A DNA stretch of 64,000 bases from Armatimonadota bacterium (GTDB lineage Bacteria > Armatimonadota > HRBIN16), in the NCBI GenBank assembly GCA_026003175.1, contig BPGT01000001.1, forward strand, positions 434,001-498,000. The letters run 5' to 3'. A program made the position numbers and the translations under genes. A model generated the notes under the pieces. The model was not told the DNA's origin. It searched no databases and was given only the letters and a program-made list of their open reading frames with translations. Of this stretch, positions 1 through 64,000 are shown in pieces (position 1 is the stretch's first letter; each line of letters opens with the position of its first letter).

Positions 1-1
1 G

Positions 2-454
2 TTGTTCGACTGTCCCAGCTATTCGGGCACGACCTACGTCGCTTCGTATGCCCTATGGGTCTGCGGGGACCCGGACAGGAAGCGCATCGTGCCGTTCGTG
101 GAGTACGGCATCAATGAGCTTATTCTTGGCAGTAGCACCGGCGTATCTCTGGCGGCAATTCAGTCACCTGCAAACATTGGCATCATTGCCGACAACAACT
201 ATATCTTCAGCTGGCGCAACTGCTTGTTGGGCCCGCTAGACAGCCAGCCCCGTTTCTACTGGCCGGAAGGACGCGGCGGCTGGGAGTTCTATCAGGGCAA
301 CCCACGCCACCAGGGCGGCATGAACTTCGTGTACGCTGATGGGCACTCGAAATGGGCACGGTCCGCCAACAATCCCAATCCGAAGCCGGACCGTCCATAC
401 GAGTGGGGATACTATCCGGTGCTGATGTCAGACGATACCTGCACACCTCCGTAA
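2..454 (+). CDS. Pseudopilin-like protein with H-x9-DG motif (C-terminal part)
   Basis: Only the C-terminal 150 or so residues are inside the window; the reading frame is open to the left edge, so the TTG at position 2 need not be the start. The tail contains RHQGGMNFVYADGHSKW, the H-x9-DG signature of the type II secretion-like pseudopilins (DUF1559-like) that are greatly expanded in Planctomycetes, Verrucomicrobia and Armatimonadota. In that family the protein has an N-terminal prepilin methylation helix and is exported; this part is missing here. The small membrane-anchored protein that follows, after a 19-nt gap, may belong to the same transcript. Substrate or surface role is unknown. Confidence 0.75.
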   Translation: MFDCPSYSGTTYVASYALWVCGDPDRKRIVPFVEYGINELILGSSTGVSLAAIQSPANIGIIADNNYIFSWRNCLLGPLDSQPRFYWPEGRGGWEFYQGNPRHQGGMNFVYADGHSKWARSANNPNPKPDRPYEWGYYPVLMSDDTCTPP

Positions 455-473
455 GGCGGGTGGGGTGAACACC

Positions 474-665
474 ATGAACAAAAACATATCGGCTCCGCTG
501 GCGATTGCCATCATCGTGGTGGTGCTGCTCGTGGTCGGTTTCTTCCTCTACCGGGGGATGACCGGCGGGGTACAGGGCAACGGTCGCGAAGGTGAAGTAC
601 AGGCGGCTCCGCCGGTCCCCGGTGGAGGAGCACCACCCAACATGGCAGCGCCGGGAACGCGGTAG
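474..665 (+). CDS. Small single-pass membrane protein
   Basis: A 63-residue protein with one hydrophobic segment at about residues 8-26 (LAIAIIVVVLLVVGFFLYR) followed by a Gly/Pro/Ala-rich tail, which should lie outside the membrane on one side. The ATG at 474 was preferred over the in-frame GTG at 465 because the purine-rich GGGTGGGGTG stretch then lies at ribosome-binding distance. It follows the pseudopilin gene by 19 nt, so co-transcription is likely. No family is recognised, and low-complexity tails of this kind carry little functional information. Confidence 0.6.
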   Translation: MNKNISAPLAIAIIVVVLLVVGFFLYRGMTGGVQGNGREGEVQAAPPVPGGGAPPNMAAPGTR

Positions 666-716
666 GGGCAACGACACACCCCGGGGAGAGGAGGACCACC
701 TCTCTCCGGGTTTATC

Positions 717-1016
717 TTATCCGCGCAGGATAATGTAGCCGATGATGCCCATCCATACGATGGCAAACAGAGCAGCGAACACCAGCACTACTACACCGAT
801 AATCCCCAGAATGTATCCTGCTTCCGCCATGCCGCGCCCCGATTCGGGAGACTCGCCTCGCTCGATAGCCTGACGCTCCGCCTTACCCAATATCCATGCC
901 GGTATAGCGAACAATCCCATAGACACCAGCCCCAGTATCCCGAACACCAGCGCGAGAATGGCACGCGAACCGGGATACTCCCCTGTACGCATGGGTTTGG
1001 GTGGTTGCACAGACAT
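717..1016 (-). CDS. DUF4190-type small membrane protein
   Basis: 99 residues with a short proline-rich N-terminus (SVQPPKPMRTGEYPGSR), then two hydrophobic segments at about residues 18-42 and 66-97, separated by a charged loop (GKAERQAIERGESPESGRG). The ALVFGILGLVSMGLFAIPAWILG and GYILGIIGVV segments are typical of DUF4190 proteins, which have no known biochemical role. The ATG at 1016 has AGGAGG about 11 nt upstream. It converges with the preceding small membrane protein and stands alone on its strand. Confidence 0.75.
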   Translation of the reverse strand: MSVQPPKPMRTGEYPGSRAILALVFGILGLVSMGLFAIPAWILGKAERQAIERGESPESGRGMAEAGYILGIIGVVVLVFAALFAIVWMGIIGYIILRG

Positions 1017-1097
1017 TGCGTGTCGTACCTCCTGCGATTACTCATTTAATGAGACATATTACAAGCATCAGAGGTTGCCAGCAATGCCGGCAGTCCG

Positions 1098-1188
1098 TTA
1101 AGCTTCAACCTTCTGGAGGGACACGCTCCGTTGTTGACCGCGATACTGAAGGTGCGACAGACCAGCCAGAAGCCGAGTTGAAGCTTAA
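1098..1188. repeat. Long-loop inverted repeat at the 3' end of the dehydratase gene
   Basis: The 12-nt arm TTAAGCTTCAAC (1098-1109) is exactly complementary to GTTGAAGCTTAA (1177-1188), with 67 nt between them. The right arm overlaps the stop codon of the neighbouring minus-strand gene. It could fold in the 3' part of that transcript. There is no T-run, so it is not a typical intrinsic terminator. Confidence 0.5.
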
Positions 1189-2372
1189 TATCGGTGCATC
1201 GTGCCGTCTTCGCGACGCACGATGGGCATGAACGCTCGCTGATAAGGGTATCTCGCCGCCAGATGCTCGTTAATGTCCAGCCCGATGCCGGGGCGTTCTG
1301 GCGGATAGGCATAACCATCCCGGAACTCGCATGCACCTGGCATGACTTCATACGCCGGCTCGGGGAACGTCACCCACTCCTGCACACCGAAATTAGGTAT
1401 CACCATGTCCAGATGCACTGCTGCTGCCTGCGCAATCGGTCCCAGGTCCGCCGCCCCATGAAACGCCATCTGCACGCCATATGTCTCGGCAACGGCGGCG
1501 ATTTTGCGCATTTCAGTAATTCCGCCCACGTGCATAGGCGCGCAGCGCAGATAGTCTATCCACCGGTTCTGCAGCAGAGGCAGGGCGTCATAACGGTTGT
1601 GCACAATCTCGCCCATCGCCAGAGGTGTGGTGGATGCTTGCCTCACCAGCGCGAAGCTGGGTATCTGTTCTGGAGGTAGTACATCCTCCAAGAAGAACAA
1701 GCGGTATGGTTCCAGCTGCTTCGCCAGCCACGCCGCCTGAATGGGGGTCAGTTGCTCGTGCACGTCGTGGCATAGCTCCACTGCATCGCCCAGCTGCCTG
1801 CGCAGATACTCGAACAGCTTCACGTGTTCCAACATGTAGGGTGTAGGATCAAAATACTGTGCCGGCGGGATGCCCGGGCGAGGCGGTGGCTCGGTGCGCA
1901 CCATCCCCGACCCCCCGTACCCGCCAATCTGAGCGCGGATGACCCGGTATCCCTTCGCCTGCAGTTGGCGCACGCTTTCCTCTACCTCCTGCGGTGTGCG
2001 TCCTCCAGCGTGCCCGTAGCACAGCACCTTATCTCGAGCTGCGCCACCCAGCAGCTGATAAACCGGCATGTTCGCCAGTTTGCCCTTGATGTCCCACAGC
2101 GCGATGTCTATCGCGCCGATCGCCGCTGCATAAACAGGACCACCGCGCCAGTAGGTATGATGGTACAGGAAGTACCAGATGTCCTCGATGCGCTGCGGGT
2201 CCATGCCGACGAGCAGGTGGGAACAGTGCTCAATTGCCGCAGCCACTGCCAGCTCGCTTCCGTTGAGTGTACCGTCGCCTACGCCATACACGCCCTCATC
2301 GGTTATCACCTTCACCAGCACATAGTTGCGGCCGGGGCAAGTAAGGATGACACGCACTTCGGCGATTTTCAT
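1185..2372 (-). CDS. Enolase-superfamily sugar-acid dehydratase (mannonate dehydratase/RspA-like)
   Basis: 395 residues matching the mandelate racemase/muconate lactonizing enzyme fold: an N-terminal capping domain (residues 1-120, MKIAEVRVILTCPG) and a C-terminal barrel. The pattern YHHTYWRGGPV followed by AIDIALWDIKGK is characteristic of the ManD/RspA group, which dehydrates C6 sugar acids such as D-mannonate or D-gluconate to 2-keto-3-deoxy acids in the cytoplasm using Mg2+. The ELCHDVHEQL segment supplies metal-ligand and acid/base candidates. Its ATG overlaps the stop of the upstream epimerase as ATGA, so the two are translationally coupled. Low-activity and inactive members exist, so exact substrate is open. 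Confidence 0.85.
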   Translation of the reverse strand: MKIAEVRVILTCPGRNYVLVKVITDEGVYGVGDGTLNGSELAVAAAIEHCSHLLVGMDPQRIEDIWYFLYHHTYWRGGPVYAAAIGAIDIALWDIKGKLANMPVYQLLGGAARDKVLCYGHAGGRTPQEVEESVRQLQAKGYRVIRAQIGGYGGSGMVRTEPPPRPGIPPAQYFDPTPYMLEHVKLFEYLRRQLGDAVELCHDVHEQLTPIQAAWLAKQLEPYRLFFLEDVLPPEQIPSFALVRQASTTPLAMGEIVHNRYDALPLLQNRWIDYLRCAPMHVGGITEMRKIAAVAETYGVQMAFHGAADLGPIAQAAAVHLDMVIPNFGVQEWVTFPEPAYEVMPGACEFRDGYAYPPERPGIGLDINEHLAARYPYQRAFMPIVRREDGTMHRY

Positions 2373-3259
2373 GGTGTGTCTCCTTTCAACCTTTCTTCAG
2401 GCAGCAGATAGTGTGCCTGCCAGCCCAGCTCACGTTCTATTTTCGTGGTGCTGTATAGTGCCTGCCTGCCTTCGATTCTTTCCGCCAGGGGTAACCACTG
2501 AGGCAGAAAACGGGCAACGAGGTCTCGTGTGGCTTCGGGACGATTTGTGAGCGGCGCTACCACGTAGTAGATAGCAAAATCGGGAGCGTCTTCTGTCTCT
2601 AGCGACAGCCGAAACGCCTCTGCTGCATCCACTGAGTGGACATAGTGCCACGTGCTGACGAGATACCCTTCGTGGTTCGGGTGCTTCAACTGCTCCAGCG
2701 GGCGGGGGCGATAGTGCTCGAACCAGTCGGGTCTCCAGATAGCGCACAGACGCAGGCAATGGGTACGGATACCGTATGCGCTGAAAAAAGCACGGGCGGT
2801 GACCTCGTTCACATACTTCGACACCGCGTAATTATCCTGCGGGTCAGCAGGCACGGTTTCATCGATAGGCAGCTTCTGCAAGGGGAACCCTTTTTCTGAG
2901 ATACGATAGGGTCCCAACCCCAGCGCATTGATACTGCTGGCGAAAGCCACCCGCTTTACGCCGTGCCACTGCGCCGCCTCGTACAGGTTCCATGTACCCA
3001 CCGTATTCGTGGCAAAAGTATGAGGTCCCGCACCTGCAATAGCTCCCAAATGCGCGATGGCGTCTACTCCTTCGGTGACGCGAAGGCAGTCCTCCTTATC
3101 GGTCAAATCGCCCAGCAGAAAGGGCAAGTCGCGGCGCACATCATTGCAGTCCTCTGGCAAGGGACGGCGGTCGGTTAGCACCAATTCATGCCCTTCGTAC
3201 AGAGACTGCGCCACATATTCTGCCAGATGTCCCGCTCCTCCGGTGATAAGAACTCGCAT
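2369..3259 (-). CDS. NAD(P)-dependent extended SDR epimerase/dehydratase
   Basis: 296 residues starting at MRVLITGGAGHLAEYVA, a Rossmann dinucleotide-binding motif, with LLGDLTD, DAIAHLGAIAG and the catalytic YAVSK (Tyr-x3-Lys) motif. The ATG at 3259 is chosen because GGAGGGAG lies just upstream; the frame stays open further upstream but that part reads as non-coding. It resembles sugar-nucleotide or uronate-type epimerases/dehydrogenases; substrate cannot be fixed from sequence. It is the first gene of a two-gene operon with the dehydratase (4-nt ATGA overlap), which suggests a role in processing a hexose or sugar acid. Confidence 0.85.
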   Translation of the reverse strand: MRVLITGGAGHLAEYVAQSLYEGHELVLTDRRPLPEDCNDVRRDLPFLLGDLTDKEDCLRVTEGVDAIAHLGAIAGAGPHTFATNTVGTWNLYEAAQWHGVKRVAFASSINALGLGPYRISEKGFPLQKLPIDETVPADPQDNYAVSKYVNEVTARAFFSAYGIRTHCLRLCAIWRPDWFEHYRPRPLEQLKHPNHEGYLVSTWHYVHSVDAAEAFRLSLETEDAPDFAIYYVVAPLTNRPEATRDLVARFLPQWLPLAERIEGRQALYSTTKIERELGWQAHYLLPEERLKGDTP

Positions 3260-3360
3260 AGCACATCTCCCTCCAGCGTACATCGGCAACATCTTCGCGA
3301 TAGGCTTCTCTGTTCCTGCTGCAGGAGAAACTTGCTGAGACAAGGAATCACAAAAGCGCG

Positions 3361-4269
3361 ATGGCAACTGCGAAAAGAGACTGGCTACCCTCCCGCTTTG
3401 CCCTGTTGTTGACCTGCGTGCCGGGCTTGGGCGAACGTCAAATGGCGCAGGTACTGCATCAGTGGGCACGTTCTCGGGTCTCTGTGGACGAGTTGCTGTC
3501 AACACCTGCGGAAAAGCTGCAAGGGGAGTGGGGGCTATCCGCACGGGTGGCGACTGCGCTGACAAAGCCTGACCACGCATGGTGGGAGCGTTTTGAACAA
3601 CTGGACGCTCTGGTGCGCCGGCATGGGATACAGGTGTTGACCACGCAACATCGGCTCTACCCGCTTGCGCTGGAAGCCTTCTGTGAGCAACCTCCGCCGG
3701 TGTTGTTTGCCCATGGGCAGATGGGACTACTACAGGAGGGCTGGCGGTTCGTGGTAGCGTGTTCACGCGGTGCACCCCATCTGGCTCTGGAAGCGGTAGA
3801 TGAAATCACCCAGCAAGCCATCCGCGAAGGTGGCGTCCCCGTCACCGGACACAACACCCCTCCCTATCAGCGTGTGGCTCTGGCAGCGATTCGGCAGGAA
3901 AAACCGTCCATCACGGTGCTGGACAGGGGATTGGTAGAGGCGCTGGGGGAAGGATTGAACCGCCCACTGTTTGCCACCGCGCGCCTGTATGAGCTGGAGT
4001 TCCGCACCGACCGTGATCTGGTGCTCTCGCCGTTTCCCCTACAGGCAGGTTGTTTGGGCTTACACAACCAGCGGCGCGATGAGCTGGTGTTCGCGCTGGC
4101 GGATGTGGTGTTCGCGGTGTGGATACGGGCTGGCGGGGTGATGGAACGGCTCTGCTTGCGAGCGAAAGAACTGGGCAAGCGTATCGAAGTGTGGAAAGCG
4201 CCCGACGGCACGTTATCGGAGGGGGTGAGGCGTCTCTTGCAGGCAACAACCACCGAGAACAAGGGATAG
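3361..4269 (+). CDS. Divergent DprA/Smf-like protein
   Basis: 302 residues. The N-terminus (ALLLTCVPGLGERQMAQVL) looks like the helix-hairpin-helix region of DprA. The middle (residues about 100-290) follows the DprA Rossmann order: PPPVLFAHG, then VACSR where DprA has GSR, SITVLDRG for the usual AVLG-G, FPLQAGCLGLHNQRRDELVFALADVVFAV for the FP..NR..AG-L..VVV region. The usual SGxARGID motif is replaced by VTGHNTPP. DprA loads RecA on incoming single-stranded DNA during transformation. This copy is degenerate at the key loop, and it lies next to a restriction-modification pair, so it may be a defence-associated paralogue rather than the housekeeping DprA. Confidence 0.7.
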   Translation: MATAKRDWLPSRFALLLTCVPGLGERQMAQVLHQWARSRVSVDELLSTPAEKLQGEWGLSARVATALTKPDHAWWERFEQLDALVRRHGIQVLTTQHRLYPLALEAFCEQPPPVLFAHGQMGLLQEGWRFVVACSRGAPHLALEAVDEITQQAIREGGVPVTGHNTPPYQRVALAAIRQEKPSITVLDRGLVEALGEGLNRPLFATARLYELEFRTDRDLVLSPFPLQAGCLGLHNQRRDELVFALADVVFAVWIRAGGVMERLCLRAKELGKRIEVWKAPDGTLSEGVRRLLQATTTENKG

Positions 4270-4388
4270 GAGTATAATATTGGGTGAAGAGGTACAGCAA
4301 GGTACCTGAAGATGTCCTGCAATAAGCACCGCCGAGAGCCGTAAAGAGCTGCTGGAAGCCGAAAGCATGATTCTTGCCATCGCACTGT

Positions 4389-4411
4389 GGAAGGCGAGGC
4401 TCCCGCCGAGC
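4389..4411. repeat. Short GC-rich palindromic repeat (REP-like), copy 1
   Basis: One copy of the element with core GGCGAGGCTCC-GCCGAGC found at least eight times in intergenic positions of this window. It can form an imperfect hairpin. It sits between the DprA-like gene and the methyltransferase gene. Confidence 0.6.
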
Positions 4412-4465
4412 TGTCGGTGTCCTCGGGAGGTGCGCCTGGACAGACTGTTAGCCACAGAGGAGTGA

Positions 4466-5362
4466 ATGAACACCATGTCCGCAAACGGTGAGCTGGAAAG
4501 GTTTATCAACCAGATTGTGGAAGGCGATTGTCGCGAACTGCTTCCACAGTTGCCGGATGAATGTGTAGACCTCATTGTCACCTCGCCTCCATACGCTGAC
4601 CAGCGCAAGCATATCTACGGCGGCGTCCATCCGGACGAATACGTCGAGTGGTTTTTGCCCATTTCCGCTGATCTCAAACGTGTGCTGAAGCCTACCGGCT
4701 CCTTCGTGCTAAACATCAAGGAGCGTGTGGTCAATGGGGAGAGACACACCTATGTCCTTGAACTCATTCTGAAGATGCGCGAACAGGGTTGGCTCTGGAC
4801 GGAAGAATATATCTGGCACAAGAAAAACACCTACCCAGGTAAATGGCCCAACCGTTTCCGCGATGCCTGGGAACGCTGCCTGCATTTCACCAAGCAGAAA
4901 CAGTTCAAGATGTTTCAAGAGGCAGTGATGGTGCCGATGGGCGACTGGCGTCATGCCCGCCTGCGCAATCTGAGTGAAAATGACCTGCGGCGTGACGTGT
5001 CACGGGTGGGCAGTGGTTTCGGCAAGAGAGTAGCCAACTGGATTGGCAGAGAGCTGGCTTACCCAACGAACGTACTGCACATGGCCACCGAATGTTACAA
5101 CCGCAACCACGCAGCCACTTTTCCTGTAGACCTGCCCGCCTGGTTTATCAAGCTATTCACTGAACCGGGCGACGTGGTATTAGACCCTTTCATGGGGTCA
5201 GGCACAACGGCTGTTGCCTGTGTTCGTCTGGGGCGTAAGTACATTGGCTTTGAGTGGAACCCGGAATACGTGCAGGTAGCCATCCAGAGGGTGGCGAAAG
5301 AATCGAGCCAGCCTAACCTGTACACTTTTGCCGAAGAGAGGGTGGAGTATGAACCCCGGTGA
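4466..5362 (+). CDS. N4-cytosine/N6-adenine DNA methyltransferase (beta class) of a type II R-M system
   Basis: 298 residues. Catalytic motif IV is TSPPY (about residues 34-38), and the AdoMet-binding motif DPFMGSGTTAVAC lies near the C-terminus (about residue 240). That order defines the beta class. TSPPY is more usual for N4-cytosine methylation, but adenine methylation is not excluded. GAGGAG precedes the ATG at 4466. The gene overlaps the following restriction endonuclease gene by 14 nt, so the pair is one transcriptional unit. It protects host sites from the partner enzyme. Confidence 0.9.
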   Translation: MNTMSANGELERFINQIVEGDCRELLPQLPDECVDLIVTSPPYADQRKHIYGGVHPDEYVEWFLPISADLKRVLKPTGSFVLNIKERVVNGERHTYVLELILKMREQGWLWTEEYIWHKKNTYPGKWPNRFRDAWERCLHFTKQKQFKMFQEAVMVPMGDWRHARLRNLSENDLRRDVSRVGSGFGKRVANWIGRELAYPTNVLHMATECYNRNHAATFPVDLPAWFIKLFTEPGDVVLDPFMGSGTTAVACVRLGRKYIGFEWNPEYVQVAIQRVAKESSQPNLYTFAEERVEYEPR

Positions 5363-6110
5363 ACTGGAGGAGCTGGTTAAGCAGGGATTGGAGCGATTTT
5401 ACGAACGGCGTATCGCGAACCTTTCTCGCCTTCAATTGTTTGACGTCCTCAGACGCAAAAACCCCTATCTATTGCGCGCCGTGGGCATCTCCTCCGCCTC
5501 CGAGCTTGTACAGGACCTGTTAAAACAGCATATTCTGGCTTCTGACGAAACCATCTTTGGAGATGCCTTTGTCGAACCGATCGCCCTGGCTGTGAGTGGA
5601 GGGAAAAAGTCCTCTGCAGAGGGACTGGACATCGAGGTAGAAGATGAATCAGCTTATAAGGCGATCTCTGTGAAGTCTGGCCCGAACATTTTTAACTCCA
5701 GTCAGGTGCGCAAGATGAACGAGCAGTTTGATTCATTGCGACGACGCCTGGACCAGTATCTGCGCCAGGCGAGAAAGCATTTCGTGCCCGTTTTAGGAGC
5801 AGCCTACGGTAAGAAAGACCTGCCTCCAAACAGAAGCCGCTTCTACCGTCACATCGCTGGACAAGCCTTTTGGGAAGAGTTGACCGGTGACCCCGACTTC
5901 TATCTCAAGCTGATTCGCCTCATGAAAGATTACCCCGAAGAGCACAGGAAAAGGTTTGAACTGGAATTAAACAAAGCAACGAACCGCTTCGTACGCGACC
6001 TGTTGAATGAATTCGCTGAAACGGATGGTACGTTGAATTGGGAGAAGTTGGTGGAGTACAACAGTGGAAAGCATCAGTGGAAACGAACGTATGGAGGCTC
6101 CAACCAATGA
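5349..6110 (+). CDS. PmeII-family type II restriction endonuclease
   Basis: 253 residues. The start ATG at 5349 lies inside the methyltransferase gene, preceded by GGTGGAG. The arrangement NPYLLRAVG, then FGDAFVEPIA, GLDIEVEDE and AISVKSGPNIFNSSQ resembles the PmeII family as I recall it. LDIEVEDE plus SVKSG is a plausible PD-(D/E)xK-like catalytic core (acidic residue, then V-x-K). Located directly after its cognate methyltransferase. Its stop codon overlaps the ATG of the downstream aldolase gene (ATGA), which is unusual because it couples a toxic nuclease to a metabolic gene. The recognition sequence cannot be read from the protein. Confidence 0.75.
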   Translation: MNPGELEELVKQGLERFYERRIANLSRLQLFDVLRRKNPYLLRAVGISSASELVQDLLKQHILASDETIFGDAFVEPIALAVSGGKKSSAEGLDIEVEDESAYKAISVKSGPNIFNSSQVRKMNEQFDSLRRRLDQYLRQARKHFVPVLGAAYGKKDLPPNRSRFYRHIAGQAFWEELTGDPDFYLKLIRLMKDYPEEHRKRFELELNKATNRFVRDLLNEFAETDGTLNWEKLVEYNSGKHQWKRTYGGSNQ

Positions 6111-6889
6111 CCATCCTGCAACAACTGGTGGAACTCTCGCACTGGCTGGGAGCGGAGCATCGCGAACTGGCGATACTGGGCGAAGGCAATACTTCCGCCC
6201 TGGCTGAGGACGATAGGTCCTTCTATGTGAAGGCAAGCGGCACCCGCTTGATGGATATCGATGAGGGCGGTTTCGTACGGGTAGACCTGCAGAAGACCCT
6301 GCACGCGCTGGAGCATGCTGAGGAGAACGACCAAGCCACCCGCGCTGCACTGGAAGCCAGCCGCGTAGACCCCCACGAGAAGAAGATGCCCTCGGTGGAA
6401 ACCTTCCTGCATGCTTACCTGCTGTCACTGCCAGGCATCCGATTCGTGGGGCATACGCATCCGGTGGCGGTCAACGCCCTGCTGTGTTCCATGCGAGCGG
6501 AGGAACTGATTGCCGGACGCCTCTTCCCGGACGAGATTGTGGTATGTGGCATTGCCCCACTATGGGTCCCGTACACCGACCCCGGCTTGCCTCTTGCTCG
6601 TGAACTGCGCCGACGGATGGAAGGCTATGTGCAGCAGTACGGCGTGTTACCCAAAGTAATCCTCATGCAGAATCACGGATTGATTGCGCCGGCGGAGACC
6701 CCGCAAAAAGTGATAGCCGCCACCGCCATGTACGTGAAAACCGCGAAGATACTTTTGGGTACAATGGCAGCAGGAGGACCCAACTTCCTCGCGCCTCATC
6801 ACGTGGAACGGATTTATACCCGTCCCGACGAGGCATACCGTCAGCAAATCATCGCACAGCTGCAAGCCGCACGCGAAGGTACAAAGTGA
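6107..6889 (+). CDS. Class II aldolase/adducin family protein
   Basis: 260 residues. ILGEGNTSALAEDD, the substrate/phosphate-binding SGT region (KASGTRLMDID), and the zinc-binding GHTHPVAVN followed later by QNHGLIA match the class II aldolase family (fuculose- and rhamnulose-1-phosphate aldolase relatives). These cleave C-C bonds using a His-coordinated metal in the cytoplasm. The ATG at 6107 is chosen from GGAGG about 9 nt upstream and from the ATGA overlap with the endonuclease gene. The dehydrogenase that follows 15 nt downstream and the divergent dehydratase/epimerase pair point to catabolism of a deoxy sugar or sugar acid. Confidence 0.85.
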   Translation: MTILQQLVELSHWLGAEHRELAILGEGNTSALAEDDRSFYVKASGTRLMDIDEGGFVRVDLQKTLHALEHAEENDQATRAALEASRVDPHEKKMPSVETFLHAYLLSLPGIRFVGHTHPVAVNALLCSMRAEELIAGRLFPDEIVVCGIAPLWVPYTDPGLPLARELRRRMEGYVQQYGVLPKVILMQNHGLIAPAETPQKVIAATAMYVKTAKILLGTMAAGGPNFLAPHHVERIYTRPDEAYRQQIIAQLQAAREGTK

Positions 6890-6904
6890 GAAGAGGTGAG
6901 CCCA

Positions 6905-8653
6905 ATGCATTCAGACAAACTGACCAGATACCGCAAGGCACAGCATCCTATCCCCCAGAAGATGCTTCGCTGGCATCTGTACGGAGCGGGGCTGGAGAAT
7001 CTCGGCAGGAACGCTCAGCCCGAGGAGGTTCCCGTGCCCGAACCCGGCGACGACGAATTGTTGGTGCGCATCGACGCACTGGGGCTTTGCTTTTCCGATA
7101 CGAAGGTGGTTTCGCTGGGTGAGAAACACCCCCGCCTCGTGGGACGCGACCTGCAAAAAGAGCCTGTTGTGCTGGGCCATGAGGTCTCCTGCACAGTGGT
7201 GAAAGTAGGTAAAAACCTGCAGGACCGATTCCACGTAGGGCAGCGGTTTATCGTGCAGGCAGACGTCTTCTACAAGGGCAAAAGTATCGCCTACGGCTAC
7301 GTACTGCCCGGCGCAATGACCCAGTACGGCATCATCGGCAAGGAGATTATCGAGGGAGACGAGGGGTGCTACTTGCTACCTCTGCGGGATGAGGACGGTT
7401 ATGTAGAAGCCGCGCTGGTAGAGCCGTGGGCGTGCGTGGTGGCGTCCTATTCCCAAAAACGTCGCCAGCACATCCGGCATGACGGCGTAGCGTTGCTCGT
7501 CATGGGCGAGCGCCTGCCGCACACCGACTTCACGCTGGGCGAGGCGGTAACGATTTCTCATCGCCCCCGGAAGTTGGTCGCCCTGAGCGCAGGTGGACAG
7601 GTGCGCGCGGAAATGGTCAGGCTAGTTGCCGATTCGGGCATGGAGGTGGTGGAGGACGAAGCCACGATAGACGCCGCACGTCGGCACGCTCCCGAAGGTG
7701 GCTACGAGGACATCCTGTGCATCGGCGAGCTGCCCCCAGAGGCGATAGAGGGCGTTGCCGACTTGTTGGCGAAAGGCGGCGTGCTGTGGGTGCTGCGCCG
7801 CGCCCCCTTCGAGCGTTGCCTGAGTCTGGACATCGGACGCATCCACTATGATAACTTGTGGGTAGTGGGTGCGTTTAGCGATAACCTTGCCGACGCGAAC
7901 GCCATCCCCCTGCGCAGTGAACTGCTGCCGGGCGGAACCTGCTGGATAGTGGGCGGAGGCGGACCGATGGGGCAGATGCATGTGCAACGCGCGGTGCAGC
8001 TACCTCAGCCGCCTGCGCTTCTTGTGGCGACAGACGTGGACGTGGTGCGCCTCGAAGCGGTGCGCGAGCGCTTCGCACCCACAGCTGAACGACGGGGCAT
8101 CCGATTCGTCACCCTCAACCCCAAAGAGTTCGAGCCGCAGGTGTTTCATCAAAAACTGCTGGAGCTGACCGAGGGCAAGGGTTTTACCGACATCGTGAAC
8201 ATGGTTCCGGTAGCGGAGGTGGTTGCCGACTCTGCCAAATTGCTCGCCGATGGCGGCGTGTACAACATTTTCGCGGGTGTGGCGCGTGGCGTCAAAGCCT
8301 GTCTGGACGTGAACGCCATTTGTGGGCGCGGCGTGCGATTCTTTGGCAGCAGCGGCTCCTCCCTGGCAGACATCCGCCTCACGCTGGAGCAGATGGAGAG
8401 CGGGCAACTGCAAACTCGCGCTTCGCTGGCAGCCATCGGCGGGATGAAGGCGGCGCACGAGGGCATTAAGGCGCTCATGGAAGCGCGCTTCCCTGGTAAG
8501 ACGGTCATCTTCCCGCAAATACCCGACCTTCCGTTAATGTCGCTGATGGAGATCAAGGAGAAGTTCCCCACCGTCTATGCCAAATTAGAAGGCGGTCGCT
8601 TCTGGACGAAGGAGGCGGAGGAGGAGCTGCTGAGGTTATTGCTGCCGGAGTGA
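6905..8653 (+). CDS. Medium-chain zinc-type dehydrogenase, L-sorbose-1-phosphate reductase-like
   Basis: 582 residues, longer than an ordinary 340-residue MDR alcohol dehydrogenase. The GroES-like half contains ALGLCFSDTKVV and VVLGHEVSCTVVKVG (GHE motif); a Rossmann half contains WIVGGGGPMGQMHVQRA. An additional middle segment (about residues 230-320) resembles a partial duplication of a nucleotide-binding fold. The size and order match the SorE-like group that reduces L-sorbose 1-phosphate. Start ATG 6905 is preferred over GTG 6896 because AAGAGGTGAG lies at the right distance. It is in an operon with the class II aldolase; the two may act in sequence on a phosphorylated ketose. Confidence 0.8.
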   Translation: MHSDKLTRYRKAQHPIPQKMLRWHLYGAGLENLGRNAQPEEVPVPEPGDDELLVRIDALGLCFSDTKVVSLGEKHPRLVGRDLQKEPVVLGHEVSCTVVKVGKNLQDRFHVGQRFIVQADVFYKGKSIAYGYVLPGAMTQYGIIGKEIIEGDEGCYLLPLRDEDGYVEAALVEPWACVVASYSQKRRQHIRHDGVALLVMGERLPHTDFTLGEAVTISHRPRKLVALSAGGQVRAEMVRLVADSGMEVVEDEATIDAARRHAPEGGYEDILCIGELPPEAIEGVADLLAKGGVLWVLRRAPFERCLSLDIGRIHYDNLWVVGAFSDNLADANAIPLRSELLPGGTCWIVGGGGPMGQMHVQRAVQLPQPPALLVATDVDVVRLEAVRERFAPTAERRGIRFVTLNPKEFEPQVFHQKLLELTEGKGFTDIVNMVPVAEVVADSAKLLADGGVYNIFAGVARGVKACLDVNAICGRGVRFFGSSGSSLADIRLTLEQMESGQLQTRASLAAIGGMKAAHEGIKALMEARFPGKTVIFPQIPDLPLMSLMEIKEKFPTVYAKLEGGRFWTKEAEEELLRLLLPE

Positions 8654-8734
8654 GAACACCTCCTCAGAAGAACAGAGGGGGTACTTCATAGTTCTATTCG
8701 GGCAAACAACTTTCAGCGATGCAAAGAACAATGC

Positions 8735-9052
8735 TCAGTGATCTGCAAGGCGGCGCATGTCGTATTCGGAGAGCACCCCTATTTTTCTCACAAATCGCTC
8801 TTGCGCTACCGAACGCACTTGAAAGGCATCGGCTGCAGATGTCTTCTCCGAACCATTCTCTGGGCTTGGCTCCAGATGTCCCATCCAAGGTGCCGTAGAG
8901 TAGTGCGCCTTCCACTCCGTTATGGGCACAATCACCTTGAGAGGCAAAATGCCTACTGCATCATCATTCACAATCACTGCCGGGCGCGTTTTTCGGTTCT
9001 CGGATCCGACGGTTGGGTCCAGGTTAATCAGCCAAACTTCACCCCTCTGCAT
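8735..9052 (-). CDS. PemK/MazF-family mRNA interferase toxin
   Basis: 105 residues with the whole MazF/PemK signature: RGEVWLINLDPTVGSE, KTRPAVIVNDD, LKVIVPITEW, and C-terminal DAFQVRSVAQERF. Toxins of this family cut single-stranded RNA at short motifs to stop growth when their antitoxin is lost. The start lies 14 nt inside the end of a 26-codon reading frame on the same strand that has its own ribosome-binding site and is the likely antitoxin. The cassette stands directly downstream of uppP and has its own promoter. Confidence 0.92.
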   Translation of the reverse strand: MQRGEVWLINLDPTVGSENRKTRPAVIVNDDAVGILPLKVIVPITEWKAHYSTAPWMGHLEPSPENGSEKTSAADAFQVRSVAQERFVRKIGVLSEYDMRRLADH

Positions 9053-9119
9053 AGAAATCCTCGCCGTCCAGAGATGTAAAGGCGGTCAGTTCTCTATCTT
9101 CTGTGTAGTCCGCAAGCAT
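9039..9119 (-). CDS. 26-residue candidate antitoxin of the PemK/MazF toxin
   Basis: Too short for usual gene calling. Reads MLADYTEDRELTAF then TSLDGEDFYAEG, stop. The ATG at 9119 is preceded by GGAGGTG at a good distance. The stop overlaps the toxin start by 14 nt, so translation is coupled. The peptide is strongly acidic, as expected for something that fills the RNA-binding groove of a basic MazF dimer, and resembles only the C-terminal toxin-neutralising tail of MazE; no DNA-binding domain is present. Antitoxin identity is inferred from position, overlap and charge. Confidence 0.65.
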   Translation of the reverse strand: MLADYTEDRELTAFTSLDGEDFYAEG

Positions 9120-9155
9120 TGTGCTGGACACCTCCTGAACCTCCTTGACGGCTGT

Positions 9156-9184
9156 ATTATAACGCTACCAGCGGGTTCTGTCTA
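9156..9184 (-). promoter_or_regulatory. Sigma-70-type promoter of the mini-antitoxin/PemK cassette
   Basis: On the minus strand: -35 TAGACA (9179-9184), 17-nt spacer, -10 TATAAT (9156-9161). This is one mismatch from consensus. It starts 3 nt beyond the uppP stop and reads toward the 26-codon antitoxin 37 nt downstream. Confidence 0.6.
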
Positions 9185-9186
9185 CA

Positions 9187-10005
9187 CTATCTCCTCATCC
9201 ACCACACCGTCAGCACCAGCAAACCCAGCGCCAGCCGGTACCACAGGAACAGGTTCACCGAGTGCGTGCGCAGGTAGCGCAGCAGGAAAGCAATGGAGAG
9301 ATAGCCCACGACACTGGAGGTGACCACCCCTGCTGCCATCACCAGCAGTTGCTCGCTAGCAGGAGGCGACTTCACCAGATGGCGGAACGTCCATAGCGTG
9401 GCTCCCAGGGTAATCGGCGCGGAGAGCAGAAACGAGAACCTTGCCGCCGCCTCGCGTGTTAAGCCTAGCATCAGCCCCGCGGTGATCGTCGCTCCAGAAC
9501 GCGATACGCCCGGTATTAACGCCAGCGCCTGCGCACAGCCGATCAGGAAGCCCTCGAGGGTGCGCAAAGACTCCACCGGACGCTCGCGCCTGCCAAAGCG
9601 ATCAGCAAGGTATAGAATCACGCCCATCAGCATCAGCAGTCCAGCAATCAGCGCAATCCGGGTGCGGATGCTCTGCTCAATCACGTTCTCGAACAGCGCA
9701 CCCGCCGCCGCACCCGGCACGCATGCCAGCAGAATCATCCACGCCACACGGCGGTCTTCAGGGTGTGGGTTAGCAGGGCGGAACAGAGCACGAAACAGCC
9801 TCCACAAGTCATGCCGGAAGTAACCGATGACTGCTACCGTGGTGCCCAGATGGAGCGCCACGTCGAACACCAGCTTCTCCTGCGGGGTACCTTCTTGCCA
9901 GCCAAACAGCCAGGGGGCAATCAACAGGTGGGCAGAGCTGGAAATGGGCAAAAACTCACCCAATCCCTGCAGGATGCCCAGCACCACAGCTTCTATCAGG
10001 TTCAT
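9187..10005 (-). CDS. uppP: Undecaprenyl-diphosphatase
   Basis: 272 residues, polytopic membrane protein of the BacA/UppP family. Both signature motifs are present: EFLPISSSAHL (about residues 17-27) and PGVSRSGATI (about residues 160-169). The enzyme dephosphorylates undecaprenyl diphosphate to recycle the lipid carrier used for peptidoglycan and surface polysaccharide; this activity gives bacitracin resistance. The ATG overlaps the stop of the AI-2E-type permease gene (ATGA). Its place at the end of an operon with a WecA-like transferase and WecB fits a lipid-carrier-based polysaccharide role. Confidence 0.95.
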   Translation of the reverse strand: MNLIEAVVLGILQGLGEFLPISSSAHLLIAPWLFGWQEGTPQEKLVFDVALHLGTTVAVIGYFRHDLWRLFRALFRPANPHPEDRRVAWMILLACVPGAAAGALFENVIEQSIRTRIALIAGLLMLMGVILYLADRFGRRERPVESLRTLEGFLIGCAQALALIPGVSRSGATITAGLMLGLTREAAARFSFLLSAPITLGATLWTFRHLVKSPPASEQLLVMAAGVVTSSVVGYLSIAFLLRYLRTHSVNLFLWYRLALGLLVLTVWWMRR

Positions 10006-11132
10006 GCTCTAACCACTTCCTCCGTTCTGGGTGTCAGACGCTTTGTGCGTTGGGGAGCGATCCAGTAGCGGTGTAATACCACGCGGATGACTGCTGCCAC
10101 CGGTGGAGCCAAAAACATGCCCATCAGCCCGAAAAACTGTGCCCCGATGAGCAGTACCAGGATCACCGTCACCGGATGCAGTTTTACCCGCTCGCCAATC
10201 AGGATTGGCAGGATGAGCTTGCTCTCGATAAAATGTAGCGCGGTAAAGAAAAGCAACACATGCACCGCTACCATCAGGTTATGCGGATACTGCAGCACCA
10301 CCAGTAACACGATGGGTATTCCTCCCAATATCGGTCCAATGATAGGAATAGCACGAGTGATACCTGCCAACACCGCCAGCACCAGCGTGTACTTGACACC
10401 GAGCAATCCCAGTCCGATACCCACCACCACACCAGCGATAATACACAACAGCAGCTGCCCAATCACGTAGTTTTCCAGTATCAGGTTCGCCTGTCGCATC
10501 AGCCACAGGGCATCGCGCCACCAGCGACGAGGCACCAGCGCTACGAACTCGTGCTTGATGTTGCGCGAGTCGGTAAGAAAGTAGAACGCCAGCACCGGTA
10601 TCAGCACAATCTCCACGATATGCCCTACTATCGTCGCGGTGCTTGCAATCAGACTGCTCACCCACTGACGCGACATCTCCACAATACCGCCCACGTTCTG
10701 GCTCTCTACCAGACGGCGTACATCTGGTGGCAAGGTGCTGTACCATGCCTGCACGTCCTTGACGAACTGCTGAATCTCTTGCTGGTACTGGGGCCAGTTT
10801 GTTGCCAGCGCACGGATTTCCGCCTGGAACGGGGTGATTAACACGCGCACGCTGAGGTAGGTCAGGTAGCCGTACAGCACGAACACCGCCAGCGTAGTGA
10901 ACGGACGCACTATCTTGCGCGGCACGCGCGACGGCAACAGGCGACAGAGCAGATGAACCAGCCAGCCGGCAGGGTAGGCGAACAGCCCCGCCACAATCAA
11001 GGTGACCAGGATAGAACGAATACGCACCGCCACGTACACCGCCAGCGCGATCATCAGCACCCGCAGAATAAACAAGCTGGCGGTGCGCGCAATGTACCGA
11101 ACCCTGCTCTGCCAAGAGTGCCAGTCGTTCAT
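10002..11132 (-). CDS. AI-2E-family membrane transporter
   Basis: 376 residues with about eight membrane segments. The C-terminal block (GITRAIPIIGPILGGIP, then LHFIESKLILPILIGERVKLHPV) is diagnostic of the AI-2E transporter family. A soluble loop lies at about residues 90-160. Members export small molecules or act as Na+/H+-type antiporters; the name does not prove autoinducer transport. It overlaps both neighbours, wecB and uppP, by 4 nt (ATGA), so it is made with cell-envelope enzymes. Confidence 0.88.
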   Translation of the reverse strand: MNDWHSWQSRVRYIARTASLFILRVLMIALAVYVAVRIRSILVTLIVAGLFAYPAGWLVHLLCRLLPSRVPRKIVRPFTTLAVFVLYGYLTYLSVRVLITPFQAEIRALATNWPQYQQEIQQFVKDVQAWYSTLPPDVRRLVESQNVGGIVEMSRQWVSSLIASTATIVGHIVEIVLIPVLAFYFLTDSRNIKHEFVALVPRRWWRDALWLMRQANLILENYVIGQLLLCIIAGVVVGIGLGLLGVKYTLVLAVLAGITRAIPIIGPILGGIPIVLLVVLQYPHNLMVAVHVLLFFTALHFIESKLILPILIGERVKLHPVTVILVLLIGAQFFGLMGMFLAPPVAAVIRVVLHRYWIAPQRTKRLTPRTEEVVRA

Positions 11133-12262
11133 GCGTTTACTCCAAAATGAGCAAACAGCACCTGTCGGATACGCTGCGCCGCCTTGCCGTCACCGTATGG
11201 GTTCACCGCGCGTGCCATTTGCTCGTAAGCGTCCTCGTCGGTCAGCAGGCGGCTTGCCTCCTGTACAATGCGCTCGGTATCGGTTCCTATCAACCGTGCA
11301 GTGCCTGCTTCTACCCCTTCAGGGCGTTCGGTGGTTTCACGCAGCACCAGCACCGGTTTGCCCAGGCTGGGAGCCTCTTCCTGCACGCCGCCCGAATCGG
11401 TGAGGATAAGGGTAGAATGCTGCATTAACTTCACAAACGGCGCGTAATCGGGAGGGTCCGTTAGCAGAACGCGAGGCACGCCACCCAGTACCTCGGCAGC
11501 AGTTTGGCGCACCAGCGGGTTGCGGTGCATGGGAAAAACTACCTGAATATCGTCAAAGCGTTCCACCAGAAGCTTCACCGCTGTACATATACGGCGCAAC
11601 GGCTCTCCCCAGTTCTCGCGGCGGTGCGCGGTGAGCAGCACCGTACGCAGAGGTGAGGCCATCGCCTGTTGCAGTTGCGGGTCCGTAACGGGATAGGGTT
11701 GCTCCGCCACCATCAGCAGGGCGTCGATGCCGGTGTTGCCCGTGACCCAGATGTTTTCGGGATGGACGCCTTCCCGTAGCAGGTTTTCGCGCGCTTTGGG
11801 AGTGGGCGCGAAGTGGAAGTCAGCGATGACTGCCGCCAGCCTGCGGTTCATCTCCTCCGGGAAGGGATTGTACTTGTGGTATGTGCGCAGCCCCGCTTCC
11901 ACATGCCCAAACGCCACCTGATGGTAAAATGCGGCGAGCGCAGCCACGAAGGTGGTGGTGGTATCGCCTTGCGCCAGCAATACATGCGGTTTCTGCTCCT
12001 GAAGCAGGACATCCAGCCCTTCCAGCACACGCACGGTAATCTGCGTGAGCGTTTGACCGTGCTGCATAATGTTCAGGTCGTGATGAGGGGTGATATGGAA
12101 GAGCTGCAGCACCTGGTCTAGCATCTCGCGGTGCTGTCCGGTCGCCACTACCTTCACCTGCACGAGCGGCTCGTATCGCTGCAGTTCCAGCACGACCGGC
12201 GCCATCTTCACCGCGTCGGGGCGTGTGCCAAAGACCGTCATCACCTGCAGGGGAGATGGCAT
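11129..12262 (-). CDS. wecB: UDP-N-acetylglucosamine 2-epimerase (non-hydrolysing)
   Basis: 377 residues, GT-B fold. Motifs include FGTRPDAVKMAPV, AQGDTTTTF, GHVEAGLRT, TAHRRENWG and TDSGGVQEEAP. It interconverts UDP-GlcNAc and UDP-ManNAc in the cytoplasm, supplying ManNAc for surface polysaccharide. The gene lies between a polyprenyl-phosphate GlcNAc-1-phosphate transferase and the AI-2E-family permease, with only 6 nt to the former, so it is part of an envelope-glycan operon. Confidence 0.95.
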   Translation of the reverse strand: MPSPLQVMTVFGTRPDAVKMAPVVLELQRYEPLVQVKVVATGQHREMLDQVLQLFHITPHHDLNIMQHGQTLTQITVRVLEGLDVLLQEQKPHVLLAQGDTTTTFVAALAAFYHQVAFGHVEAGLRTYHKYNPFPEEMNRRLAAVIADFHFAPTPKARENLLREGVHPENIWVTGNTGIDALLMVAEQPYPVTDPQLQQAMASPLRTVLLTAHRRENWGEPLRRICTAVKLLVERFDDIQVVFPMHRNPLVRQTAAEVLGGVPRVLLTDPPDYAPFVKLMQHSTLILTDSGGVQEEAPSLGKPVLVLRETTERPEGVEAGTARLIGTDTERIVQEASRLLTDEDAYEQMARAVNPYGDGKAAQRIRQVLFAHFGVNA

Positions 12263-12268
12263 GTGTGG

Positions 12269-13237
12269 TTACCTCGTCATCCGGTAGAGGGTGAAAGCGG
12301 CTACGCTGAACACCAGTCCAATGCCCCAGATAACGATGACAGCACGCCGATGGCCCAGTCGCCCGACCAGCCAGTGGTGGAAATGTCTCATATCCGCCTT
12401 ATGCAAAGGCTGACGCGCCAGCACGCGGCGCGAAACCACAAAAAAGGCATCGAAGAAGGGCACTCCCAGCACCAGCAACGGCACCAGCACCGAGATAGTG
12501 GCAGCCACCTTAAATGTACCCACTATCGCCAGCGTTGCCAGCACAAAGCCGATGAACTGTGCACCGACAGTACCCATGAAGATGGAAGCGGGGTTGATGT
12601 TGTGGCGCAAGAAGCCTACACATGCGCCCGCCAGCGCCGCAGCGGGGACGGCTATCATCAGCTGTTTCTCGGAGACCGCCATCAGGGTAAGCGTGCTGGC
12701 GGAAATCGCCGTCACTCCTGCTGCCAAGCCGTCCAGCCCGTCGATAGCGTCTACCGTTTTGGTTACCACAAATACCCACAGTGCGGTGACCGGAAGGCTC
12801 CACAAGCCTAGAGGTAGCCAGTATTCAGGACGATATTCGCCGGGCATCAGTGGCGCAAGCGGATGGGTAACGCCTTCGATGCGGATACCGAACAGCGCCA
12901 ACGCCACGCCCGCTCCCAGCAGTATCACCAGCTGCCAGAGGGGCGTGATTTGCACCTTATCATCGAGCATCCCAAACAGCGCGATAACCGTCCCCAGTAC
13001 GAGGATTGCCGTCAGCGCGTTGCTCCAGAGATTCAGCCAGAGCGCCGTTGGGATAACCGCCATCCAGAAAGCGAGGTAGATGGCAATACCACCCCAGCGT
13101 GGTGTAGGCTCGCGGTGCACTCGCCGTTCGTCCGGCTGGTCAATCACACCCATGCGCTCGGCAAGCTTTCGCACCACAGGCGTCACTAGCGCAGCAACCA
13201 CCATTGCTATCAGGAAAGTGATAAAAGCTATTCGCAC
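12269..13237 (-). CDS. Polyprenyl-phosphate N-acetylhexosamine-1-phosphate transferase (WecA/TagO/MraY family)
   Basis: 322 residues, about ten membrane helices. Catalytic signatures are present: [24 protein letters not shown] and [16 protein letters not shown]. These enzymes transfer a UDP-sugar phosphate to undecaprenyl phosphate, starting polysaccharide or teichoic-acid-like assembly. The GTG start at 13237 follows GAGGAGAG and overlaps the end of the dCMP deaminase gene by 10 nt. With wecB and uppP nearby, a WecA/TagO-like role (GlcNAc-1-P) is more likely than MraY, which would be expected in a mur/dcw cluster. Confidence 0.9.
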
Positions 13238-13710
13238 CTGCGTTCTCTCCTCGTTCTGCCGGGGAAGATGAGCTCCGCTACGCCATCGCGTAATCGCACG
13301 AGCTCCATCCCCGCCTCTTCGAATAGCTCCATCGCGAACGGGTCAGGATAGTCTCCCTCAAATACCACGCGCTCGATGCCCGCGTTGATAATCATTTTGG
13401 CGCAGGCGTTGCACGGCTGGCAGGTGACGTACACCGTCGCGCCGCGTGTGGACACGCCGTTCAGCGCAGCCTGCAGGATGGCGTTCTGTTCGGCATGCAG
13501 GGCGCGCTGGCAATGTCCGTCCACGATTTTACAGCCCACCTCGGTACAATGCGCCAGCCCATGCGGCGCGCCGTTGTAGCCGGTGGTTAGGATACGCCTG
13601 TCCAGCACAATCACCGCGCCCACCGACCGCCGAGGGCAGGTTGCTCGGGTGGCAACCTCCTTGGCAATGCGCATGAAGTACTCATCCCACGATGGTCTGG
13701 TATCTGCCAT
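13228..13710 (-). CDS. Deoxycytidylate (dCMP) deaminase
   Basis: 160 residues. The zinc site is visible as HAEQNAI (His-x-Glu) and QPCNAC (Pro-Cys-x2-Cys). The N-terminal [21 protein letters not shown] and the TGYNGAPHG loop are typical of dCMP deaminases (ComEB type), which make dUMP for thymidylate synthesis in the cytoplasm. ComEB-like relatives are often near competence genes, but here the neighbours are glyA, whose product feeds one-carbon units to thymidylate synthase, and wecA, so a nucleotide role is more likely. Confidence 0.92.
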
Positions 13711-13729
13711 CTTCCCTCCCCATTAATCA

Positions 13730-15007
13730 TTATGCCAGAACCGGGAACTGGTCGCAGAGGGCAAGCACCTCTTGACGTATCGCATCCAGCCTGTCCTCGT
13801 CCTCCGGTGCTTCCAGCGTGCGGGCGATAAGCTCGGCGATACGCTCCATCTCCGGTTCAGCCATACCGCGTGTGGTCACCGCCGGTGTGCCCAGACGGAT
13901 CCCGCTGGTCACGAAGGGCTTTTCGGGGTCAAACGGTATCATATTGCGGTTGACGGTGATGTTCACACTGTCCAGCACCACTTGTGCCTTACGGCCGGTG
14001 AGCTTTTGCGGGCGCAGGTCTATCAGCATCAGGTGGTTATCGGTGCCGCCGGAAACGAGTCGAAAGCCGCGCCGTGCCAGTCCATCCGCCAGCGCACGGG
14101 CATTGCGGCGGATCTGTGCCTGATACAGTTTGAACTGCGGTTGTAATGCCTCTTTGAAGCAGACCGCCTTCGCCGCGATAATGTGCATCAGCGGTCCGCC
14201 CTGCATCCCGGGGAATACAGCTTTGTCGATAGCCTGAGCGTACTCCGCCCTGCATAGAATCATGCCGCCGCGCGGGCCACGCAGAGTCTTGTGGGTGGTG
14301 GTAGTGACGAAATCGGCATAGGGGATGGGTGAGGGATGCTCGCCTGCCGCCACCAGCCCCGCGATGTGCGCCATATCCACCATCAACTTCGCACCGACCT
14401 CATCGGCAATCTCGCGGAAGGCGGCGAAATCAATGATGCGCGGGTAGCAACTGGCGCCCGCGACGATCAGCTTGGGGCGATGCTGTCGGGCGAGGTCGCG
14501 CACTTGGTCGTAGTCTATCTCTTCAGTGTCGGGATGTACGCCGTAGTGCACCGCGCGATACAGCATGCCCGAAAAGTTCACCGGACTACCGTGCGTTAGG
14601 TGTCCACCCATTGACAGGTCCATCGCGAGGAAAGTATCTCCCGGCTGAAGTGCCACGCTGTACACCGCCTGGTTCGCCTGTGCGCCCGAGTGGGGCTGTA
14701 CGTTGGCGTGTTCCGCGCCGAACAGTTGCTTCGCCCGCTCGATGGCAAGGCTCTCCACCACGTCCATGTTCTCACAGCCACCGTAATAGCGTTTGGCAGG
14801 ATAGCCTTCGGCATACTTATCGGTCATTACCGAGCCCATTGCTTCGAGCACCGCTCTGCTGGCAATGTTCTCGGAGGCGATGAGCTCGAGGTGGGTGTGC
14901 TGACGTTTCTTCTCGTTCTCAATTGCAGCGAATACTTCAGGGTCCACTTCCGATAGCGGAGCGGTCCGGTGGTAGTGCATAGTGAGACGATTATCTAGCA
15001 GGCTCAC
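13730..15007 (-). CDS. glyA: Serine hydroxymethyltransferase
   Basis: 425 residues of the fold-type I PLP family. The PLP lysine motif is [42 protein letters not shown] and [12 protein letters not shown] are all present. It converts serine and tetrahydrofolate to glycine and methylene-THF. The GTG at 15007 is preferred to the ATG nine codons later because GAGGGAG precedes it; this gives a 17-nt overlap with rpiB. The next gene downstream, dCMP deaminase, uses the same thymidylate pathway. Confidence 0.96.
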
Positions 15008-15470
15008 GTTCTGTTTCTCCCTCGGTATAGCGTTTCTCTAACATCTGTACTTTATGCACACGACGGACATGTCGCTCTTCGTCGGTGAACGAAGCGTTGA
15101 GGAATGCGCTCACAATCTCCATCGCCAGCTCCGCGCCGATAATGCGCCCCCCCATACACAACACGTTCGCGTCGTTGTGTTGGCGGGCTAATCGGGCGGT
15201 GACGGGGTCTTGTGCGTGTGCAGCACGGATACCTTTCACCTTATTTGCGCTGATGCTCATGCCCACACCCGTACCGCAGATGAGTATACCCAAATCGCAT
15301 TCTCCCTGCGCAACCGCGTTCGCCACCATGAGGGCGAAGTCGGGGTAATCGCATGGGGCGTCGGTATGGGTGCCGAAGTCACGTACGGTGATGCCTTGCT
15401 GCTGCAGGTACGAGCGCACAATGTTTTTCAAGTGGTAGCCAGCGTGGTCCGCGCCTAAGCCGATAATCAT
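14991..15470 (-). CDS. rpiB: Ribose 5-phosphate isomerase B
   Basis: 159 residues of the RpiB/LacAB family: [12 protein letters not shown] at the start, [13 protein letters not shown], and [14 protein letters not shown] with the catalytic cysteine. It interconverts ribose 5-phosphate and ribulose 5-phosphate. The ATG at 15470 is preceded by GGGGGAGGG and is the natural start of the conserved N-terminus; the frame extends further upstream into non-coding sequence. The C-terminal tail (about 20 residues, rich in Glu/Arg) is longer than in many homologues. It leads the operon into glyA. Confidence 0.94.
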
Positions 15471-15552
15471 GGAAAGCCCTCCCCCGAGAAGTGCAGGTTT
15501 ATTGTAACATGAGAGGGAGGGGTGTTGCAAGCGCGAGAATCTGATGGGCAGG

Positions 15553-15650
15553 TTATTCTCCGCTCCCGGCACGCCCCGTCATCTGTGCCAGCAGGGTATG
15601 TATCTGCTCCACCGCAGGAGCCGATATCCTTCCTATTTGCTCACTCAAGA
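15553..15650 (-). pseudogene. Possible 3' gene remnant cut by the MITE-like repeat
   Basis: On the minus strand a coherent short frame reads ILSEQIGRISAPAVEQIHT then LLAQMTGRAGSGE, stop at 15553. Its upstream side runs straight into the border of the repeat at 15651. The IGRIS..AVEQI pattern faintly recalls the C-terminus of MazF-type toxins, but 32 residues are not enough to assign it. It may be the tail of a gene disrupted by the repeat insertion. Confidence 0.3.
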
Positions 15651-15835
15651 TAGTACTACTTTGTCAAATCTTTTCTTTAAGGTGTTGGTATTGCCCCAGC
15701 GATTGAAAATCGCGGGCAACAGGGAACGAAACCTGCTAGCGCAGGTTATCCACTCCCGAAAGGGGTTTTGTGCACGTGCCCGCGACTTCCAGTCGCCGGG
15801 TGGTCTATAATAAATTGAGACTTGACAGAGTACTA
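15651..15835. mobile_element. MITE-like interspersed repeat, copy 1 (complete)
   Basis: About 185 bp with imperfect terminal inverted repeats (TAGTACTACTTTGTCAAATC at the left, complementary to GACTTGACAGAGTACTA at the right). Internally it holds several small hairpins, such as GCGATTGAAAATCGC, AACCTGCTAGCGCAGGTT and GCGACTTCCAGTCGC. There is no coding capacity. A second full copy lies at 22781-22962 and partial copies at 32866-32955 and 41784-41857. It fills most of the gap between rpiB and the next gene. Confidence 0.75.
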
Positions 15836-15893
15836 CAGAACAGTGTGAAGCAACGCTTGGCAGAGTTGAACTCTTCCAGAGAAGGTGAGCCTA

Positions 15894-16355
15894 ATGCGAG
15901 TCACCCTGTTGCTGTTAGCGCTGGTTTTCATCCCAGCACTGGCATTCTGGTTGAATCACGATACCATATCCGCCGTGCTAATCATTGTGTGGACTATTCT
16001 GGTACTGCCCGCAGGTATCCTGACCGCTATGGACTACCTTCGATACCGCCACGTCCACACGCCTGTGGTCAAAGGTGCACTTCGTGTGATTGTTCTGCTA
16101 GCGGGGGTAGCGGGTATCGTGTCCACCGTTCTAATCTGGGGCGGTATCTTGTGGGTGCTACCCCGATTCCGTTGGGATGCAAGGTGGTTGGTATCTGCCT
16201 TAGAGATTCCGGCGAAATCTGCGCTGGGCACTGTCTGCGGACTGTTCAGCTGGTACCTGGTGCGCTTAGCCCTGCGCGGTGAGGAGCCTTTTGACGAAGA
16301 GGATATCGAGGAGACAAACGAGCGGTTTGAGTCGTATGAGGAGCAGGAAGAATAG
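15894..16355 (+). CDS. Membrane protein of unknown function
   Basis: 153 residues with three or four membrane segments (about residues 2-18, 25-45, 60-86 and 104-123) and a strongly acidic C-terminal tail (EEPFDEEDIEETNERFE) that probably lies in the cytoplasm. The ATG at 15894 is preceded by GAAGGTGAG. It stands alone on the plus strand between two minus-strand operons. No family is recognised. Confidence 0.65.
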   Translation: MRVTLLLLALVFIPALAFWLNHDTISAVLIIVWTILVLPAGILTAMDYLRYRHVHTPVVKGALRVIVLLAGVAGIVSTVLIWGGILWVLPRFRWDARWLVSALEIPAKSALGTVCGLFSWYLVRLALRGEEPFDEEDIEETNERFESYEEQEE

Positions 16356-16397
16356 CAGTGCGTCAATCTTGACGTAGCCACAGGCTTATCCACTAAA

Positions 16398-16781
16398 CTA
16401 ACCCCCCCGTCTTTCCCTTCGAATCATCACTCCCGTCGCTTGCGCGGGTACTTTCATCGGGGGGAGCAGCTTACGCACGGTGACCTCTACCGCCGATGCA
16501 GGAAAGTTCTGCAGGATGTCTTCGGCGATGCGTTCGGCTAAGGTCTCTATCAGCCGAAACTGGTTCTCGGTGCTGATGGCTAACACGCGCTTCGCCACCG
16601 CCGAATAGTTGATGGTGCGCGACAGGTCATCACTCTGGGCAGCCGGACGGATGTCAAATTCCAGCACCACGTCCACGCTATAGCGATGACCTATCGCCTG
16701 TTCCTCGTCAGATGCCCCGTGGTAGGCGTGAAAGGTGATGCCCTCTATCAGGATAGTGTCAGGCCTCGTTTCACTTCCCAT
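16398..16781 (-). CDS. folB: Dihydroneopterin aldolase
   Basis: 127 residues. ILIEGITFHAYHGASDEEQ, then YSVDVVLEFD, and INYSAVAKRVL and LIETLAERIAEDIL fit the FolB family, which cleaves 7,8-dihydroneopterin to 6-hydroxymethyl-dihydropterin and glycolaldehyde in folate synthesis. The ATG at 16781 shares one base with the stop of the upstream gene (TGATG), so it is preferred over the GTG four codons earlier. No other folate gene is adjacent. Confidence 0.92.
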   Translation of the reverse strand: MGSETRPDTILIEGITFHAYHGASDEEQAIGHRYSVDVVLEFDIRPAAQSDDLSRTINYSAVAKRVLAISTENQFRLIETLAERIAEDILQNFPASAVEVTVRKLLPPMKVPAQATGVMIRRERRGG

Positions 16782-17497
16782 CACCGCACCCACGAATAGT
16801 CAGACATATCCACCGCACCGTCCAGGATGACCAGCACTTTCTCTCGCTGGGCAAGGTCCTTTGCATCCGGTGTAATCCCTTCGCCTGCCACCGCCGGAAA
16901 GGTCTGCACCCCGTGCTGTGTCAGGATAGCAGCACGCTTGCTGATGCGCTCCACGTCCGCGGGAAATATCATCCACGGAACTTCTATCGCGATGTGGATA
17001 GGCTCTCCTGTATGAGGATGTTTTGCCGAGGCCAGCTCATCTATCTGCAGTAGTTCCTGCTTCTCCTTGTCTGTGATCTGTGTGCCTGCATCCAACAAGT
17101 CCTCCACAAACAGCCCCAGGTCCACAACACGTGGACGCTTGACGTAATAGCCCAGTATCGCACTGGCTCTCTGGTGGAAGCGCAGCTCCAGCGTGTAGCC
17201 ACAGGATTTGCTAACTTCGCTGCTCAGTTTTTCCACCCAGCTGGTCAGGCGTTCGACAGTTTGCTTGAGTTCACGAACTTCCTCAAGGAGTTGCTGGTGG
17301 CTCGCCTCCAACCGTTCTAAACGCGAAATCGCTTGCTCGTGGCTGTGGGTCAGGCGATCGAGGGCTTCCTCTACCCGACGCAAGCGATCGGGCACCTGCT
17401 TCTCCTCTTCCGTGAAGAGCACGTCCCGCAGGCGGTCTCGCCACTCCGGGTGTTCACGCAGAATCTGTATCAGGTCGTCAACGGTGTGTATTTCCAT
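16781..17497 (-). CDS. Coiled-coil protein with C-terminal PD-(D/E)xK-like domain
   Basis: 238 residues. Residues about 30-100 form a long heptad-rich coiled coil (EEALDRLTHSHEQAISRLER and following). The C-terminal 130 residues (HIAIEVPWMIFPADVERISK, then RAAILTQHGVQTFPAVAGE) resemble the nuclease-like fold of DUF3782-type proteins that are common in cyanobacteria and thermophiles and whose function is unknown. IAIEV may correspond to the acidic motif of the fold; the catalytic lysine is not evident. It is coupled to folB by a 1-nt stop/start overlap. The family call is from memory of the pattern. Confidence 0.6.
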   Translation of the reverse strand: MEIHTVDDLIQILREHPEWRDRLRDVLFTEEEKQVPDRLRRVEEALDRLTHSHEQAISRLERLEASHQQLLEEVRELKQTVERLTSWVEKLSSEVSKSCGYTLELRFHQRASAILGYYVKRPRVVDLGLFVEDLLDAGTQITDKEKQELLQIDELASAKHPHTGEPIHIAIEVPWMIFPADVERISKRAAILTQHGVQTFPAVAGEGITPDAKDLAQREKVLVILDGAVDMSDYSWVR

Positions 17498-17531
17498 CGT
17501 CTGCCACCGCTCCTATTATACCTCTTATACC

Positions 17532-20500
17532 TCACCGCAATCGGAGCATCATCTTGCGAACAGCATACACCTCCACCTCGCCCAGCAAACCCGATGGGCG
17601 CAGGGGAGCATCCCGGTTCCAGTGCTTCCAGGTGGTGAAGGTCAATCGCTGGGGTACGGGGCGCGGCTTGCCCTCCACGAACCACTGTGGGAAGGCTTTG
17701 AGCCGACTTCCCTCCCACTCACAATCGTCGGGATACTGTTCGTCGCCAATAAGGCGGTTCACCCACAGGTTCGTGACGTGTACCTCCAGAAGGTTCAGTC
17801 CCGGGCGCACCGCGCGGGTGATGTCTACCCGGAACGGTGGTTTCCACAGGATGCCCAGATACTTGCCGTTTAGCCATACCTCGCACAGGTTCTTCACCTC
17901 ACCCAGCGAGAGGTATAACCTGCGATCAGGCGTAATCAGAGAAGGCGGTATCTGAATCATCTTCTCGTAGCGGGCAGTACCGGAGAAGTAGCGCACGCCG
18001 GGGTCGGGATACTCTGTCCACGAGACAAGACGGTCAAACACCACCTGCTCTGGCGCGCCCCAGCCTTTGGGGAAGTGCACCGTCCACTTGCCCTGCACGG
18101 TGATCGCTTGCGCCGGATTATCCGCTCTGACACGGATTATCTTCCCGCCGGACGTTTGCAGCTCGTATGTGCCTGCTCGCCATGCCAGCAGTTCCGCTTT
18201 GCCTTTCGAATCGACACGCAGCTCATACGCGGGGATGACACTTGCTCCTTCCCGTTCGGGAATCTCTAAATCGGCGTTCTCGTTGACGACGGCAGTGTAC
18301 TGCTTACCGTCCAGGGTGTACTCCACGCGCAGACGTTTGTAGTGCAAGGGGGTGGGGTCTCCGCCCATTGTGGAGTTGTTTATGTTGACCGATAGTGTGC
18401 CGTTGTGTACGAACGTCCGCAGGCGTTCAGTGACATCTGCACCGCCAGCACCGTCCACCGCCTCATACACCGCCCGGCGGATAACCAGCTGACTCGGCTT
18501 GCGCTGGACGGCGCCGGGGGCGCGAACCAGGGTGAAGTGCCATGCTGGCTGTACCGACTTGCGGAACACCACAAACACCGAACCCGCCGGCTCCAATCGC
18601 AACGGCACTATAGTGCGTCCTCCCTGCACGCGGTATACAGGCGCGGGTTCTATCACACCGGTATCGGGGTGCCAGAGCTGGGGCATTTTACCGCTTACAC
18701 GGAAGACGGCTTCTACCTCCTCTGTGTGCTGCCTCTGGTTTGACACAAAGTAGATATCCGTATCGCCCACGACGCGATGAATAAACTCCAGCCGACTGCC
18801 CGCAGAGCTTTCGAAGTCGGGCTGCACCTTTCTCTCTGCAAGCACCTGCACCACGTCTTTGCCCCAGACCACCTTGCCCTTGCCGTAAGCGTGCTCCTTC
18901 ACGTTTACGCCGTCGTAGTTGCCCCATACTTCATCCGCTAGACGGCGCACCTCTTCGTCGCACTGCGGGTATCCGCTCAGGCTGGGCGACTTTTCGGGCT
19001 TGGGACCGACGATGGTAGCCCCTGCCCGTACCAGCTCCGCCACCTTGCGCAGCACACGTGGCGTCATGAAACGGCTATCCGGCAGCACCAGCACACGGTA
19101 GGTCATCCCGCTGGGCAGAGCGATTCTACCGTTGCGCACGGTCGCCTGCAGTAATACCTCTTTGTTCAGGCAGTCGTAGTCGTAGCCTTTCGCACGCAGG
19201 TCGGGACGGAACGGTGCGGAAATCGGTTGATGCTCGCCCACATAGATGGCAATGTCTGCCACAAACTGCCCCTGCTGTAGCAAATACTGGCATCGGGCGA
19301 GGTACCTCAGCCATGCCCTACCCTGCTCCCACCAGGTGTTGGTGCGCTCGAAATGAAAGCCCCAGGGTCCCATGGTCATGCCCGGCTTGACGTTCAGCCA
19401 AGGCTGATGCGCGTAGCGGTGGAAAATGAAGCGGTTGACACCTAGGCAGAAGATATGGTCGCCGAGCGCCTTCATGGAGTAGGGGTCGTTCTGCCATCTG
19501 CCCATTTCCGGGGTGGCGGTGAAGGACTCCGCTCCAACAACGGTTCTGCCGTAGATATGTGCCGAGGATGCCGCCAGCTTAGCGGTTTCATGCGCCCCGC
19601 CGCCTATCCAGAACTCGCCCATCGGGATGTTAGCGCGTCCACCTGCTGCGAGGTCGTCAAACGTGCCGTTGCCGTACGGCTCGGTGGAGAACAGCAGTCC
19701 CTGCTTCCGGCAGAGGTTGGCGAAGTGCCCGTAGTAGTTCTCCACGAACAGCTCCGAAACGGTCTGGCGCACATCCCACAGGAACCGTTCGGAGATTTCG
19801 GGCGAACCCACTACGTAGCCCGCGAACACCGGCAGGAAAGGTAGCAGGTCATAGCCTCGTCGTCGGTGGAACTCTTCGCGGAAGCGGGGAGTCCAGTTCT
19901 GGCTGCCTACTTCATAGCTGTCCACCAGCGCGTTGTTCAGCGTTTTGCCCGCGAGAGACCCGATGTCGCGCAATACGGTCGCCATCATGCCGTCGTTCCA
20001 GAATGCATCCAGCGCCTCTTTGCTCATCTTGTCTACTTCCAGCCCGCGCCCTTCGGGGGGTGCCGGGTGGTTATCCTTGCCGGTGGGGGTGTAGCCGATG
20101 CGCAGAATGGTCCAGCTGCCCTCCGGTACGTCCCACTCCAGCCGTCCATCCGCTTGCATCCGTGCGGTCAGGTTCAGCACCCCATCGCGTGGGATAACGC
20201 TGCCGGCAGGAGCAACCGTTTCGACAACAGGCTGGATGCCGTCCTGTCGCTCGTATGCTGCCTTGCCGCGCAGGTTCTGGATGCGCAGGCTACCCTGCGG
20301 GGTAGGGAAGGCGAGTACCGCAATGTCGCGATAGAAGCCCGCCCGCGTTTCAGGCTGGGGCAATACGTCTGAGAAGCGGGCGGGTCCGCGCACCTGTACC
20401 GCCCGCGTGACCACGATGAGCATGGCGTGTTCCGGCTTGACCCAGGGCCCACCGCTGCTAGACCAGCCGGCGCAGTTATGGATGCACAGTTCGATGCCCA

Positions 20501-20804
20501 GCCGATGCGCTTCTCTCACAGCGTGTACAATCATCTCACGCCAGCGGTCGCTCATGAAGGTCACGCCGCCTGATGGCACACCCACATCCACGTTAAATAT
20601 CTGCGCCCCGCCGACGCCCACCCGCTTCATCGCCTCCAGGTCGGCAGTGATGCCCTCTTTGCTGATATTATCGTTCACCCAGTGCCACCAAGTATGCGGT
20701 TTGGCGGAGTTCGGCGGGTTGCGAAAGCCTTCTTCCAGCGGGGCTGCTACACACCCTGCGACAAGCAAGCAAATAGCTACCCCTGCCATCGTTATTGTGC
20801 GCAT
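17532..20804 (-). CDS. GH106-like alpha-L-rhamnosidase lipoprotein
   Basis: 1090 residues. The N-terminus has a lipoprotein signal with lipobox LVAGC near residue 18. HTWWHWVNDNISKEGITADL, RVGVGGAQIFNVDVG and the long catalytic domain are typical of glycoside hydrolase family 106, which releases rhamnose from pectin side chains and other polysaccharides. The C-terminal 150 residues form a beta-sandwich (YLSLGEVKNLCEVWLNGKYL, a galactose-binding-like module). The ATG at 20804 is chosen for AGGGTGAG upstream. The ThuA-domain and Gfo/Idh/MocA genes upstream on the same strand form a sugar-utilisation group with it. Confidence 0.85.
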   Translation of the reverse strand: MRTITMAGVAICLLVAGCVAAPLEEGFRNPPNSAKPHTWWHWVNDNISKEGITADLEAMKRVGVGGAQIFNVDVGVPSGGVTFMSDRWREMIVHAVREAHRLGIELCIHNCAGWSSSGGPWVKPEHAMLIVVTRAVQVRGPARFSDVLPQPETRAGFYRDIAVLAFPTPQGSLRIQNLRGKAAYERQDGIQPVVETVAPAGSVIPRDGVLNLTARMQADGRLEWDVPEGSWTILRIGYTPTGKDNHPAPPEGRGLEVDKMSKEALDAFWNDGMMATVLRDIGSLAGKTLNNALVDSYEVGSQNWTPRFREEFHRRRGYDLLPFLPVFAGYVVGSPEISERFLWDVRQTVSELFVENYYGHFANLCRKQGLLFSTEPYGNGTFDDLAAGGRANIPMGEFWIGGGAHETAKLAASSAHIYGRTVVGAESFTATPEMGRWQNDPYSMKALGDHIFCLGVNRFIFHRYAHQPWLNVKPGMTMGPWGFHFERTNTWWEQGRAWLRYLARCQYLLQQGQFVADIAIYVGEHQPISAPFRPDLRAKGYDYDCLNKEVLLQATVRNGRIALPSGMTYRVLVLPDSRFMTPRVLRKVAELVRAGATIVGPKPEKSPSLSGYPQCDEEVRRLADEVWGNYDGVNVKEHAYGKGKVVWGKDVVQVLAERKVQPDFESSAGSRLEFIHRVVGDTDIYFVSNQRQHTEEVEAVFRVSGKMPQLWHPDTGVIEPAPVYRVQGGRTIVPLRLEPAGSVFVVFRKSVQPAWHFTLVRAPGAVQRKPSQLVIRRAVYEAVDGAGGADVTERLRTFVHNGTLSVNINNSTMGGDPTPLHYKRLRVEYTLDGKQYTAVVNENADLEIPEREGASVIPAYELRVDSKGKAELLAWRAGTYELQTSGGKIIRVRADNPAQAITVQGKWTVHFPKGWGAPEQVVFDRLVSWTEYPDPGVRYFSGTARYEKMIQIPPSLITPDRRLYLSLGEVKNLCEVWLNGKYLGILWKPPFRVDITRAVRPGLNLLEVHVTNLWVNRLIGDEQYPDDCEWEGSRLKAFPQWFVEGKPRPVPQRLTFTTWKHWNRDAPLRPSGLLGEVEVYAVRKMMLRLR

Positions 20805-20843
20805 GTCGCTCACCCTTTGCCTCTCGTAGTTTGTCGGACTATC

Positions 20844-21593
20844 TTACACCCTCTTCCCTGCCCACAGCGTCGCGTTGTACAGGATGCGGCGTACAACGGG
20901 ATGGAAGTAGGTGGGCATGGTCTCATGCCCGGGGCGGAAGTAGAACACGCGCCCGATGCCTTCGCCTTGCCCGACTCCTCCACCGGGTCCTGAAGTGAAG
21001 TTCGGGTCTATGCCTTTGCCCACCGTCCAACACAAGCCGGATGGGAAGGTCTCACCGCCCAGCGGGAAGTAGGACTGCAGGATGACCACCAGCGGCGGCG
21101 GTACATCAAAAGGCGCACCATACATCTCCTCGCCGTTCAGCACAAAATCTTCCACCCCCTTAGCAATCGGGTGCCATGGAGCGCACACGCGGATGTGCTC
21201 GTCTTCCGGTGGTTCGTGCTCGCGCCAGCCGCCCTTCAGGTGTCCTGTGCAATTTAGCACTGCGCGAAACGGTTTGGAATAGTGTGCCGAGTGTAGCGCG
21301 ATAAAACCCATGCCTTCCTGTTGCACACGCTCGGCGATTCGGGCTGCCAGCTCGTCTTTCACCTCGCCATGCCGGGCGTGTCCCCACCACATCAGCACGT
21401 CGGTGTTCGCCAGCAGGTCGGCTGGGCAGCCCTGTTCTGGTTCGTCGAGGTTGGCGATGCGCACATCCAGCACACTCTCTTTGTCCAGCTCTCTTAAGCC
21501 TTCCGCCACCGCGCCGTTGATGCTGTGTGGGTAGATGGTTTTAGGCGCATGTGGCGGGTTCTCATCCCATACCAGAACACGTAGTTTACTCAT
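20844..21593 (-). CDS. ThuA-domain protein (trehalose-utilisation-like)
   Basis: 249 residues starting MSKLRVLVWDENPPHAP. The class I glutamine-amidotransferase-like fold of ThuA is visible in DVLMWWGHARHGEV, GFIALHSAHYSKPFRAVL and CAPWHPIAKGVEDF. ThuA proteins are linked genetically to disaccharide catabolism, but their reaction is not firmly established. GGAGGAAAAGCAGAAG precedes the ATG at 21593, which is preferred over an ATG twelve codons earlier. It is 32 nt downstream of the Gfo/Idh/MocA gene and 39 nt upstream of the GH106 gene, so all three are probably co-transcribed. Confidence 0.85.
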   Translation of the reverse strand: MSKLRVLVWDENPPHAPKTIYPHSINGAVAEGLRELDKESVLDVRIANLDEPEQGCPADLLANTDVLMWWGHARHGEVKDELAARIAERVQQEGMGFIALHSAHYSKPFRAVLNCTGHLKGGWREHEPPEDEHIRVCAPWHPIAKGVEDFVLNGEEMYGAPFDVPPPLVVILQSYFPLGGETFPSGLCWTVGKGIDPNFTSGPGGGVGQGEGIGRVFYFRPGHETMPTYFHPVVRRILYNATLWAGKRV

Positions 21594-21625
21594 CTTCTGC
21601 TTTTCCTCCGTAATGTTCTTGTTGC

Positions 21626-22657
21626 TCAAGCGTCTTCGCCCATTATCTCTTTTCGGGTGACTTCACGCCCTTCCTGCACCGAGCGATAACCTGCTTCGAT
21701 CAGTGCGACCACCTGCAGGTTGTGTCTACCGCTGCACAGGTAGGGCTTGCCCTCTTCCAGAGAGCGGACGTAGTGCAACATAGCGTTGCTGAAGGCGTCG
21801 GGAAACCATTTGCCGGTGAAGCGGGGACGTATCTCGGCGGGTGGGTCAACGGTGACAATGACCACATCCTCGCTGGATCCTGTTATCGCGCCCTTATCGC
21901 CCTGAATCACCACCTCTTCCACAGAGTGCGGACGCGGTAGATGCCCCCGATAGCACCAGTTGTTGATGATGCACGCCTGCATTCCACTCTCAAAGCGGAT
22001 GTTCATCACGTTCCATGTGTCGCCAACAGTACCTTTCTGCGATGGGTCACGTCCCATAATGGCATAGGCGCTGTGCCAGCTGCCGAACCAGTGCACCACC
22101 AGCGCAAGGTGATGCACACCCATGTCGCTAAGCACCCAGCGTTCCTGCTTGCCGTAGAAGGGGTGTCCGCTCAGGTCAGACCAGCTGCGGTTCTCTATCT
22201 GGCAGTAGTACGGCGTGCCGATAGCCCCCTCTTGCAGATACCGCTCCATCGCCTGAAAGCCCGGCACGAACACCGAGTTCTGATTGACCATCAGCGGGAT
22301 ACCCGCCTCTTCGGCGATGTGCACCAGCTTTTTGGCGTTCTCGTAGTACTGCTCCAGCGGTTTCTGCACGAACAGCGCTTTGCCGTACTGAGCTGCCCAG
22401 CGGAAAATCGGCTCGCGGACGTGCAGGAAATGCGGCGCTGCCACATCCACAATCTTGACGTCAGGATGGGCAATCAGAGATTCTACATCGGTGGTAGCGA
22501 TAGGCAACGTCCACTTTTGCTGCATCAGCTTCACCCGTTCGGGGTCGATATCCGCCCCACCGATCACCCTCAGTCCAGCATTATGGTATGCCTGAAGATG
22601 CACGTTGGCGATACCGCCCAGCCCAATGATACCAATGCCCCATTGTTCGATCGCCAT
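21626..22657 (-). CDS. Gfo/Idh/MocA-family oxidoreductase
   Basis: 343 residues. A Rossmann motif (GIIGLGGIANVHLQAY) lies near the start and the catalytic-domain pattern DMGVHHLALVVHWFG (about residues 180-195) is present. The usual EKP motif reads QKP (LFVQKPLEQ), so the first position of the conserved triad is changed; the lysine is retained. These NAD(P)-dependent enzymes oxidise or epimerise sugars and inositols in the cytoplasm. It leads the cluster with ThuA and the rhamnosidase. Confidence 0.88.
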   Translation of the reverse strand: MAIEQWGIGIIGLGGIANVHLQAYHNAGLRVIGGADIDPERVKLMQQKWTLPIATTDVESLIAHPDVKIVDVAAPHFLHVREPIFRWAAQYGKALFVQKPLEQYYENAKKLVHIAEEAGIPLMVNQNSVFVPGFQAMERYLQEGAIGTPYYCQIENRSWSDLSGHPFYGKQERWVLSDMGVHHLALVVHWFGSWHSAYAIMGRDPSQKGTVGDTWNVMNIRFESGMQACIINNWCYRGHLPRPHSVEEVVIQGDKGAITGSSEDVVIVTVDPPAEIRPRFTGKWFPDAFSNAMLHYVRSLEEGKPYLCSGRHNLQVVALIEAGYRSVQEGREVTRKEIMGEDA

Positions 22658-22780
22658 CTATGAACCTCCTTCGCTCGCTACGACACGGAAGCTGTGTTAC
22701 CACATACGCTCTCATGATTCTTGTTGCGCGGGAGAAGGTTCCTCCGTTCGTGAAACCAACAATGAGGAGGTGGAACAGGA

Positions 22781-22962
22781 TAGTACTTTGTCAAATCTTT
22801 TCCTTAAGATGTGGATGTTGCCCCCGCGATTGAAAATCGCAGGCAACAGGCAACGAAACTTGCTCACGCAGGTTATCCACCCCCGAAGGGGATTTTGTGG
22901 TTGTTGCCCGCGACTTCCAGTCGCCGGGCGTTCTATAACAATTTTGAGCCTTGACAGACTAC
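22781..22962. mobile_element. MITE-like interspersed repeat, copy 2 (complete)
   Basis: Same architecture as the copy at 15651-15835 and in the same orientation: left end TAGTACTTTGTCAAATC, internal hairpins (GCGATTGAAAATCGC, GCGACTTCCAGTCGC, CCCCCGAAGGGG), and right end CCTTGACAGACTACC. It occupies most of the gap between the Gfo/Idh/MocA start and the ackA stop. Confidence 0.75.
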
Positions 22963-22974
22963 CAGGTCTAAGCG

Positions 22975-24120
22975 TTAACTTCGCAATCCCTGCGCCAGCT
23001 TGCGTGTCTCCTCGGCAATCACGCGCTCCTCGTCGGTTGGCACTACATATATTTTGACACGAGATGTGGGGGTGCTGATACACCTTTCTCCCTTGCCCTT
23101 GCGGTTGGCGATTTCGTCGATCTCCACGCCCAGATACCCTAATGAGGCACACACCCGGCTGCGCACGGCCGCGCTATTCTCGCCAATACCCGCTGTGAAG
23201 GCAATGGCGTGCACGCCGTTCATCGCAGCGGCGTACGCGCCGATGTATTTGATAACACGGTAACAGAATACCTCAAAAGCAGTCTGCGCTTTAGTATCTC
23301 CAGCGGCAGCGCGCGCCTCCACATCGCGCATATCCGACACCCCCGCCAGCGCAAGCAAACCGCCCTCTTTGTTAATCAAGCGGTCTATGCGGTCTGCATC
23401 CCAGCCCAGCGTGCGTTGCAGGTGCAGGATTATCGCCGGGTCGATATCGCCGGAGCGGGTTCCCATCACCAGACCCTCAGCAGGGGTCATGCCCATGCTG
23501 GTATCTACGCTTTTACCGTCCAGCACCGCGGTGATACTGCTTCCATTGCCCAGATGGCAGCAGATCACTTTGCTGGGCGCTTGCAAAGCGTTCTCCTGCT
23601 CCAGCAGCTCTATCACTCGCTGCGAGACGTAGCGATGCGACGTGCCGTGAAAGCCATATCGGCGGATACCGTATTTTTCGCGCAGTTCATAGGGCAGGGC
23701 GTACAGGTAAGCATGCGGTGGCAGAGTGTGGTGGAAAGCAGTGTCGAACACTGCTACCTGTATCGCCTGAGGCGCCAGATCCATGCAGGCACGGATACCT
23801 AACAGGTTAGGTGGATTGTGTAGAGGAGCCAGGTTGGCGCACTCCTCCACCGCCTGAATCACCTCTGGCGTAATCACTACCGCTCCTGTGAACTTTTCGC
23901 CGCCGTGTACCACGCGGTGCCCAATGGCGTGGATCTCTTCTATCGGCAAGCCACCTTCCATCTCGCTGAGGTGCGCGAACATCTGCTGCACTGCCACCAT
24001 GTGATTTGGGGTCTCTGTGCTGCCTACCCGCTCTATCAAACCTCGCGCTCGCTCCTGCGAGTCACTGAACAAGCGGTATTTCACCGACGAACTACCGCAA
24101 TTCACTACCAATATATTCAC
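22975..24120 (-). CDS. ackA: Acetate kinase
   Basis: 381 residues beginning at a GTG (VNILVVNCGSSSVKYRLF) with GGAGG nine bases upstream. The upstream extension of the frame is out of character with the family and is left out. YGFHGTSHRYVSQR and CHLGNGSSITAV are the two acetate-kinase signatures. It makes ATP and acetate from acetyl phosphate, or the reverse. No phosphotransacetylase gene is adjacent; gpsA lies 126 nt upstream on the same strand. Confidence 0.96.
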   Translation of the reverse strand: MNILVVNCGSSSVKYRLFSDSQERARGLIERVGSTETPNHMVAVQQMFAHLSEMEGGLPIEEIHAIGHRVVHGGEKFTGAVVITPEVIQAVEECANLAPLHNPPNLLGIRACMDLAPQAIQVAVFDTAFHHTLPPHAYLYALPYELREKYGIRRYGFHGTSHRYVSQRVIELLEQENALQAPSKVICCHLGNGSSITAVLDGKSVDTSMGMTPAEGLVMGTRSGDIDPAIILHLQRTLGWDADRIDRLINKEGGLLALAGVSDMRDVEARAAAGDTKAQTAFEVFCYRVIKYIGAYAAAMNGVHAIAFTAGIGENSAAVRSRVCASLGYLGVEIDEIANRKGKGERCISTPTSRVKIYVVPTDEERVIAEETRKLAQGLRS

Positions 24121-24246
24121 CGAAAGGTTCCTCCGGGTGTTTATCTGTGGCTTTTTCCGCTTCGTATATTTGGTGCATGGTGGGGTCTTCTCCTGCAAGG
24201 CGATGCACAACATACGGATAGCCTGGCGGGTGTGGCTGGAAGCAGG

Positions 24247-25284
24247 TCAACCGGCGGCGTTCTCCTCTTGCCTGCCGCTCCACCATTCCTCTTTGGGGGT
24301 GCGTAGCATCAGCTCACGGATGGCGTCACGGGGGTTCAGTCGCCCGTCCAGCACCGCGCGGATGGTCTGCGCGATGGGCATCTCGATACCCAGCCGCTGC
24401 GCCAGCCCGCACACCGCGAAGGTGGTGGGTACGCCTTCGGCAACCTGCTTCAGCTCCTGCAGGATTTGCATCAGTGGTTTGCCCTGTGCCAGTCCATGCC
24501 CCACCCGCCAGTTTCGGCTCAAGTGGCTGGATGCGGTGGCGAACAGGTCACCTACGCCCGATAGCCCCATGAAGGTACGTTCCTCTGCTCCTAGCGCCAC
24601 ACCCAGCCGCACCATCTCCGCCAACCCGCGCGTGACGAACGCTGCTTTGGAGTTATCACCAAAACCCATGCCGTCGCTGATGCCTGCGCCGATGGCGAGC
24701 ACGTTCTTCAGCGCGCCACCCAGCTCCACGCCCGTCACGTCGCGATTGGTATATACGCGGAAAGAGGGATGCATGAACAACGTCTGTGCCTGCTTCGCTG
24801 CCTCCGGTGAGGAAGATGCCACCACCGTTGCCGTGGGGATTTCGCGAGCCAGCTCCAGCGCGAGGTTGGGACCAGATAGCACCACGAGGTCGCCGCAGCG
24901 ATCACCTAATGTCGCCTGCAATACCTGGGAGGGGCGACTGCCGTCTGCTTCCAAGCCTTTCGCGGCGGAGATAATCAGTCGTGGAGCAGAGAGGCATTCT
25001 CGGACAGTGGATGCCACCTCGCGCAGTGCGCCAGCAGGCACGGCGAACACCAGCACCTCTGCCTCGCCAACGGCATATTCCACATCGCTGGTGGGGTTCA
25101 CCGAAGGGGGCAGAGCGAAGCCGGGCAGGTAGCGCGGGTTCTGACCTTCGCGCCGAATGGCTTGCGCCAGCCCAGCATCGCGCGCCCACAGCGCTACCTG
25201 CACCCCTTTCTTGCCGAGCAGCAGAGCCAGCGCAGTGCCCCAGCTCCCCGCCCCTAAAACCGCTACCGAAGGCAACTCAGGCAC
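24247..25284 (-). CDS. gpsA: Glycerol-3-phosphate dehydrogenase [NAD(P)+]
   Basis: 345 residues. GAGSWGTALALLL is the NAD(P)-binding motif; SGPNLALELARE, NVLAIGAGISDGMGFGDNSK (with the catalytic lysine earlier in GGALKN) and GVGDLFATASSHLSRN are family signatures. It supplies sn-glycerol 3-phosphate for phospholipid synthesis in the cytoplasm. It starts at GTG 25284 inside the end of apgM (8-nt overlap) with AGGAG upstream. Confidence 0.96.
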   Translation of the reverse strand: MPELPSVAVLGAGSWGTALALLLGKKGVQVALWARDAGLAQAIRREGQNPRYLPGFALPPSVNPTSDVEYAVGEAEVLVFAVPAGALREVASTVRECLSAPRLIISAAKGLEADGSRPSQVLQATLGDRCGDLVVLSGPNLALELAREIPTATVVASSSPEAAKQAQTLFMHPSFRVYTNRDVTGVELGGALKNVLAIGAGISDGMGFGDNSKAAFVTRGLAEMVRLGVALGAEERTFMGLSGVGDLFATASSHLSRNWRVGHGLAQGKPLMQILQELKQVAEGVPTTFAVCGLAQRLGIEMPIAQTIRAVLDGRLNPRDAIRELMLRTPKEEWWSGRQEENAAG

Positions 25285-26530
25285 CGAACTTCTCCTGCAC
25301 GTTCAACAGGCTGGTGAGCATCGGCACAAGGTCTTTGCCCCGGATGCGTCCCAAACCACCCCGTGCACATGCCCGCTCGCCGAACTGTGTGACCTCATCG
25401 GTGCGCACTTCCGGTCCCCACAGCACTATCGGAACCGGCTCACCCGTATGGTCGCCGAAGGAGCAGGCGGTGGTATGGTCGGCGGAGACCACAATAAAGG
25501 TGGTAGCAGGGTCAATCTGCATCAGTAGCCAGCCCAGCATGGCATCGATACGCTGGATGATATCCACCTTCGCCTGTGGGTTGTGGTCGTGTGCGGCGAC
25601 ATCAGGTCCTTTCACGTTGCACAGCACGAAGGTATGCTCCTGTAGCGCTTCTGCCACCTTGCGCCCCATCGCCATCACGTCGCTGTCCAGCCCACCAGTG
25701 GCTTCGGGTACCTCCAGTACCTTCAGCCCCACGAAGCGGGCAATGCCTTTAATCAGTCCCGTTTCCGCCACGCATGCCCCAACCAGCTTGTGATGCGTGT
25801 TGAAGTCGGGGATGCTGGGTGCGATGCCAGCACCGCGCGGCAGAATAATGTTAGCAGGTTTCAAGCCCTGCTCGATTCGCTTCCGATTCACAGGGTGGTC
25901 CTTCAGCTTCTCGTAGCTGATACGCACGAACTGGTTCACGATGCGGGCGGTGCGTCGCGCGGCAGCGTCATCGGGGTCTATCGCCTGCACCTCGTGTACC
26001 TTTTCGCCCTCGGCGTGCGGGTCAGCATCGGTGATTTTGGGCGACAGCCCCGGCCCGCGCAGAATGAGCGCGCCTCGGTGCGCCACCGACTCCTTAAAGA
26101 ACACCTGCACGTCCTCGATAAAGATGCCGTTCACCTGTGCCGCCAGCTGGTCGGTGCCTTCGGTGATGCGTCCGGCGCGTCGGTCCAGCACCACCATGTT
26201 CTCGTCCACCGTGCTGAAGTTACAACGGAAGGCGATGTCGCCTCCGCGCACCTCCATCCCTACGCCGAGCGCCTCGAAAGGTCCGCGTCCGGTGTATACA
26301 GCGTAGGGATCGTAGCCCAGCAGAGCGAGATGCCCCGTGTCGCTGCCCACGCGCACGCCGGGCGCAATCAGGTCCATCAAGCCCGTTTCGCCCTCAGCGG
26401 CGAGGCGGTCCATGTTGGGTGTATGCGCGGCTTCGATAGGGGTCTTGCCGCCTAAGGCGGGATGCGGCCGGTCTGCCATCCCGTCGCCGATAAGCACAAT
26501 CGCTTTGCGGGTTTCGGAAGATGCTGCCAT
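25277..26530 (-). CDS. apgM: Cofactor-independent phosphoglycerate mutase, archaeal type
   Basis: 417 residues of the alkaline-phosphatase superfamily. IVLIGDGMADRPHPALGGKTP, then SDTGHLALLGYDP, and VSADHTTACSFGDHTGEPVP are typical of the ApgM group found in archaea and some deep-branching bacteria, distinct from GpmI (about 510 residues). It interconverts 3- and 2-phosphoglycerate with bound divalent metal. gpsA is encoded directly downstream with an 8-nt overlap. Confidence 0.93.
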   Translation of the reverse strand: MAASSETRKAIVLIGDGMADRPHPALGGKTPIEAAHTPNMDRLAAEGETGLMDLIAPGVRVGSDTGHLALLGYDPYAVYTGRGPFEALGVGMEVRGGDIAFRCNFSTVDENMVVLDRRAGRITEGTDQLAAQVNGIFIEDVQVFFKESVAHRGALILRGPGLSPKITDADPHAEGEKVHEVQAIDPDDAAARRTARIVNQFVRISYEKLKDHPVNRKRIEQGLKPANIILPRGAGIAPSIPDFNTHHKLVGACVAETGLIKGIARFVGLKVLEVPEATGGLDSDVMAMGRKVAEALQEHTFVLCNVKGPDVAAHDHNPQAKVDIIQRIDAMLGWLLMQIDPATTFIVVSADHTTACSFGDHTGEPVPIVLWGPEVRTDEVTQFGERACARGGLGRIRGKDLVPMLTSLLNVQEKFGA

Positions 26531-26662
26531 TGGGTCAACCTCCTGGTGGGAATACTGCTCCTTTCACTTCCGCATGAGAAGGGCGATTTCCTGTTTGCGC
26601 ATGAGAGGAAGGTATCCGACACGACACGAATGAAATAAAGAGGATATCAGGGAGGCCTCGCT

Positions 26663-28141
26663 ATGCCCACACAGGAACACATCCAGCGTGAGGTGCAGAA
26701 TCTGGTTCACCTGGTGAACTTCGATGAAGTGGAGAGCCAACTGCATCTCGCCTCACAGGTGAACCAGATGATGCGGCTCGCCAATCAGGGAAGAATTAGA
26801 CAGACATACGACCTCGCTGTCTCGCTGATAGACGCCCAAAAGGGCACCTTCTCGCTGTTGGCTGCCGAGTTGGGGGAACCCATCCTGCTGGAGCTGGTCC
26901 TTGAGCTCAGAGACAGGGGGCAACCTGAGGAAGCCATCGAGGAGATGAAACGGTGGCTGGAACGATTTCCCGGGCATCCCGTCGTATCCTGCGCTCTGGT
27001 AGATAGCTTCCATTCTTTCAGTGAGGAAGCGCTCTCGGGGGTGCATGGCAAAGAGATTCTGAACAAAGTGTTGGAGCAACACCCCCGAACTCTGCACGCC
27101 TACTTATTGGTGGCTCGGAGGATGGTATTCATCAACTGGCTCATGCGCGGCCAGAACTTGACCCAGCTGGTCACCCACATCTGGAAGGGGTTGCGCCAGA
27201 TGGAGTGGGTGATTCCTCCCAACCGGGATAATGTCCGTAAAACTCTCTCGGATCTGTTCATGTTCAGCCGGTTCGCGCTGAACTCGCGCGCACGCCGCCA
27301 GCGTCTCGACGAGCTCGTCGAGCAGACGAGCGAACTGCTCAAGCCGGAAGAACGTCCGTTGTGGACCCCCGAGGACTACCAGTGGATTTCGGCTCAGTGG
27401 CTGCCGATGGTGCGACGCCCTACCCAGCGAGAGCAAGAGGAATTGCTGGATAGTATCGATATGCAAACGGTGCAGGATCTGCTGGACGATGCCGAAGTCT
27501 ACGAACAGGTAAAGCAGTGGATAAACAAATACAGGTGGCATCACGTGTATCGCAAGCTCATACCTTTTGAACGATGGGCACAACGTCCGCTGCATGGCAA
27601 GTTCCGCGAGCAGGCGATTTTGGCACTGTCCGCATTAAGCTTGCAGCAGCCCAGCCGCGATGTGAAACTGGACGACCTGCTGCGCTATACCGAACAGTGG
27701 GCAGAATTAGCCCCGAATGACGCCCGCCCTCTGGTGCGCAAGGTCATCCTTCTCATAGGAAAAAACGACGCCGCAGCGGCTCTTGCTGTTGCAGAGGATG
27801 CGTTGCGCCTGTCACCCCATGGCATCGAGCCACCTGCGCTCGTCGCCCTGATACTCGGCGCGAATACGCAGGACATTCACAAGATCTTTCAGTCAGCCCA
27901 AGCGCTGCAGCAGGCATGGCGTAACCTGCCTCTCGCGCAGTGGATTATGCATCCGCACCCGGCTCACGTGCGGGAGACGTTGCGCGTATTGGTTGGGTTG
28001 ACCGCTCTCATAGCAAGTCGAGGGGGCCTGAGGCAAGAGGCGTTGCGAATCCTGGACGAAGGGGAGCGGCTGCTGGGAAGAAACGCTCCTGAACTGCAGA
28101 TGGCACGACGCAGGATCACCGGGGCGGATGAGGGATGGTGA
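26663..28141 (+). CDS. TPR-like alpha-solenoid protein of unknown function
   Basis: 492 residues, mostly helical. TPR-like pairs are visible (RGQPEEAIEEMKRWLERFPGH, DDLLRYTEQWAELAPNDARP, then AAAALAVAEDALRLSPHGIE). There is no signal peptide and no membrane segment, so it is cytoplasmic and probably a scaffold. The ATG at 26663 follows AGGGAGG. It is monocistronic: the gene upstream is divergent and the next plus-strand gene is 262 nt away. No closer family is recognised. Confidence 0.65.
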   Translation: MPTQEHIQREVQNLVHLVNFDEVESQLHLASQVNQMMRLANQGRIRQTYDLAVSLIDAQKGTFSLLAAELGEPILLELVLELRDRGQPEEAIEEMKRWLERFPGHPVVSCALVDSFHSFSEEALSGVHGKEILNKVLEQHPRTLHAYLLVARRMVFINWLMRGQNLTQLVTHIWKGLRQMEWVIPPNRDNVRKTLSDLFMFSRFALNSRARRQRLDELVEQTSELLKPEERPLWTPEDYQWISAQWLPMVRRPTQREQEELLDSIDMQTVQDLLDDAEVYEQVKQWINKYRWHHVYRKLIPFERWAQRPLHGKFREQAILALSALSLQQPSRDVKLDDLLRYTEQWAELAPNDARPLVRKVILLIGKNDAAAALAVAEDALRLSPHGIEPPALVALILGANTQDIHKIFQSAQALQQAWRNLPLAQWIMHPHPAHVRETLRVLVGLTALIASRGGLRQEALRILDEGERLLGRNAPELQMARRRITGADEGW

Positions 28142-28266
28142 ACCGACAGGGGTAGGGCATATGCGACATATTCAAGGCTGCTGGATTGGTTGTGGCTTCG
28201 TACTCGCTCCACTGCTGTGGATGAAATAGTGATGCTTTTGGCCTCACAGAAGCGTCTATAAAATAT

Positions 28267-28288
28267 GGGGGCGAGGCTCCTGCGAGCC
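28267..28288. repeat. Short GC-rich palindromic repeat (REP-like), copy 2
   Basis: GGGGGCGAGGCTCCTGCGAGCC, a slightly shortened copy of the repeated element. It lies in the 262-nt space between the alpha-solenoid gene and the CsgG-like gene, which otherwise shows no recognisable feature. Confidence 0.55.
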
Positions 28289-28403
28289 TTTCTCTGTACA
28301 ATGGCGAGGCGCGCTGAGCCGCTGAGCCGTAGCAACCTTCAGGTTGCGCTTGTCCCTCTTAGCGCAGGCTAGAGCCTACTTTGTGTGTGTGGAGGTGATG
28401 GTG

Positions 28404-29330
28404 ATGCGGGGCAGGATAGCACTCATTCTGCTGGCACTGCTCCTGGCGCTGGGTGCGTGGGCGCAGGAGCCGACGCGTGCTCGCAAGCGTATTGCAGTAC
28501 TGTCCTTTGACGCACCGATGGAGTACCGCACCGCACAGCTGGGCAACGTCATCGGCGATATGCTCACTACCGCACTGGTGAAGATGGGGCTGGAGGTCAT
28601 CGAGCGCTCGCAGCTGGAGGCGATTCTGCGCGAGCAGCAGCTGGCACGTTCGGGCATTATTGACCCCGCTACCGCTGTGGAGATGGGCAAGATTCTGGGC
28701 GTGGACTACATTCTCGGCGGGCGCATCACCGAGTTTGGCATCCGTGACGAGAGCCAGCTGGGCGGAGTGATTGCGCAGTTCTCGGTCGGCGTGCGAGTCA
28801 AGCGCAGTACCGCTCGAGTGAAAGCGGATGTTCGCCTGATTGACGTGCGCACCGGGCGCATCCTGATGGCGGAAACAGGCGAGGGGCGCGAGACGCGCAA
28901 CGACCTCACGCTGGTGGGCGCGAAGCTGTTCGACTGGCTGGCTGGCGTGGACTTTGGCAGTCGCGAGTGGGCGGAAAGCCAGATTGGGCGCGCCACACGC
29001 AAGGCAGTGGACGACATCGTAAAGAAAATCGCCGTCTACTTCCCCTCGGAGGCGGAGGTAATCGCGGTGATGTCGCCCGATGAGTTCATTATCGACCGCG
29101 GGCGGTTTCAGGGCGTGCGCGTGGGCGATGCCTACGAGGTGTTCCGCGTCTCCACCGTGCGCAACTCGAAAGGGCAGGTAGTGTGGACGGATACCATCTC
29201 GCTGGGTATCGCGAGGGTGACCGACGTGCAGGACGAACGGGCGAAACTGCGTTTCACCCGCCGCGCCAAAGAGGGGGAAGAGGTCAAAGAGGGCGATATC
29301 GTGCGGGCGATGAATAGCTCCAAACGCTGA
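28404..29330 (+). CDS. CsgG/HfaB-family secreted protein
   Basis: 308 residues with a cleavable signal peptide (LILLALLLALGAWAQ, cleavage after AWA). The mature part begins KRIAVLSFDAP and contains GNVIGDMLTTALVKMGLEVI, RSQLEAILREQQLA, and GVDYILGGRITEFG, the N-terminal fold of CsgG. The C-terminal 80 residues (DEFIIDRGRFQGVRVGDAYE) add a small beta domain seen in many CsgG-like proteins. CsgG itself is an outer-membrane export pore for curli; no curli gene is nearby, so this may only share the fold. The ATG at 28404 has GGAGG eight bases upstream. Confidence 0.82.
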   Translation: MRGRIALILLALLLALGAWAQEPTRARKRIAVLSFDAPMEYRTAQLGNVIGDMLTTALVKMGLEVIERSQLEAILREQQLARSGIIDPATAVEMGKILGVDYILGGRITEFGIRDESQLGGVIAQFSVGVRVKRSTARVKADVRLIDVRTGRILMAETGEGRETRNDLTLVGAKLFDWLAGVDFGSREWAESQIGRATRKAVDDIVKKIAVYFPSEAEVIAVMSPDEFIIDRGRFQGVRVGDAYEVFRVSTVRNSKGQVVWTDTISLGIARVTDVQDERAKLRFTRRAKEGEEVKEGDIVRAMNSSKR

Positions 29331-29345
29331 AAAGGGGGGAGCCGA

Positions 29346-29570
29346 ATGAACTTTCCCAAAAATCGGATGCGCGTCACCCATTCCCACGAAGGCAGACAGT
29401 CCGAAAAGGGCTGGCTGGTGCTGGATGTGCGTGGGCTAGACCTGGACGGCGTGAACTCTATCGTTATCCCCATCGAAGACATTGAGAAATTGCAGGAAGG
29501 TTCACAGCAGCAGGCGAATCCTCTAGAGCAGCTTCAGATGCTGCTCGGCAAGAAGGAGGGAGAGCTATGA
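29346..29570 (+). CDS. Conserved-looking small hypothetical protein
   Basis: 74 residues, soluble, ending in a Gln/Leu-rich amphipathic helix (NPLEQLQMLLGKKEGEL). It follows the CsgG-like gene by 15 nt with a GGGGGGAG ribosome-binding site and overlaps the MEMO1-like gene as ATGA. No family is recognised; the operon position is its main clue. Confidence 0.6.
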   Translation: MNFPKNRMRVTHSHEGRQSEKGWLVLDVRGLDLDGVNSIVIPIEDIEKLQEGSQQQANPLEQLQMLLGKKEGEL

Positions 29571-30439
29571 TACGCCCACCTGCCGTTGCGGGAATGTTCT
29601 ACGCCGGTAGCGCCGCCGAACTGCGCGAGGAGATACGCGAATGTTTCCTCTCACCGCTCGGACCGGGGCGACCACCCCAAACGGTAGCCGACGGTAAGCA
29701 CACCCTGCGCGGTCTGATGTGTCCTCATGCGGGCTATCGCTACTCGGGAGCCGCTGCCGCGCACGCCTACGCCCGCCTCGCCGAAGACGGCGCGCCCGAA
29801 ACGGTTATCCTGCTGGGACCGAACCACCGGGCTATCGGTGCACCCATTGCGATTATCTCTCGCGGAGCCTTCAAGACGCCGCTGGGCGAGGTGCCCATAG
29901 ATACCACTACCGCCGAAACCATTAAGGAGCAGGCTCCCATGGTGCGCGAAGATGAGAACGCCCACTTGCCAGAGCATTCGCTGGAGGTGCAACTGCCTTT
30001 CCTGCAGACAGTGGCGCCCCATGCGCGTATCGTGCCCATCGTTTTCGGCAGGGTGTACTATGACCGTGAGGGCGTGGAGATGCTGAAATCTCTGGGCAAG
30101 GCGATGGCGTCCTTGCTGGGTGACCCGACGCACCACCGTCTGCTGATAGCCAGCACCGACCTGATGCACTACGTGACGCGCGATGAAGCATACCGCATGG
30201 ACGAAATCGCGCTGCAGGCAGTGCGTGAGGTGGACGGCGATCGGCTGATAGAAGAGGTATTCCGTCGCGACATCAGCATGTGCGGCGTGATGCCCACCGC
30301 CACCATGTTGTTTGCGTTGCGCCATCTGGGTATCGCACAGGGTGAGGTGCTTTGCCATTACACCTCCGGCGACGTGCCGGGCGCGGATACCAGACACGTG
30401 GTAGGTTACGCCGCTTGCGCGTTCCACGCTCCCGCGTAG
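29567..30439 (+). CDS. MEMO1-family protein (AmmeMemoRadiSam system protein B)
   Basis: 290 residues. IRPPAVAGMFYAGSAAEL at the start, CPHAGYRYSGAAAAHAYARL, GPNHRAIGAPIAI, EHSLEVQLPFLQ and ASTDLMHYVTRDEA match the MEMO1 fold, which is related to non-haem iron dioxygenases. In many prokaryotes it is encoded with an AMMECR1 protein and a radical SAM enzyme; neither partner is in this window. Conserved histidines (HAGY, NH, EHS) are kept, so metal binding is likely. Its ATG overlaps the upstream small gene by 4 nt. Confidence 0.9.
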   Translation: MIRPPAVAGMFYAGSAAELREEIRECFLSPLGPGRPPQTVADGKHTLRGLMCPHAGYRYSGAAAAHAYARLAEDGAPETVILLGPNHRAIGAPIAIISRGAFKTPLGEVPIDTTTAETIKEQAPMVREDENAHLPEHSLEVQLPFLQTVAPHARIVPIVFGRVYYDREGVEMLKSLGKAMASLLGDPTHHRLLIASTDLMHYVTRDEAYRMDEIALQAVREVDGDRLIEEVFRRDISMCGVMPTATMLFALRHLGIAQGEVLCHYTSGDVPGADTRHVVGYAACAFHAPA

Positions 30440-30503
30440 GATTTCAGCCTGCCGACGGTGAAAGCAACACTTGCGAGGCAAGCTGGTCAAGCCTTGTTAG
30501 CCT

Positions 30504-30528
30504 GGGGGGCGAGGCTCCTGCCGAGCCG
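30504..30528. repeat. Short GC-rich palindromic repeat (REP-like), copy 3
   Basis: GGCGAGGCTCCTGCCGAGCC preceded by a G-run, the most complete form of the repeated element. It lies between the MEMO1-like gene and the CNNM/CorC-type gene. Confidence 0.6.
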
Positions 30529-30569
30529 CTGCCCCGGAATCAGCCAGAACGCCTCGCAGGTGGGACGGG

Positions 30570-31895
30570 ATGTTCTCTGCGGAAGCGCTGCTTATTGTCG
30601 CGTTAATTCTGCTTAATGCCTTCTTTGTGGTTGCGGAGTTCGCACTGGTACGCGTGCGAGCCACGAGGCTGGAGGAGCTGGTACAGCAGCAGAACTGGCG
30701 CGCCCGCATCGCTAAGCACGCACAGGAACACATCGACGCCTACCTCAACACGGTGCAGGTAGGCATTACCCTTGCCAGCATCGGACTGGGATGGGTAGCG
30801 GAACCCTGGGCAGCCAAGCAGTTACAACCTTTGTTGAAACTACTGGGCATCACTTCGCCCCGCAGTGTACACCTAACCGCCTTCCTCATCGGATACCTCG
30901 TTATCACCTTCCTGCATGTGGTAATCGGTGAAATGGTGCCTAAAAGCATCGCCATCCGCTGTACAGAGCCTGCCGCGCTGTGGACAGCTCCTCCGCTCAA
31001 CCTGTTTCACCGACTGCTGTTTCCTCTCACCTGGTTGATGACGGGTTGCGCGTCGCTGGTGCTGCGGCTGCTGCGCATCCCGCCCGCCTCTCCTGAGGAA
31101 GCGTATTCTCAAGAGGAGTTGCGTCTCCTGCTTGCCTCTTCGCGACGCTCAGGCGCATTGAAAGACACCGAGGCGGAGCTGATGGAGCATGTCTTCTCGT
31201 TCGGCGATAAGCGAGCGAAAGACATCATGGTTCCCCGTGTGGACATGGTGTATCTGTCTACGACGTGGCCGATAGAGGAGAACCTGCGCATTGCTGAACA
31301 GTACGGCTTCACGCGCTTCCCCCTTTGCGAAGGTGACCCCGACAAGGTGATAGGTATCGTGCACGTCAAAGACCTGTATCGCGCCCACCAGCACGGCATC
31401 GACTCGCTGAAACACATCGCCCGCGACTGTCTGATCGTGCCCGAAAGCAAACCCATAGACGAACTGCTGCGCGAGTTCCAGAAGCAAAAGATGCACATGG
31501 CAATCGTGGTGGACGAGTACGGCGGTACCTCCGGGCTGGTAACTATCGAAGATGTGATTGAGGAGATAGTGGGCGAGATTTACGACGAGTTTGAACCGGT
31601 GCAGCCACGTATCCAGAAGCTCGGCGACGACCGTTATCTGGTGGAAGCCAATGTGGAACTGGACGAGCTGGCGAAACAACTGGGGGTGGAGGTCTCGGCA
31701 GAGGACGGCGCGTTCGAGACCGTGGCTGGCTACGTGATGGGCAAGCTCACCTCTATCCCGCGCGTGGGCGATCGTGTGCCCTTCGGCGATTACGAGGTAC
31801 AGGTGGTTGAAATGCGTGGCAGGCGCGTGCACCGAGTGTATGTGCAGCCAGCTTCTATCCCCCCGCAAACGCCCTCTGTGGGTTCTTCGCGGTAA
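30570..31895 (+). CDS. CNNM/CorC-family membrane protein (HlyC/CorC, DUF21-CBS)
   Basis: 441 residues. A DUF21 membrane domain (residues 1-185: ALILLNAFFVVAEFALVRVR), two CBS domains (about 205-330: DIMVPRVDMVYLS, then VDEYGGTSGLVTIEDVIEEI) and a C-terminal CorC/HlyC transporter-associated domain (about 345-430: GAFETVAGYVMGKL). Homologues are Mg2+ or other divalent-cation transport proteins. Older names such as 'hemolysin' are misleading. The last 41 nt overlap the convergent phosphotriesterase-family gene. Confidence 0.9.
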   Translation: MFSAEALLIVALILLNAFFVVAEFALVRVRATRLEELVQQQNWRARIAKHAQEHIDAYLNTVQVGITLASIGLGWVAEPWAAKQLQPLLKLLGITSPRSVHLTAFLIGYLVITFLHVVIGEMVPKSIAIRCTEPAALWTAPPLNLFHRLLFPLTWLMTGCASLVLRLLRIPPASPEEAYSQEELRLLLASSRRSGALKDTEAELMEHVFSFGDKRAKDIMVPRVDMVYLSTTWPIEENLRIAEQYGFTRFPLCEGDPDKVIGIVHVKDLYRAHQHGIDSLKHIARDCLIVPESKPIDELLREFQKQKMHMAIVVDEYGGTSGLVTIEDVIEEIVGEIYDEFEPVQPRIQKLGDDRYLVEANVELDELAKQLGVEVSAEDGAFETVAGYVMGKLTSIPRVGDRVPFGDYEVQVVEMRGRRVHRVYVQPASIPPQTPSVGSSR

Positions 31896-32787
31896 GCTGC
31901 TCTATCTCCCCATCCGAAAAGCCCGCTTTGCGCAGCGCGGGTATCAGGTGCGTGAACAGCGTGGTGTACTCCCGGAAGTTGCCCCCGCCCGGCTCGCCTA
32001 CTTGGTACCAGCCCGCATCGTGCGACACGAGCACACGCCCCAGCAAACCCTTCTGGCGCAGATGCTGGATAAACTCCACATGCTGGTCTACCGTTTCGGG
32101 GGAGACACCGTCGAACTCCACCCACGCGCCGCGCTCCGCCGCCCACGCATGAAGCGCCTTATCGTTTTCCAGCTGCGCATGTACCCAGATGAACGCCGAG
32201 GGGCGCACGCCCATCTGCTCCAGACGCTCTATCTGCTTGCGCGCGGCGGAGCCCGGTCCGGTGTGCGAAGCGATGGTCAACCCGGTCTCGCGGTGGGTGA
32301 TTGCTGCCGCCTCCAGCAGGCGCATGTCCACTTCCGACGGCTCGGGGTCTACGCCAATCTTGATGAAACCGGGGCGGATGTTTGTGCCATCGATACCCTT
32401 TTGCGCCTCCGCAATCCACTCGCTGGCGATTTGCCGGGCGGTGAGGGTGTGTGCCCTGGCGGGAAGATATTTATCGTCCGCTGCGCCGTACCAGCCAGTG
32501 TTGGTGAGGATGTACAGCCCGCTCGCCTTGCTGAGCAGTTGCAGCAGCTGCGGGTCGCGCCCCAGATAGGCAGGGGTACACTCGACGAGGGTGCGACATC
32601 CTGCCTGCTTCAGCCGTTGCAGGTAGGGCAGGGCGACGCGATACACCTCTTCGGGGTCGTAACGCGATTTGCTCACCCTGTCCGCACCAATGAAATCCAC
32701 CAGCACGTGCTCGTGCGGTAACACGACGCCCAACCGCTGGGGCGGTACGCTGCCTGTGACGGTGATGACCTGTGCAAGCGCGCTCAT
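31855..32787 (-). CDS. Phosphotriesterase-family metal-dependent hydrolase
   Basis: 310 residues. All metal ligands of the amidohydrolase-type site are visible: HEHVLVD (His-x-His), FIKIGVD (Lys that is carboxylated in the family), ASHTGPGS, WVHAQ, and SHDAGW (Asp). Family members hydrolyse phosphotriesters, lactones or phosphorylated sugar lactones. The absence of neighbouring pathway genes leaves the substrate open. It converges with the CNNM/CorC-type gene with a 41-nt overlap at the 3' ends, which could allow antisense interference. Confidence 0.88.
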   Translation of the reverse strand: MSALAQVITVTGSVPPQRLGVVLPHEHVLVDFIGADRVSKSRYDPEEVYRVALPYLQRLKQAGCRTLVECTPAYLGRDPQLLQLLSKASGLYILTNTGWYGAADDKYLPARAHTLTARQIASEWIAEAQKGIDGTNIRPGFIKIGVDPEPSEVDMRLLEAAAITHRETGLTIASHTGPGSAARKQIERLEQMGVRPSAFIWVHAQLENDKALHAWAAERGAWVEFDGVSPETVDQHVEFIQHLRQKGLLGRVLVSHDAGWYQVGEPGGGNFREYTTLFTHLIPALRKAGFSDGEIEQLTAKNPQRAFAGG

Positions 32788-32865
32788 GGAGAATGTCCTA
32801 TCACTTTTTGAGGCAGTATACCCGAAGAGGCGTCAGCGAAGCCATACCATCTACACCGACATTAA

Positions 32866-32955
32866 TCTGTCAGAACTTTTCTGAAAATGTTGGTGTTGTC
32901 CCAGCGATTGCAAATTGCAGGCAACAGGGGACGCAACCTGCTGGCGTCGGTTCAG
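32866..32955. mobile_element. MITE-like repeat, copy 3 (left part only)
   Basis: Begins with a degenerate end (ATCTGTCAGAACTTTTC) and continues TTGTCCCAGCGATTGCAAATTGCAGGCAACAGG and ACGCAACCTGCTGGCGTCGGTT, matching the left half of the complete copies before the match is lost. It is followed by two REP-like repeats, which fill the space up to the RHS gene. Confidence 0.55.
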
Positions 32956-33030
32956 CCCCACCCAGCCTCCCCGCAGGCGAGGAGGAGCATATATTGTCCC
33001 CCTGCTTGCGTGGGAACTACAGGGGGCTAA

Positions 33031-33055
33031 CGGCTCGGCGGGAGCCTCGCCCTCC
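33031..33055. repeat. Short GC-rich palindromic repeat (REP-like), copy 4, inverted
   Basis: CGGCTCGGCGGGAGCCTCGC and the following CCTCC, in the opposite orientation to copies 1-3. A diverged partner lies at 33081-33105. They abut the 5' end of the RHS gene and may have displaced its original start. Confidence 0.55.
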
Positions 33056-33061
33056 AGAGGG

Positions 33062-35679
33062 ATGGTTGCGCACACAGAGCTGGAGGGCAAACCTCCGCGT
33101 GAGCCGGTTCAGCCCATACTTACTCGTGGGGGGCAACTCCTCCTTCATCAGCGGGGGAGGGCTCTGCTTGTAGTCTTCGCGCTTCTACTACCCTCTGCTT
33201 ATGCCCAATATAACCCTGCATCTTTGTGGAGCGTAGAGTACTGGTTTGAAACAGAATCTGGAACTCAGCCCGGGCACCTGAACGTCACCCTGCAATGGCC
33301 TCCACTGTTTACTGAGAGCTACCAGAACCCTCCTTACAGGAACTGCTGGCATCAAGTACGTATCGACAACAACTCACAAGGGCGGGAGTATCACGCAGTA
33401 GCAAGCGGAGTCCTTAACGACCGGCAAACAGCACCGGAGGTCGTACAATGCTTTACGGCTGGGTTCATACCGCATCGGTGCGCTCAACAGCACTACTTAT
33501 CAATACCAGTACCTGGAGAGGCAAAACGGTGAGCCGCGCAAACTGCGCATCACCATCCAGCCGCAGGGCAAGCCCGCGTCTACTCTGACCTACTTCTTCG
33601 CCACGAAGACAGAACCGCCCTATGAAGAAACCGGCATGTTCTCCAAAGTGGAGTACGTTCGCCCGTCTCTGTCGCACTCAGGCAACGAGCGCACGGTGTA
33701 CTCCTTTGACGCCGATGGACGGGTGACCAGCGTCGCTTACTATCGCTACGAGAACGATACCCAGCCAGCATGGACGGAAAACTACACCTACCTTCCTAAT
33801 GACGCCGATAAGGTCACCCAGTACACCGACCGTGGGGGCAACGTGTGGCAGTTTGGCTACACGACCGTTGGTGAGGCAAACCTGCTTAACAGTATTACCG
33901 ACCCGACAGGCGTGCAGACCACTATCGTATGGCGAAGTGAGCACCCTGACCGCCTCCTGGGGCACGGCCCTGCAATACCTCTACGACCAGGCAGGGCGTC
34001 TGACCGGCATCCTTTACAACGGCGTGACACTCGCGCAGTATACTTACGACGGCGCGGGAAGACTGCTTACGCAACAAGTGTACCCCCTGGGAACGAACAA
34101 CACCTTGCTCACCACCATCCAGTACGCAGACAGCCAGTCGGTGGGCGCGGTAGGGCTGATACAGCACTACTTCAACGGCAATCTCATTGCACAGTATGAC
34201 TATCGAGGCACGGGCGCCAACGACCGCGGCTACTACCCCGACGGCACCCTGCGCAAAGCGATGGAGCAGGTGAGCGGTGCACCTTACCGTGAGTGGATAT
34301 GGGACTACAACCCTGACGGTTCCCTGCAGTATGAACGCCTGAACGGCGCAACCACCAGCTTCGCCTACGACCAGGGAGGCAACCTGACCAGCTGGGGCAG
34401 CGCGACGGGCTGGCAATACACCCAAAACCGCCTGACCGCCGTGACCTCGCGCAACTGGACGTTCACCTACAACCTCAACGGCAACCGCGCAACCGCGAAC
34501 TGGAACGGTACGGTGCATGGCTACGCCTACGATCCGTTCGGTAACCTGATTGTGGTATCGGGACCCACCAGCTACCAAGCGGTGTATGACGCCTTCGGGC
34601 GGCGCACGTGGTATGAAACGCCCGACGGCGAGCTAACATTCATCTATGACGGAGACACTTTGCTTGGGGAAGCCGACCTGGATGGCTATCGCGCGGTGTA
34701 CATCTGGGGCTTGCTGGGTCCGATTGCCCGCATCGACTTGCGCTCCCCGGCAGGAACGCGGTATTATGTGATGGATGGTCTGGGTCACACCCGTTTGCTC
34801 CTTGACAGTTCAGGCAACATCACCGACCGCTACAGTTACGACGCCTGGGGCAACCCGATAGAGCAGGCTGGCACCGCCTTCAACCCCTTCCGCTGGAACG
34901 GCGCGTACGGGTATGAATGGACGCCCGCCACAGGCTTATACCATGTCGGCGCAAGGGAGTACGACCCGCGCACGGCAAGGTGGCTCCAACGCGATCCGAT
35001 AGACGCTTCTTCAGGCGACCCGAACCTGTATCGGTATTGTGGGAATGATCCCCTCAACATGGCAGATGACGGAGGAAAGGACTGGTTCAAGAAGACAGAG
35101 GACGGAATCTGGATAGGGCCTTTCCTTTTCAACAGTGAGGTTGTGTCAGAAGGTCTCAAGACGGGGTTGGCAGCGGTTGGCGGTGTCTTCACTTTTGGCT
35201 TGTGGGATGGCGGCGCTTACAAAGATCAGCTGGGTTTCGAAACGAGCACTTTTTTGGCTGGGGTGGGGCGTGAGTGTTTGATTACAGCAGCGACTCTCGG
35301 TGTGGGAGAGTTCATATCTTCTGCGCGCGCGGTGAGGCAGGTTCAACAGGCGGCGAATAATGCACAGCGCATCGTAGGTTCTGGTCGTGGTGCTGCGCAT
35401 GGGACGCGTGTTCATACGGAGTTCGCAAAGCAGGTACAACAAATCTCGCGTGGACGAATCCGCGCTGAGGTATCCTACAGGAACGGTGTGGTGGTACCCA
35501 GAGGTTCCCGGGGCTCAGTACGGGTAGATGCGGTTAGAGGTCGTCTTGATAAGCCGAAGGAGATTTGGGATTTGAAGACAGGAGGTGCGCGGTTGACACC
35601 GAAACGGATTGAGCAGATACGACGGCATCTGCCCAAAGGTTGCGAAAATATTCCTATTCGGGAGGTACGCCCCAGATGA
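33062..35679 (+). pseudogene. RHS-repeat protein with PD-(D/E)xK-like toxin tip, frameshifted twice
   Basis: A secreted RHS/YD-repeat protein. A signal peptide (ALLVVFALLLPSAYAQ) and mature start are in one frame to about 33440; NSTTYQYQYLERQNGEPRK onward lies in a second frame to about 33930; YGEVSTLTASWGTALQYLY onward lies in a third frame to the stop. YD repeats such as YLYDQAGRLTGILY and the RHS core (GLYHVGAREYDPRTARWLQR, then DPIDASSGDPNLYRYCGNDP) are well preserved. The last 150 residues change to IRAEVSYRNGVVVPR and IWDLKTGGARLTPKRIEQI, a restriction-endonuclease-fold toxin type. Either the gene is decaying at its 5' part or there are two sequencing indels. The start at 33062 is uncertain because REP-like repeats occupy the upstream region. 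Confidence 0.75.
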
Positions 35680-36344
35680 AAGCCAGCATTCTGATGAAGG
35701 CGGTTAGAAAACACATCCTACCTCTATTACCCAACTTCAGGTACAAACCGACGACGATTCTATACGCCACGCCAGTGGAGATGGTGCTTCGTGCCTTCTA
35801 CTTTCAAACCTCCTATCTGGACAGGGAAGCCTTCACGGTATGGGCGTTCGCTCAACCACTCTATGTGCCCTGTGATCACTTTGTGTTGAATATTGGTAAA
35901 CGATTGGGATGGTTTCAACATGACAGAGACATCTGGTGGCGGTGGCGTCCAGAGGATAACGAGCTGGAGAAGCAAGTGATGCAGGAAATCTATTGGTATA
36001 TTCAAAAGTACGGATTACCCTTTCTGGATAAGGTGGGGACACCCGGTGAGGTGATTGAGTGGATTGACAAAAAGAGCGGAAATCCTAAGGATGTTTACTA
36101 TCAAGAAATAAAAGCTTATTCATATATTCTGATTGGTGATTATCGCGGTGCGCAGAAGATTTTGCCTCGCTTGTATACCGAGTTGCGTCAAGATGAGCCG
36201 CACTATCCGTGGATGGGGGAGATAGCGGAGCGCATCAATCGGATGATGTCGTTGCTGGAGCAGTCATCGGAGGCGGCAGTGCAGCAACTGTATGAATGGC
36301 GCCAGTTTACTTTGACCCAGCTGCGCCTGGAGAAGGAGATTTGA
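35676..36344 (+). CDS. Candidate immunity protein for the RHS tip-1 toxin
   Basis: 222 residues, soluble, no signal. The ATG overlaps the stop of the RHS toxin (ATGA) and has GGAGG 10 nt upstream, the normal toxin/immunity arrangement. YKPTTILYATPVEMVLRAFY and the acidic/aromatic middle part are not assigned to a family with certainty. Base composition drops to a more AT-rich level here than in the surrounding housekeeping genes, as is usual for exchanged immunity genes. The function is inferred from position. Confidence 0.6.
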   Translation: MKASILMKAVRKHILPLLPNFRYKPTTILYATPVEMVLRAFYFQTSYLDREAFTVWAFAQPLYVPCDHFVLNIGKRLGWFQHDRDIWWRWRPEDNELEKQVMQEIYWYIQKYGLPFLDKVGTPGEVIEWIDKKSGNPKDVYYQEIKAYSYILIGDYRGAQKILPRLYTELRQDEPHYPWMGEIAERINRMMSLLEQSSEAAVQQLYEWRQFTLTQLRLEKEI

Positions 36345-36413
36345 AGCGCAGGCAACGGCTATAGAGATGGCAAGCATATGCCATCAGCCAACACACCATA
36401 TGTAGGACAGGAC

Positions 36414-37131
36414 TATAGGCTTGTACCATGTCGGCGCACGGGAGTATGACCCGCGCACGGCACGGTGGCTGCAAAGAGACCCGATAGACGCCGCCAGCGG
36501 CGACCCGAACCTGTATCGGTATTGTGGGAATGACCCCGTCAACCAAGTAGACCCAGACGGCACCGACTGTGACTACCGCAGAGTGCTGGATCTAGCAGGG
36601 TTTATCCCTGGGATCGGGGATGTCGCCGATGCCATCAACGCGATTGGCTATGCGTTAGAGGGCGATTGGGTCAACGCAGGCATTTCGGCGGCTTCGGTAG
36701 TCGGGGCAGATTGGCTCAAAGCCGGTCGGCTGGCAAAGCGGGTCGTGCAGGAGGTGGTGGAGGAAGGGGCAGAGCAGGTTGCCAAACGGGAAGCTAAGAA
36801 CGCCCTGCAGGAACAGGGGAAGAAACAGGCTTCCAACAGCCGAAAGGAGTTTAGAAAAGCTCGTGAGGAGTACTGGAAACGCGAGGCGCAAGAGAACCCA
36901 GACAAGTATTCACCTGAAGATTTGGAGCGCATGAGGCAAGGTAAAGCCCCTATAAGGGATGGAGAACCAGTGCATCTCCACCACAAAAAGCCGCTTTCCG
37001 AAGGTGGTCCTAATTGCCCTGAGAACCTAGAACCGATGACAGGCAAACAGCACCGAGAGCGTCATAAGCAGCAGGGAGATTTCAGCCGTTGGGGAAAGAG
37101 AGGATTGGAGGAAAGGCGAAAGCGGCGATGA
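36414..37131 (+). CDS. Displaced RHS tip 2 with HNH-type nuclease toxin
   Basis: A headless RHS C-terminus. The first 45 codons repeat the RHS core (LYHVGAREYDPRTARWLQR, DPIDAASGDPNLYRYCGNDP) and then diverge. A pretoxin segment (DLAGFIPGIGDVADAINAIG) leads to a charged helical linker and a C-terminal HNH nuclease: VHLHHKKPLSEGGPN, then NLEPMTGKQHRERH. There is no signal or own start beyond TTG 36421. It could be a silent cassette that recombines onto the main RHS gene through the shared core sequence. Confidence 0.7.
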
Positions 37132-38180
37132 ATAGGTGCTTAACCTGGGATGATGTTCTGACGCAGCTTCGCCAGCACTCAGGTGTCAAGCATGGGCTGG
37201 GCTGTGATGAATCCGCTATTCAAGCAGCTGAGCAAACATTGGTGCTCTGCTTCCCTAACTCGTATAAGCAGTTCTTGTTATCTGTAGGATGGTTAGATCT
37301 TGAAGGCGACGAAATATTTGGACTTGGAACGGATCTTCCGGAACAGTATATGGATGTTGTCTGGGCGACCACTAAAGAAAGGGAGATTATCCACCTACCT
37401 GATTCTTTTATAGTCGTTAGCCAAACATACAGGGGCAATCTAATCTGCTTGGATACGGCTGATATGCACGACCAAGAGTGTCCTGTCCTTTTTGTAAGCT
37501 TTTGCCCATCAGCAGATATAAAGATATTGGCAAACTCTTTCGTGGAGTTCGTGCGTGCTTGCCTTGCGTATGGAGCCGAGTACCTTACAGAAGCTTTGCT
37601 AAACGAGGCAGGCGAATCAATAAGCCCTCCAGATGTGGAGCCCGTGAGCTGGCGAGAACACCGACAAGTTCATTATGAAGACGCCCAGCGTTTATTTGAG
37701 CGATATCGCCATCGTGAGCAGTACCTTATCCAATGGGGTCAGATTGTCGGGCGTCCCTGGACTTCCGCTCCAATAGGCTTTGCGAAGGAAGCACGCGACT
37801 TTTTGCTGGCGCATTCGTGGTGTCGGACAGTGCGCTCCCTATCCTTGAGAAAATGGGTAGAAGGTATATTTGCCCTTTTTTACGCCGAGATTGAACCTGA
37901 ACCAGGAAGCGGCGCAGACGAAGCGGTGTGGGTGATCGTAGGTGATTTGCCTCCCGCTTACATAGATGTATTTTCTGCGACGACGGCTCGCGAGGCGTTG
38001 GAAGCCTATATGGGGTTATTGGAAGAATGGGTTGAGGCGGTTCGTGTAGGTGAGCCGCTGGATGAGTTAATGCCGATTTACCACCGCTATTCGCTTGTTC
38101 CCGTGCCACCGACCTTGCGCTTTGCCGAAATGATGTCCTTACGGCTCCAGTTTTTGCAAGACCTACTAAACAATCTGTAA
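37128..38180 (+). CDS. SUKH (SMI1/KNR4)-type immunity protein fused to a second domain
   Basis: 350 residues. Residues 20-150 fit the SUKH immunity fold (AIQAAEQTLVLCFPNSYKQF, then LSVGWLDLEGDEIFGL). The second half (about 205-350: ARDFLLAHSWCRTVRSLSL, AVWVIVGDLPPAYIDVFSA) resembles DUF4826, as I recall it. The ATG overlaps the HNH toxin stop (ATGA). SUKH proteins neutralise many nuclease toxins, so it is the likely partner of the HNH tip. The double-domain arrangement could cover two toxins. Confidence 0.7.
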   Translation: MNRCLTWDDVLTQLRQHSGVKHGLGCDESAIQAAEQTLVLCFPNSYKQFLLSVGWLDLEGDEIFGLGTDLPEQYMDVVWATTKEREIIHLPDSFIVVSQTYRGNLICLDTADMHDQECPVLFVSFCPSADIKILANSFVEFVRACLAYGAEYLTEALLNEAGESISPPDVEPVSWREHRQVHYEDAQRLFERYRHREQYLIQWGQIVGRPWTSAPIGFAKEARDFLLAHSWCRTVRSLSLRKWVEGIFALFYAEIEPEPGSGADEAVWVIVGDLPPAYIDVFSATTAREALEAYMGLLEEWVEAVRVGEPLDELMPIYHRYSLVPVPPTLRFAEMMSLRLQFLQDLLNNL

Positions 38181-38227
38181 AAAACCTTATATAACCGTCT
38201 ATTGGCACAGCTCTTCACTCGGAACAG

Positions 38228-38818
38228 GGCGTACGGGTTTAAGTATATCCTGCCACCGGTTTGTACCATGTGTGCGCACGGGAATACGACCCCCGCACCG
38301 CAAGCAAGGTGGCTCCAACCGGTCTGTATGCGCTGGAAGGCGACTGGACGAACGCCGCCATCTCTGGTGTAGGCGTTATTCCGATATTAGGCGATATTGC
38401 CAAAGTCGGTCGGTGGGTCAAGCGCGTTCAGGCTATCTCTCATGTGGTATTATATGAGCGCGCAGGCAGCAAAGCACTCAGGGCATTACGCCCTTCTGAG
38501 GAGGCGATTTGTGAGACATCTCGCGCTGCGCGTCGTGAGGCGATGAGACAGGCAGGGATACCCACGTGTCAGCAGCCTATCGCCCGGCGAGGGACGGCGA
38601 ATAACTGGCAGTACGAGTATGAAGTACCTTTGCCAGGGGGCGGCATGGATAGGAAGGTTGTTACTCACCACCCTGCGGATACGAGTCATCCATATCCACA
38701 TTGGGAAGCTTCCACCCCGAAGCGAGGAGGAGGGATTGACCCGCTAGGACGCCTTCGTTATGACAATATGGACCGAATTTCACGCAAGCCCAAAGTGAAA
38801 GTTCCTTACAAGAGATGA
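38228..38818 (+). pseudogene. Displaced RHS tip 3, degraded core plus toxin-like C-terminus
   Basis: DNA similarity to the RHS core starts at GCGTACGGGTTTAAGTATAT near 38228 and runs through MYHVCAREYDPRTASKVAPT, but the WLQRDPID stretch is deleted and Gly in HVGA is Cys. After a pretoxin-like linker (GVGVIPILGDIAKVGRWVKR) comes SRAARREAMRQAGIPTCQQP and THHPADTSHPYPHWEA, a pattern I associate with RHS nuclease tips, though the family is not certain. Lacks start and export signals. It is followed by an immunity candidate. Confidence 0.55.
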
Positions 38819-38846
38819 ATCACCAGAGTTACAGGGAGGGAGAGCA

Positions 38847-39455
38847 GTGCAGGTCGATAATGCTCTAAGCAAAGCCTTGCGTAGAAACCGCTTGAAAAAC
38901 CGTTTGCCATCTGAGATGAAAAGGTTGTCCGATATTTTAGGGAGAGCTGTGGATATCGCTCAAGACGTAGAAACAGCCGACTCGGAGGAGCAGTTTGAGA
39001 GGTATCTACAAGCTCTTGAAGAATGCAGAGAGGGTAAGCGCTATCACTTTTACCTAAAAGCACCAGCAAGAGGTCAGCGGGTGGTCAAGCGAGTTCTAGC
39101 TCAGTTGAAGGCTAATGTTGTTGAGGTGCCAATGCGGTTATATTGGCAGGTAGGGGTAGATATTGTTGCGGTGCGGATTATGAGTACGGAAGTGTTCGAC
39201 CATGCGTTGGCTCTTGTCAGCCTTGACCAGAACGACTTGTATGTTTCCACTCTAGATGACAGTACTGGTATGTACCTAAGTTACTATACAGAGCGTGTTG
39301 CTGGTGCATCTCGTAGTGAGTACGAGATGATTATTTGGGGTAACCAGTTTACCGCGTTGCTGCTATCACTCTGGGAGCAGGGGGTCGGTGACATTGGTCT
39401 CGTGACACCAGTAGCCCAGTTCGCACGGCAGAGGGATGAGTCTTTTGAACAATAA
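38847..39455 (+). CDS. Candidate immunity protein for RHS tip 3
   Basis: 202 residues, soluble, starting at GTG 38847 with GGGAGGGAG upstream. It is positioned 28 nt after tip 3. No family is recognised. Composition is AT-rich relative to the housekeeping genes. The role is inferred from place only. Confidence 0.5.
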   Translation: MQVDNALSKALRRNRLKNRLPSEMKRLSDILGRAVDIAQDVETADSEEQFERYLQALEECREGKRYHFYLKAPARGQRVVKRVLAQLKANVVEVPMRLYWQVGVDIVAVRIMSTEVFDHALALVSLDQNDLYVSTLDDSTGMYLSYYTERVAGASRSEYEMIIWGNQFTALLLSLWEQGVGDIGLVTPVAQFARQRDESFEQ

Positions 39456-39458
39456 ACA

Positions 39459-39622
39459 CAGCCTCAGGCGACCCGAACCTGCTACTAGCAAGATGTCGCT
39501 CTCTCGGGCAGTGGATAGACGCTAACATCCTTTTTCTCACTTTCAACTCTCGGAGGTATCATGCGTCCAAACGTGCTGGCGAACTGCTAAGGCAACAGCT
39601 GCGAGAACGAGAAGACATCTGA
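39459..39622 (+). pseudogene. RHS-core scrap and gene remnant
   Basis: CAGGCGACCCGAACCTG (about 39465-39481) repeats the DPNL part of the RHS core and then breaks off. Downstream a short frame reads FNSRRYHASKRAGELL and RQQLREREDI, stop at 39622, and looks like the tail of a lost gene. No start can be assigned. This stretch shows repeated insertion/deletion at the cassette border. Confidence 0.35.
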
Positions 39623-39629
39623 GAGAGAC

Positions 39630-39857
39630 TCACACCCCCACGAGCGCCCGCGCGTGCAAAATCTCGCCTTGCCCCATCGGGCGCACTTCACCTTTGCCCA
39701 GCGTCAGCACCGCCACCGTGCGCCCGTCCGCCGCCACGAACTCCACCTCATACGCTTCACCACCCGCATAGCAGTACACCACCACCCCCACATCTCCCCG
39801 CTGCAGACCATGTTCGGGAATGTCGCGGGTTAATACCACCAGATCGTGTTCCTTCAT
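39630..39857 (-). CDS. DUF4926-domain protein
   Basis: 75 residues. EHDLVVLTRDIPEHGLQRGDVG, then VVVYCYAGGEAYEVEF and GRTVAVLTL are typical of DUF4926, a small SH3-like beta-barrel fold. Its ATG overlaps the stop of the DUF6883 gene (ATGA). Such pairs are seen together in many genomes and are suspected toxin/antidote modules, but no activity is established. It lies on the opposite strand to the RHS cassettes. Confidence 0.75.
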   Translation of the reverse strand: MKEHDLVVLTRDIPEHGLQRGDVGVVVYCYAGGEAYEVEFVAADGRTVAVLTLGKGEVRPMGQGEILHARALVGV

Positions 39858-40213
39858 CGTTCGTTTTCCTCCTGTGGATATGCCGTCACCAAACGCGGTG
39901 CCGATTGCCCCCGTTCCATCATCCACACGGTGCGCACTGCCACCCGCCTGCCGGATGGCGTGTGCAACCGGCCGTCCACCACATACTTTGTACCATATTC
40001 GGTGCTCACCTGTTGCGTCACTTCCCCGTGCCGAGCGATAGACAACAAGCCACGCTCTAAGGCGGCGGGGTCGGAGGGGCTAAACCCTACAGTCGCAAAG
40101 AAAGCAGCCTTTGCCCTGCCGACAGTGTGTGTGGGCGAGAGCAAGTAATCTTCTATTTTGCCTTGGGGCACGTAGGCTTTTTCGGCATGGGGTAGACGTT
40201 TGCGCTCCTGCAT
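39854..40213 (-). CDS. DUF6883-domain protein
   Basis: 119 residues starting MQERKRLPHAEKAYVPQGKI. YLLSPTHTVGRAKAAFFATVG, YGTKYVVDG and VRTVWMMERGQSAPRLVTAY match the DUF6883 pattern. It is coupled to the DUF4926 gene by an ATGA overlap. No clear ribosome-binding site precedes the ATG at 40213. The region upstream of it is RHS DNA on the other strand, so its native promoter may have been lost on insertion. Confidence 0.7.
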   Translation of the reverse strand: MQERKRLPHAEKAYVPQGKIEDYLLSPTHTVGRAKAAFFATVGFSPSDPAALERGLLSIARHGEVTQQVSTEYGTKYVVDGRLHTPSGRRVAVRTVWMMERGQSAPRLVTAYPQEENER

Positions 40214-40264
40214 CACGCAGGCATTTTGGCATACCCTGTGTCCCTCTGTCAACTCCTGCGCCAC

Positions 40265-41095
40265 TTGCGCTCCCCGGCAGGAACGCGGTATGATGTGATG
40301 GATGGTCTGGGTCACACCCGCTTGCTCCTTGACAGTTCGGGCAACATCACCGACCGCTACAGTTACGACGCCTGGGGCAACCCGATAGAGCAGGCTGGCA
40401 CCGCCTTCAACCCCTTCCGCTGGAACGGGGCAGCGGGTTATGAGTATGTGCTCTTCACAGGCTTATACCATGTCGGCGCAAGGGAGTACGACCCGCGCAC
40501 GGCAAGGTGGCTGCAAAGAGACCCGATAGACGCGGCTTCGGGCGACCCGAATCTCTATCGGTATGCAGGGAATGATCCGGTAAATGGAGTAGACCAGAAC
40601 GGTCTGATCGCCTTTGTGCCCGTCATCGTTGGAGGGGCTGCAATCGGGGCATTGTCAGGAGCACTGATTAGTGGCTTATATGAACTTCACGGCTACTTGC
40701 AGGGGCAAAGTTGGGATTGGCGTCATATCGGACATGGCGCTGTTCTGGGAGCAATTGGAGGTGCTGTGGCGGCACCGGTTATTTCCCTGTTGGCTCCGGT
40801 TCTACCTGTAGGGCTGTCCGGTGGCATCATTGGCGGAGCGGTGGGGGCGGTACCTGCTAACCTTGTACAACAAGGTTTCAGCTGCGTAGTAGGTTGGCAA
40901 CAGGGCTTTGACCCATATCAGTTAGGATGTGCCTCTGTGTTCGGGGCACTGGGTGGCAGCGTTGCGCTACGTCCGGGGTTGTTTGCCAGAGGAACCATCA
41001 CTGTCACTCACTGGTCTCCTGGTGGCAGACTGGCTCCTGGACCGGGCAAGTGGGTGATGATCGGTGGACGCACGTGGCGAAACTACTTGTTCAGT
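40265..41095 (+). pseudogene. Displaced RHS tip 4 with glycine-rich membrane-like toxin region
   Basis: From TTGCGCTCCCCGGCAGGAAC (40265) the DNA repeats the main RHS gene at 34738 nearly base for base for about 330 bp, including DAWGNPIEQAGTAFNPFRW and the RHS core. The new C-terminus holds two hydrophobic glycine-zipper stretches (GGAAIGALSGALISGLYELH, LGAIGGAVAAPVISLLAP) and ends VTHWSPGGRLAPGPGKWVM and GGRTWRNYLFSG. After about 41095 the frame ceases to look like protein and the next frame takes over, suggesting a frameshift. Promoter and head are missing. Confidence 0.65.
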
Positions 41096-41645
41096 GGATG
41101 TGATTTACGTAGCGTTCTGGTGGTCAGTCTACTGGTGTCTCGCTCTGCGATGGTATCCGTACTGGCTGTTCTGGCGCGGCTTTCTGCACCCCTGTTACCG
41201 CGAGCAGATGCTTCCGGGAATGATGTTCTTAGGACATCCTCTATCCCCTTACACAGTCTGGGTGCTCTGGAGTGAGCAATCTGTCAATGCGCTAAGAGCA
41301 CTTCTGACGATGTGTGGTCTAGACAGATGTATGCAAAGGTTTCTCAAGAAGAGAGAACTATTGCAAAGGGTTTCGCCAGGCAGAGCACTGCATGGTTTCT
41401 ATCAATATTCCATCTGTAGAAGCCCAGAGCAGATACAGCTGGCGCTACAGCAATGGTGTGCCTTGTCTAATCGCTGGAGTGTGTATGAGTGGTGTCAGCG
41501 AGATAGGTCATCATGGGAGCAGCTTCCCCAGGCAGAGCGTGACCTTCTCGTCATAGTGGATGGCAGGGTATCAGCGCTGCAGTTTGACATTCAGACAGTG
41601 TTAGAATACCTGAGTAGTAGAGGTGGCTGGTGTGGGGACGAGTAA
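41094..41645 (+). CDS. Trp-rich membrane-anchored protein after RHS tip 4
   Basis: About 183 residues if it starts near the GTG at 41094; the frame extends upstream to 41064. The N-terminal part (VIYVAFWWSVYWCLALRWYP, YWLFWRGF) is hydrophobic and aromatic; the C-terminal part (SPEQIQLALQQWCALSNRW, LPQAERDLLVIVDG) is soluble. It may be the immunity protein of tip 4 or its frameshifted continuation. No family is recognised. Confidence 0.4.
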   Translation: MDVIYVAFWWSVYWCLALRWYPYWLFWRGFLHPCYREQMLPGMMFLGHPLSPYTVWVLWSEQSVNALRALLTMCGLDRCMQRFLKKRELLQRVSPGRALHGFYQYSICRSPEQIQLALQQWCALSNRWSVYEWCQRDRSSWEQLPQAERDLLVIVDGRVSALQFDIQTVLEYLSSRGGWCGDE

Positions 41646-41783
41646 TGAACAGGAGAAATATCGCTGGCTCCTGCAGGATTTTGGCAGAATATTGAAGCAG
41701 GAGATACACACTGCAACGCAACTGCGCCAGCGAGCTTACGGGCGACGCGCAGAAAACTATCCATACATATCGGGTTACTTGAC

Positions 41784-41857
41784 TGGGACAAAACCCCCTT
41801 CGGGGGTGGATAACCTGCGTCAGCAGGTTTCGTTCCCTGTTGCCAGCGATTTTCGTC
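41784..41857. mobile_element. MITE-like repeat, copy 4 (partial, inverted)
   Basis: Opposite orientation: CCCCCTTCGGGGGTGGATAA, CCTGCGTCAGCAGG and TTCGTTCCCTGTTGCCAGCG are the reverse complement of the middle of the full copies. It marks the right edge of the toxin island. Confidence 0.55.
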
Positions 41858-41919
41858 TACCTCCTTCGTGGGGATCCCGAATCGGGGGTAGACGACTCGC
41901 TGGCGACAAAAGGCAGACC

Positions 41920-43755
41920 TCATTTCATCGTGGGCACGATGATACCGCGCAGGATGACCCTCTGCGCGAAGATGAACACCAGCAGGGTGGGCAGGGCGGC
42001 AATGACCAGACTCGCCATCCATACCCAGGGGTAACTGTCCCGCCCCAGCTGCCACAGGAAGACCATCATCGTCCACATCTCGGGCTTTTGCACTACCAGA
42101 AACGCCCACATAAAACCGCCATACGCCGAGGTAAACGCGCTCAGCGCAATCACCGCCAGAATAGGCATAGACAGCGGCACGGTGATGTTCCAGAACATGC
42201 GCAGTTCGCCCGCGCCGTCCAGCATCGCCGCCTCGTATAGCTCGCGCGGCAGGCTGTCGAAGTAGCCTTTGAGCAGGAAGATGCCCATGCCGCTCGCCAG
42301 ACCGGGCAGCACCAGCGCCCAGTAGGTGTTCAGCAAGCCCAGCTCCTTAATCAGCAGGAAGTTCGGAATCATCGCCACCTCGGCGGGGAACGCCATCGTC
42401 GCCAACAAGAAGAGCAGAATCTTGTGCGCGTAGGGCAGGTTAAACCGCGACAGCCCATACGCTGCCAGCGGTTGCACCGTCAAATGCCCCAACACCGTCA
42501 TCAGCACCAGCACGAAGGTGTTCCACAACGCGCGCCCGTGAAACAGGATGTAATCCAGCACCAGCCGATAGTTACGGGTGAGGAATTCACGCCGAATCTC
42601 CTGCTTATAGCGCCAGAAGGTGAGCACGTCCGTCTCGGCGCGAGGGGGATACACTTCCTCCCAGCGTGTCCACGACGTGCCGTGTGCGGCGTTGACTGCC
42701 TGTAGCGTGCCGTACTTGCGGCGCAGCCACTGACGCCACAGACCTTCTACCGTCGTCAACCGCTTCGCTTCAGGGGGTACCACCGTGTCCACAAACAGCA
42801 CCCAGTCGGCGAAGCGCAGGTCGTCCTGCGGTAGGGTAGGTGGAAAATGCACCAGTGGCGCGGACAGCGGGCGATGCGGATGCCTCTCTCGCAGGAAGCG
42901 TTGCCACTGCGCATCCCAGTTCCCCTCCACACGCACGAAAAGCAACGGGAACCGTTCGCGCACGTAGCGGTCCCACAATGTGCGCCAGCGAGGGTCTTTT
43001 GGGCGTTCTGCGGGGAACAGCACTTCGTTCAGCGACCGGTAGCGCGTGCCCAGCATGGTGTTCAACTCGTTCACCCCGCCGATATGCCGTTCCACCCACG
43101 CCAGGAAGCCATCGGTCGCCAGCACCGCCATCAGGTCGTGCGCCGGCAGCGCGCGGCGGAACTCCAAATAGAGGTTGCGTAGAGGCGAGGTCTCCCGACG
43201 CGATTTGTGCGTCAGGTCATATTCAAAGGGCGCGACTTCGGTGAAGCTGGTGTACACCGTGCCATACTGCCGATTGAACGCCTCGATATCGTTGTGGTAA
43301 CGTCGCATAAGCCAGCGGGCATAGCGCTGGTTGGTCAAGCGGGTGCGTTTGTCGTCGATGAAGTGCGCCTTCACCCACTCGTCGGGCAGGGTCTTAACGC
43401 ACTGCAACCAGTCTTCCACACGCCGAACCACCTTCGGGTCGTTCACATGGTAATCGGGTATCTTTTCCAGGAAGCGGAAGCTGGTGACATCCAGCCGATG
43501 GATTCGGCGGGCGATGTTGAAGTCGGCGCCGTAGCGGTCGTTCATCCACTTACGGAACAGCGCGGTGTCGTCGCGCAGGTAGGCGGGGATGACTCGCCAG
43601 TCATCGAAGTCGGTATCGGTAGTGATGGACGCACCCAGCATCAGCAGGAAGGGATATATCATCGTCACCGAGCCGATAATCAGCACGGTATAGATGCAGG
43701 CATACACCGCGCGAGCGGTCAGCGTGCGTTGTTCGCAGGGTCCGAACAGCGCCAT
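41920..43755 (-). CDS. MalG-type sugar ABC permease with a large extracytoplasmic repeat insertion
   Basis: 611 residues, about twice the usual 280. TM1 lies at about residues 15-40 (VYACIYTVLIIGSVTMIYPF). The next 350 residues are soluble and contain at least four repeats: RYGADFNIARRIHRLDVTSF, YHNDIEAFNRQYGTVYTSF, GGVNELNTMLGTRYRSLNEV, YGTLQAVNAAHGTSWTRWEE. Beyond about residue 405 the ordinary permease resumes (LWNTFVLVLMTVLGHLTVQP, then the EAA motif YEAAMLDGAGELRMFWNITV). The repeats recall the YGT-x2-x-LN-x2-WGTS segments of GH42-type enzymes. The gene is 3 nt downstream of the fused SBP-MalF gene. No ATPase gene adjoins. Confidence 0.85.
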   Translation of the reverse strand: MALFGPCEQRTLTARAVYACIYTVLIIGSVTMIYPFLLMLGASITTDTDFDDWRVIPAYLRDDTALFRKWMNDRYGADFNIARRIHRLDVTSFRFLEKIPDYHVNDPKVVRRVEDWLQCVKTLPDEWVKAHFIDDKRTRLTNQRYARWLMRRYHNDIEAFNRQYGTVYTSFTEVAPFEYDLTHKSRRETSPLRNLYLEFRRALPAHDLMAVLATDGFLAWVERHIGGVNELNTMLGTRYRSLNEVLFPAERPKDPRWRTLWDRYVRERFPLLFVRVEGNWDAQWQRFLRERHPHRPLSAPLVHFPPTLPQDDLRFADWVLFVDTVVPPEAKRLTTVEGLWRQWLRRKYGTLQAVNAAHGTSWTRWEEVYPPRAETDVLTFWRYKQEIRREFLTRNYRLVLDYILFHGRALWNTFVLVLMTVLGHLTVQPLAAYGLSRFNLPYAHKILLFLLATMAFPAEVAMIPNFLLIKELGLLNTYWALVLPGLASGMGIFLLKGYFDSLPRELYEAAMLDGAGELRMFWNITVPLSMPILAVIALSAFTSAYGGFMWAFLVVQKPEMWTMMVFLWQLGRDSYPWVWMASLVIAALPTLLVFIFAQRVILRGIIVPTMK

Positions 43756-43758
43756 CGC

Positions 43759-46512
43759 TCATGCCTCCACGGCGTGTGCTGCGCGGAACTCCACGCGCTT
43801 GAGGATGCGCAGCTGCAGGATGGTGAAGCCAATCAGCACGGAACCCAACACCCACGCCATCGCCGTGGCATAGCCGAAGCGCAGGTACAAGAAGGCGTTC
43901 GTCCAGATATGAATGCCCAGCACCATCGTGGAGTTAGCGGGACCACCCCCTGTCATCACGAACACGTTCTGCATCGCATGGAAGCTGCCGATGAACGCGC
44001 CGATGAAGTTAATCATGATGAGCGGCTTGAGCGAGGGGAACATGATGTACCACATCTTGTGCCAGAAGTTGCCGCCATCTACCGCGATCGCTTCGTACAG
44101 GTCTTCGGGCACGGTTTTCAGCGCGGCGAGGTAAATCAGGCTGCCCGGTCCCGCCCCCGCCCACACGCCGGGTATCACCACGCACAACATCGCCAGCCCG
44201 GGCGTATGCAGCCAGTCGATATACTTCACTTCGGGCGACACCACGCCCAGCGCGTGCAGGACAGGCATCATGATACGGTTCAGGAAGCCGTAGGGCGAGG
44301 GGTCGTAGAACATCTTCCACAGGAACATGATGACCAATCCGGTGGTGACCGCTGGCAGGTAGAAGATGACACGGAACAGGATTTTGCCCCGCGGCACCTC
44401 GTGCAACAGCAAGGCGAGAAAGATGGGCGCGACGAAACCGATAGCGAGATTTAGCCCCACGTACAGCACCGTCGCCCGCACCGAGTTCCAGAAGTCGGGG
44501 CTGGTCATCACCTCGATGAAGTTCGCCAGCCCCACGAACTGACTGTTGCCGTAGATTTTGTAATCGTAGAACGCCATCAGCGTACCGCGAATGAGGGGCA
44601 CATATTGCCACAGTACCACCGTCAGCAGCGCAGGCAACATCATCGACCACGCCAGCATGGTGGTCACCCTGCGCCGCGCCCCGGAGCCGACTACCTGCGA
44701 CGCCTTCTGTTGCAATGCGCCCACATGCACTTCCGACTGCTCGCGCATCGCCCACACGAAGCCGTATACTACCAGTGGAGCCACCAGCAGGAAGATGATG
44801 GTGCCCAGCAGGTTGCGCCGGTGTTCCACTTCAGGCGGCACCACCCGATACAGCTTCGCGTTCACCTCGTTCATGCTGGTCCGAATGACCTGCGCGGGGT
44901 CTTTGTACTGCCCACCGTCGTAGAGGATGGTATCGATGGGAACCGCCAGCTCGTGCCCCTCCACGTGCTGGTAGTAGGGGTCGTGCGGCTGGATACGCCC
45001 GTATTTCGGAGCCTCCTCCATCGCCCGGCGGAAGGTGGGTTCGTAGTCCTCGTACTCTTCTATAAAACCGAACTTCTTCAGCATCTGCGGGCGGATAAGG
45101 TGCGGGTAGCCGCCTTTCACATACACTTCCGTGATGATGCGCTGCGCCTCTTCGCTACATCGGAACACAAGGTACTCCCACGCCGCCTGAAGCACCTTCG
45201 GGTCGCGTGCGGCGCGTGCACTAATCACCCAGGCGCGTCCTCCGGTGAGCGCAGCGCGCACTCCACCCTCTCCTGCGCTGGGAGGCGGTCCCAGCCCTAT
45301 CTGGTCGGGACGCAAACCGCCCTGCGTGAGCACCTGGTCTATCACCTGCGGGTTGATGTGGTCCAGCATCATGGCGATTTCGCCGCGCAGGAACATTTCC
45401 ACTGGGTCACCCCCCACGCGCACCACCCCAGTATACACCGGCAGTGCACGCAGGTCGCGCCCGCACTGCTTGCAGCGGAAGCGGGTCTGCTCGCGCTTCA
45501 CCGGTATCAACGTGCCGCACACGCGGCAGCTGAGACGCTCCACCTCGCCGCGAATGGGGTTCTCTTCTTTGCATTTCGGGCACACCGCGACCGGCAGGTT
45601 GTTGGGCGTCTGGCAGTCGGGACAGCGCGTCCACTCCGTCCAGCGCAGCTTCTTGTAGAAGCGCAACGCCCTTTGTCCCGGCTCGCGCCCGTAAGCTACC
45701 TTCCAGCGTCGGGGTTGGTCTGCCAGACTGCGTCCGCACTTGCGGCACAGGCATTGCTTATCCTCCTGCTTGAACTCGTTCACTGTGCCGTCGACGGGGC
45801 AGGTGCGCTCCTGCAGGGTCATGTCGCCGCCCGCCTGGTACACGAAGTTGGTGAAGATATAGCCTGCGGTGTAGCCGGTGCGGAGGGCGGTTCCGTACTG
45901 CCCCGTCTGGAATCGCGCTCCCTTCACCTGCTTCTCTGGGTGGGTAAGCCGTTGCGCGAACTCGAAGTACTCCTGCCAGTCCTGCGGTGGTCGCGGCGGC
46001 ACGATGCCTGCTTCCTCAAACAGGTCGCGTCGATACCATAGCCCCAGAATCCAGTAGTCGCTCACGATGGCGTACAGTCTGCCATCGGGTCCGCGTGCGG
46101 CGTCGTAGTGGTGTTCGGTCAAGCCCAGCGAGGGCGGTTTCCAGTGTGGATTCTTCTTGCGGTATTCGTGAATCAGGTCGTCCAGAGGCAGGATTAGCCC
46201 TTGTCGGATATAGTTTTGCACCTGCCGGATGCTGAGGTCAAACACATCCGGGGCGCGATCGGCGGCGAACGCCATCATCTGCTGCGCCTCTGCCAGCCCT
46301 TCCGGCAAGGCGAGACCGGTCACGCGCTCGTAGCGGTAGTTCGGGTGCTTGCGGAAGAAAGCGTCAAACACTGCCAGCTCCGCCTGATTCTGCACGCCCG
46401 TCGCACTGCGCAGGGGGATATTCGCCAGGCGGATGGTGACCACGTTTTTGTCTTCAGCACGCGCTCCCGACACCAACAGCAACGCCATGAGCAGCAGAGC
46501 CAGCCTGAGCAC
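43759..46512 (-). CDS. Fused sugar-binding protein/zinc-ribbon/MalF-type ABC permease
   Basis: About 917 residues from GTG 46512. A signal peptide (LRLALLLMALLLVSGARA) is followed by a periplasmic SBP (about 20-550: ANIPLRSATGVQNQAELAVF, IVSDYWILGLWYRRDLFEEA). Residues about 238-350 contain twelve cysteines in three four-Cys groups: C...CLCRKCG, CPDC...CPKC, CRVC...CKQC, each zinc-ribbon-like. A TM at about 565-590 and a MalF-type permease (about 615-917) with EAA loop YEAIAVDGGNFWHKMW complete it. The upstream frame is open but consists of tandem-repeat sequence and is not counted. The start is uncertain: no good ribosome-binding site is seen. Confidence 0.85.
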   Translation of the reverse strand: MLRLALLLMALLLVSGARAEDKNVVTIRLANIPLRSATGVQNQAELAVFDAFFRKHPNYRYERVTGLALPEGLAEAQQMMAFAADRAPDVFDLSIRQVQNYIRQGLILPLDDLIHEYRKKNPHWKPPSLGLTEHHYDAARGPDGRLYAIVSDYWILGLWYRRDLFEEAGIVPPRPPQDWQEYFEFAQRLTHPEKQVKGARFQTGQYGTALRTGYTAGYIFTNFVYQAGGDMTLQERTCPVDGTVNEFKQEDKQCLCRKCGRSLADQPRRWKVAYGREPGQRALRFYKKLRWTEWTRCPDCQTPNNLPVAVCPKCKEENPIRGEVERLSCRVCGTLIPVKREQTRFRCKQCGRDLRALPVYTGVVRVGGDPVEMFLRGEIAMMLDHINPQVIDQVLTQGGLRPDQIGLGPPPSAGEGGVRAALTGGRAWVISARAARDPKVLQAAWEYLVFRCSEEAQRIITEVYVKGGYPHLIRPQMLKKFGFIEEYEDYEPTFRRAMEEAPKYGRIQPHDPYYQHVEGHELAVPIDTILYDGGQYKDPAQVIRTSMNEVNAKLYRVVPPEVEHRRNLLGTIIFLLVAPLVVYGFVWAMREQSEVHVGALQQKASQVVGSGARRRVTTMLAWSMMLPALLTVVLWQYVPLIRGTLMAFYDYKIYGNSQFVGLANFIEVMTSPDFWNSVRATVLYVGLNLAIGFVAPIFLALLLHEVPRGKILFRVIFYLPAVTTGLVIMFLWKMFYDPSPYGFLNRIMMPVLHALGVVSPEVKYIDWLHTPGLAMLCVVIPGVWAGAGPGSLIYLAALKTVPEDLYEAIAVDGGNFWHKMWYIMFPSLKPLIMINFIGAFIGSFHAMQNVFVMTGGGPANSTMVLGIHIWTNAFLYLRFGYATAMAWVLGSVLIGFTILQLRILKRVEFRAAHAVEA

Positions 46513-46574
46513 CAAATAGAGGTTGCACGAACCACCTGTCGGGCGAACCTCATGGAGCCTGTTTAGCCGCAACG

Positions 46575-46600
46575 TGGAGGGCGAGGCTCCCGCCGAGCCG
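46575..46600. repeat. Short GC-rich palindromic repeat (REP-like), copy 5
   Basis: TGGAGGGCGAGGCTCCCGCC followed by GAGCCG, lying just upstream of the fused transporter gene, between it and the 93-bp tandem array. It is in frame with the signal-peptide frame, which explains the long spurious upstream extension. Confidence 0.6.
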
Positions 46601-46648
46601 ACGGAGCAGTAGCCGTTCCCTCCCAAACGACGCCAGCCTGCGCTGACT

Positions 46649-47137
46649 AACTCCCCTCTCCCTGTGGGAGAGGGGCAGGGGGAGAGGTGCAGCGATAGAT
46701 GACCTAACCCCCAATCCCCCTTCCCTGCGAGGGAAGGGGACAACTCCCCTCTCCCCGTGGGAGAGGGGTTGGGGGAGAGGTGCAGCGATAGATGACCTAA
46801 CCCCCTATCCCCCTTCCCTGCGAGGGAAGGGGACAACTCCCCTCTCCCCGTGGGAGAGGGGTTGGGGGAGAGGTGCAGCGATAGATGACCTAACCCCCAA
46901 TCCCCCTTCCCTGCGAGGGAAGGGGACAACTCCCCTCTCCCCGTGGGAGAGGGGCAGGGGGAGAGGTGCAGCGATAGATGACCTAACCCCCTATCCCCCT
47001 TCCCTGCGAGGGAAGGGGACAACTCCCCTCTCCCCGTGGGAGAGGGGTTGGGGGAGAGGTGCAGCGATAGATGACCTAACCCCCTATCCCCCTTCCCTGC
47101 GAGAGAACCTGTGGGAGAGGGGCAGGGGGAGAGGTAC
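46649..47137. repeat. 93-bp tandem repeat array, about five units
   Basis: Anchor GGAGAGGTGCAGCGATAG recurs at 46681, 46774, 46867, 46960 and 47053, exactly 93 nt apart; a truncated unit ends near 47137. Each unit holds two strong hairpins: CCCCTTCCCTGCGAGGGAAG and CCCCTCTCCCCGTGGGAGAG. The period is a multiple of three, so reading frames stay open through it. This 665-nt stretch between the transporter and deacetylase genes holds no gene. Confidence 0.9.
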
Positions 47138-47178
47138 CACCGATTGAGGCGACTGCGCCTGCTCATACCGACCGCTTC

Positions 47179-47994
47179 CTACTCCGCTCGATGCAAATCA
47201 CCATAGCTGATGAGATGAATAGCACGCTCGCGGACGCGCTGCATCACCTTTTCACTGGTAAAGGCGTACGTGACCGCCGCGCGCTCTTCTGCGACGTGTT
47301 CATACCCGGTATGCCATAAGGCACGCATCTCTGGCGTATCCAGCCCCGGATGGTCCACGATGAGCCACGTACCCGGCGTCAGGCTGTCCAGAATCTCCAA
47401 CAGAATCGCTTCCTTACGCTGTGCATCTGCCTCCTGCCCGCCGAGGTGCCCGGCGAACTGTAAGCCCTCGTGCTCTAGCGGAAGCTGATACTCGCTCGAG
47501 AGCTTTTGCGTCATCTCGCGCAGCTCCGGCGAAGCCATGGGCGTGCCCATGTGGCAGGAGAGGTGAGAGACCTGCGGGATGTCCTCCAGCGCGATTTCAA
47601 TCTGCGCACGCAGTTCCGCTTCCACCTCTTCTATGCGGTAGCCGCTTTCCAGAAAGCCCGTGCCCGGCGGGAAATCGTCGCGCTGGCTGGTCATCGGCAG
47701 GAAGTGTCCACGTCGGTCGCACAGGCTGGGTGCGCGGGTGACAGGTCCCCACTTACAGCCTTCCCACTCGCTGGTAAGGGTCAGGTGCACGCCCACATCC
47801 AGCCTGGGGTGCTCTCGCAGCATGCGCACCGCCTCTGGGTACCACGGCGCAGGAACCATCACCTCCACGCTGCGCAGGATACCCTTCTGGTAGCATCGGA
47901 TACATGCCTCGTTTGCTGCATGACACGACCCCATGTCGTCGCCTCGCACGATGAGGCGAATCTCGTCTGTGCTGTGCATCGCTTCGGCTGCCAT
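47179..47994 (-). CDS. ChbG/HpnK-type (YdjC) carbohydrate deacetylase
   Basis: 271 residues. IVRGDDMGSCHAANEAC (Asp-Asp metal motif), DVGVHLTLTSEW and SCHMGTPMASPE match the YdjC/ChbG fold, which removes N-acetyl groups from chito-oligosaccharides or related substrates with a divalent metal. It lies upstream of the fused transporter gene on the same strand but is separated from it by the tandem-repeat array. It could act on a transported sugar. Confidence 0.88.
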   Translation of the reverse strand: MAAEAMHSTDEIRLIVRGDDMGSCHAANEACIRCYQKGILRSVEVMVPAPWYPEAVRMLREHPRLDVGVHLTLTSEWEGCKWGPVTRAPSLCDRRGHFLPMTSQRDDFPPGTGFLESGYRIEEVEAELRAQIEIALEDIPQVSHLSCHMGTPMASPELREMTQKLSSEYQLPLEHEGLQFAGHLGGQEADAQRKEAILLEILDSLTPGTWLIVDHPGLDTPEMRALWHTGYEHVAEERAAVTYAFTSEKVMQRVRERAIHLISYGDLHRAE

Positions 47995-48100
47995 AATGTG
48001 ACCATCCAGTTAACCGAATAATCATATGGATGATTCGTGAAGCGCAGGGTATCTCCTTCTCAATGAAGTGCGTGCACCGAACTACACGACTTGACCTATG

Positions 48101-48154
48101 CCCCCCTCCCCTGCGAGCATCCCCTCTCCTACGAGGAGAGGGGATGGGGGAGAG
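48101..48154. repeat. Single GC-rich hairpin repeat related to the 93-bp array
   Basis: CCCCTCTCCTACGAGGAGAG and flanking sequence CCCCTCCCCTGCGAG resemble one unit of the array at 46649-47137. It lies between the phosphofructokinase stop and the deacetylase start. It could act as a weak terminator, but no T-run follows. Confidence 0.5.
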
Positions 48155-48167
48155 CACGCAGGGTAAA

Positions 48168-49826
48168 CTATCCACGCTCCAGTTGCAGAGTGAGGGTGGG
48201 CGCGTCGCATACCTCGCTCGGGCCGAAGTACTGGATAGGTCCGGGGAAGCGGTAGTCGTCTTCTATCGCCCACTTCTCACGCTGCTGGGCAAAGGTCTGG
48301 AACGGCTTGCCGTTCAGGTCTACCAGCGCCTTGCGGATAACGGGTGTAGGTTTGCCCTTGCGTATCTCGATGTGCAGCATCATCGTCACGGGCACGCCAC
48401 CTGCTACCCACTCGTTCGCGCTCTTCGTCAAGTTGCGCACGTACACGGTATAGCCCGTTAGCCCCGCGCGAATCAGCTGCGCTGCTGCATAGCCTAGTGT
48501 GTAGGCGTAATCGGCGTCGAAGTTAGACGGCGCGGCGCACCGCCCCTCGTAGCCGAAGAAGTGGCTCAGCGGGCTAAACTCTACCTCTTGTACTTCGCCC
48601 TTCGCCTGCAGCTCGCGGATTCGGTCGGACACGAGGTCGATCAGCAGTCGCTCGGTCTCCACCTGCGACAGGGGCACGTTGCCGTGGCTGTCGCGCCTTA
48701 ACAGCACCGCCTGAATATCCTGCGGCAGCGAGCTGTACACTCGAGCGCTGTGGTCGCTGAGCTTGGTGCTGAGGTACTGCACGCGCTCCGAGTGGTCGGG
48801 CAGACTGTGGATGTACTGTTCTTCCTGCCCGAGTATCGCGCTGAGCTCGTCGATCAGCGTCTTAATCTCGCCGATGAACTCCACCAGCCCTTCAGGTACG
48901 AGCGCAATGCCATAGTTCTTGCCTGCCTGCGCCCGCTTTACTACCGACTGCACAATCTGCTCCACAATCTGATCGAGGGTGATGCCCTTCGCCTGCACCT
49001 CTTCCGAGATGAGCGCGATGTTCGGATGGGTCTGCAGGGCGCATTCCAGCGTCACGTGGCTGGCGGCTCGTCCCATCAGGCGGATGAAGTGCCAGTACTT
49101 GACGGCGGAGGTGGCGTCACGAGCGATGTTGCCGATGAGCTCCGAGTACACCTTACTGGCGGTGTCGAAGCCGAAGGAGGCTTCGATGAGGTCGCTCTTC
49201 ATATCGCCGTCGATGGTCTTGGGCACGCCGATAATGCAGGTTGGCGAGCCGACCGAGCGCAGGTACTCGGCAAGCACCGCTGCGTTGGTGTTCGAATCGT
49301 CTCCACCGATGATGACCAGACCGTCCAGTCCCATCTGCTCGAAGTTCTTCCGGCAGGCTTCCAGGTCTTCGGGCTTTTCGATCTTGTCGCGCCCGGTCAT
49401 AATCATGTTGAAACCGCCGGTGTTGCGGTACTGGTCGATGATGTCGGCGGTGAGCTCGATGTAGTTACCTTTGATGACGCCCCTGGGTCCTTTCAGGAAG
49501 CCGTACACCTTGCTGTCGGGGTTCGCTGCCCTCAGCGCATCGAACACACCTGCAATGACGTTATGCCCACCGGGGGCGGGACCGCCTGAAAGCACCACAC
49601 CCACCTTGAGCGGTCTGGTAGCAAGGTCGCTTTTGCCTTCCACCAGCGTGGCGATGGGTTGACCGTATGTATGGGGAAACTGTTTGCGAATCTCTTCCCT
49701 GTCGGCTGTCGGTTCAGTGGGTTCGCCCAGCTGCACAGCGATATTTCCCGTACGAAGCGCGGGAGGCAGCTTCGGCTGATAGGATGCTCGTGCTTGCTGT
49801 AGCGGAGATTTGCTGTCTGTTGTCAT
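48168..49826 (-). CDS. PPi-dependent 6-phosphofructokinase (long form)
   Basis: 552 residues, the length of the plant-beta-like/spirochaete-type PPi-PFK group rather than the 320-residue ATP enzymes. GGPAPGGHNVIAGVFD, IIGGDDSNTNA (GGDD is diagnostic of PPi use in place of GGDGS) and GVPKTIDGDMKSD (PKTIDxD) are seen. It interconverts fructose 6-phosphate and fructose 1,6-bisphosphate reversibly in the cytoplasm. It stands alone, 343 nt from the hpf start. Confidence 0.94.
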   Translation of the reverse strand: MTTDSKSPLQQARASYQPKLPPALRTGNIAVQLGEPTEPTADREEIRKQFPHTYGQPIATLVEGKSDLATRPLKVGVVLSGGPAPGGHNVIAGVFDALRAANPDSKVYGFLKGPRGVIKGNYIELTADIIDQYRNTGGFNMIMTGRDKIEKPEDLEACRKNFEQMGLDGLVIIGGDDSNTNAAVLAEYLRSVGSPTCIIGVPKTIDGDMKSDLIEASFGFDTASKVYSELIGNIARDATSAVKYWHFIRLMGRAASHVTLECALQTHPNIALISEEVQAKGITLDQIVEQIVQSVVKRAQAGKNYGIALVPEGLVEFIGEIKTLIDELSAILGQEEQYIHSLPDHSERVQYLSTKLSDHSARVYSSLPQDIQAVLLRRDSHGNVPLSQVETERLLIDLVSDRIRELQAKGEVQEVEFSPLSHFFGYEGRCAAPSNFDADYAYTLGYAAAQLIRAGLTGYTVYVRNLTKSANEWVAGGVPVTMMLHIEIRKGKPTPVIRKALVDLNGKPFQTFAQQREKWAIEDDYRFPGPIQYFGPSEVCDAPTLTLQLERG

Positions 49827-49961
49827 CGTCGCCTCTCCTTTTTCACGCTGTTAGTCAAGTATATCTTACAACACAAGCCGTAAAAAATTCTATAAGGGTG
49901 CCACGAAGCATGGCGAAGCGCACAGTGCTGAAGATTCACTACGCAACACTATAGGAGAAGC

Positions 49962-49993
49962 AAAAGAAGCCCCCTCTGGCAGAAGAGGCTTCC
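49962..49993 (-). terminator. Rho-independent terminator after hpf
   Basis: On the minus strand GAAGCCTCTTCTGCCAGAGG and GGGCTTC form a stem-loop followed directly by TTTT. It begins about 20 nt beyond the hpf stop codon. Confidence 0.65.
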
Positions 49994-50012
49994 GGGAAAC
50001 ACGAACTGGGTA

Positions 50013-50585
50013 CTATTCCTCGCCTATCAGCAAGCCGTATGTTCCGTCCTTGCGACGGTACAGTACCCGCACGCCCTGTGTCTCCATGTCCAGAAAGACA
50101 TGGAAGTCGTGCTGTAGCATCTCCATCTCCATCGCTGCCTCTTCGAGCGTGGAGGGTTTGAGCGTGAATCGCTTAATGCGCGCCACCCGGAAAGGAGGCA
50201 CCTCTTCACCCGGTTCTGGCGTGGGTTCCTCGCCGGCTGCTTCCAGCATCAGCATAATCTCTTCCGCATGGAGCATGTCCTCCCGCTCGCGCTTCGCCAG
50301 AGAACGGAAGCGTTTGCCTTTGAATCGGGCAATCTGCGCCTCCAGCTTGTCTATGACACGGTCTACGGTGGCGCGCAGGTCGCTGTTGCTGTCTTCCGCT
50401 CGCAGTAGCACACCATCGCCGTTCAGGGTGATTTCAACGGTGTGTCTGCCGCGAACCTCCTCATGAACAACCGATGCACTGCGCAAGTTCTTGAAGTGTC
50501 GTTCCAGCTTGCTTATCTTCTTCTCCACATACTCGCGTACCGACTGGGGAAACGAATCTTCTCTGTCACGATACTGCACTTGCAT
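50013..50585 (-). CDS. hpf: Ribosome hibernation promoting factor, long form
   Basis: 190 residues. The N-terminal S30AE domain (residues 1-100: MQVQYRDREDSFPQSVREYV, SVVHEEVRGRHTVEITLN, NSDLRATVDRVIDKLEAQI) binds the ribosome. A linker and the C-terminal dimerisation domain (about 130-190: FTLKPSTLEEAAMEMEMLQ, then RVLYRRKDGTYGLL) make this the long type that forms 100S dimers in one step. The ATG at 50585 is chosen from the domain start and GAGAGG upstream. A Rho-independent terminator follows. Confidence 0.95.
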   Translation of the reverse strand: MQVQYRDREDSFPQSVREYVEKKISKLERHFKNLRSASVVHEEVRGRHTVEITLNGDGVLLRAEDSNSDLRATVDRVIDKLEAQIARFKGKRFRSLAKREREDMLHAEEIMLMLEAAGEEPTPEPGEEVPPFRVARIKRFTLKPSTLEEAAMEMEMLQHDFHVFLDMETQGVRVLYRRKDGTYGLLIGEE

Positions 50586-50621
50586 CGTTGCGCCTCTCAT
50601 CTGGCTATGATGTCATGCCTG

Positions 50622-50702
50622 CTATACCTTATTACGGATATCATTCGCCATCGGTTGCAGGTAAACCTCTGTCGCGGGGAAATAATTTATGAAACGTTCC
50701 AT
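50622..50702 (-). CDS. Possible 26-codon leader reading frame upstream of hpf
   Basis: Reads MERFINYFPATEVYLQPM then ANDIRNKV, stop at 50622. GGAGG lies six bases before the ATG, better than for many real genes here. It ends 37 nt before hpf. It could be a leader peptide in the hpf transcript, or chance. The rest of the 327-nt gap shows nothing else recognisable on this strand. Confidence 0.3.
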   Translation of the reverse strand: MERFINYFPATEVYLQPMANDIRNKV

Positions 50703-50912
50703 CTTTTACCTCCGTCTATGAAACGGAACAACATGGTCAGGAGCGCTGGGATAAAACGGTATGTAGATTCAATCTTCAGGCTGGAGCTTGCGACTACCGA
50801 AACTCTATGCACATTACCCCAAAATTTCTGCACATACTCTATGTAACAAGGTAAATTTGTAATATAATACAAGTGGATGAATATTTCACCAAGGTGAAGG
50901 AGGAAGCATCTG

Positions 50913-51251
50913 ATGAAAGTCAAGTTTCTGGTGAGCACCGTGTTAGCGCTGGGAGTGATGGTAAGCGCACTGGCAACCCCCAAGTATCTGGCTGCGTTCT
51001 GGAAAGCCTATCCTTCCGCAAAAAGCACCGCGGTTGGTAAGGCAAAATGTACCGTTTGCCACGTGAAGGGTAAGGAGCTCAACGTCTATGGCAAGGATGT
51101 GCAGAAGGTGTTGCAGGAGAAGAAAACGAAGGATTTGACCGCAGAGATCCTCAAGTCCATCGAGAAGCTCGATTCGGATAAGGACGGCGTTTCCAACGGC
51201 GACGAACTCAAGGCGGGAACCTTGCCCGGCGACCCCAAGAGCAAACCGTAA
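50913..51251 (+). CDS. Small secreted c-type haem/EF-hand-like protein, copy 1
   Basis: 112 residues. A signal peptide (LVSTVLALGVMVSALA) precedes a CTVCH haem-binding motif (CxxCH) at about residue 46 and, at the C-terminus, DSDKDGVSNGDELKAG, a calcium-loop sequence like EF-hand/thrombospondin type-3 loops. It is likely a periplasmic or surface monohaem cytochrome or a redox/structural protein. GAAGGAGG precedes the ATG. A near-identical paralogue follows 85 nt downstream. Confidence 0.72.
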   Translation: MKVKFLVSTVLALGVMVSALATPKYLAAFWKAYPSAKSTAVGKAKCTVCHVKGKELNVYGKDVQKVLQEKKTKDLTAEILKSIEKLDSDKDGVSNGDELKAGTLPGDPKSKP

Positions 51252-51336
51252 GCCAGATAAGATCTTGCGTGGGGATACACTTTATTGGCATAATGCTGGT
51301 CGCATAGAACCCATTAAAAACAGGAGGAACAACAGC

Positions 51337-51711
51337 ATGAAGAGCAACAAAATACTCGTAAGCACCTTGCTCGCTTTTGGGCTGATGGTAGGTGCACTGG
51401 CAACGCCCAAAATGCAAGCGGTGTTTGTGAAGACCTATCCCGCCCCGAAAGATAGCGACCTGGCGAAGGCAAAATGTACCGTTTGCCACGTGAAGGGTAA
51501 GGAGCTCAACGTCTATGGCAAGGATATGCAGAAGGCGTTGCAGGAGAAGAAAACAAAGGATTTGACCGCCGAGATCCTCAAGTCCATCGAGAAGCTCGAT
51601 TCGGATAAGGACGGCGTTTCCAACGGCGACGAACTCAAGGCGGGAACCTTGCCCGGCGACCCCAAGAGCAAGCCGGCGGAGACGAAACCTGCCGAGGGCA
51701 CAACCCAGTAG
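51337..51711 (+). CDS. Small secreted c-type haem/EF-hand-like protein, copy 2
   Basis: 124 residues. The signal peptide and first third differ from copy 1 (LVSTLLAFGLMVGALATPK), but from KAKCTVCHVKGKELNVYGK to GTLPGDPKSKP the protein is almost identical; about five base differences are seen over roughly 200 nt. It has a short Ala/Glu/Thr-rich tail (AETKPAEGTTQ) that copy 1 lacks. AGGAGG precedes the ATG at 51337. This is a recent tandem duplication or gene-conversion product. Confidence 0.72.
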   Translation: MKSNKILVSTLLAFGLMVGALATPKMQAVFVKTYPAPKDSDLAKAKCTVCHVKGKELNVYGKDMQKALQEKKTKDLTAEILKSIEKLDSDKDGVSNGDELKAGTLPGDPKSKPAETKPAEGTTQ

Positions 51712-51749
51712 CGCAGGTCTTGAACTCGAGACTTCCGTACCTGCAGTTT

Positions 51750-51771
51750 GCGGCGCCGTGCCCGGCGCCGC
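51750..51771. terminator. GC-rich hairpin between convergent genes
   Basis: GCGGCGCC-loop-GGCGCCGC, a perfect 8-bp stem, lies between the convergent haem-protein and PEP carboxylase genes (stops at 51711 and 51779). It may end transcription from both sides. There is no long T-run on either side, so the strength is unclear. Confidence 0.45.
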
Positions 51772-51778
51772 TTCCCTG

Positions 51779-54613
51779 TTACCCCGTACTTTGCATCGCA
51801 GCGGCAATGCCAGCGATGCTCAGCAGAATGGCGTCATGCCAGAGGCTCTGCGCTTCACGGTCTGCCTGCTTATCCCAGAGGTCCAGCAACGCCAGCTGTA
51901 ACTTGCTCAGAGGCATCACCGCCGGATTGCGCAGTTGCACCGTACGCTGCACAACCTTCGCGTTTTGCATCAGCTCGTTCTGCTCCGTGACGCGCAGTAC
52001 CCATTCCACAGTGCGCCGGTACTCCTGCTCAATGAGGGTGTGAAGCCGCTGCCCCAGCTCGCGGGGATGTACGCGCGACGCGTAGAGCCGTGCCGTAGGA
52101 AGATGCGCTCGCGTCAGCTCCAGCTGGGCGTTGTCAATCACCATGCGAAAGAAGAGCCACTGTCGATACATCTGCTGAAGCAACGCGAGGTTCTGGGCAG
52201 ATTGCGAGCCAAACCATTCTAGCGCGCTGCCCACCCCATACCAGCCTGGTAGCACGTAACGACACTGTACCCATGCGAACACCCATGGGATAGCGCGGAG
52301 GTTTTCCAGACCAACAATATCGCCGCGCGGGCGGAAGACAGGACGCGAGGCAATAGGTAATCGACTGATGTGAGAAATGGGCGTTGCCTGCGTGTAGAAC
52401 GTCCAGAAGTCGGGGTCATCGTATACCAGCGCGCGGTAGACTTGCAGGGAGTGCTGCGCTAGCTGCTCCATCGCCTCCTGCCAGCGGCGCGGGATGCGTC
52501 GGCGAGCGTGCCCTGCGGTAGCCAGCAGCACCGCGTTAGCAATCTGCTCCAGATGCCTGTGTGCGATGGGGGCAAGACCGTATCGGAACGAAACCACCTC
52601 TCCCTGCTCGGTAAAGCGAATGCGACCGTTCATGCTGCCCGGCGGCTGAGACAGAATCGCCTGATTCGCGCGCCCTCCGCCCCGCCCGATGGTACCGCCG
52701 CGCCCGTGGAACAGGCGAAACTCCACCCCCGCTTTGCGGCAGGTCTGCGCCAGATGCGTCTGCGTTTTGTGAAGCGACCAGTTCGCCGCCAGATAGCCAC
52801 CGTCTTTACTGCTGTCCGAGTAACCCAGCATAATCTCCTGAAAGTTGCCGCGTGCCTGAAGGTGGTGACGATAAGCACGATTGGCGAACAGGTCGCGCAT
52901 TAGCGTGTGGCAGGTATGCAGGTCGTGAATGGTCTCAAACAGTGGTACCACGTCGATATCGCTCTCCAGTTGCCCGTCACGCCAGCGCAGCAACCCGGCC
53001 TCCTTTGCCAGAAGCAAGACCTCCAGTACGTCGCTGATGCCGTGCGTCATCGAGATGACGTAAGCCCTTACCGACTCCCGCGAGATGTAGCGCAAAGCGT
53101 GTTTAACCACTTCCAGCACCTGCAACACCGACTGGGTGTGAGGTGACCCCTCCCACTCGCGTGGCAGCAGCGGACGGGTGTGACACAGCTCACGGGTGAG
53201 CAAGCGGACTTTCTCCTCCTCCGGCAGGTCGCTATAGTGCGTGCCTGCTGGTAACACCTGTGCGGCTTCCAGTATCTCATCCACCGCTTTGGCGTGTTCG
53301 TCACTGTGCTGGCGAATGTCCAGCGTCGCCAGATGAAAACCAAACGCCTGTACCTGCGTGACCAGGTTCGCTAAGCCGCCCTCATCTGCCAGAACGCTTG
53401 CGCGGCTCTCATGCAGGCTCCGCTGCAACAGCCGCAGGTCTGCCAGCAACTCCTGGCTGTTCTGATAAGCAGGGAAACGAGCAACGAAGGAAGGTCCCTC
53501 GGCGTGGAAGTCGGTCAGGGCATCCAGATGTCGCAGGGTAGCCTTGAGACGCACCTCCACAAAACAGAGCTTCAGTGCGTATGGTTCGCGAGCATGGCGG
53601 CGCAGGATATGCTCGGGTAGAGTGATATGTTCTTTGTCGTCTTCCAGAGAGAGAAGCAGTTCCTCGCTGGCTGGTACCAGGCGTGTGCTCTGTGTCAGGT
53701 CGCGTCGCAGGTCGTGGACGCGACGCAGATAGTGTTGCAGGACGAGCTTCTTGTGCATCAGCAACGTCCACCAGGTGACTTCCGGTGTGACATTGGGGTT
53801 GCCATCGCGGTCGCCACCGACCCAGGAACGGAAGCGAATGAATGGGGGTATCTCGAACACCGTATCCGGGTATGCCTGCTTCAGGGCGGCTCGCAAATCG
53901 TCTACCAGCCATGCCACCACGTCGAGGATAGTGTGCTGGAAGAAATAGAGCGCGTGGCGTACCTCGTCCTGCGGCGTGACCGCAGTGGAGCTGAATTCAT
54001 CCGTCTGCCACAGTGCGGTGAGCGTGCGGTGCAGCTCGCCCTCGGCGATGCCTATCGTGTTCAACGGCAGGTCCAGACGAGGCATATTGGGAGGCAGAGC
54101 GCGTTCCGCCAAATACTGGGCGATACGATATAGCTTGTCCAGCACGGAGCGACGGCGTGCCTCGGTGGGGTGCGCGGTAATGGTAGGGCAAATATCCAGC
54201 TGATACAGCAGTTGCTGCATCTGTTCGGCGGTCAGTCCGCTTTCTTTCAAACGCATTACCGCCTCGCGAATCGACTCCGGGCGCGGTATGCCCGTCGCCT
54301 GTACCTGTCGCTCGCGGTTCACCCGCACGATCTCCTTCTGCTCCACCGTGTTCAACAGCTGGAAGAGCACGGTATACGCCCGTAACAGCCGGTGCACAAA
54401 GCGAGGCTCCTTCAGGTCGGGAATGCGCTCCATTAGCGCGAGGGATGCTTCCGTCTCGGATTCATGATAGAGCTGGCGGGCGATATGAAGCAGGTGCTCG
54501 CCCTCCTGCTCCTTCAGCACCTCTCCCAACAAACGGTCTACCAGTTCAATATCCTCACACATCGAGGGCGACAGCCCGAGGCTTTCTGCCGATAGCCCCA
54601 GAAAGGGTTCCAT
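51779..54613 (-). CDS. ppc: Phosphoenolpyruvate carboxylase
   Basis: 944 residues. The catalytic motifs are ITAHPTEARRRSVLDK (catalytic His), FHGRGGTIGRGGGRANQAI, and GYSDSSKDGGYLAANWSL. It fixes bicarbonate onto PEP to give oxaloacetate, an anaplerotic reaction, in the cytoplasm. The ATG at 54613 opens with MEPFLGLSAESLGLS. The length and motifs are complete, so it is likely active. Confidence 0.96.
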   Translation of the reverse strand: MEPFLGLSAESLGLSPSMCEDIELVDRLLGEVLKEQEGEHLLHIARQLYHESETEASLALMERIPDLKEPRFVHRLLRAYTVLFQLLNTVEQKEIVRVNRERQVQATGIPRPESIREAVMRLKESGLTAEQMQQLLYQLDICPTITAHPTEARRRSVLDKLYRIAQYLAERALPPNMPRLDLPLNTIGIAEGELHRTLTALWQTDEFSSTAVTPQDEVRHALYFFQHTILDVVAWLVDDLRAALKQAYPDTVFEIPPFIRFRSWVGGDRDGNPNVTPEVTWWTLLMHKKLVLQHYLRRVHDLRRDLTQSTRLVPASEELLLSLEDDKEHITLPEHILRRHAREPYALKLCFVEVRLKATLRHLDALTDFHAEGPSFVARFPAYQNSQELLADLRLLQRSLHESRASVLADEGGLANLVTQVQAFGFHLATLDIRQHSDEHAKAVDEILEAAQVLPAGTHYSDLPEEEKVRLLTRELCHTRPLLPREWEGSPHTQSVLQVLEVVKHALRYISRESVRAYVISMTHGISDVLEVLLLAKEAGLLRWRDGQLESDIDVVPLFETIHDLHTCHTLMRDLFANRAYRHHLQARGNFQEIMLGYSDSSKDGGYLAANWSLHKTQTHLAQTCRKAGVEFRLFHGRGGTIGRGGGRANQAILSQPPGSMNGRIRFTEQGEVVSFRYGLAPIAHRHLEQIANAVLLATAGHARRRIPRRWQEAMEQLAQHSLQVYRALVYDDPDFWTFYTQATPISHISRLPIASRPVFRPRGDIVGLENLRAIPWVFAWVQCRYVLPGWYGVGSALEWFGSQSAQNLALLQQMYRQWLFFRMVIDNAQLELTRAHLPTARLYASRVHPRELGQRLHTLIEQEYRRTVEWVLRVTEQNELMQNAKVVQRTVQLRNPAVMPLSKLQLALLDLWDKQADREAQSLWHDAILLSIAGIAAAMQSTG

Positions 54614-54671
54614 GTTTCCCTCCGTTAGTGGTCTGCACGATGTTATTGTACCGCAACCGGAGGGGTGAGGG

Positions 54672-55856
54672 TTACGCCAGCGTGAACAGTTTTCCCTCGC
54701 CGGGCAGCAGCCTGGTCTGCAAGCGATGGCTATCCGCGTCGTATGGAACAGGCTGCACCAGCCCGTTCATCTGGTTCACCTCGCCCACCTCGCGTACGAA
54801 AGCGCGCAGACGAAGCACAGCACGCTGGCTCTGTCGGAACGAGCGGTTTACCACCCACAGGTAATCCTGGCGCTGCCCATCGCGCAGCCAGCCGATCAGC
54901 ATCTGATCGACGTCGCATTCTGCAACCGGCGACCTGTTATCCAGAGCGACTGCGCCCTTCGGCAAAGGCGATGTATGGTAGACCCCCACGCTGCGCAGAC
55001 GCATCTGCGTGCGGGCAAGGCTTCGGATGCGCCCGTGCAGGTCCTTCAGGATAGTATACTTGGAGGAAGGCACACCCTTTTCGTTGATAATTGCATTGCG
55101 GAAACGCCACTGCGGGTCAAAGGGCGGCGTCCAGTAGGTGAACCAGAGGATACCCTTCGCACCGTATGCCAGCGTGGTGTATATCTGCCAGCGCAGGTCG
55201 GCTTCATCGGGGTCGCGATACGGACCATGTGGTACCGTCAGCACGATTTGCACAAAGGGCAGTTTCGCTTGCAGACAGTGCTTGCGCACAATCTCCAGGT
55301 TCTCGAAGTAGATGTCGCGCTCGCCGTTTTCGAACAGCGCGTAGTGATCCCAGCTCACCAGTGCGGGCTGTACCTCCCTGAGGTAGCGTGCGATGTACTC
55401 ATCGTAGGTCTTTGTGCCAAGTTGCTGCTCGTTGGCGTAGTTCGGAAAGAGGTTGATGTATGGCAGGTGTTTCGGGTCTTTCTGCTGCAGATAGCGGTTT
55501 ACCGCGCCCAGCAAAGGGAAGGCAGAGGCACTGGGTTCGTCCATCAGGAAGTAACCCGCCAGCGCGGGATAGTGCCCGTAGTCGGCTATCACTGTGTCGA
55601 GGTTGTGTGTGAAATCGGGGTCTTCAGGCTGCTTAGCAAGTATTCTACCGTCGCCCACGATTGCTTTCAGACCCGTTTTCTGGCACAGGTCCAGAATCTG
55701 GCGGTTCAAATCCACGCTCCACGCGCTGCATGGTGGCAACACCACGTTGAAGCCGCACTCGGCGATTTCGCGGTAACGTTGCAGATTCGTCTCCTCGCCC
55801 GGCGGAGCGCACCAGAACGAAAGCATAAACTGTTTACAGATGTCCGGCTGAGGCAT
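54672..55856 (-). CDS. TIM-barrel glycoside-hydrolase-like protein
   Basis: 394 residues, no signal peptide. A (beta/alpha)8 pattern is visible: FNVVLPPCSAWSVDLNRQIL, ALAGYFLMDEPSASAF (Asp-Glu-Pro as in clan-A hydrolases), ALVSWDHYALFENG and AKGILWFTYWTPPFDPQWR. The C-terminal part is a small beta-domain. It resembles beta-galactosidase-type barrels but has no confident family. The ATG at 55856 is chosen for AGGAGAGGAG upstream; an earlier ATG at 55877 overlaps the RbsC-like stop. It is probably expressed with the RbsC/RbsB pair upstream. Confidence 0.65.
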   Translation of the reverse strand: MPQPDICKQFMLSFWCAPPGEETNLQRYREIAECGFNVVLPPCSAWSVDLNRQILDLCQKTGLKAIVGDGRILAKQPEDPDFTHNLDTVIADYGHYPALAGYFLMDEPSASAFPLLGAVNRYLQQKDPKHLPYINLFPNYANEQQLGTKTYDEYIARYLREVQPALVSWDHYALFENGERDIYFENLEIVRKHCLQAKLPFVQIVLTVPHGPYRDPDEADLRWQIYTTLAYGAKGILWFTYWTPPFDPQWRFRNAIINEKGVPSSKYTILKDLHGRIRSLARTQMRLRSVGVYHTSPLPKGAVALDNRSPVAECDVDQMLIGWLRDGQRQDYLWVVNRSFRQSQRAVLRLRAFVREVGEVNQMNGLVQPVPYDADSHRLQTRLLPGEGKLFTLA

Positions 55857-55873
55857 TGCTCCTCTCCTATCGT

Positions 55874-56866
55874 TCATTTCTTACGAGCCAGCCATTGCTG
55901 CTGCAGGCGGTTGAGCACAGCGGTTATCAGCAGGATAGTGCCCACTACCGTGCCCTCCCAGTTGGACGCTCCCTGCTGGATCACGAAGCTGATACCGCTG
56001 AGTATCACATTGAGCAAACCCGCGCCGATAACCGCCCCGATAACCGTGCCCTGTCCTCCGCTGAGGCTACAACCGCTCACCACCGCCGCGGCGATCGCCT
56101 TGAGCTCATAAGAGAGCCCGCTACCCGGGATGCCCTGTCTTTGGTAGGAAGCGTACAGGATACCTGCTAGCCCTGCAAGCAGACTGCACAGCCCGTAGGC
56201 AATCGTCTGCGTGCGTAATACGCTGATACCCGACAGGCGCGTGGCTTCCTCGTTGTTGCCCAGCGCGTAGATATGCCTGCCGATGACCGTGAAATGCATC
56301 AGCACCGACACCAGCGCCAGCACGCCCAGCATGATATAAACCGGCACAGGTACGTTCCATATCTTACCGTTGCCCAGAAACTGAAACGCCTCCGAGTAGG
56401 GCGAATCCTGCGGCGAGACGGGAATGGGCACGTTATTGGTCATCAGTTGCCCTGCGCTGAGGAAGATAAACAACGACCCCAGCGTGACGATAAACGGCAA
56501 TAGACGGAAGCGGTTAATCAGCAGGGCATGAAGGATACCTACTCCTGCCGAGAACGCCAGCACCGCCAGGATACTCGCGCCCAGCGACCAGCCCGCCCGC
56601 GCCAGCAACCATGTGCACAGCACACCCGAAAACCCAATCAGCGTGCCCACCGAGAGGTCAATCCCTCCGGCGATAATCACCACTGCCTCGCCGATGGCAA
56701 ACACACCCAGCAGAGCAATCTGGCGAGAGAGGTTCTGCAGGCTGATGGGACCCAGAAAGGCGCCCCCTTTTTCGGTGGAGCTGATGAGCAGCACCAGCAG
56801 TATCAGCACCACCACCACGCCGAACTCGCGGGTGCGTAAAATGCGTCCTGCCCAGTAGCGCAGCAT
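55874..56866 (-). CDS. RbsC-type sugar ABC transporter permease
   Basis: 330 residues, about nine membrane helices. GEAVVIIAGGIDLSVGTLIG is the hallmark of the ribose/xylose-type (CUT2) permeases; the C-terminal ALSGGQGTVIGAV-like region (SGCSLSGGQGTVIGAVIGAG) is also present. It is 9 nt from the downstream end of the binding-protein gene. No RbsA-type double ATPase is found next to it; it must borrow one from elsewhere or the operon has lost it. Confidence 0.9.
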   Translation of the reverse strand: MLRYWAGRILRTREFGVVVVLILLVLLISSTEKGGAFLGPISLQNLSRQIALLGVFAIGEAVVIIAGGIDLSVGTLIGFSGVLCTWLLARAGWSLGASILAVLAFSAGVGILHALLINRFRLLPFIVTLGSLFIFLSAGQLMTNNVPIPVSPQDSPYSEAFQFLGNGKIWNVPVPVYIMLGVLALVSVLMHFTVIGRHIYALGNNEEATRLSGISVLRTQTIAYGLCSLLAGLAGILYASYQRQGIPGSGLSYELKAIAAAVVSGCSLSGGQGTVIGAVIGAGLLNVILSGISFVIQQGASNWEGTVVGTILLITAVLNRLQQQWLARKK

Positions 56867-56875
56867 TGGCTATTC

Positions 56876-57910
56876 CTACGATGACTTAATGCCCAGCTCT
56901 TCCAGCCGCTTCAGGTACTCTTCGATGTTCTGAGGGGTGATAATCTCCACGCCGGTGTCGATAACGTTGCCGGGCGCGACCTTGTAGCCTGATTCGGCTT
57001 CGAACTCCTTCAGCGCCTTGTCCACATCGCCCAGTGTGATAATCTTGTAGAGCAGTTGCACCGAGCGGTAGCCGAACTCATAGGGTTTTTGCACCACGGT
57101 GGCGTCGATTTCGCCGCGCTTGAGATGGTTGATGGTCTCCGGCTCGGCGTCGAAGCAGAGGATTTTGACCTTGCCGAGCATCCCTGCCTCTTTCACCGCC
57201 GCCGCAATCTGGGGACCGTCGTATGAGAACAACCCCAGCAGCATCTTCACGTCCTTGTGCGCCTGCAGCACGTTCTCCACGTTGGCACGTGCTTTGGCGG
57301 GGTCTTTGTTGTCATCGAACACGTCTACTAGCACGATGTTCGTGCCTTTCACCGCCTCTTTGAAGCCGGCGATACGCTCGCGGGCGTTGGGAGCGTTCTG
57401 GTTGCCCACGAAGCCGAATACCTTACCGCCTTCGGGGAGCAGCTTCTTTGCCGCTTCGCCTGCTGCCTTACCCGCCTCGAAGTTGTTCGTGCCGATGTAA
57501 GCGATGCGCCTGGAGTTCGCCGCGTCCGAGTCGAAGGTGATGACCTTAATACCGCTGTTCATCAGGTCGTCGATAATTGGACCAATGGTGTCCGATTCGA
57601 TGACCGAAATCCCGATGCCATCCACCTTCTGTGCCTGATATTCTTCGATAATTTGCCTTTGCAGGGCAGGGGAGTCGGTGGTAGGGCGGCGGGAGATCGC
57701 CTCACAACCGAGCTCTTCCGCTGCTCTCTTCATACCCACTTCCATCGGGTCCCAGAAAGGCGAGCTGCCGTTCGTGATAAGCACAATGCGCACCTTTTTC
57801 TCGCCTGAAGGAGCTTGCGTGGTGGCAGTCGTGCTTTCCCTCTTCGCACAGCCGACCAGCCACAGGGCTATCGTTGCTATCCACAACATTGTCCAGCGAT
57901 ATGTTCTCAT
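56876..57910 (-). CDS. RbsB-type sugar-binding lipoprotein
   Basis: 344 residues. The lipobox LVGC at about residues 18-21 anchors it to the membrane. VRIVLITNGSSPFWDPMEVG, VDGIGISVIESDTIGPIIDD and YIGTNNFEAGKAAGEAAKKL follow the periplasmic-binding-protein 4 family (ribose/autoinducer-2/allose type). The ligand is unknown. It forms a transport pair with the RbsC-like gene. Confidence 0.9.
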   Translation of the reverse strand: MRTYRWTMLWIATIALWLVGCAKRESTTATTQAPSGEKKVRIVLITNGSSPFWDPMEVGMKRAAEELGCEAISRRPTTDSPALQRQIIEEYQAQKVDGIGISVIESDTIGPIIDDLMNSGIKVITFDSDAANSRRIAYIGTNNFEAGKAAGEAAKKLLPEGGKVFGFVGNQNAPNARERIAGFKEAVKGTNIVLVDVFDDNKDPAKARANVENVLQAHKDVKMLLGLFSYDGPQIAAAVKEAGMLGKVKILCFDAEPETINHLKRGEIDATVVQKPYEFGYRSVQLLYKIITLGDVDKALKEFEAESGYKVAPGNVIDTGVEIITPQNIEEYLKRLEELGIKSS

Positions 57911-58027
57911 GTTGTCTCTACCTCCCTGCGTTGTTCCCTGTGTTTATTCGCGACGGTAGAGGGCCAATCCTGCGGGGACACCGCCAGCGGTAGGTTGCTG
58001 AGATGGGTATAGCAAACCATCGGCTAC

Positions 58028-59980
58028 CTACCGTTCGAACAGCGTTGCCCGGTGGATATCCCGCAGGCGTTTGGTGAGGGGCGCAAACCTGCGTACCAGC
58101 GCGAGCACCACCACATTCTCCGCGCTGAGCGGTGGGGAAACGGGCAGATTCTTGGCTATCTGATCCAGCAAGCCCGCTTCTTGCTGAGTAAAGGTGTTGG
58201 TGCGAAAGCGCAATGCCAGCACATAAAGCGGCTTGTTGGTGTATTGCTTCATCACCTTGCGTACAAGGTAAGCCGCGCGTATCTGCGTGTATTGCCACAG
58301 GTACCTGCGCAGAGCAAGAGCCTGTGTGGGGGTGATGTCTGCCGGTTCGAACTGATCATCCGGGCTGATTTCGGTGCGCTCATAAATCGCCTCGGAGACT
58401 TTCGCATAGTATTGTTGACCTTGCAGGCGATACCGTTCTGCTTTTTCCATCTCGCCCTGCCCAGCCCAGTATCCGGCAAGGAGCTCACATGCCAGCAGTG
58501 TATAGGATTCGTCTAGCTGCATCGCACGCTCGAGAAGAGGGATAGCCTGTTCCGGCTGCTCGTCAATGAGCAAGCCGCCCAGCACGTAGTGCGCAGCTGC
58601 ATGTTGGGGGTAGCTCTGTAGAACCGATTGGGCGTAGGCAATTGCCTGTTCGCGGGAACGAAAATTGGCTGAGAGCATTAGCCGTTCCTCTATCTCTTCA
58701 CCTGTCAGTTGTGTTTTGCCCTCAAGCACCGCGAGGCGACCTTTGGCTTCTTTTATCTGCTGGAGGACTTCATGCCATTGCGGCAGTACGTTCTCACGCC
58801 AGAAAGTAAAGACCGCCTGTGAGATAGAAGCACGGCTATCACCCAGCAGAAACTCCGCAGCGGTTTCCGAAGAACGAGGAGGCAATTCCACTTTTGCAGG
58901 CGTCAAAGGGTCAGTCTGTATAGGCAGATAGCCTATCGCGTGCAGGCGATTGCGCAAAGAGGGATGTGGGTCGTATGGGTCGTTCGATTCCAGCAGTTGT
59001 AAGCCAAGCCATCTTTGAAAGCGCGGAGAGGGGTAATGTTGCTCCCAAGACTGGCGCAAGTTATCGAAGGGGTTTATTATCCTGTACAGCTCCTCTTCCA
59101 GGATACGGTTCCAGTAAACTTGAGAAAGCCATCTGTCGCCAAGACCAAGAAGAATCAGCGACTCACCGTAGGCTTTGGGTGTGCCCACTGCAGCAGCCAC
59201 CCGGTCCGCGTGTTGCTCCCACTGCCTTTCGGCAATCTGTGCCAGGAGATGAAAGCGAGGTAACAGCCATGAGTAAAAGGACAGCATAGCTGGCGCGACA
59301 AATGCTCCGTGCTCATCGCTTTCAGCAAGGTCTACCATCTGCTTCCAGAACTCGTAAAGGCGCAACGCTTTGGCAAACGTACCCTGTTCATCCCGGGATC
59401 GTAGCAGGTGGGCTAACTCATGTGCTACGACAGCCCGCATCTGGTCTGGGCTGAGGATATCCATCAAAGGCAGTCCCAGTACCAGGCTGTACCTTACACG
59501 TCGGAAGGTAGTCTGCGCTGTCCATGGGGCAATCGCCGCATTCAGGTCAGGGGTGATGACCACTTCTTCAATCGGATAGGTGTCCATGCGCTGGCACATC
59601 TGGTCTAGGATACGAAAAAGGCGTGGTGCATCGGCACGGGTGAGGAGTACGCCGTTAGGTGGAGGGATTTGCGGAGCGAAGAGCGATTGCACAATCTGCT
59701 TCGTGCCGTAGAGCAGAGCCAGCACGATACTCGTCGGCACCACAGCAGCGTATACCGCAAAGCGCAACAGTAGCGGATACAGGATGAATATCTTCCATGA
59801 AACGTAAGCAATGCCTGCCGAGATAAGCAACGCTAGCACAACGAGCACGACGGCAAACAGCAAAGGGAATAATGTCCCTAACGCCATCCACGTCCTCAGG
59901 TGGAACCGGTAGGTTGCCGGACGATGTGCAGCCAGTTGCTCCCAGTACAGGTATTGCTCATCCCAAGAACGCCTGGCCAT
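58028..59980 (-). CDS. M48-family membrane metallopeptidase with C-terminal TPR-like region
   Basis: 650 residues. Two membrane helices lie at about residues 38-60 and 65-90. The zinc motif AVVAHELAHLL (HExxH) is near residue 190, with EQHADRVAA as the downstream third-ligand motif. Residues about 400-530 look like TPR (AIAYAQSVLQSYPQHAAAHY). The family includes HtpX/Ste24-like membrane proteases for quality control. It stands alone on its strand. Confidence 0.85.
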   Translation of the reverse strand: MARRSWDEQYLYWEQLAAHRPATYRFHLRTWMALGTLFPLLFAVVLVVLALLISAGIAYVSWKIFILYPLLLRFAVYAAVVPTSIVLALLYGTKQIVQSLFAPQIPPPNGVLLTRADAPRLFRILDQMCQRMDTYPIEEVVITPDLNAAIAPWTAQTTFRRVRYSLVLGLPLMDILSPDQMRAVVAHELAHLLRSRDEQGTFAKALRLYEFWKQMVDLAESDEHGAFVAPAMLSFYSWLLPRFHLLAQIAERQWEQHADRVAAAVGTPKAYGESLILLGLGDRWLSQVYWNRILEEELYRIINPFDNLRQSWEQHYPSPRFQRWLGLQLLESNDPYDPHPSLRNRLHAIGYLPIQTDPLTPAKVELPPRSSETAAEFLLGDSRASISQAVFTFWRENVLPQWHEVLQQIKEAKGRLAVLEGKTQLTGEEIEERLMLSANFRSREQAIAYAQSVLQSYPQHAAAHYVLGGLLIDEQPEQAIPLLERAMQLDESYTLLACELLAGYWAGQGEMEKAERYRLQGQQYYAKVSEAIYERTEISPDDQFEPADITPTQALALRRYLWQYTQIRAAYLVRKVMKQYTNKPLYVLALRFRTNTFTQQEAGLLDQIAKNLPVSPPLSAENVVVLALVRRFAPLTKRLRDIHRATLFER

Positions 59981-60066
59981 CGCCTTTCTCCTGACGGATT
60001 ATTATTATCGCTATCTTCGCAGCACAATGTAATCTTTCCTGCTTGTTGGCGAACCTGGAAAAGCGG

Positions 60067-60095
60067 TTGACAGTGAATGCTTGCTAATATATAAT
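60067..60095 (+). promoter_or_regulatory. Consensus sigma-70 promoter of the PhyH gene
   Basis: TTGACA (60067-60072), a spacer of exactly 17 nt, and TATAAT (60090-60095). Both hexamers are perfect consensus. It lies 40 nt upstream of the dioxygenase ATG, so a short 5' leader is expected. Confidence 0.75.
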
Positions 60096-60134
60096 CTAGC
60101 ATCACTCAACACACCTGATGAGGAGGGGTTTAGC

Positions 60135-60953
60135 ATGTTCACTACCTTCATCACCGACGAGCAGTGGTGCGAATACTTCAAGAACGGATACCTGCGATTG
60201 GGCAAGGTGATGACCGATGCGGAACTGGAGCAGATGCGTCAGCGCATCGACGACATCATGCTGGGCAAGGCAGACATCAACTATGACCGCTTGCTGATGC
60301 AGCTGGACGGCGAGACAGGGCGTTATGAAGACCTGCCGGATCAAACATTAGGCTTTAAGGGACCGACGCTGAACTATCGCAAGATCCAGAACCTGGAGTA
60401 CGACCCCGTATTTTTGCGCTATATGCAAAAGCCTATCTTCCGTGAGATTTGCGCTACGGTGTACGGCGCGCACGTTCCCATCGCCTGCTATCGCGCTATG
60501 TTCATGAACAAACCCGCACAGAAGGGTACGGTGTTGCCGTGGCACCAGGATGCGGGGCTACAGTGGGGGCTAGACCGCGATCCGGTGGTAACTATCTGGA
60601 CGGCGTTAGACCCCGCTACGAAAGAGAACGGCTGCGTGCGCGTAGTGCCCGGCACGCATCGGCTGGGCTTGCTCAGTGAGTGGGGACATACCATCACCCC
60701 TGAACAGGAGGCAATGTACTGCCCGGAGGACAAAGTGGTGTACCTGGAGGCGGAGGCAGGCGAAGCCATCTTGCTGCATAACTGGTTGTTACATGGCTCT
60801 GGCGTGAATACCATTGACATCCCGCGTCGTGCTTTCAGCGTGTGCTATATGGACGGACGTACCCGCCGCCTGAGCGATGGTGGAACCTTCCCTATCATCT
60901 TCGGTAAAGGCGCGCTCAACCCAGACGATCTGGAAGTGGGCACTCCCGTTTAG
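60135..60953 (+). CDS. Phytanoyl-CoA dioxygenase (PhyH)-family oxygenase
   Basis: 272 residues. The iron triad is visible: WHQDAGLQW (His-x-Asp) and HNWLLHGSG (distal His), with RRAFSVCYM holding the Arg for 2-oxoglutarate. It should hydroxylate an unknown small substrate using Fe(II), O2 and 2-oxoglutarate. AGGAGGGG precedes the ATG at 60135. The gene has a perfect consensus promoter, indicating strong expression. Confidence 0.88.
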   Translation: MFTTFITDEQWCEYFKNGYLRLGKVMTDAELEQMRQRIDDIMLGKADINYDRLLMQLDGETGRYEDLPDQTLGFKGPTLNYRKIQNLEYDPVFLRYMQKPIFREICATVYGAHVPIACYRAMFMNKPAQKGTVLPWHQDAGLQWGLDRDPVVTIWTALDPATKENGCVRVVPGTHRLGLLSEWGHTITPEQEAMYCPEDKVVYLEAEAGEAILLHNWLLHGSGVNTIDIPRRAFSVCYMDGRTRRLSDGGTFPIIFGKGALNPDDLEVGTPV

Positions 60954-61017
60954 CCTCGCACCGTATATAATAGACAGGGAAGACGTGGTAACGCCTTGCC
61001 CAAGGAGGTGCATGCTC

Positions 61018-61254
61018 ATGGCAAAGAACATGGGAGTTGCCGACCGCGTGATACGGGTGATTATCGCGGTGATTTTCGCCCTGCTCATCCTGCTGGGTAC
61101 GGTGAAAGGCGTTGCGGCGTGGGTGCTCGGCATCATCGCGCTGATTCTGCTGGTGACGAGTATCGTGGCTTTCTGCCCTTTGTATAAGGTGCTGGGCATC
61201 CGTACGCTAAAGGAGGGAGGCAGCCCGCAAGGTGAGACAACCGCGACAACGTAG
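61018..61254 (+). CDS. YgaP-like DUF2892 inner-membrane protein
   Basis: 78 residues. NMGVADRVIRVIIAVIFALL followed by VLGIIALILLVTSIVAFCPL and YKVLGI is the DUF2892 pattern: two membrane helices with a conserved Cys-Pro. Such domains are often next to sulphur-transfer (rhodanese) proteins, but none is here. AAGGAGGTG lies eight bases before the ATG at 61018, which is therefore preferred over ATG 61012. Confidence 0.85.
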   Translation: MAKNMGVADRVIRVIIAVIFALLILLGTVKGVAAWVLGIIALILLVTSIVAFCPLYKVLGIRTLKEGGSPQGETTATT

Positions 61255-61260
61255 CGCTGC

Positions 61261-61380
61261 TGGAGGGCGAGGCTCCTGCTAAGCGGTTGTGTGGTGTGAT
61301 GTTCGGCTCACCGGGAGGTTCGCCCTCCAGTCTTGTGCACGTAATCATCCCACTTGGAGGGCGGGGCTCCTGCCGAGCCG
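61261..61380. repeat. Cluster of three REP-like palindromic repeats
   Basis: Copies lie at 61261-61286, 61304-61329 (inverted) and 61355-61380. The first two form a long perfect arm pair (CTGGAGGGCGA ... TCGCCCTCCAG). They occupy the gap between the convergent DUF2892 and multi-spanning membrane-protein genes. Confidence 0.6.
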
Positions 61381-61452
61381 TTTATGGGGGGTACGCTACA
61401 GCGAGTCCCTAAGATTTTTTGTGCACCTCAGGATAGCATACAGCCGGGGTGA

Positions 61453-62769
61453 CTATCCTTCCTCCCGCCGCGGTGCGAGCAGGGTGAGCACCACCGCCAG
61501 CACCAGAAAACTTATCTCTACCACTCCTCCCGAACCCCACCGCACGAACCAGTTGCCCTCGCCAGGCGTGAACAACACAGGGGGCAGAAACTTCACCCAC
61601 GTCAGCCCCGTTTGCATCCACACTGTCCACAGCCACCAGGTGCGTGTGGGCGCGTTGCGCCGAAACCAGAGCGCGGCGAGATAGGCGGTGATAAACAGCA
61701 GCACCACCAGACCTGCAAAGCCCCAGCCGCCAGCGAAAAGCGCTTTCTCGTCGGTCAGGTAGCGCACGGTATCGGTCGCAGAAACCAGCGTGACCGCCAC
61801 ACCCGTGCCAAACGGCGCCCATCCCGTGCCCGCAAGGCTTCCCAGCAGACCAAACAGCATCCACAGGAAAGGCAGGTTCGCCCACGATTGCGCCCAGCTC
61901 ACGTCCTGCTCCACCGCCAGTGTAGGTATCAGCCAGAGCAGGATGGTGAGGTCGTCCCAGCGGCGGTGCCAGGTGGCAGGTTGAGGCGGTAGATTGGCTG
62001 ACAACCCGCTCATCTTCCAGCCGATGCCCAGTCCCGCGCCCGCGATGAAGCCGAAGGTCATCTCCATCACCTTCCACCAGTCCATCCATCGCTGCACCGC
62101 CTCGCCAAAAGGTTTCTGGTGCATACCCCATGCCTGCAGTACCTCTCCGAAGCTGAAGCCGATAGCCCCTGCCACGATTCCCCCTAGCGCCATCGCTACT
62201 GCCTGCCGGTGCTTGCGGAACGCGCCAGTGTACACCATCAAACCGATGAGCGCAGACCACAACCCACCCCACCACTCCACGCGCGGTTTCGCGGAGTTGG
62301 GGTCGGAGAAATAGATGAGCGGAAGTTGTTCCGGCGGGTTGTGTGGGCGATTCAGCAGCTGCACCCCAATAGCCCACAGCGCCAGCATACCCAGCAGCAT
62401 CAGCGCGAGTTCTTGAGGACGGTAGCGGTCGCTGGCGGCGATTGCCAGAAAGGCGCCGACGATACCAATCCACACCCCACCTTTGATAGCCAGTCCCAGC
62501 AACCCCCACCAGTAGGTCGGCGAGGGGTACTGGTTCTGCACCAGTCCAATGGTCTGCCCGTAGGTCATCATCCCGCCCAACGAGCAGGCGAAGGCAGCGA
62601 CCGCCGCCAGGCGCACCGCCTCTTTGCCGCGCCAGCCCGCCAGCATCGCCAGCGCCAGTCCCACCATCGCGCCGGGCACCATCGCGCCCGTCTCGCCTCC
62701 GAACTGCCCGCGAATGCCCCACCCCAGACACATCGCCAGGGCGGGCAGCAGAACAAACAGAACGTTCAT
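61453..62769 (-). CDS. Multi-spanning membrane protein of unknown function
   Basis: 438 residues with about ten to twelve membrane segments. The N-terminal LAMCLGWGIRGQFGGETGAM is a distinctive Gly-rich motif that I associate with uncharacterised membrane proteins of Planctomycetes, Verrucomicrobia and Armatimonadota. The ATG at 62769 is preceded by AGGAGGG. A second long frame on the same strand (61409-62731) has a Gly/Arg-rich composition and is not coding. No transport family is recognised. Confidence 0.75.
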   Translation of the reverse strand: MNVLFVLLPALAMCLGWGIRGQFGGETGAMVPGAMVGLALAMLAGWRGKEAVRLAAVAAFACSLGGMMTYGQTIGLVQNQYPSPTYWWGLLGLAIKGGVWIGIVGAFLAIAASDRYRPQELALMLLGMLALWAIGVQLLNRPHNPPEQLPLIYFSDPNSAKPRVEWWGGLWSALIGLMVYTGAFRKHRQAVAMALGGIVAGAIGFSFGEVLQAWGMHQKPFGEAVQRWMDWWKVMEMTFGFIAGAGLGIGWKMSGLSANLPPQPATWHRRWDDLTILLWLIPTLAVEQDVSWAQSWANLPFLWMLFGLLGSLAGTGWAPFGTGVAVTLVSATDTVRYLTDEKALFAGGWGFAGLVVLLFITAYLAALWFRRNAPTRTWWLWTVWMQTGLTWVKFLPPVLFTPGEGNWFVRWGSGGVVEISFLVLAVVLTLLAPRREEG

Positions 62770-62928
62770 GCCAGCCCTCCTGCGTGATTACTCTCGTTCC
62801 TTTTCGCGATTGGGAAAACAGCTCCTGTCACGATACGAAAATCCCCTCTTTTTGTCTGCAAACCGCTTGCATTCTGCATAGAGGTTGTGCTATGATGGGG
62901 CGAAAGAGTATTTGTCAGGACGTTCGCC

Positions 62929-64000
62929 ATGTTGCACACAGTGCTCTTCCATCGCAGGGTAGAAAAGAAGCTGAGGCAGAAGTCGCTACCTCGCGCTCAG
63001 GTCGCCAAGTGTGTGAGCCTGCTCGCCCAGGGGCGGACTGAGGGAATCGGCTTGCGCATGAAACGCCTGAAAGGCATTGACCTCCCCGTGTTCGAGGCGC
63101 GCGTGAACGACGATGTGCGCCTGATATTTACGAAGCAACCGGCGTACACTTACTCCAAAGATAGCACGAAGGATAGAGACCATTTGACCCACCAGATGGT
63201 GGTCTGGGATGTAGACCACCATGACGACGCCCTGGACGCCGCTAGGCGTATCTCGTATGACTCGCTCCGGCAGGCGGAATATCTGAACCTGGCAGCCCTC
63301 TTGCACACGGACGGCGTGCTGGAGGAGATGGAGATTAGCAAGCTGCCCGAGTATCCCACTGTGCCTATCTCGGTGGTGCAATCCGCCGTGAAGACGGCGA
63401 AGAACGTCCTTCCCCAGTATGTGCGCCTGCATTACCGCGGCGAAGAGTGGTGGATGGAGCAGGCAATCAACGCCGAGCGGGAAAGCCTGTACGACGCTCA
63501 GGAGTTTGTGGAGATTGACCTCGACCGCATTGAAGAGGAGATAGAGCGCATCGCCCAGACCGATGAAGACTTCCTGCTGCGCCTGTTGCCGGAGCAGATG
63601 CAGTTTGTGCGCAGGACGGGTCCCCTGTTGCTGAGCGGCACGGTAGGAAGCGGTAAAACGACCATCATGCTGTACCATCTGTACCGCCAGGCGCGCGCCA
63701 ACCCGGCGGGCAGGTACCTTGTGGTCACTTACTCCCCCACGCTCACCGCCCTGTGCCAGATGCTGTTTGAACACCTGCCGCGTGGACGCGAACTGCTACA
63801 ACAGGTGGACATCCTCAGCTACGAAGACCTCCTGCGTCGCCTGGCTCCTGACAGGCAGATGTTGAGCTACGCAGAGAGGCGTCAGCGGTTTCACGAGGCA
63901 TATCAGCGCCTGAAGGAAGCATGGAAGCTGGCTAACTTCCAGGAACCACTGAGGTCGCTCAGAAAAAAGCACAAGCAGCTCCCCTGGGACGAGGAGACGC
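62929..64000 (+). CDS. RelE-like domain fused to UvrD-type superfamily 1 helicase (5' part)
   Basis: The frame stays open to the right edge (357 codons). Residues 1-100 look like a RelE/ParE fold: LFHRRVEKKLRQKSLPRAQV, GLRMKRLKGIDLPVFEARVN, VRLIFTKQ and VVWDVDHHDDALDAARRI. Then about 110 linker residues precede LLPEQMQFVRRTGPLLLSGT and the Walker A motif GTVGSGKTTIM, with RYLVVTYSPTLTALCQMLF, an early part of an UvrD/Rep-type helicase. A similar domain order is seen in helicases of other bacteria. There is no clear ribosome-binding site; the ATG at 62929 is the first in frame. Confidence 0.75.
   Translation, partial: MLHTVLFHRRVEKKLRQKSLPRAQVAKCVSLLAQGRTEGIGLRMKRLKGIDLPVFEARVNDDVRLIFTKQPAYTYSKDSTKDRDHLTHQMVVWDVDHHDDALDAARRISYDSLRQAEYLNLAALLHTDGVLEEMEISKLPEYPTVPISVVQSAVKTAKNVLPQYVRLHYRGEEWWMEQAINAERESLYDAQEFVEIDLDRIEEEIERIAQTDEDFLLRLLPEQMQFVRRTGPLLLSGTVGSGKTTIMLYHLYRQARANPAGRYLVVTYSPTLTALCQMLFEHLPRGRELLQQVDILSYEDLLRRLAPDRQMLSYAERRQRFHEAYQRLKEAWKLANFQEPLRSLRKKHKQLPWDEET

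What the first reader, a model, noticed from the sequence alone, without database searches (positions are those of the whole stretch)
43759..46512. Sugar-binding protein with three zinc-ribbon-like modules fused to its own MalF-type permease
A single protein of about 917 residues carries a signal peptide, an extracytoplasmic binding domain, and a MalF-type permease. Inside the binding domain, about residues 238-350 hold twelve cysteines in three four-Cys groups (C..CLCRKC, CPDC..CPKC, CRVC..CKQC). Zinc ribbons usually work in the cytoplasm, in contact with nucleic acid or protein; an exported binding protein with three is, to my knowledge, not described. Tethered SBPs also change the logic of ABC import: one binding protein per transporter, with no soluble exchange. 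The module could sense zinc or redox state, or rigidly position the SBP.
Basis: partly seen in the sequence, partly recalled or inferred. Interest (0 to 1): 0.85.

Follow-up and report, generated by a model that had tools for sequence, protein, structure and literature searches.

The report
Sugar importer with exported zinc-ribbon loops
A heat-loving bacterium of the Armatimonadota has a sugar-binding protein fused to its membrane transporter and carrying three cysteine clusters that probably grip zinc outside the cell; relatives keep the same loops with fewer or no cysteines, so the clusters look like structural staples rather than a sensor.

Summary
The protein lies on the minus strand: a GTG start at 46512, 917 aa, with signal peptide, cluster-D-type sugar-binding domain, TM anchor and a six-TM MalF-type permease with an EAA loop. 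Twelve of its 14 cysteines lie at residues 238-350, and all twelve are invariant in eight same-genus orthologues (all that cover the region), although the larger loop evolves fast. They sit in two separate inserts of the binding domain: loop A (one 4-Cys ribbon) and loop B (8 Cys, probably two tandem ribbons).

The fusion is neither an artefact nor new. SBP-MalF fusions occur across Armatimonadota (76 of 191 same-phylum genomes), and MalE-MalF of Bdellovibrio is published. The partner MalG carries a ~380-residue ectodomain.

What is new is the ribbons and their variation. Other families carry Cys4, C3H or C2DH versions of one loop. Many carry the loops without cysteines but with the knuckle prolines and glycines kept (CPxCG to SPTTG, APDTG or DPETG). 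His/Asp replacing Cys favours metal over disulfides. Cys-free versions argue against zinc or redox sensing being essential. Most likely these are zinc-stapled (secondarily metal-free) loops that rigidify or dock a tethered binding protein. No metal was measured, and the loop-B model is only moderately confident.

The parts
43759..46512 (-). SBP-MalF fusion protein, 917 aa (stop included)
   Evidence: orthologues
46453..46512 (-). signal peptide (about residues 1-20), GTG start
   Evidence: hydropathy; helix 2-16; ATG at the same place in L010
44812..46452 (-). extracytoplasmic sugar-binding domain (residues 21-567) including both inserts
   Evidence: Pfam; fold match to MalE-like SBPs, Z 29.9 over 375 residues
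45727..45807 (-). loop A (residues 236-262): single ribbon, C238, C254, C256, C259 (D241 at the second-ligand place)
   Evidence: pLDDT about 85-90; homologous to C3H and Cys-free loops, hhalign 95.7%
45457..45630 (-). loop B (residues 295-352): four CxxC knuckles (297/300, 311/314, 329/332, 347/350), probably two tandem ribbons
44755..44811 (-). TM anchor joining SBP to permease (568-586)
43762..44679 (-). MalF-type permease core (612-917), six TMs, EAA loop at 807
41920..43755 (-). partner MalG-type permease, 611 aa, EAA loop at 508
42532..43665 (-). MalG ectodomain insert (residues 31-408) between TM1 and TM2, with a GH42-like motif
47179..47994 (-). YdjC/ChbG-type carbohydrate deacetylase, syntenic upstream gene
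31855..32787 (-). phosphotriesterase-family gene, next to MalG in orthologous loci, here separated by an RHS island

Best explanation
An ABC sugar importer of the maltose/UGP (CUT1) type in which the binding domain is covalently tethered to MalF and paired with a MalG that carries its own large ectodomain. Two surface loops of the binding domain, both probably in its C-terminal lobe, have grown into small zinc-ribbon modules: loop A holds one Cys4 ribbon, loop B two in tandem. After Sec export each ribbon binds one structural Zn(II). This staples the loop rigidly, which helps a tethered SBP of a thermophile keep its shape and present a fixed surface to its permease or the MalG ectodomain. Other lineages kept the loops and replaced the ligands, so zinc is one way of holding the fold, not the working principle. 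Shown: architecture, conservation, the loop series, homology of loop A, pairing with the long MalG. Inferred: export, zinc binding, loop-B pairing of cysteines, stapling role, docking, the sugar transported.
For: All 12 Cys invariant across 9 species (window plus eight) while loop B varies at 22 of 58 positions. Canonical CPxC/CxxCG knuckles; best library matches are zinc ribbons (TackOD1, DZR, RPB12 E 9e-4, aligned to residues 299-345). Loop A modelled at pLDDT about 85-90. In relatives ligands become H or D, not arbitrary residues, in C3H (L071, L091, L019, L059) and C2DH (L092) forms. Cys-free loops keep the knuckle P and G (SPTTG, APDTG, DPETG), and loop A of the window is homologous to them over all 40 columns (hhalign 95.7%, E 8e-9). 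SBP fold match Z 29.9; EAA loops in both permeases. The window genus has 16S G+C of 60.4-61.2%, as thermophiles do; Cys-bearing genomes 57.4-61.2% against 53.6-55.3% in five of six genomes without inserts.
Against: No metal measured. VKOR and DsbA are encoded, so the extracytoplasm can oxidise cysteines. Loop B model is moderate (pLDDT 73) with no significant Foldseek match, and in the full model parts of it are below 50. Loop B homology between Cys and Cys-free forms is weak except for L019 vs L063. The temperature trend is not corrected for relatedness, and one insert-free genome has 60.5%.
Confidence: 0.6

Rival explanations
1. The cysteines form disulfides in the oxidising extracytoplasm: the loops are disulfide-braced hairpins, not metal sites.
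For: Even number of cysteines; VKOR and DsbA genes adjacent in the genome; disulfides are common in exported proteins of thermophiles (own knowledge).
Against: Ligand-type replacements by His and Asp at the knuckle positions in relatives; odd numbers of Cys in several relatives (3 in L019, L059, L071, L091); knuckle prolines and glycines typical of zinc ribbons.
Confidence: 0.2
2. The ribbons are a zinc or redox sensor that gates sugar uptake.
For: Exposed thiolate sites on a tethered SBP could respond to metal or oxidant; no direct evidence here.
Against: Most relatives with the same loops have lost the ligands; no metal or redox gene in the conserved neighbourhood (YdjC deacetylase, permeases, PTE).
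Confidence: 0.08
3. The ribbon loops are a specific docking surface for the MalG ectodomain or another partner, and zinc only folds it.
For: The fusion and the long-insert MalG co-occur (46 genomes with both, 30 and 6 with one, 109 with neither), and the long MalG lies directly downstream of loop-bearing fusions in ten loci read.
Against: The long MalG also accompanies fusions without ribbon loops (G185, G013, G106), so the ribbons are not needed for the pairing; co-occurrence is not corrected for relatedness.
Confidence: 0.25
4. Assembly, frameshift or contamination artefact joining an SBP, a ribbon protein and a permease.
For: None found.
Against: Same fusion, same inserts and same flanking genes in eight other assemblies; fusions across the phylum.
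Confidence: 0.01

Closest known systems
MalE-MalF fusion of Bdellovibrio bacteriovorus (Licht et al. 2019; MalE domain PDB 6ffl)
   Same: SBP fused N-terminally to a MalF permease; the SBP domain matches 6ffl at Z 25.7; reference read in PMC9045158
   Different: No zinc-ribbon inserts are mentioned in what could be read, and the matched domain is of ordinary SBP size (383 residues); the MalG ectodomain was not compared
Other SBP-permease fusions (OpuA, GlnPQ, OpuF, EgtU)
   Same: Tethered binding domain, one chain with the permease (PMC9732360; PMC11065425)
   Different: Different SBP and permease families; no ribbons known to me
Double zinc ribbon (Pfam DZR PF12773, DZR_2, Zn_ribbon_6; YfgJ)
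   Same: Four CxxC knuckles in about 55 residues; sub-threshold profile matches
   Different: Below curated cut-offs; inserted in an exported SBP
RPB12/RPABC4 zinc ribbon
   Same: Residues 299-345 match at E 9e-4: CPKCKEENPI...CRVCG
   Different: Cytoplasmic RNA polymerase subunit; the match would pair knuckles 2 and 3, not 1-2 and 3-4
Glycoside hydrolase family 42 (for the MalG ectodomain)
   Same: W..WLR.KYGTL.AVN..HGT.W motif, PF02449 E 1e-6 over 60 residues
   Different: Only a fragment; no catalytic domain recognised

Membership tests
CUT1-type ABC sugar importer (MalEFGK-like) | cluster-D-type sugar-binding protein fold | tested here: met
   PF13416/PF01547 over cut-off; Z 29.9 over 375 residues to a solved SBP
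CUT1-type ABC sugar importer (MalEFGK-like) | MalF and MalG permeases with EAA loops | tested here: met
   BPD_transp_1 in both; EAA loops at 807 and 508
CUT1-type ABC sugar importer (MalEFGK-like) | MalK-type ATPase | tested here: inconclusive
   None next to the operon; one TOBE_2 match elsewhere in the genome, in an open frame of 122 aa; not followed up
CUT1-type ABC sugar importer (MalEFGK-like) | transports sugars | not testable with these tools
   Needs uptake or binding assay
SBP-permease fusion (tethered SBP) | SBP and permease in one open frame, conserved in orthologues | tested here: met
Zinc ribbon / double zinc ribbon | curated profile match over cut-off | tested here: not met
   DZR 22.2 bits vs 27.3; TackOD1 22.9 vs 32
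Zinc ribbon / double zinc ribbon | two CxxC knuckles per site, conserved | tested here: met
   loop B four CxxC, invariant in the genus; loop A is C...CxCxxC, an atypical first knuckle
Zinc ribbon / double zinc ribbon | ribbon fold | tested here: inconclusive
   loop A confident strands; loop B pLDDT 73 with paired strands around each knuckle, no significant fold match
Zinc ribbon / double zinc ribbon | binds zinc | not testable with these tools
   Needs ICP-MS or a structure

The most novel reading that the evidence does not exclude
Armatimonadota have a distinct importer class in which MalF carries the binding protein and MalG carries a large ectodomain, and the zinc-ribbon loops of the binding protein form a metal-dependent contact with that ectodomain, so that metal occupancy sets how the tethered receptor engages the channel.
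Probability: 0.12. Interest if true: 0.72.

Novelty: new variant of a known kind. Interest (0 to 1): 0.5.

Why it matters
Zinc ribbons are usually thought of as cytoplasmic (own knowledge). Here is a family of exported binding proteins in which the same two loops occur as Cys4, C3H, C2DH, single-Cys and Cys-free forms in one phylum, a natural series for asking how a metal-stapled fold forms outside the cytoplasm and how it survives loss of its metal. It also points to a phylum-wide importer layout (SBP on MalF, large ectodomain on MalG) that the papers searched here do not describe.

Tried and rejected
Artefact of assembly or frameshift: rejected by orthologues. Upstream 218 residues of the ORF as coding: rejected, 93-bp tandem repeat and an orthologue starting at the same codon. 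Loop B alone against solved structures with Foldseek: all hits E > 0.3, mostly zinc proteins, taken as uninformative. Profile comparison of loop-B forms: Cys vs Cys-free 8% probability, window vs Cys forms 68%, window vs Cys-free none, so homology of all loop-B inserts is not claimed, only their shared position after the conserved Trp and the L019-L063 resemblance. A plasmid search gave no record covering 80% of the protein at one place. Paper searches for zinc ribbons in solute-binding proteins, for Armatimonadetes and zinc ribbons, and for exported ribbons found nothing on point. Relatives outside the phylum could not be searched systematically: the one genome-contig scan was used with the full protein and found close relatives only.

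Full report
What is there. On the minus strand, 43759-46512 encodes a 917-aa protein. The open frame continues upstream to 47166, but that part is a 93-bp tandem repeat plus leader, and an orthologue has ATG at the window's GTG (L010). Pfam finds SBP_bac_8/SBP_bac_1 and BPD_transp_1. Hydropathy shows a signal peptide, a single TM anchor at 568-586 and six permease TMs, with an EAA loop at 807. The AlphaFold2 model (mean pLDDT 76.8) has a MalE-like binding domain: Z 29.9, 375 residues aligned, to an SBP of Thermotoga lettingae, with maltose-, trehalose- and cellooligosaccharide-binding proteins close behind.

The cysteines. Twelve of 14 cysteines lie at 238-350, chance 9e-10. They fall in two inserts. 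Loop A (236-262) lies between the strand after AGGD and the helix 277-291; loop B (295-352) follows that helix and the conserved W294. By the known topology of maltose-binding protein (own knowledge) both are in the C-terminal lobe. All twelve are invariant in the eight same-genus orthologues that cover the region, although 22 of 58 loop-B positions vary, more than elsewhere in the protein. In loop A the model is confident (pLDDT about 82-93). In loop B the full model is poor in parts; folded alone with its nine orthologues it reaches 73 and shows a strand before and after the first three knuckles, the pattern of two tandem ribbons. The RPB12 match (E 9e-4) would favour 2-3 instead. Foldseek with loop B gives no significant match.

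Relatives. SBP-MalF fusions occur in 76 of 191 same-phylum genomes outside the genus at E <= 1e-20. Profiles of the insert region found the inserts in other families of the phylum. Loop B alone: Cys4 in families f26 (L021, L028) and f9 (L060-L062; in L060/L061 the first knuckle is altered to CEDDDEPC, in L062 to CPND), and C3 plus His in f31 (L019, L059). Loop A alone: C3H in L071 and L091, C2DH in L092, one Cys in L067. Both loops without cysteines: L063-L066, L068-L070, L072-L076, L086-L088, L104. The Cys-free loops keep the proline and glycine of the knuckles: CPTCG becomes SPTTG, CPRGH becomes PDTGE, loop B starts DPETGEP. Window loop A is homologous to this series over all 40 columns (hhalign 95.7%, E 8e-9; shuffles give P <= 0.0035 against six of seven members). 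For loop B only L019 vs L063 is convincing (P 0.0005). In a maximum-likelihood tree without the inserts the A+B Cys-free group forms one half with f31, and the window genus falls in the other half with insert-free and loop-B-only groups. The root is arbitrary, so whether cysteines were lost or gained is not proved. I think loss is likelier, because conversion of SPTTG...APDTG into full ligand sets would need several coordinated gains.

Metal or disulfide. The genome encodes a DsbA and a VKOR side by side, so disulfides are possible. Substitution by His and Asp at ligand positions, odd cysteine numbers in relatives and the knuckle signature favour metal. Zinc is the usual guest of such sites, but none was measured.

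Partner and neighbourhood. MalG (41920-43755) has a 378-residue ectodomain between TM1 and TM2. Sequence shows only a GH42-like motif. The same insert is found in 66 of 291 genomes and co-occurs with the fusion (46 both, 36 one only, 109 neither, not corrected for relatedness). It also accompanies fusions without ribbon loops, so it does not depend on them. In orthologous loci the order is YdjC deacetylase, SBP-MalF, MalG, phosphotriesterase-family protein; in the window an RHS cluster separates the last two. No MalK gene is adjacent; a TOBE_2 match lies elsewhere.

Temperature. 16S rRNA G+C is 60.4-61.2% in the genus, 57.4-59.1% in other Cys-bearing genomes and 53.6-55.3% in five of six insert-free genomes, the sixth 60.5% (Mann-Whitney P 0.01 without correction for relatedness). 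This fits a stabilising role but proves nothing.

Verdict. The fusion part is known (Licht 2019 via PMC9045158; EgtU in PMC9732360). The ribbon inserts in an exported SBP, and their graded loss of ligands across a phylum, appear undescribed in the papers searched. Most likely mechanism: structural zinc staples of enlarged SBP loops, possibly at a docking surface; sensing is unlikely.

Noticed in passing
window 41920-43755 (-): MalG with a 378-residue ectodomain between TM1 and TM2 carrying a GH42-like motif; in 66 of 291 Armatimonadota genomes; fold not predicted.
   Followed up: partly
window 32900-41900: RHS-repeat gene cluster lies between MalG and the phosphotriesterase-family gene, which are adjacent in orthologous loci L039, L040 and L044: probable insertion of an RHS island.
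   Followed up: partly
window 46649-47107: 93-bp tandem repeat, 4.9 copies, 96% matches, just upstream of the fusion gene; translates as SPNPSPTGRGE and is open in the gene's frame.
   Followed up: partly
L121 (G000:C6:141500-149500): A second SBP-permease fusion (828-aa frame) in the same genome, without the ribbon inserts.
   Followed up: no
G000:C2:962185-963229 (L135, L136): DsbA-like and VKOR genes side by side: disulfide-forming machinery of this lineage.
   Followed up: no
window 50913-51711 (+): Two short exported-looking proteins in tandem with CxxCH motifs (AKCTVCHVKGKELNVYGKD), possibly small cytochrome c-like duplicates.
   Followed up: no
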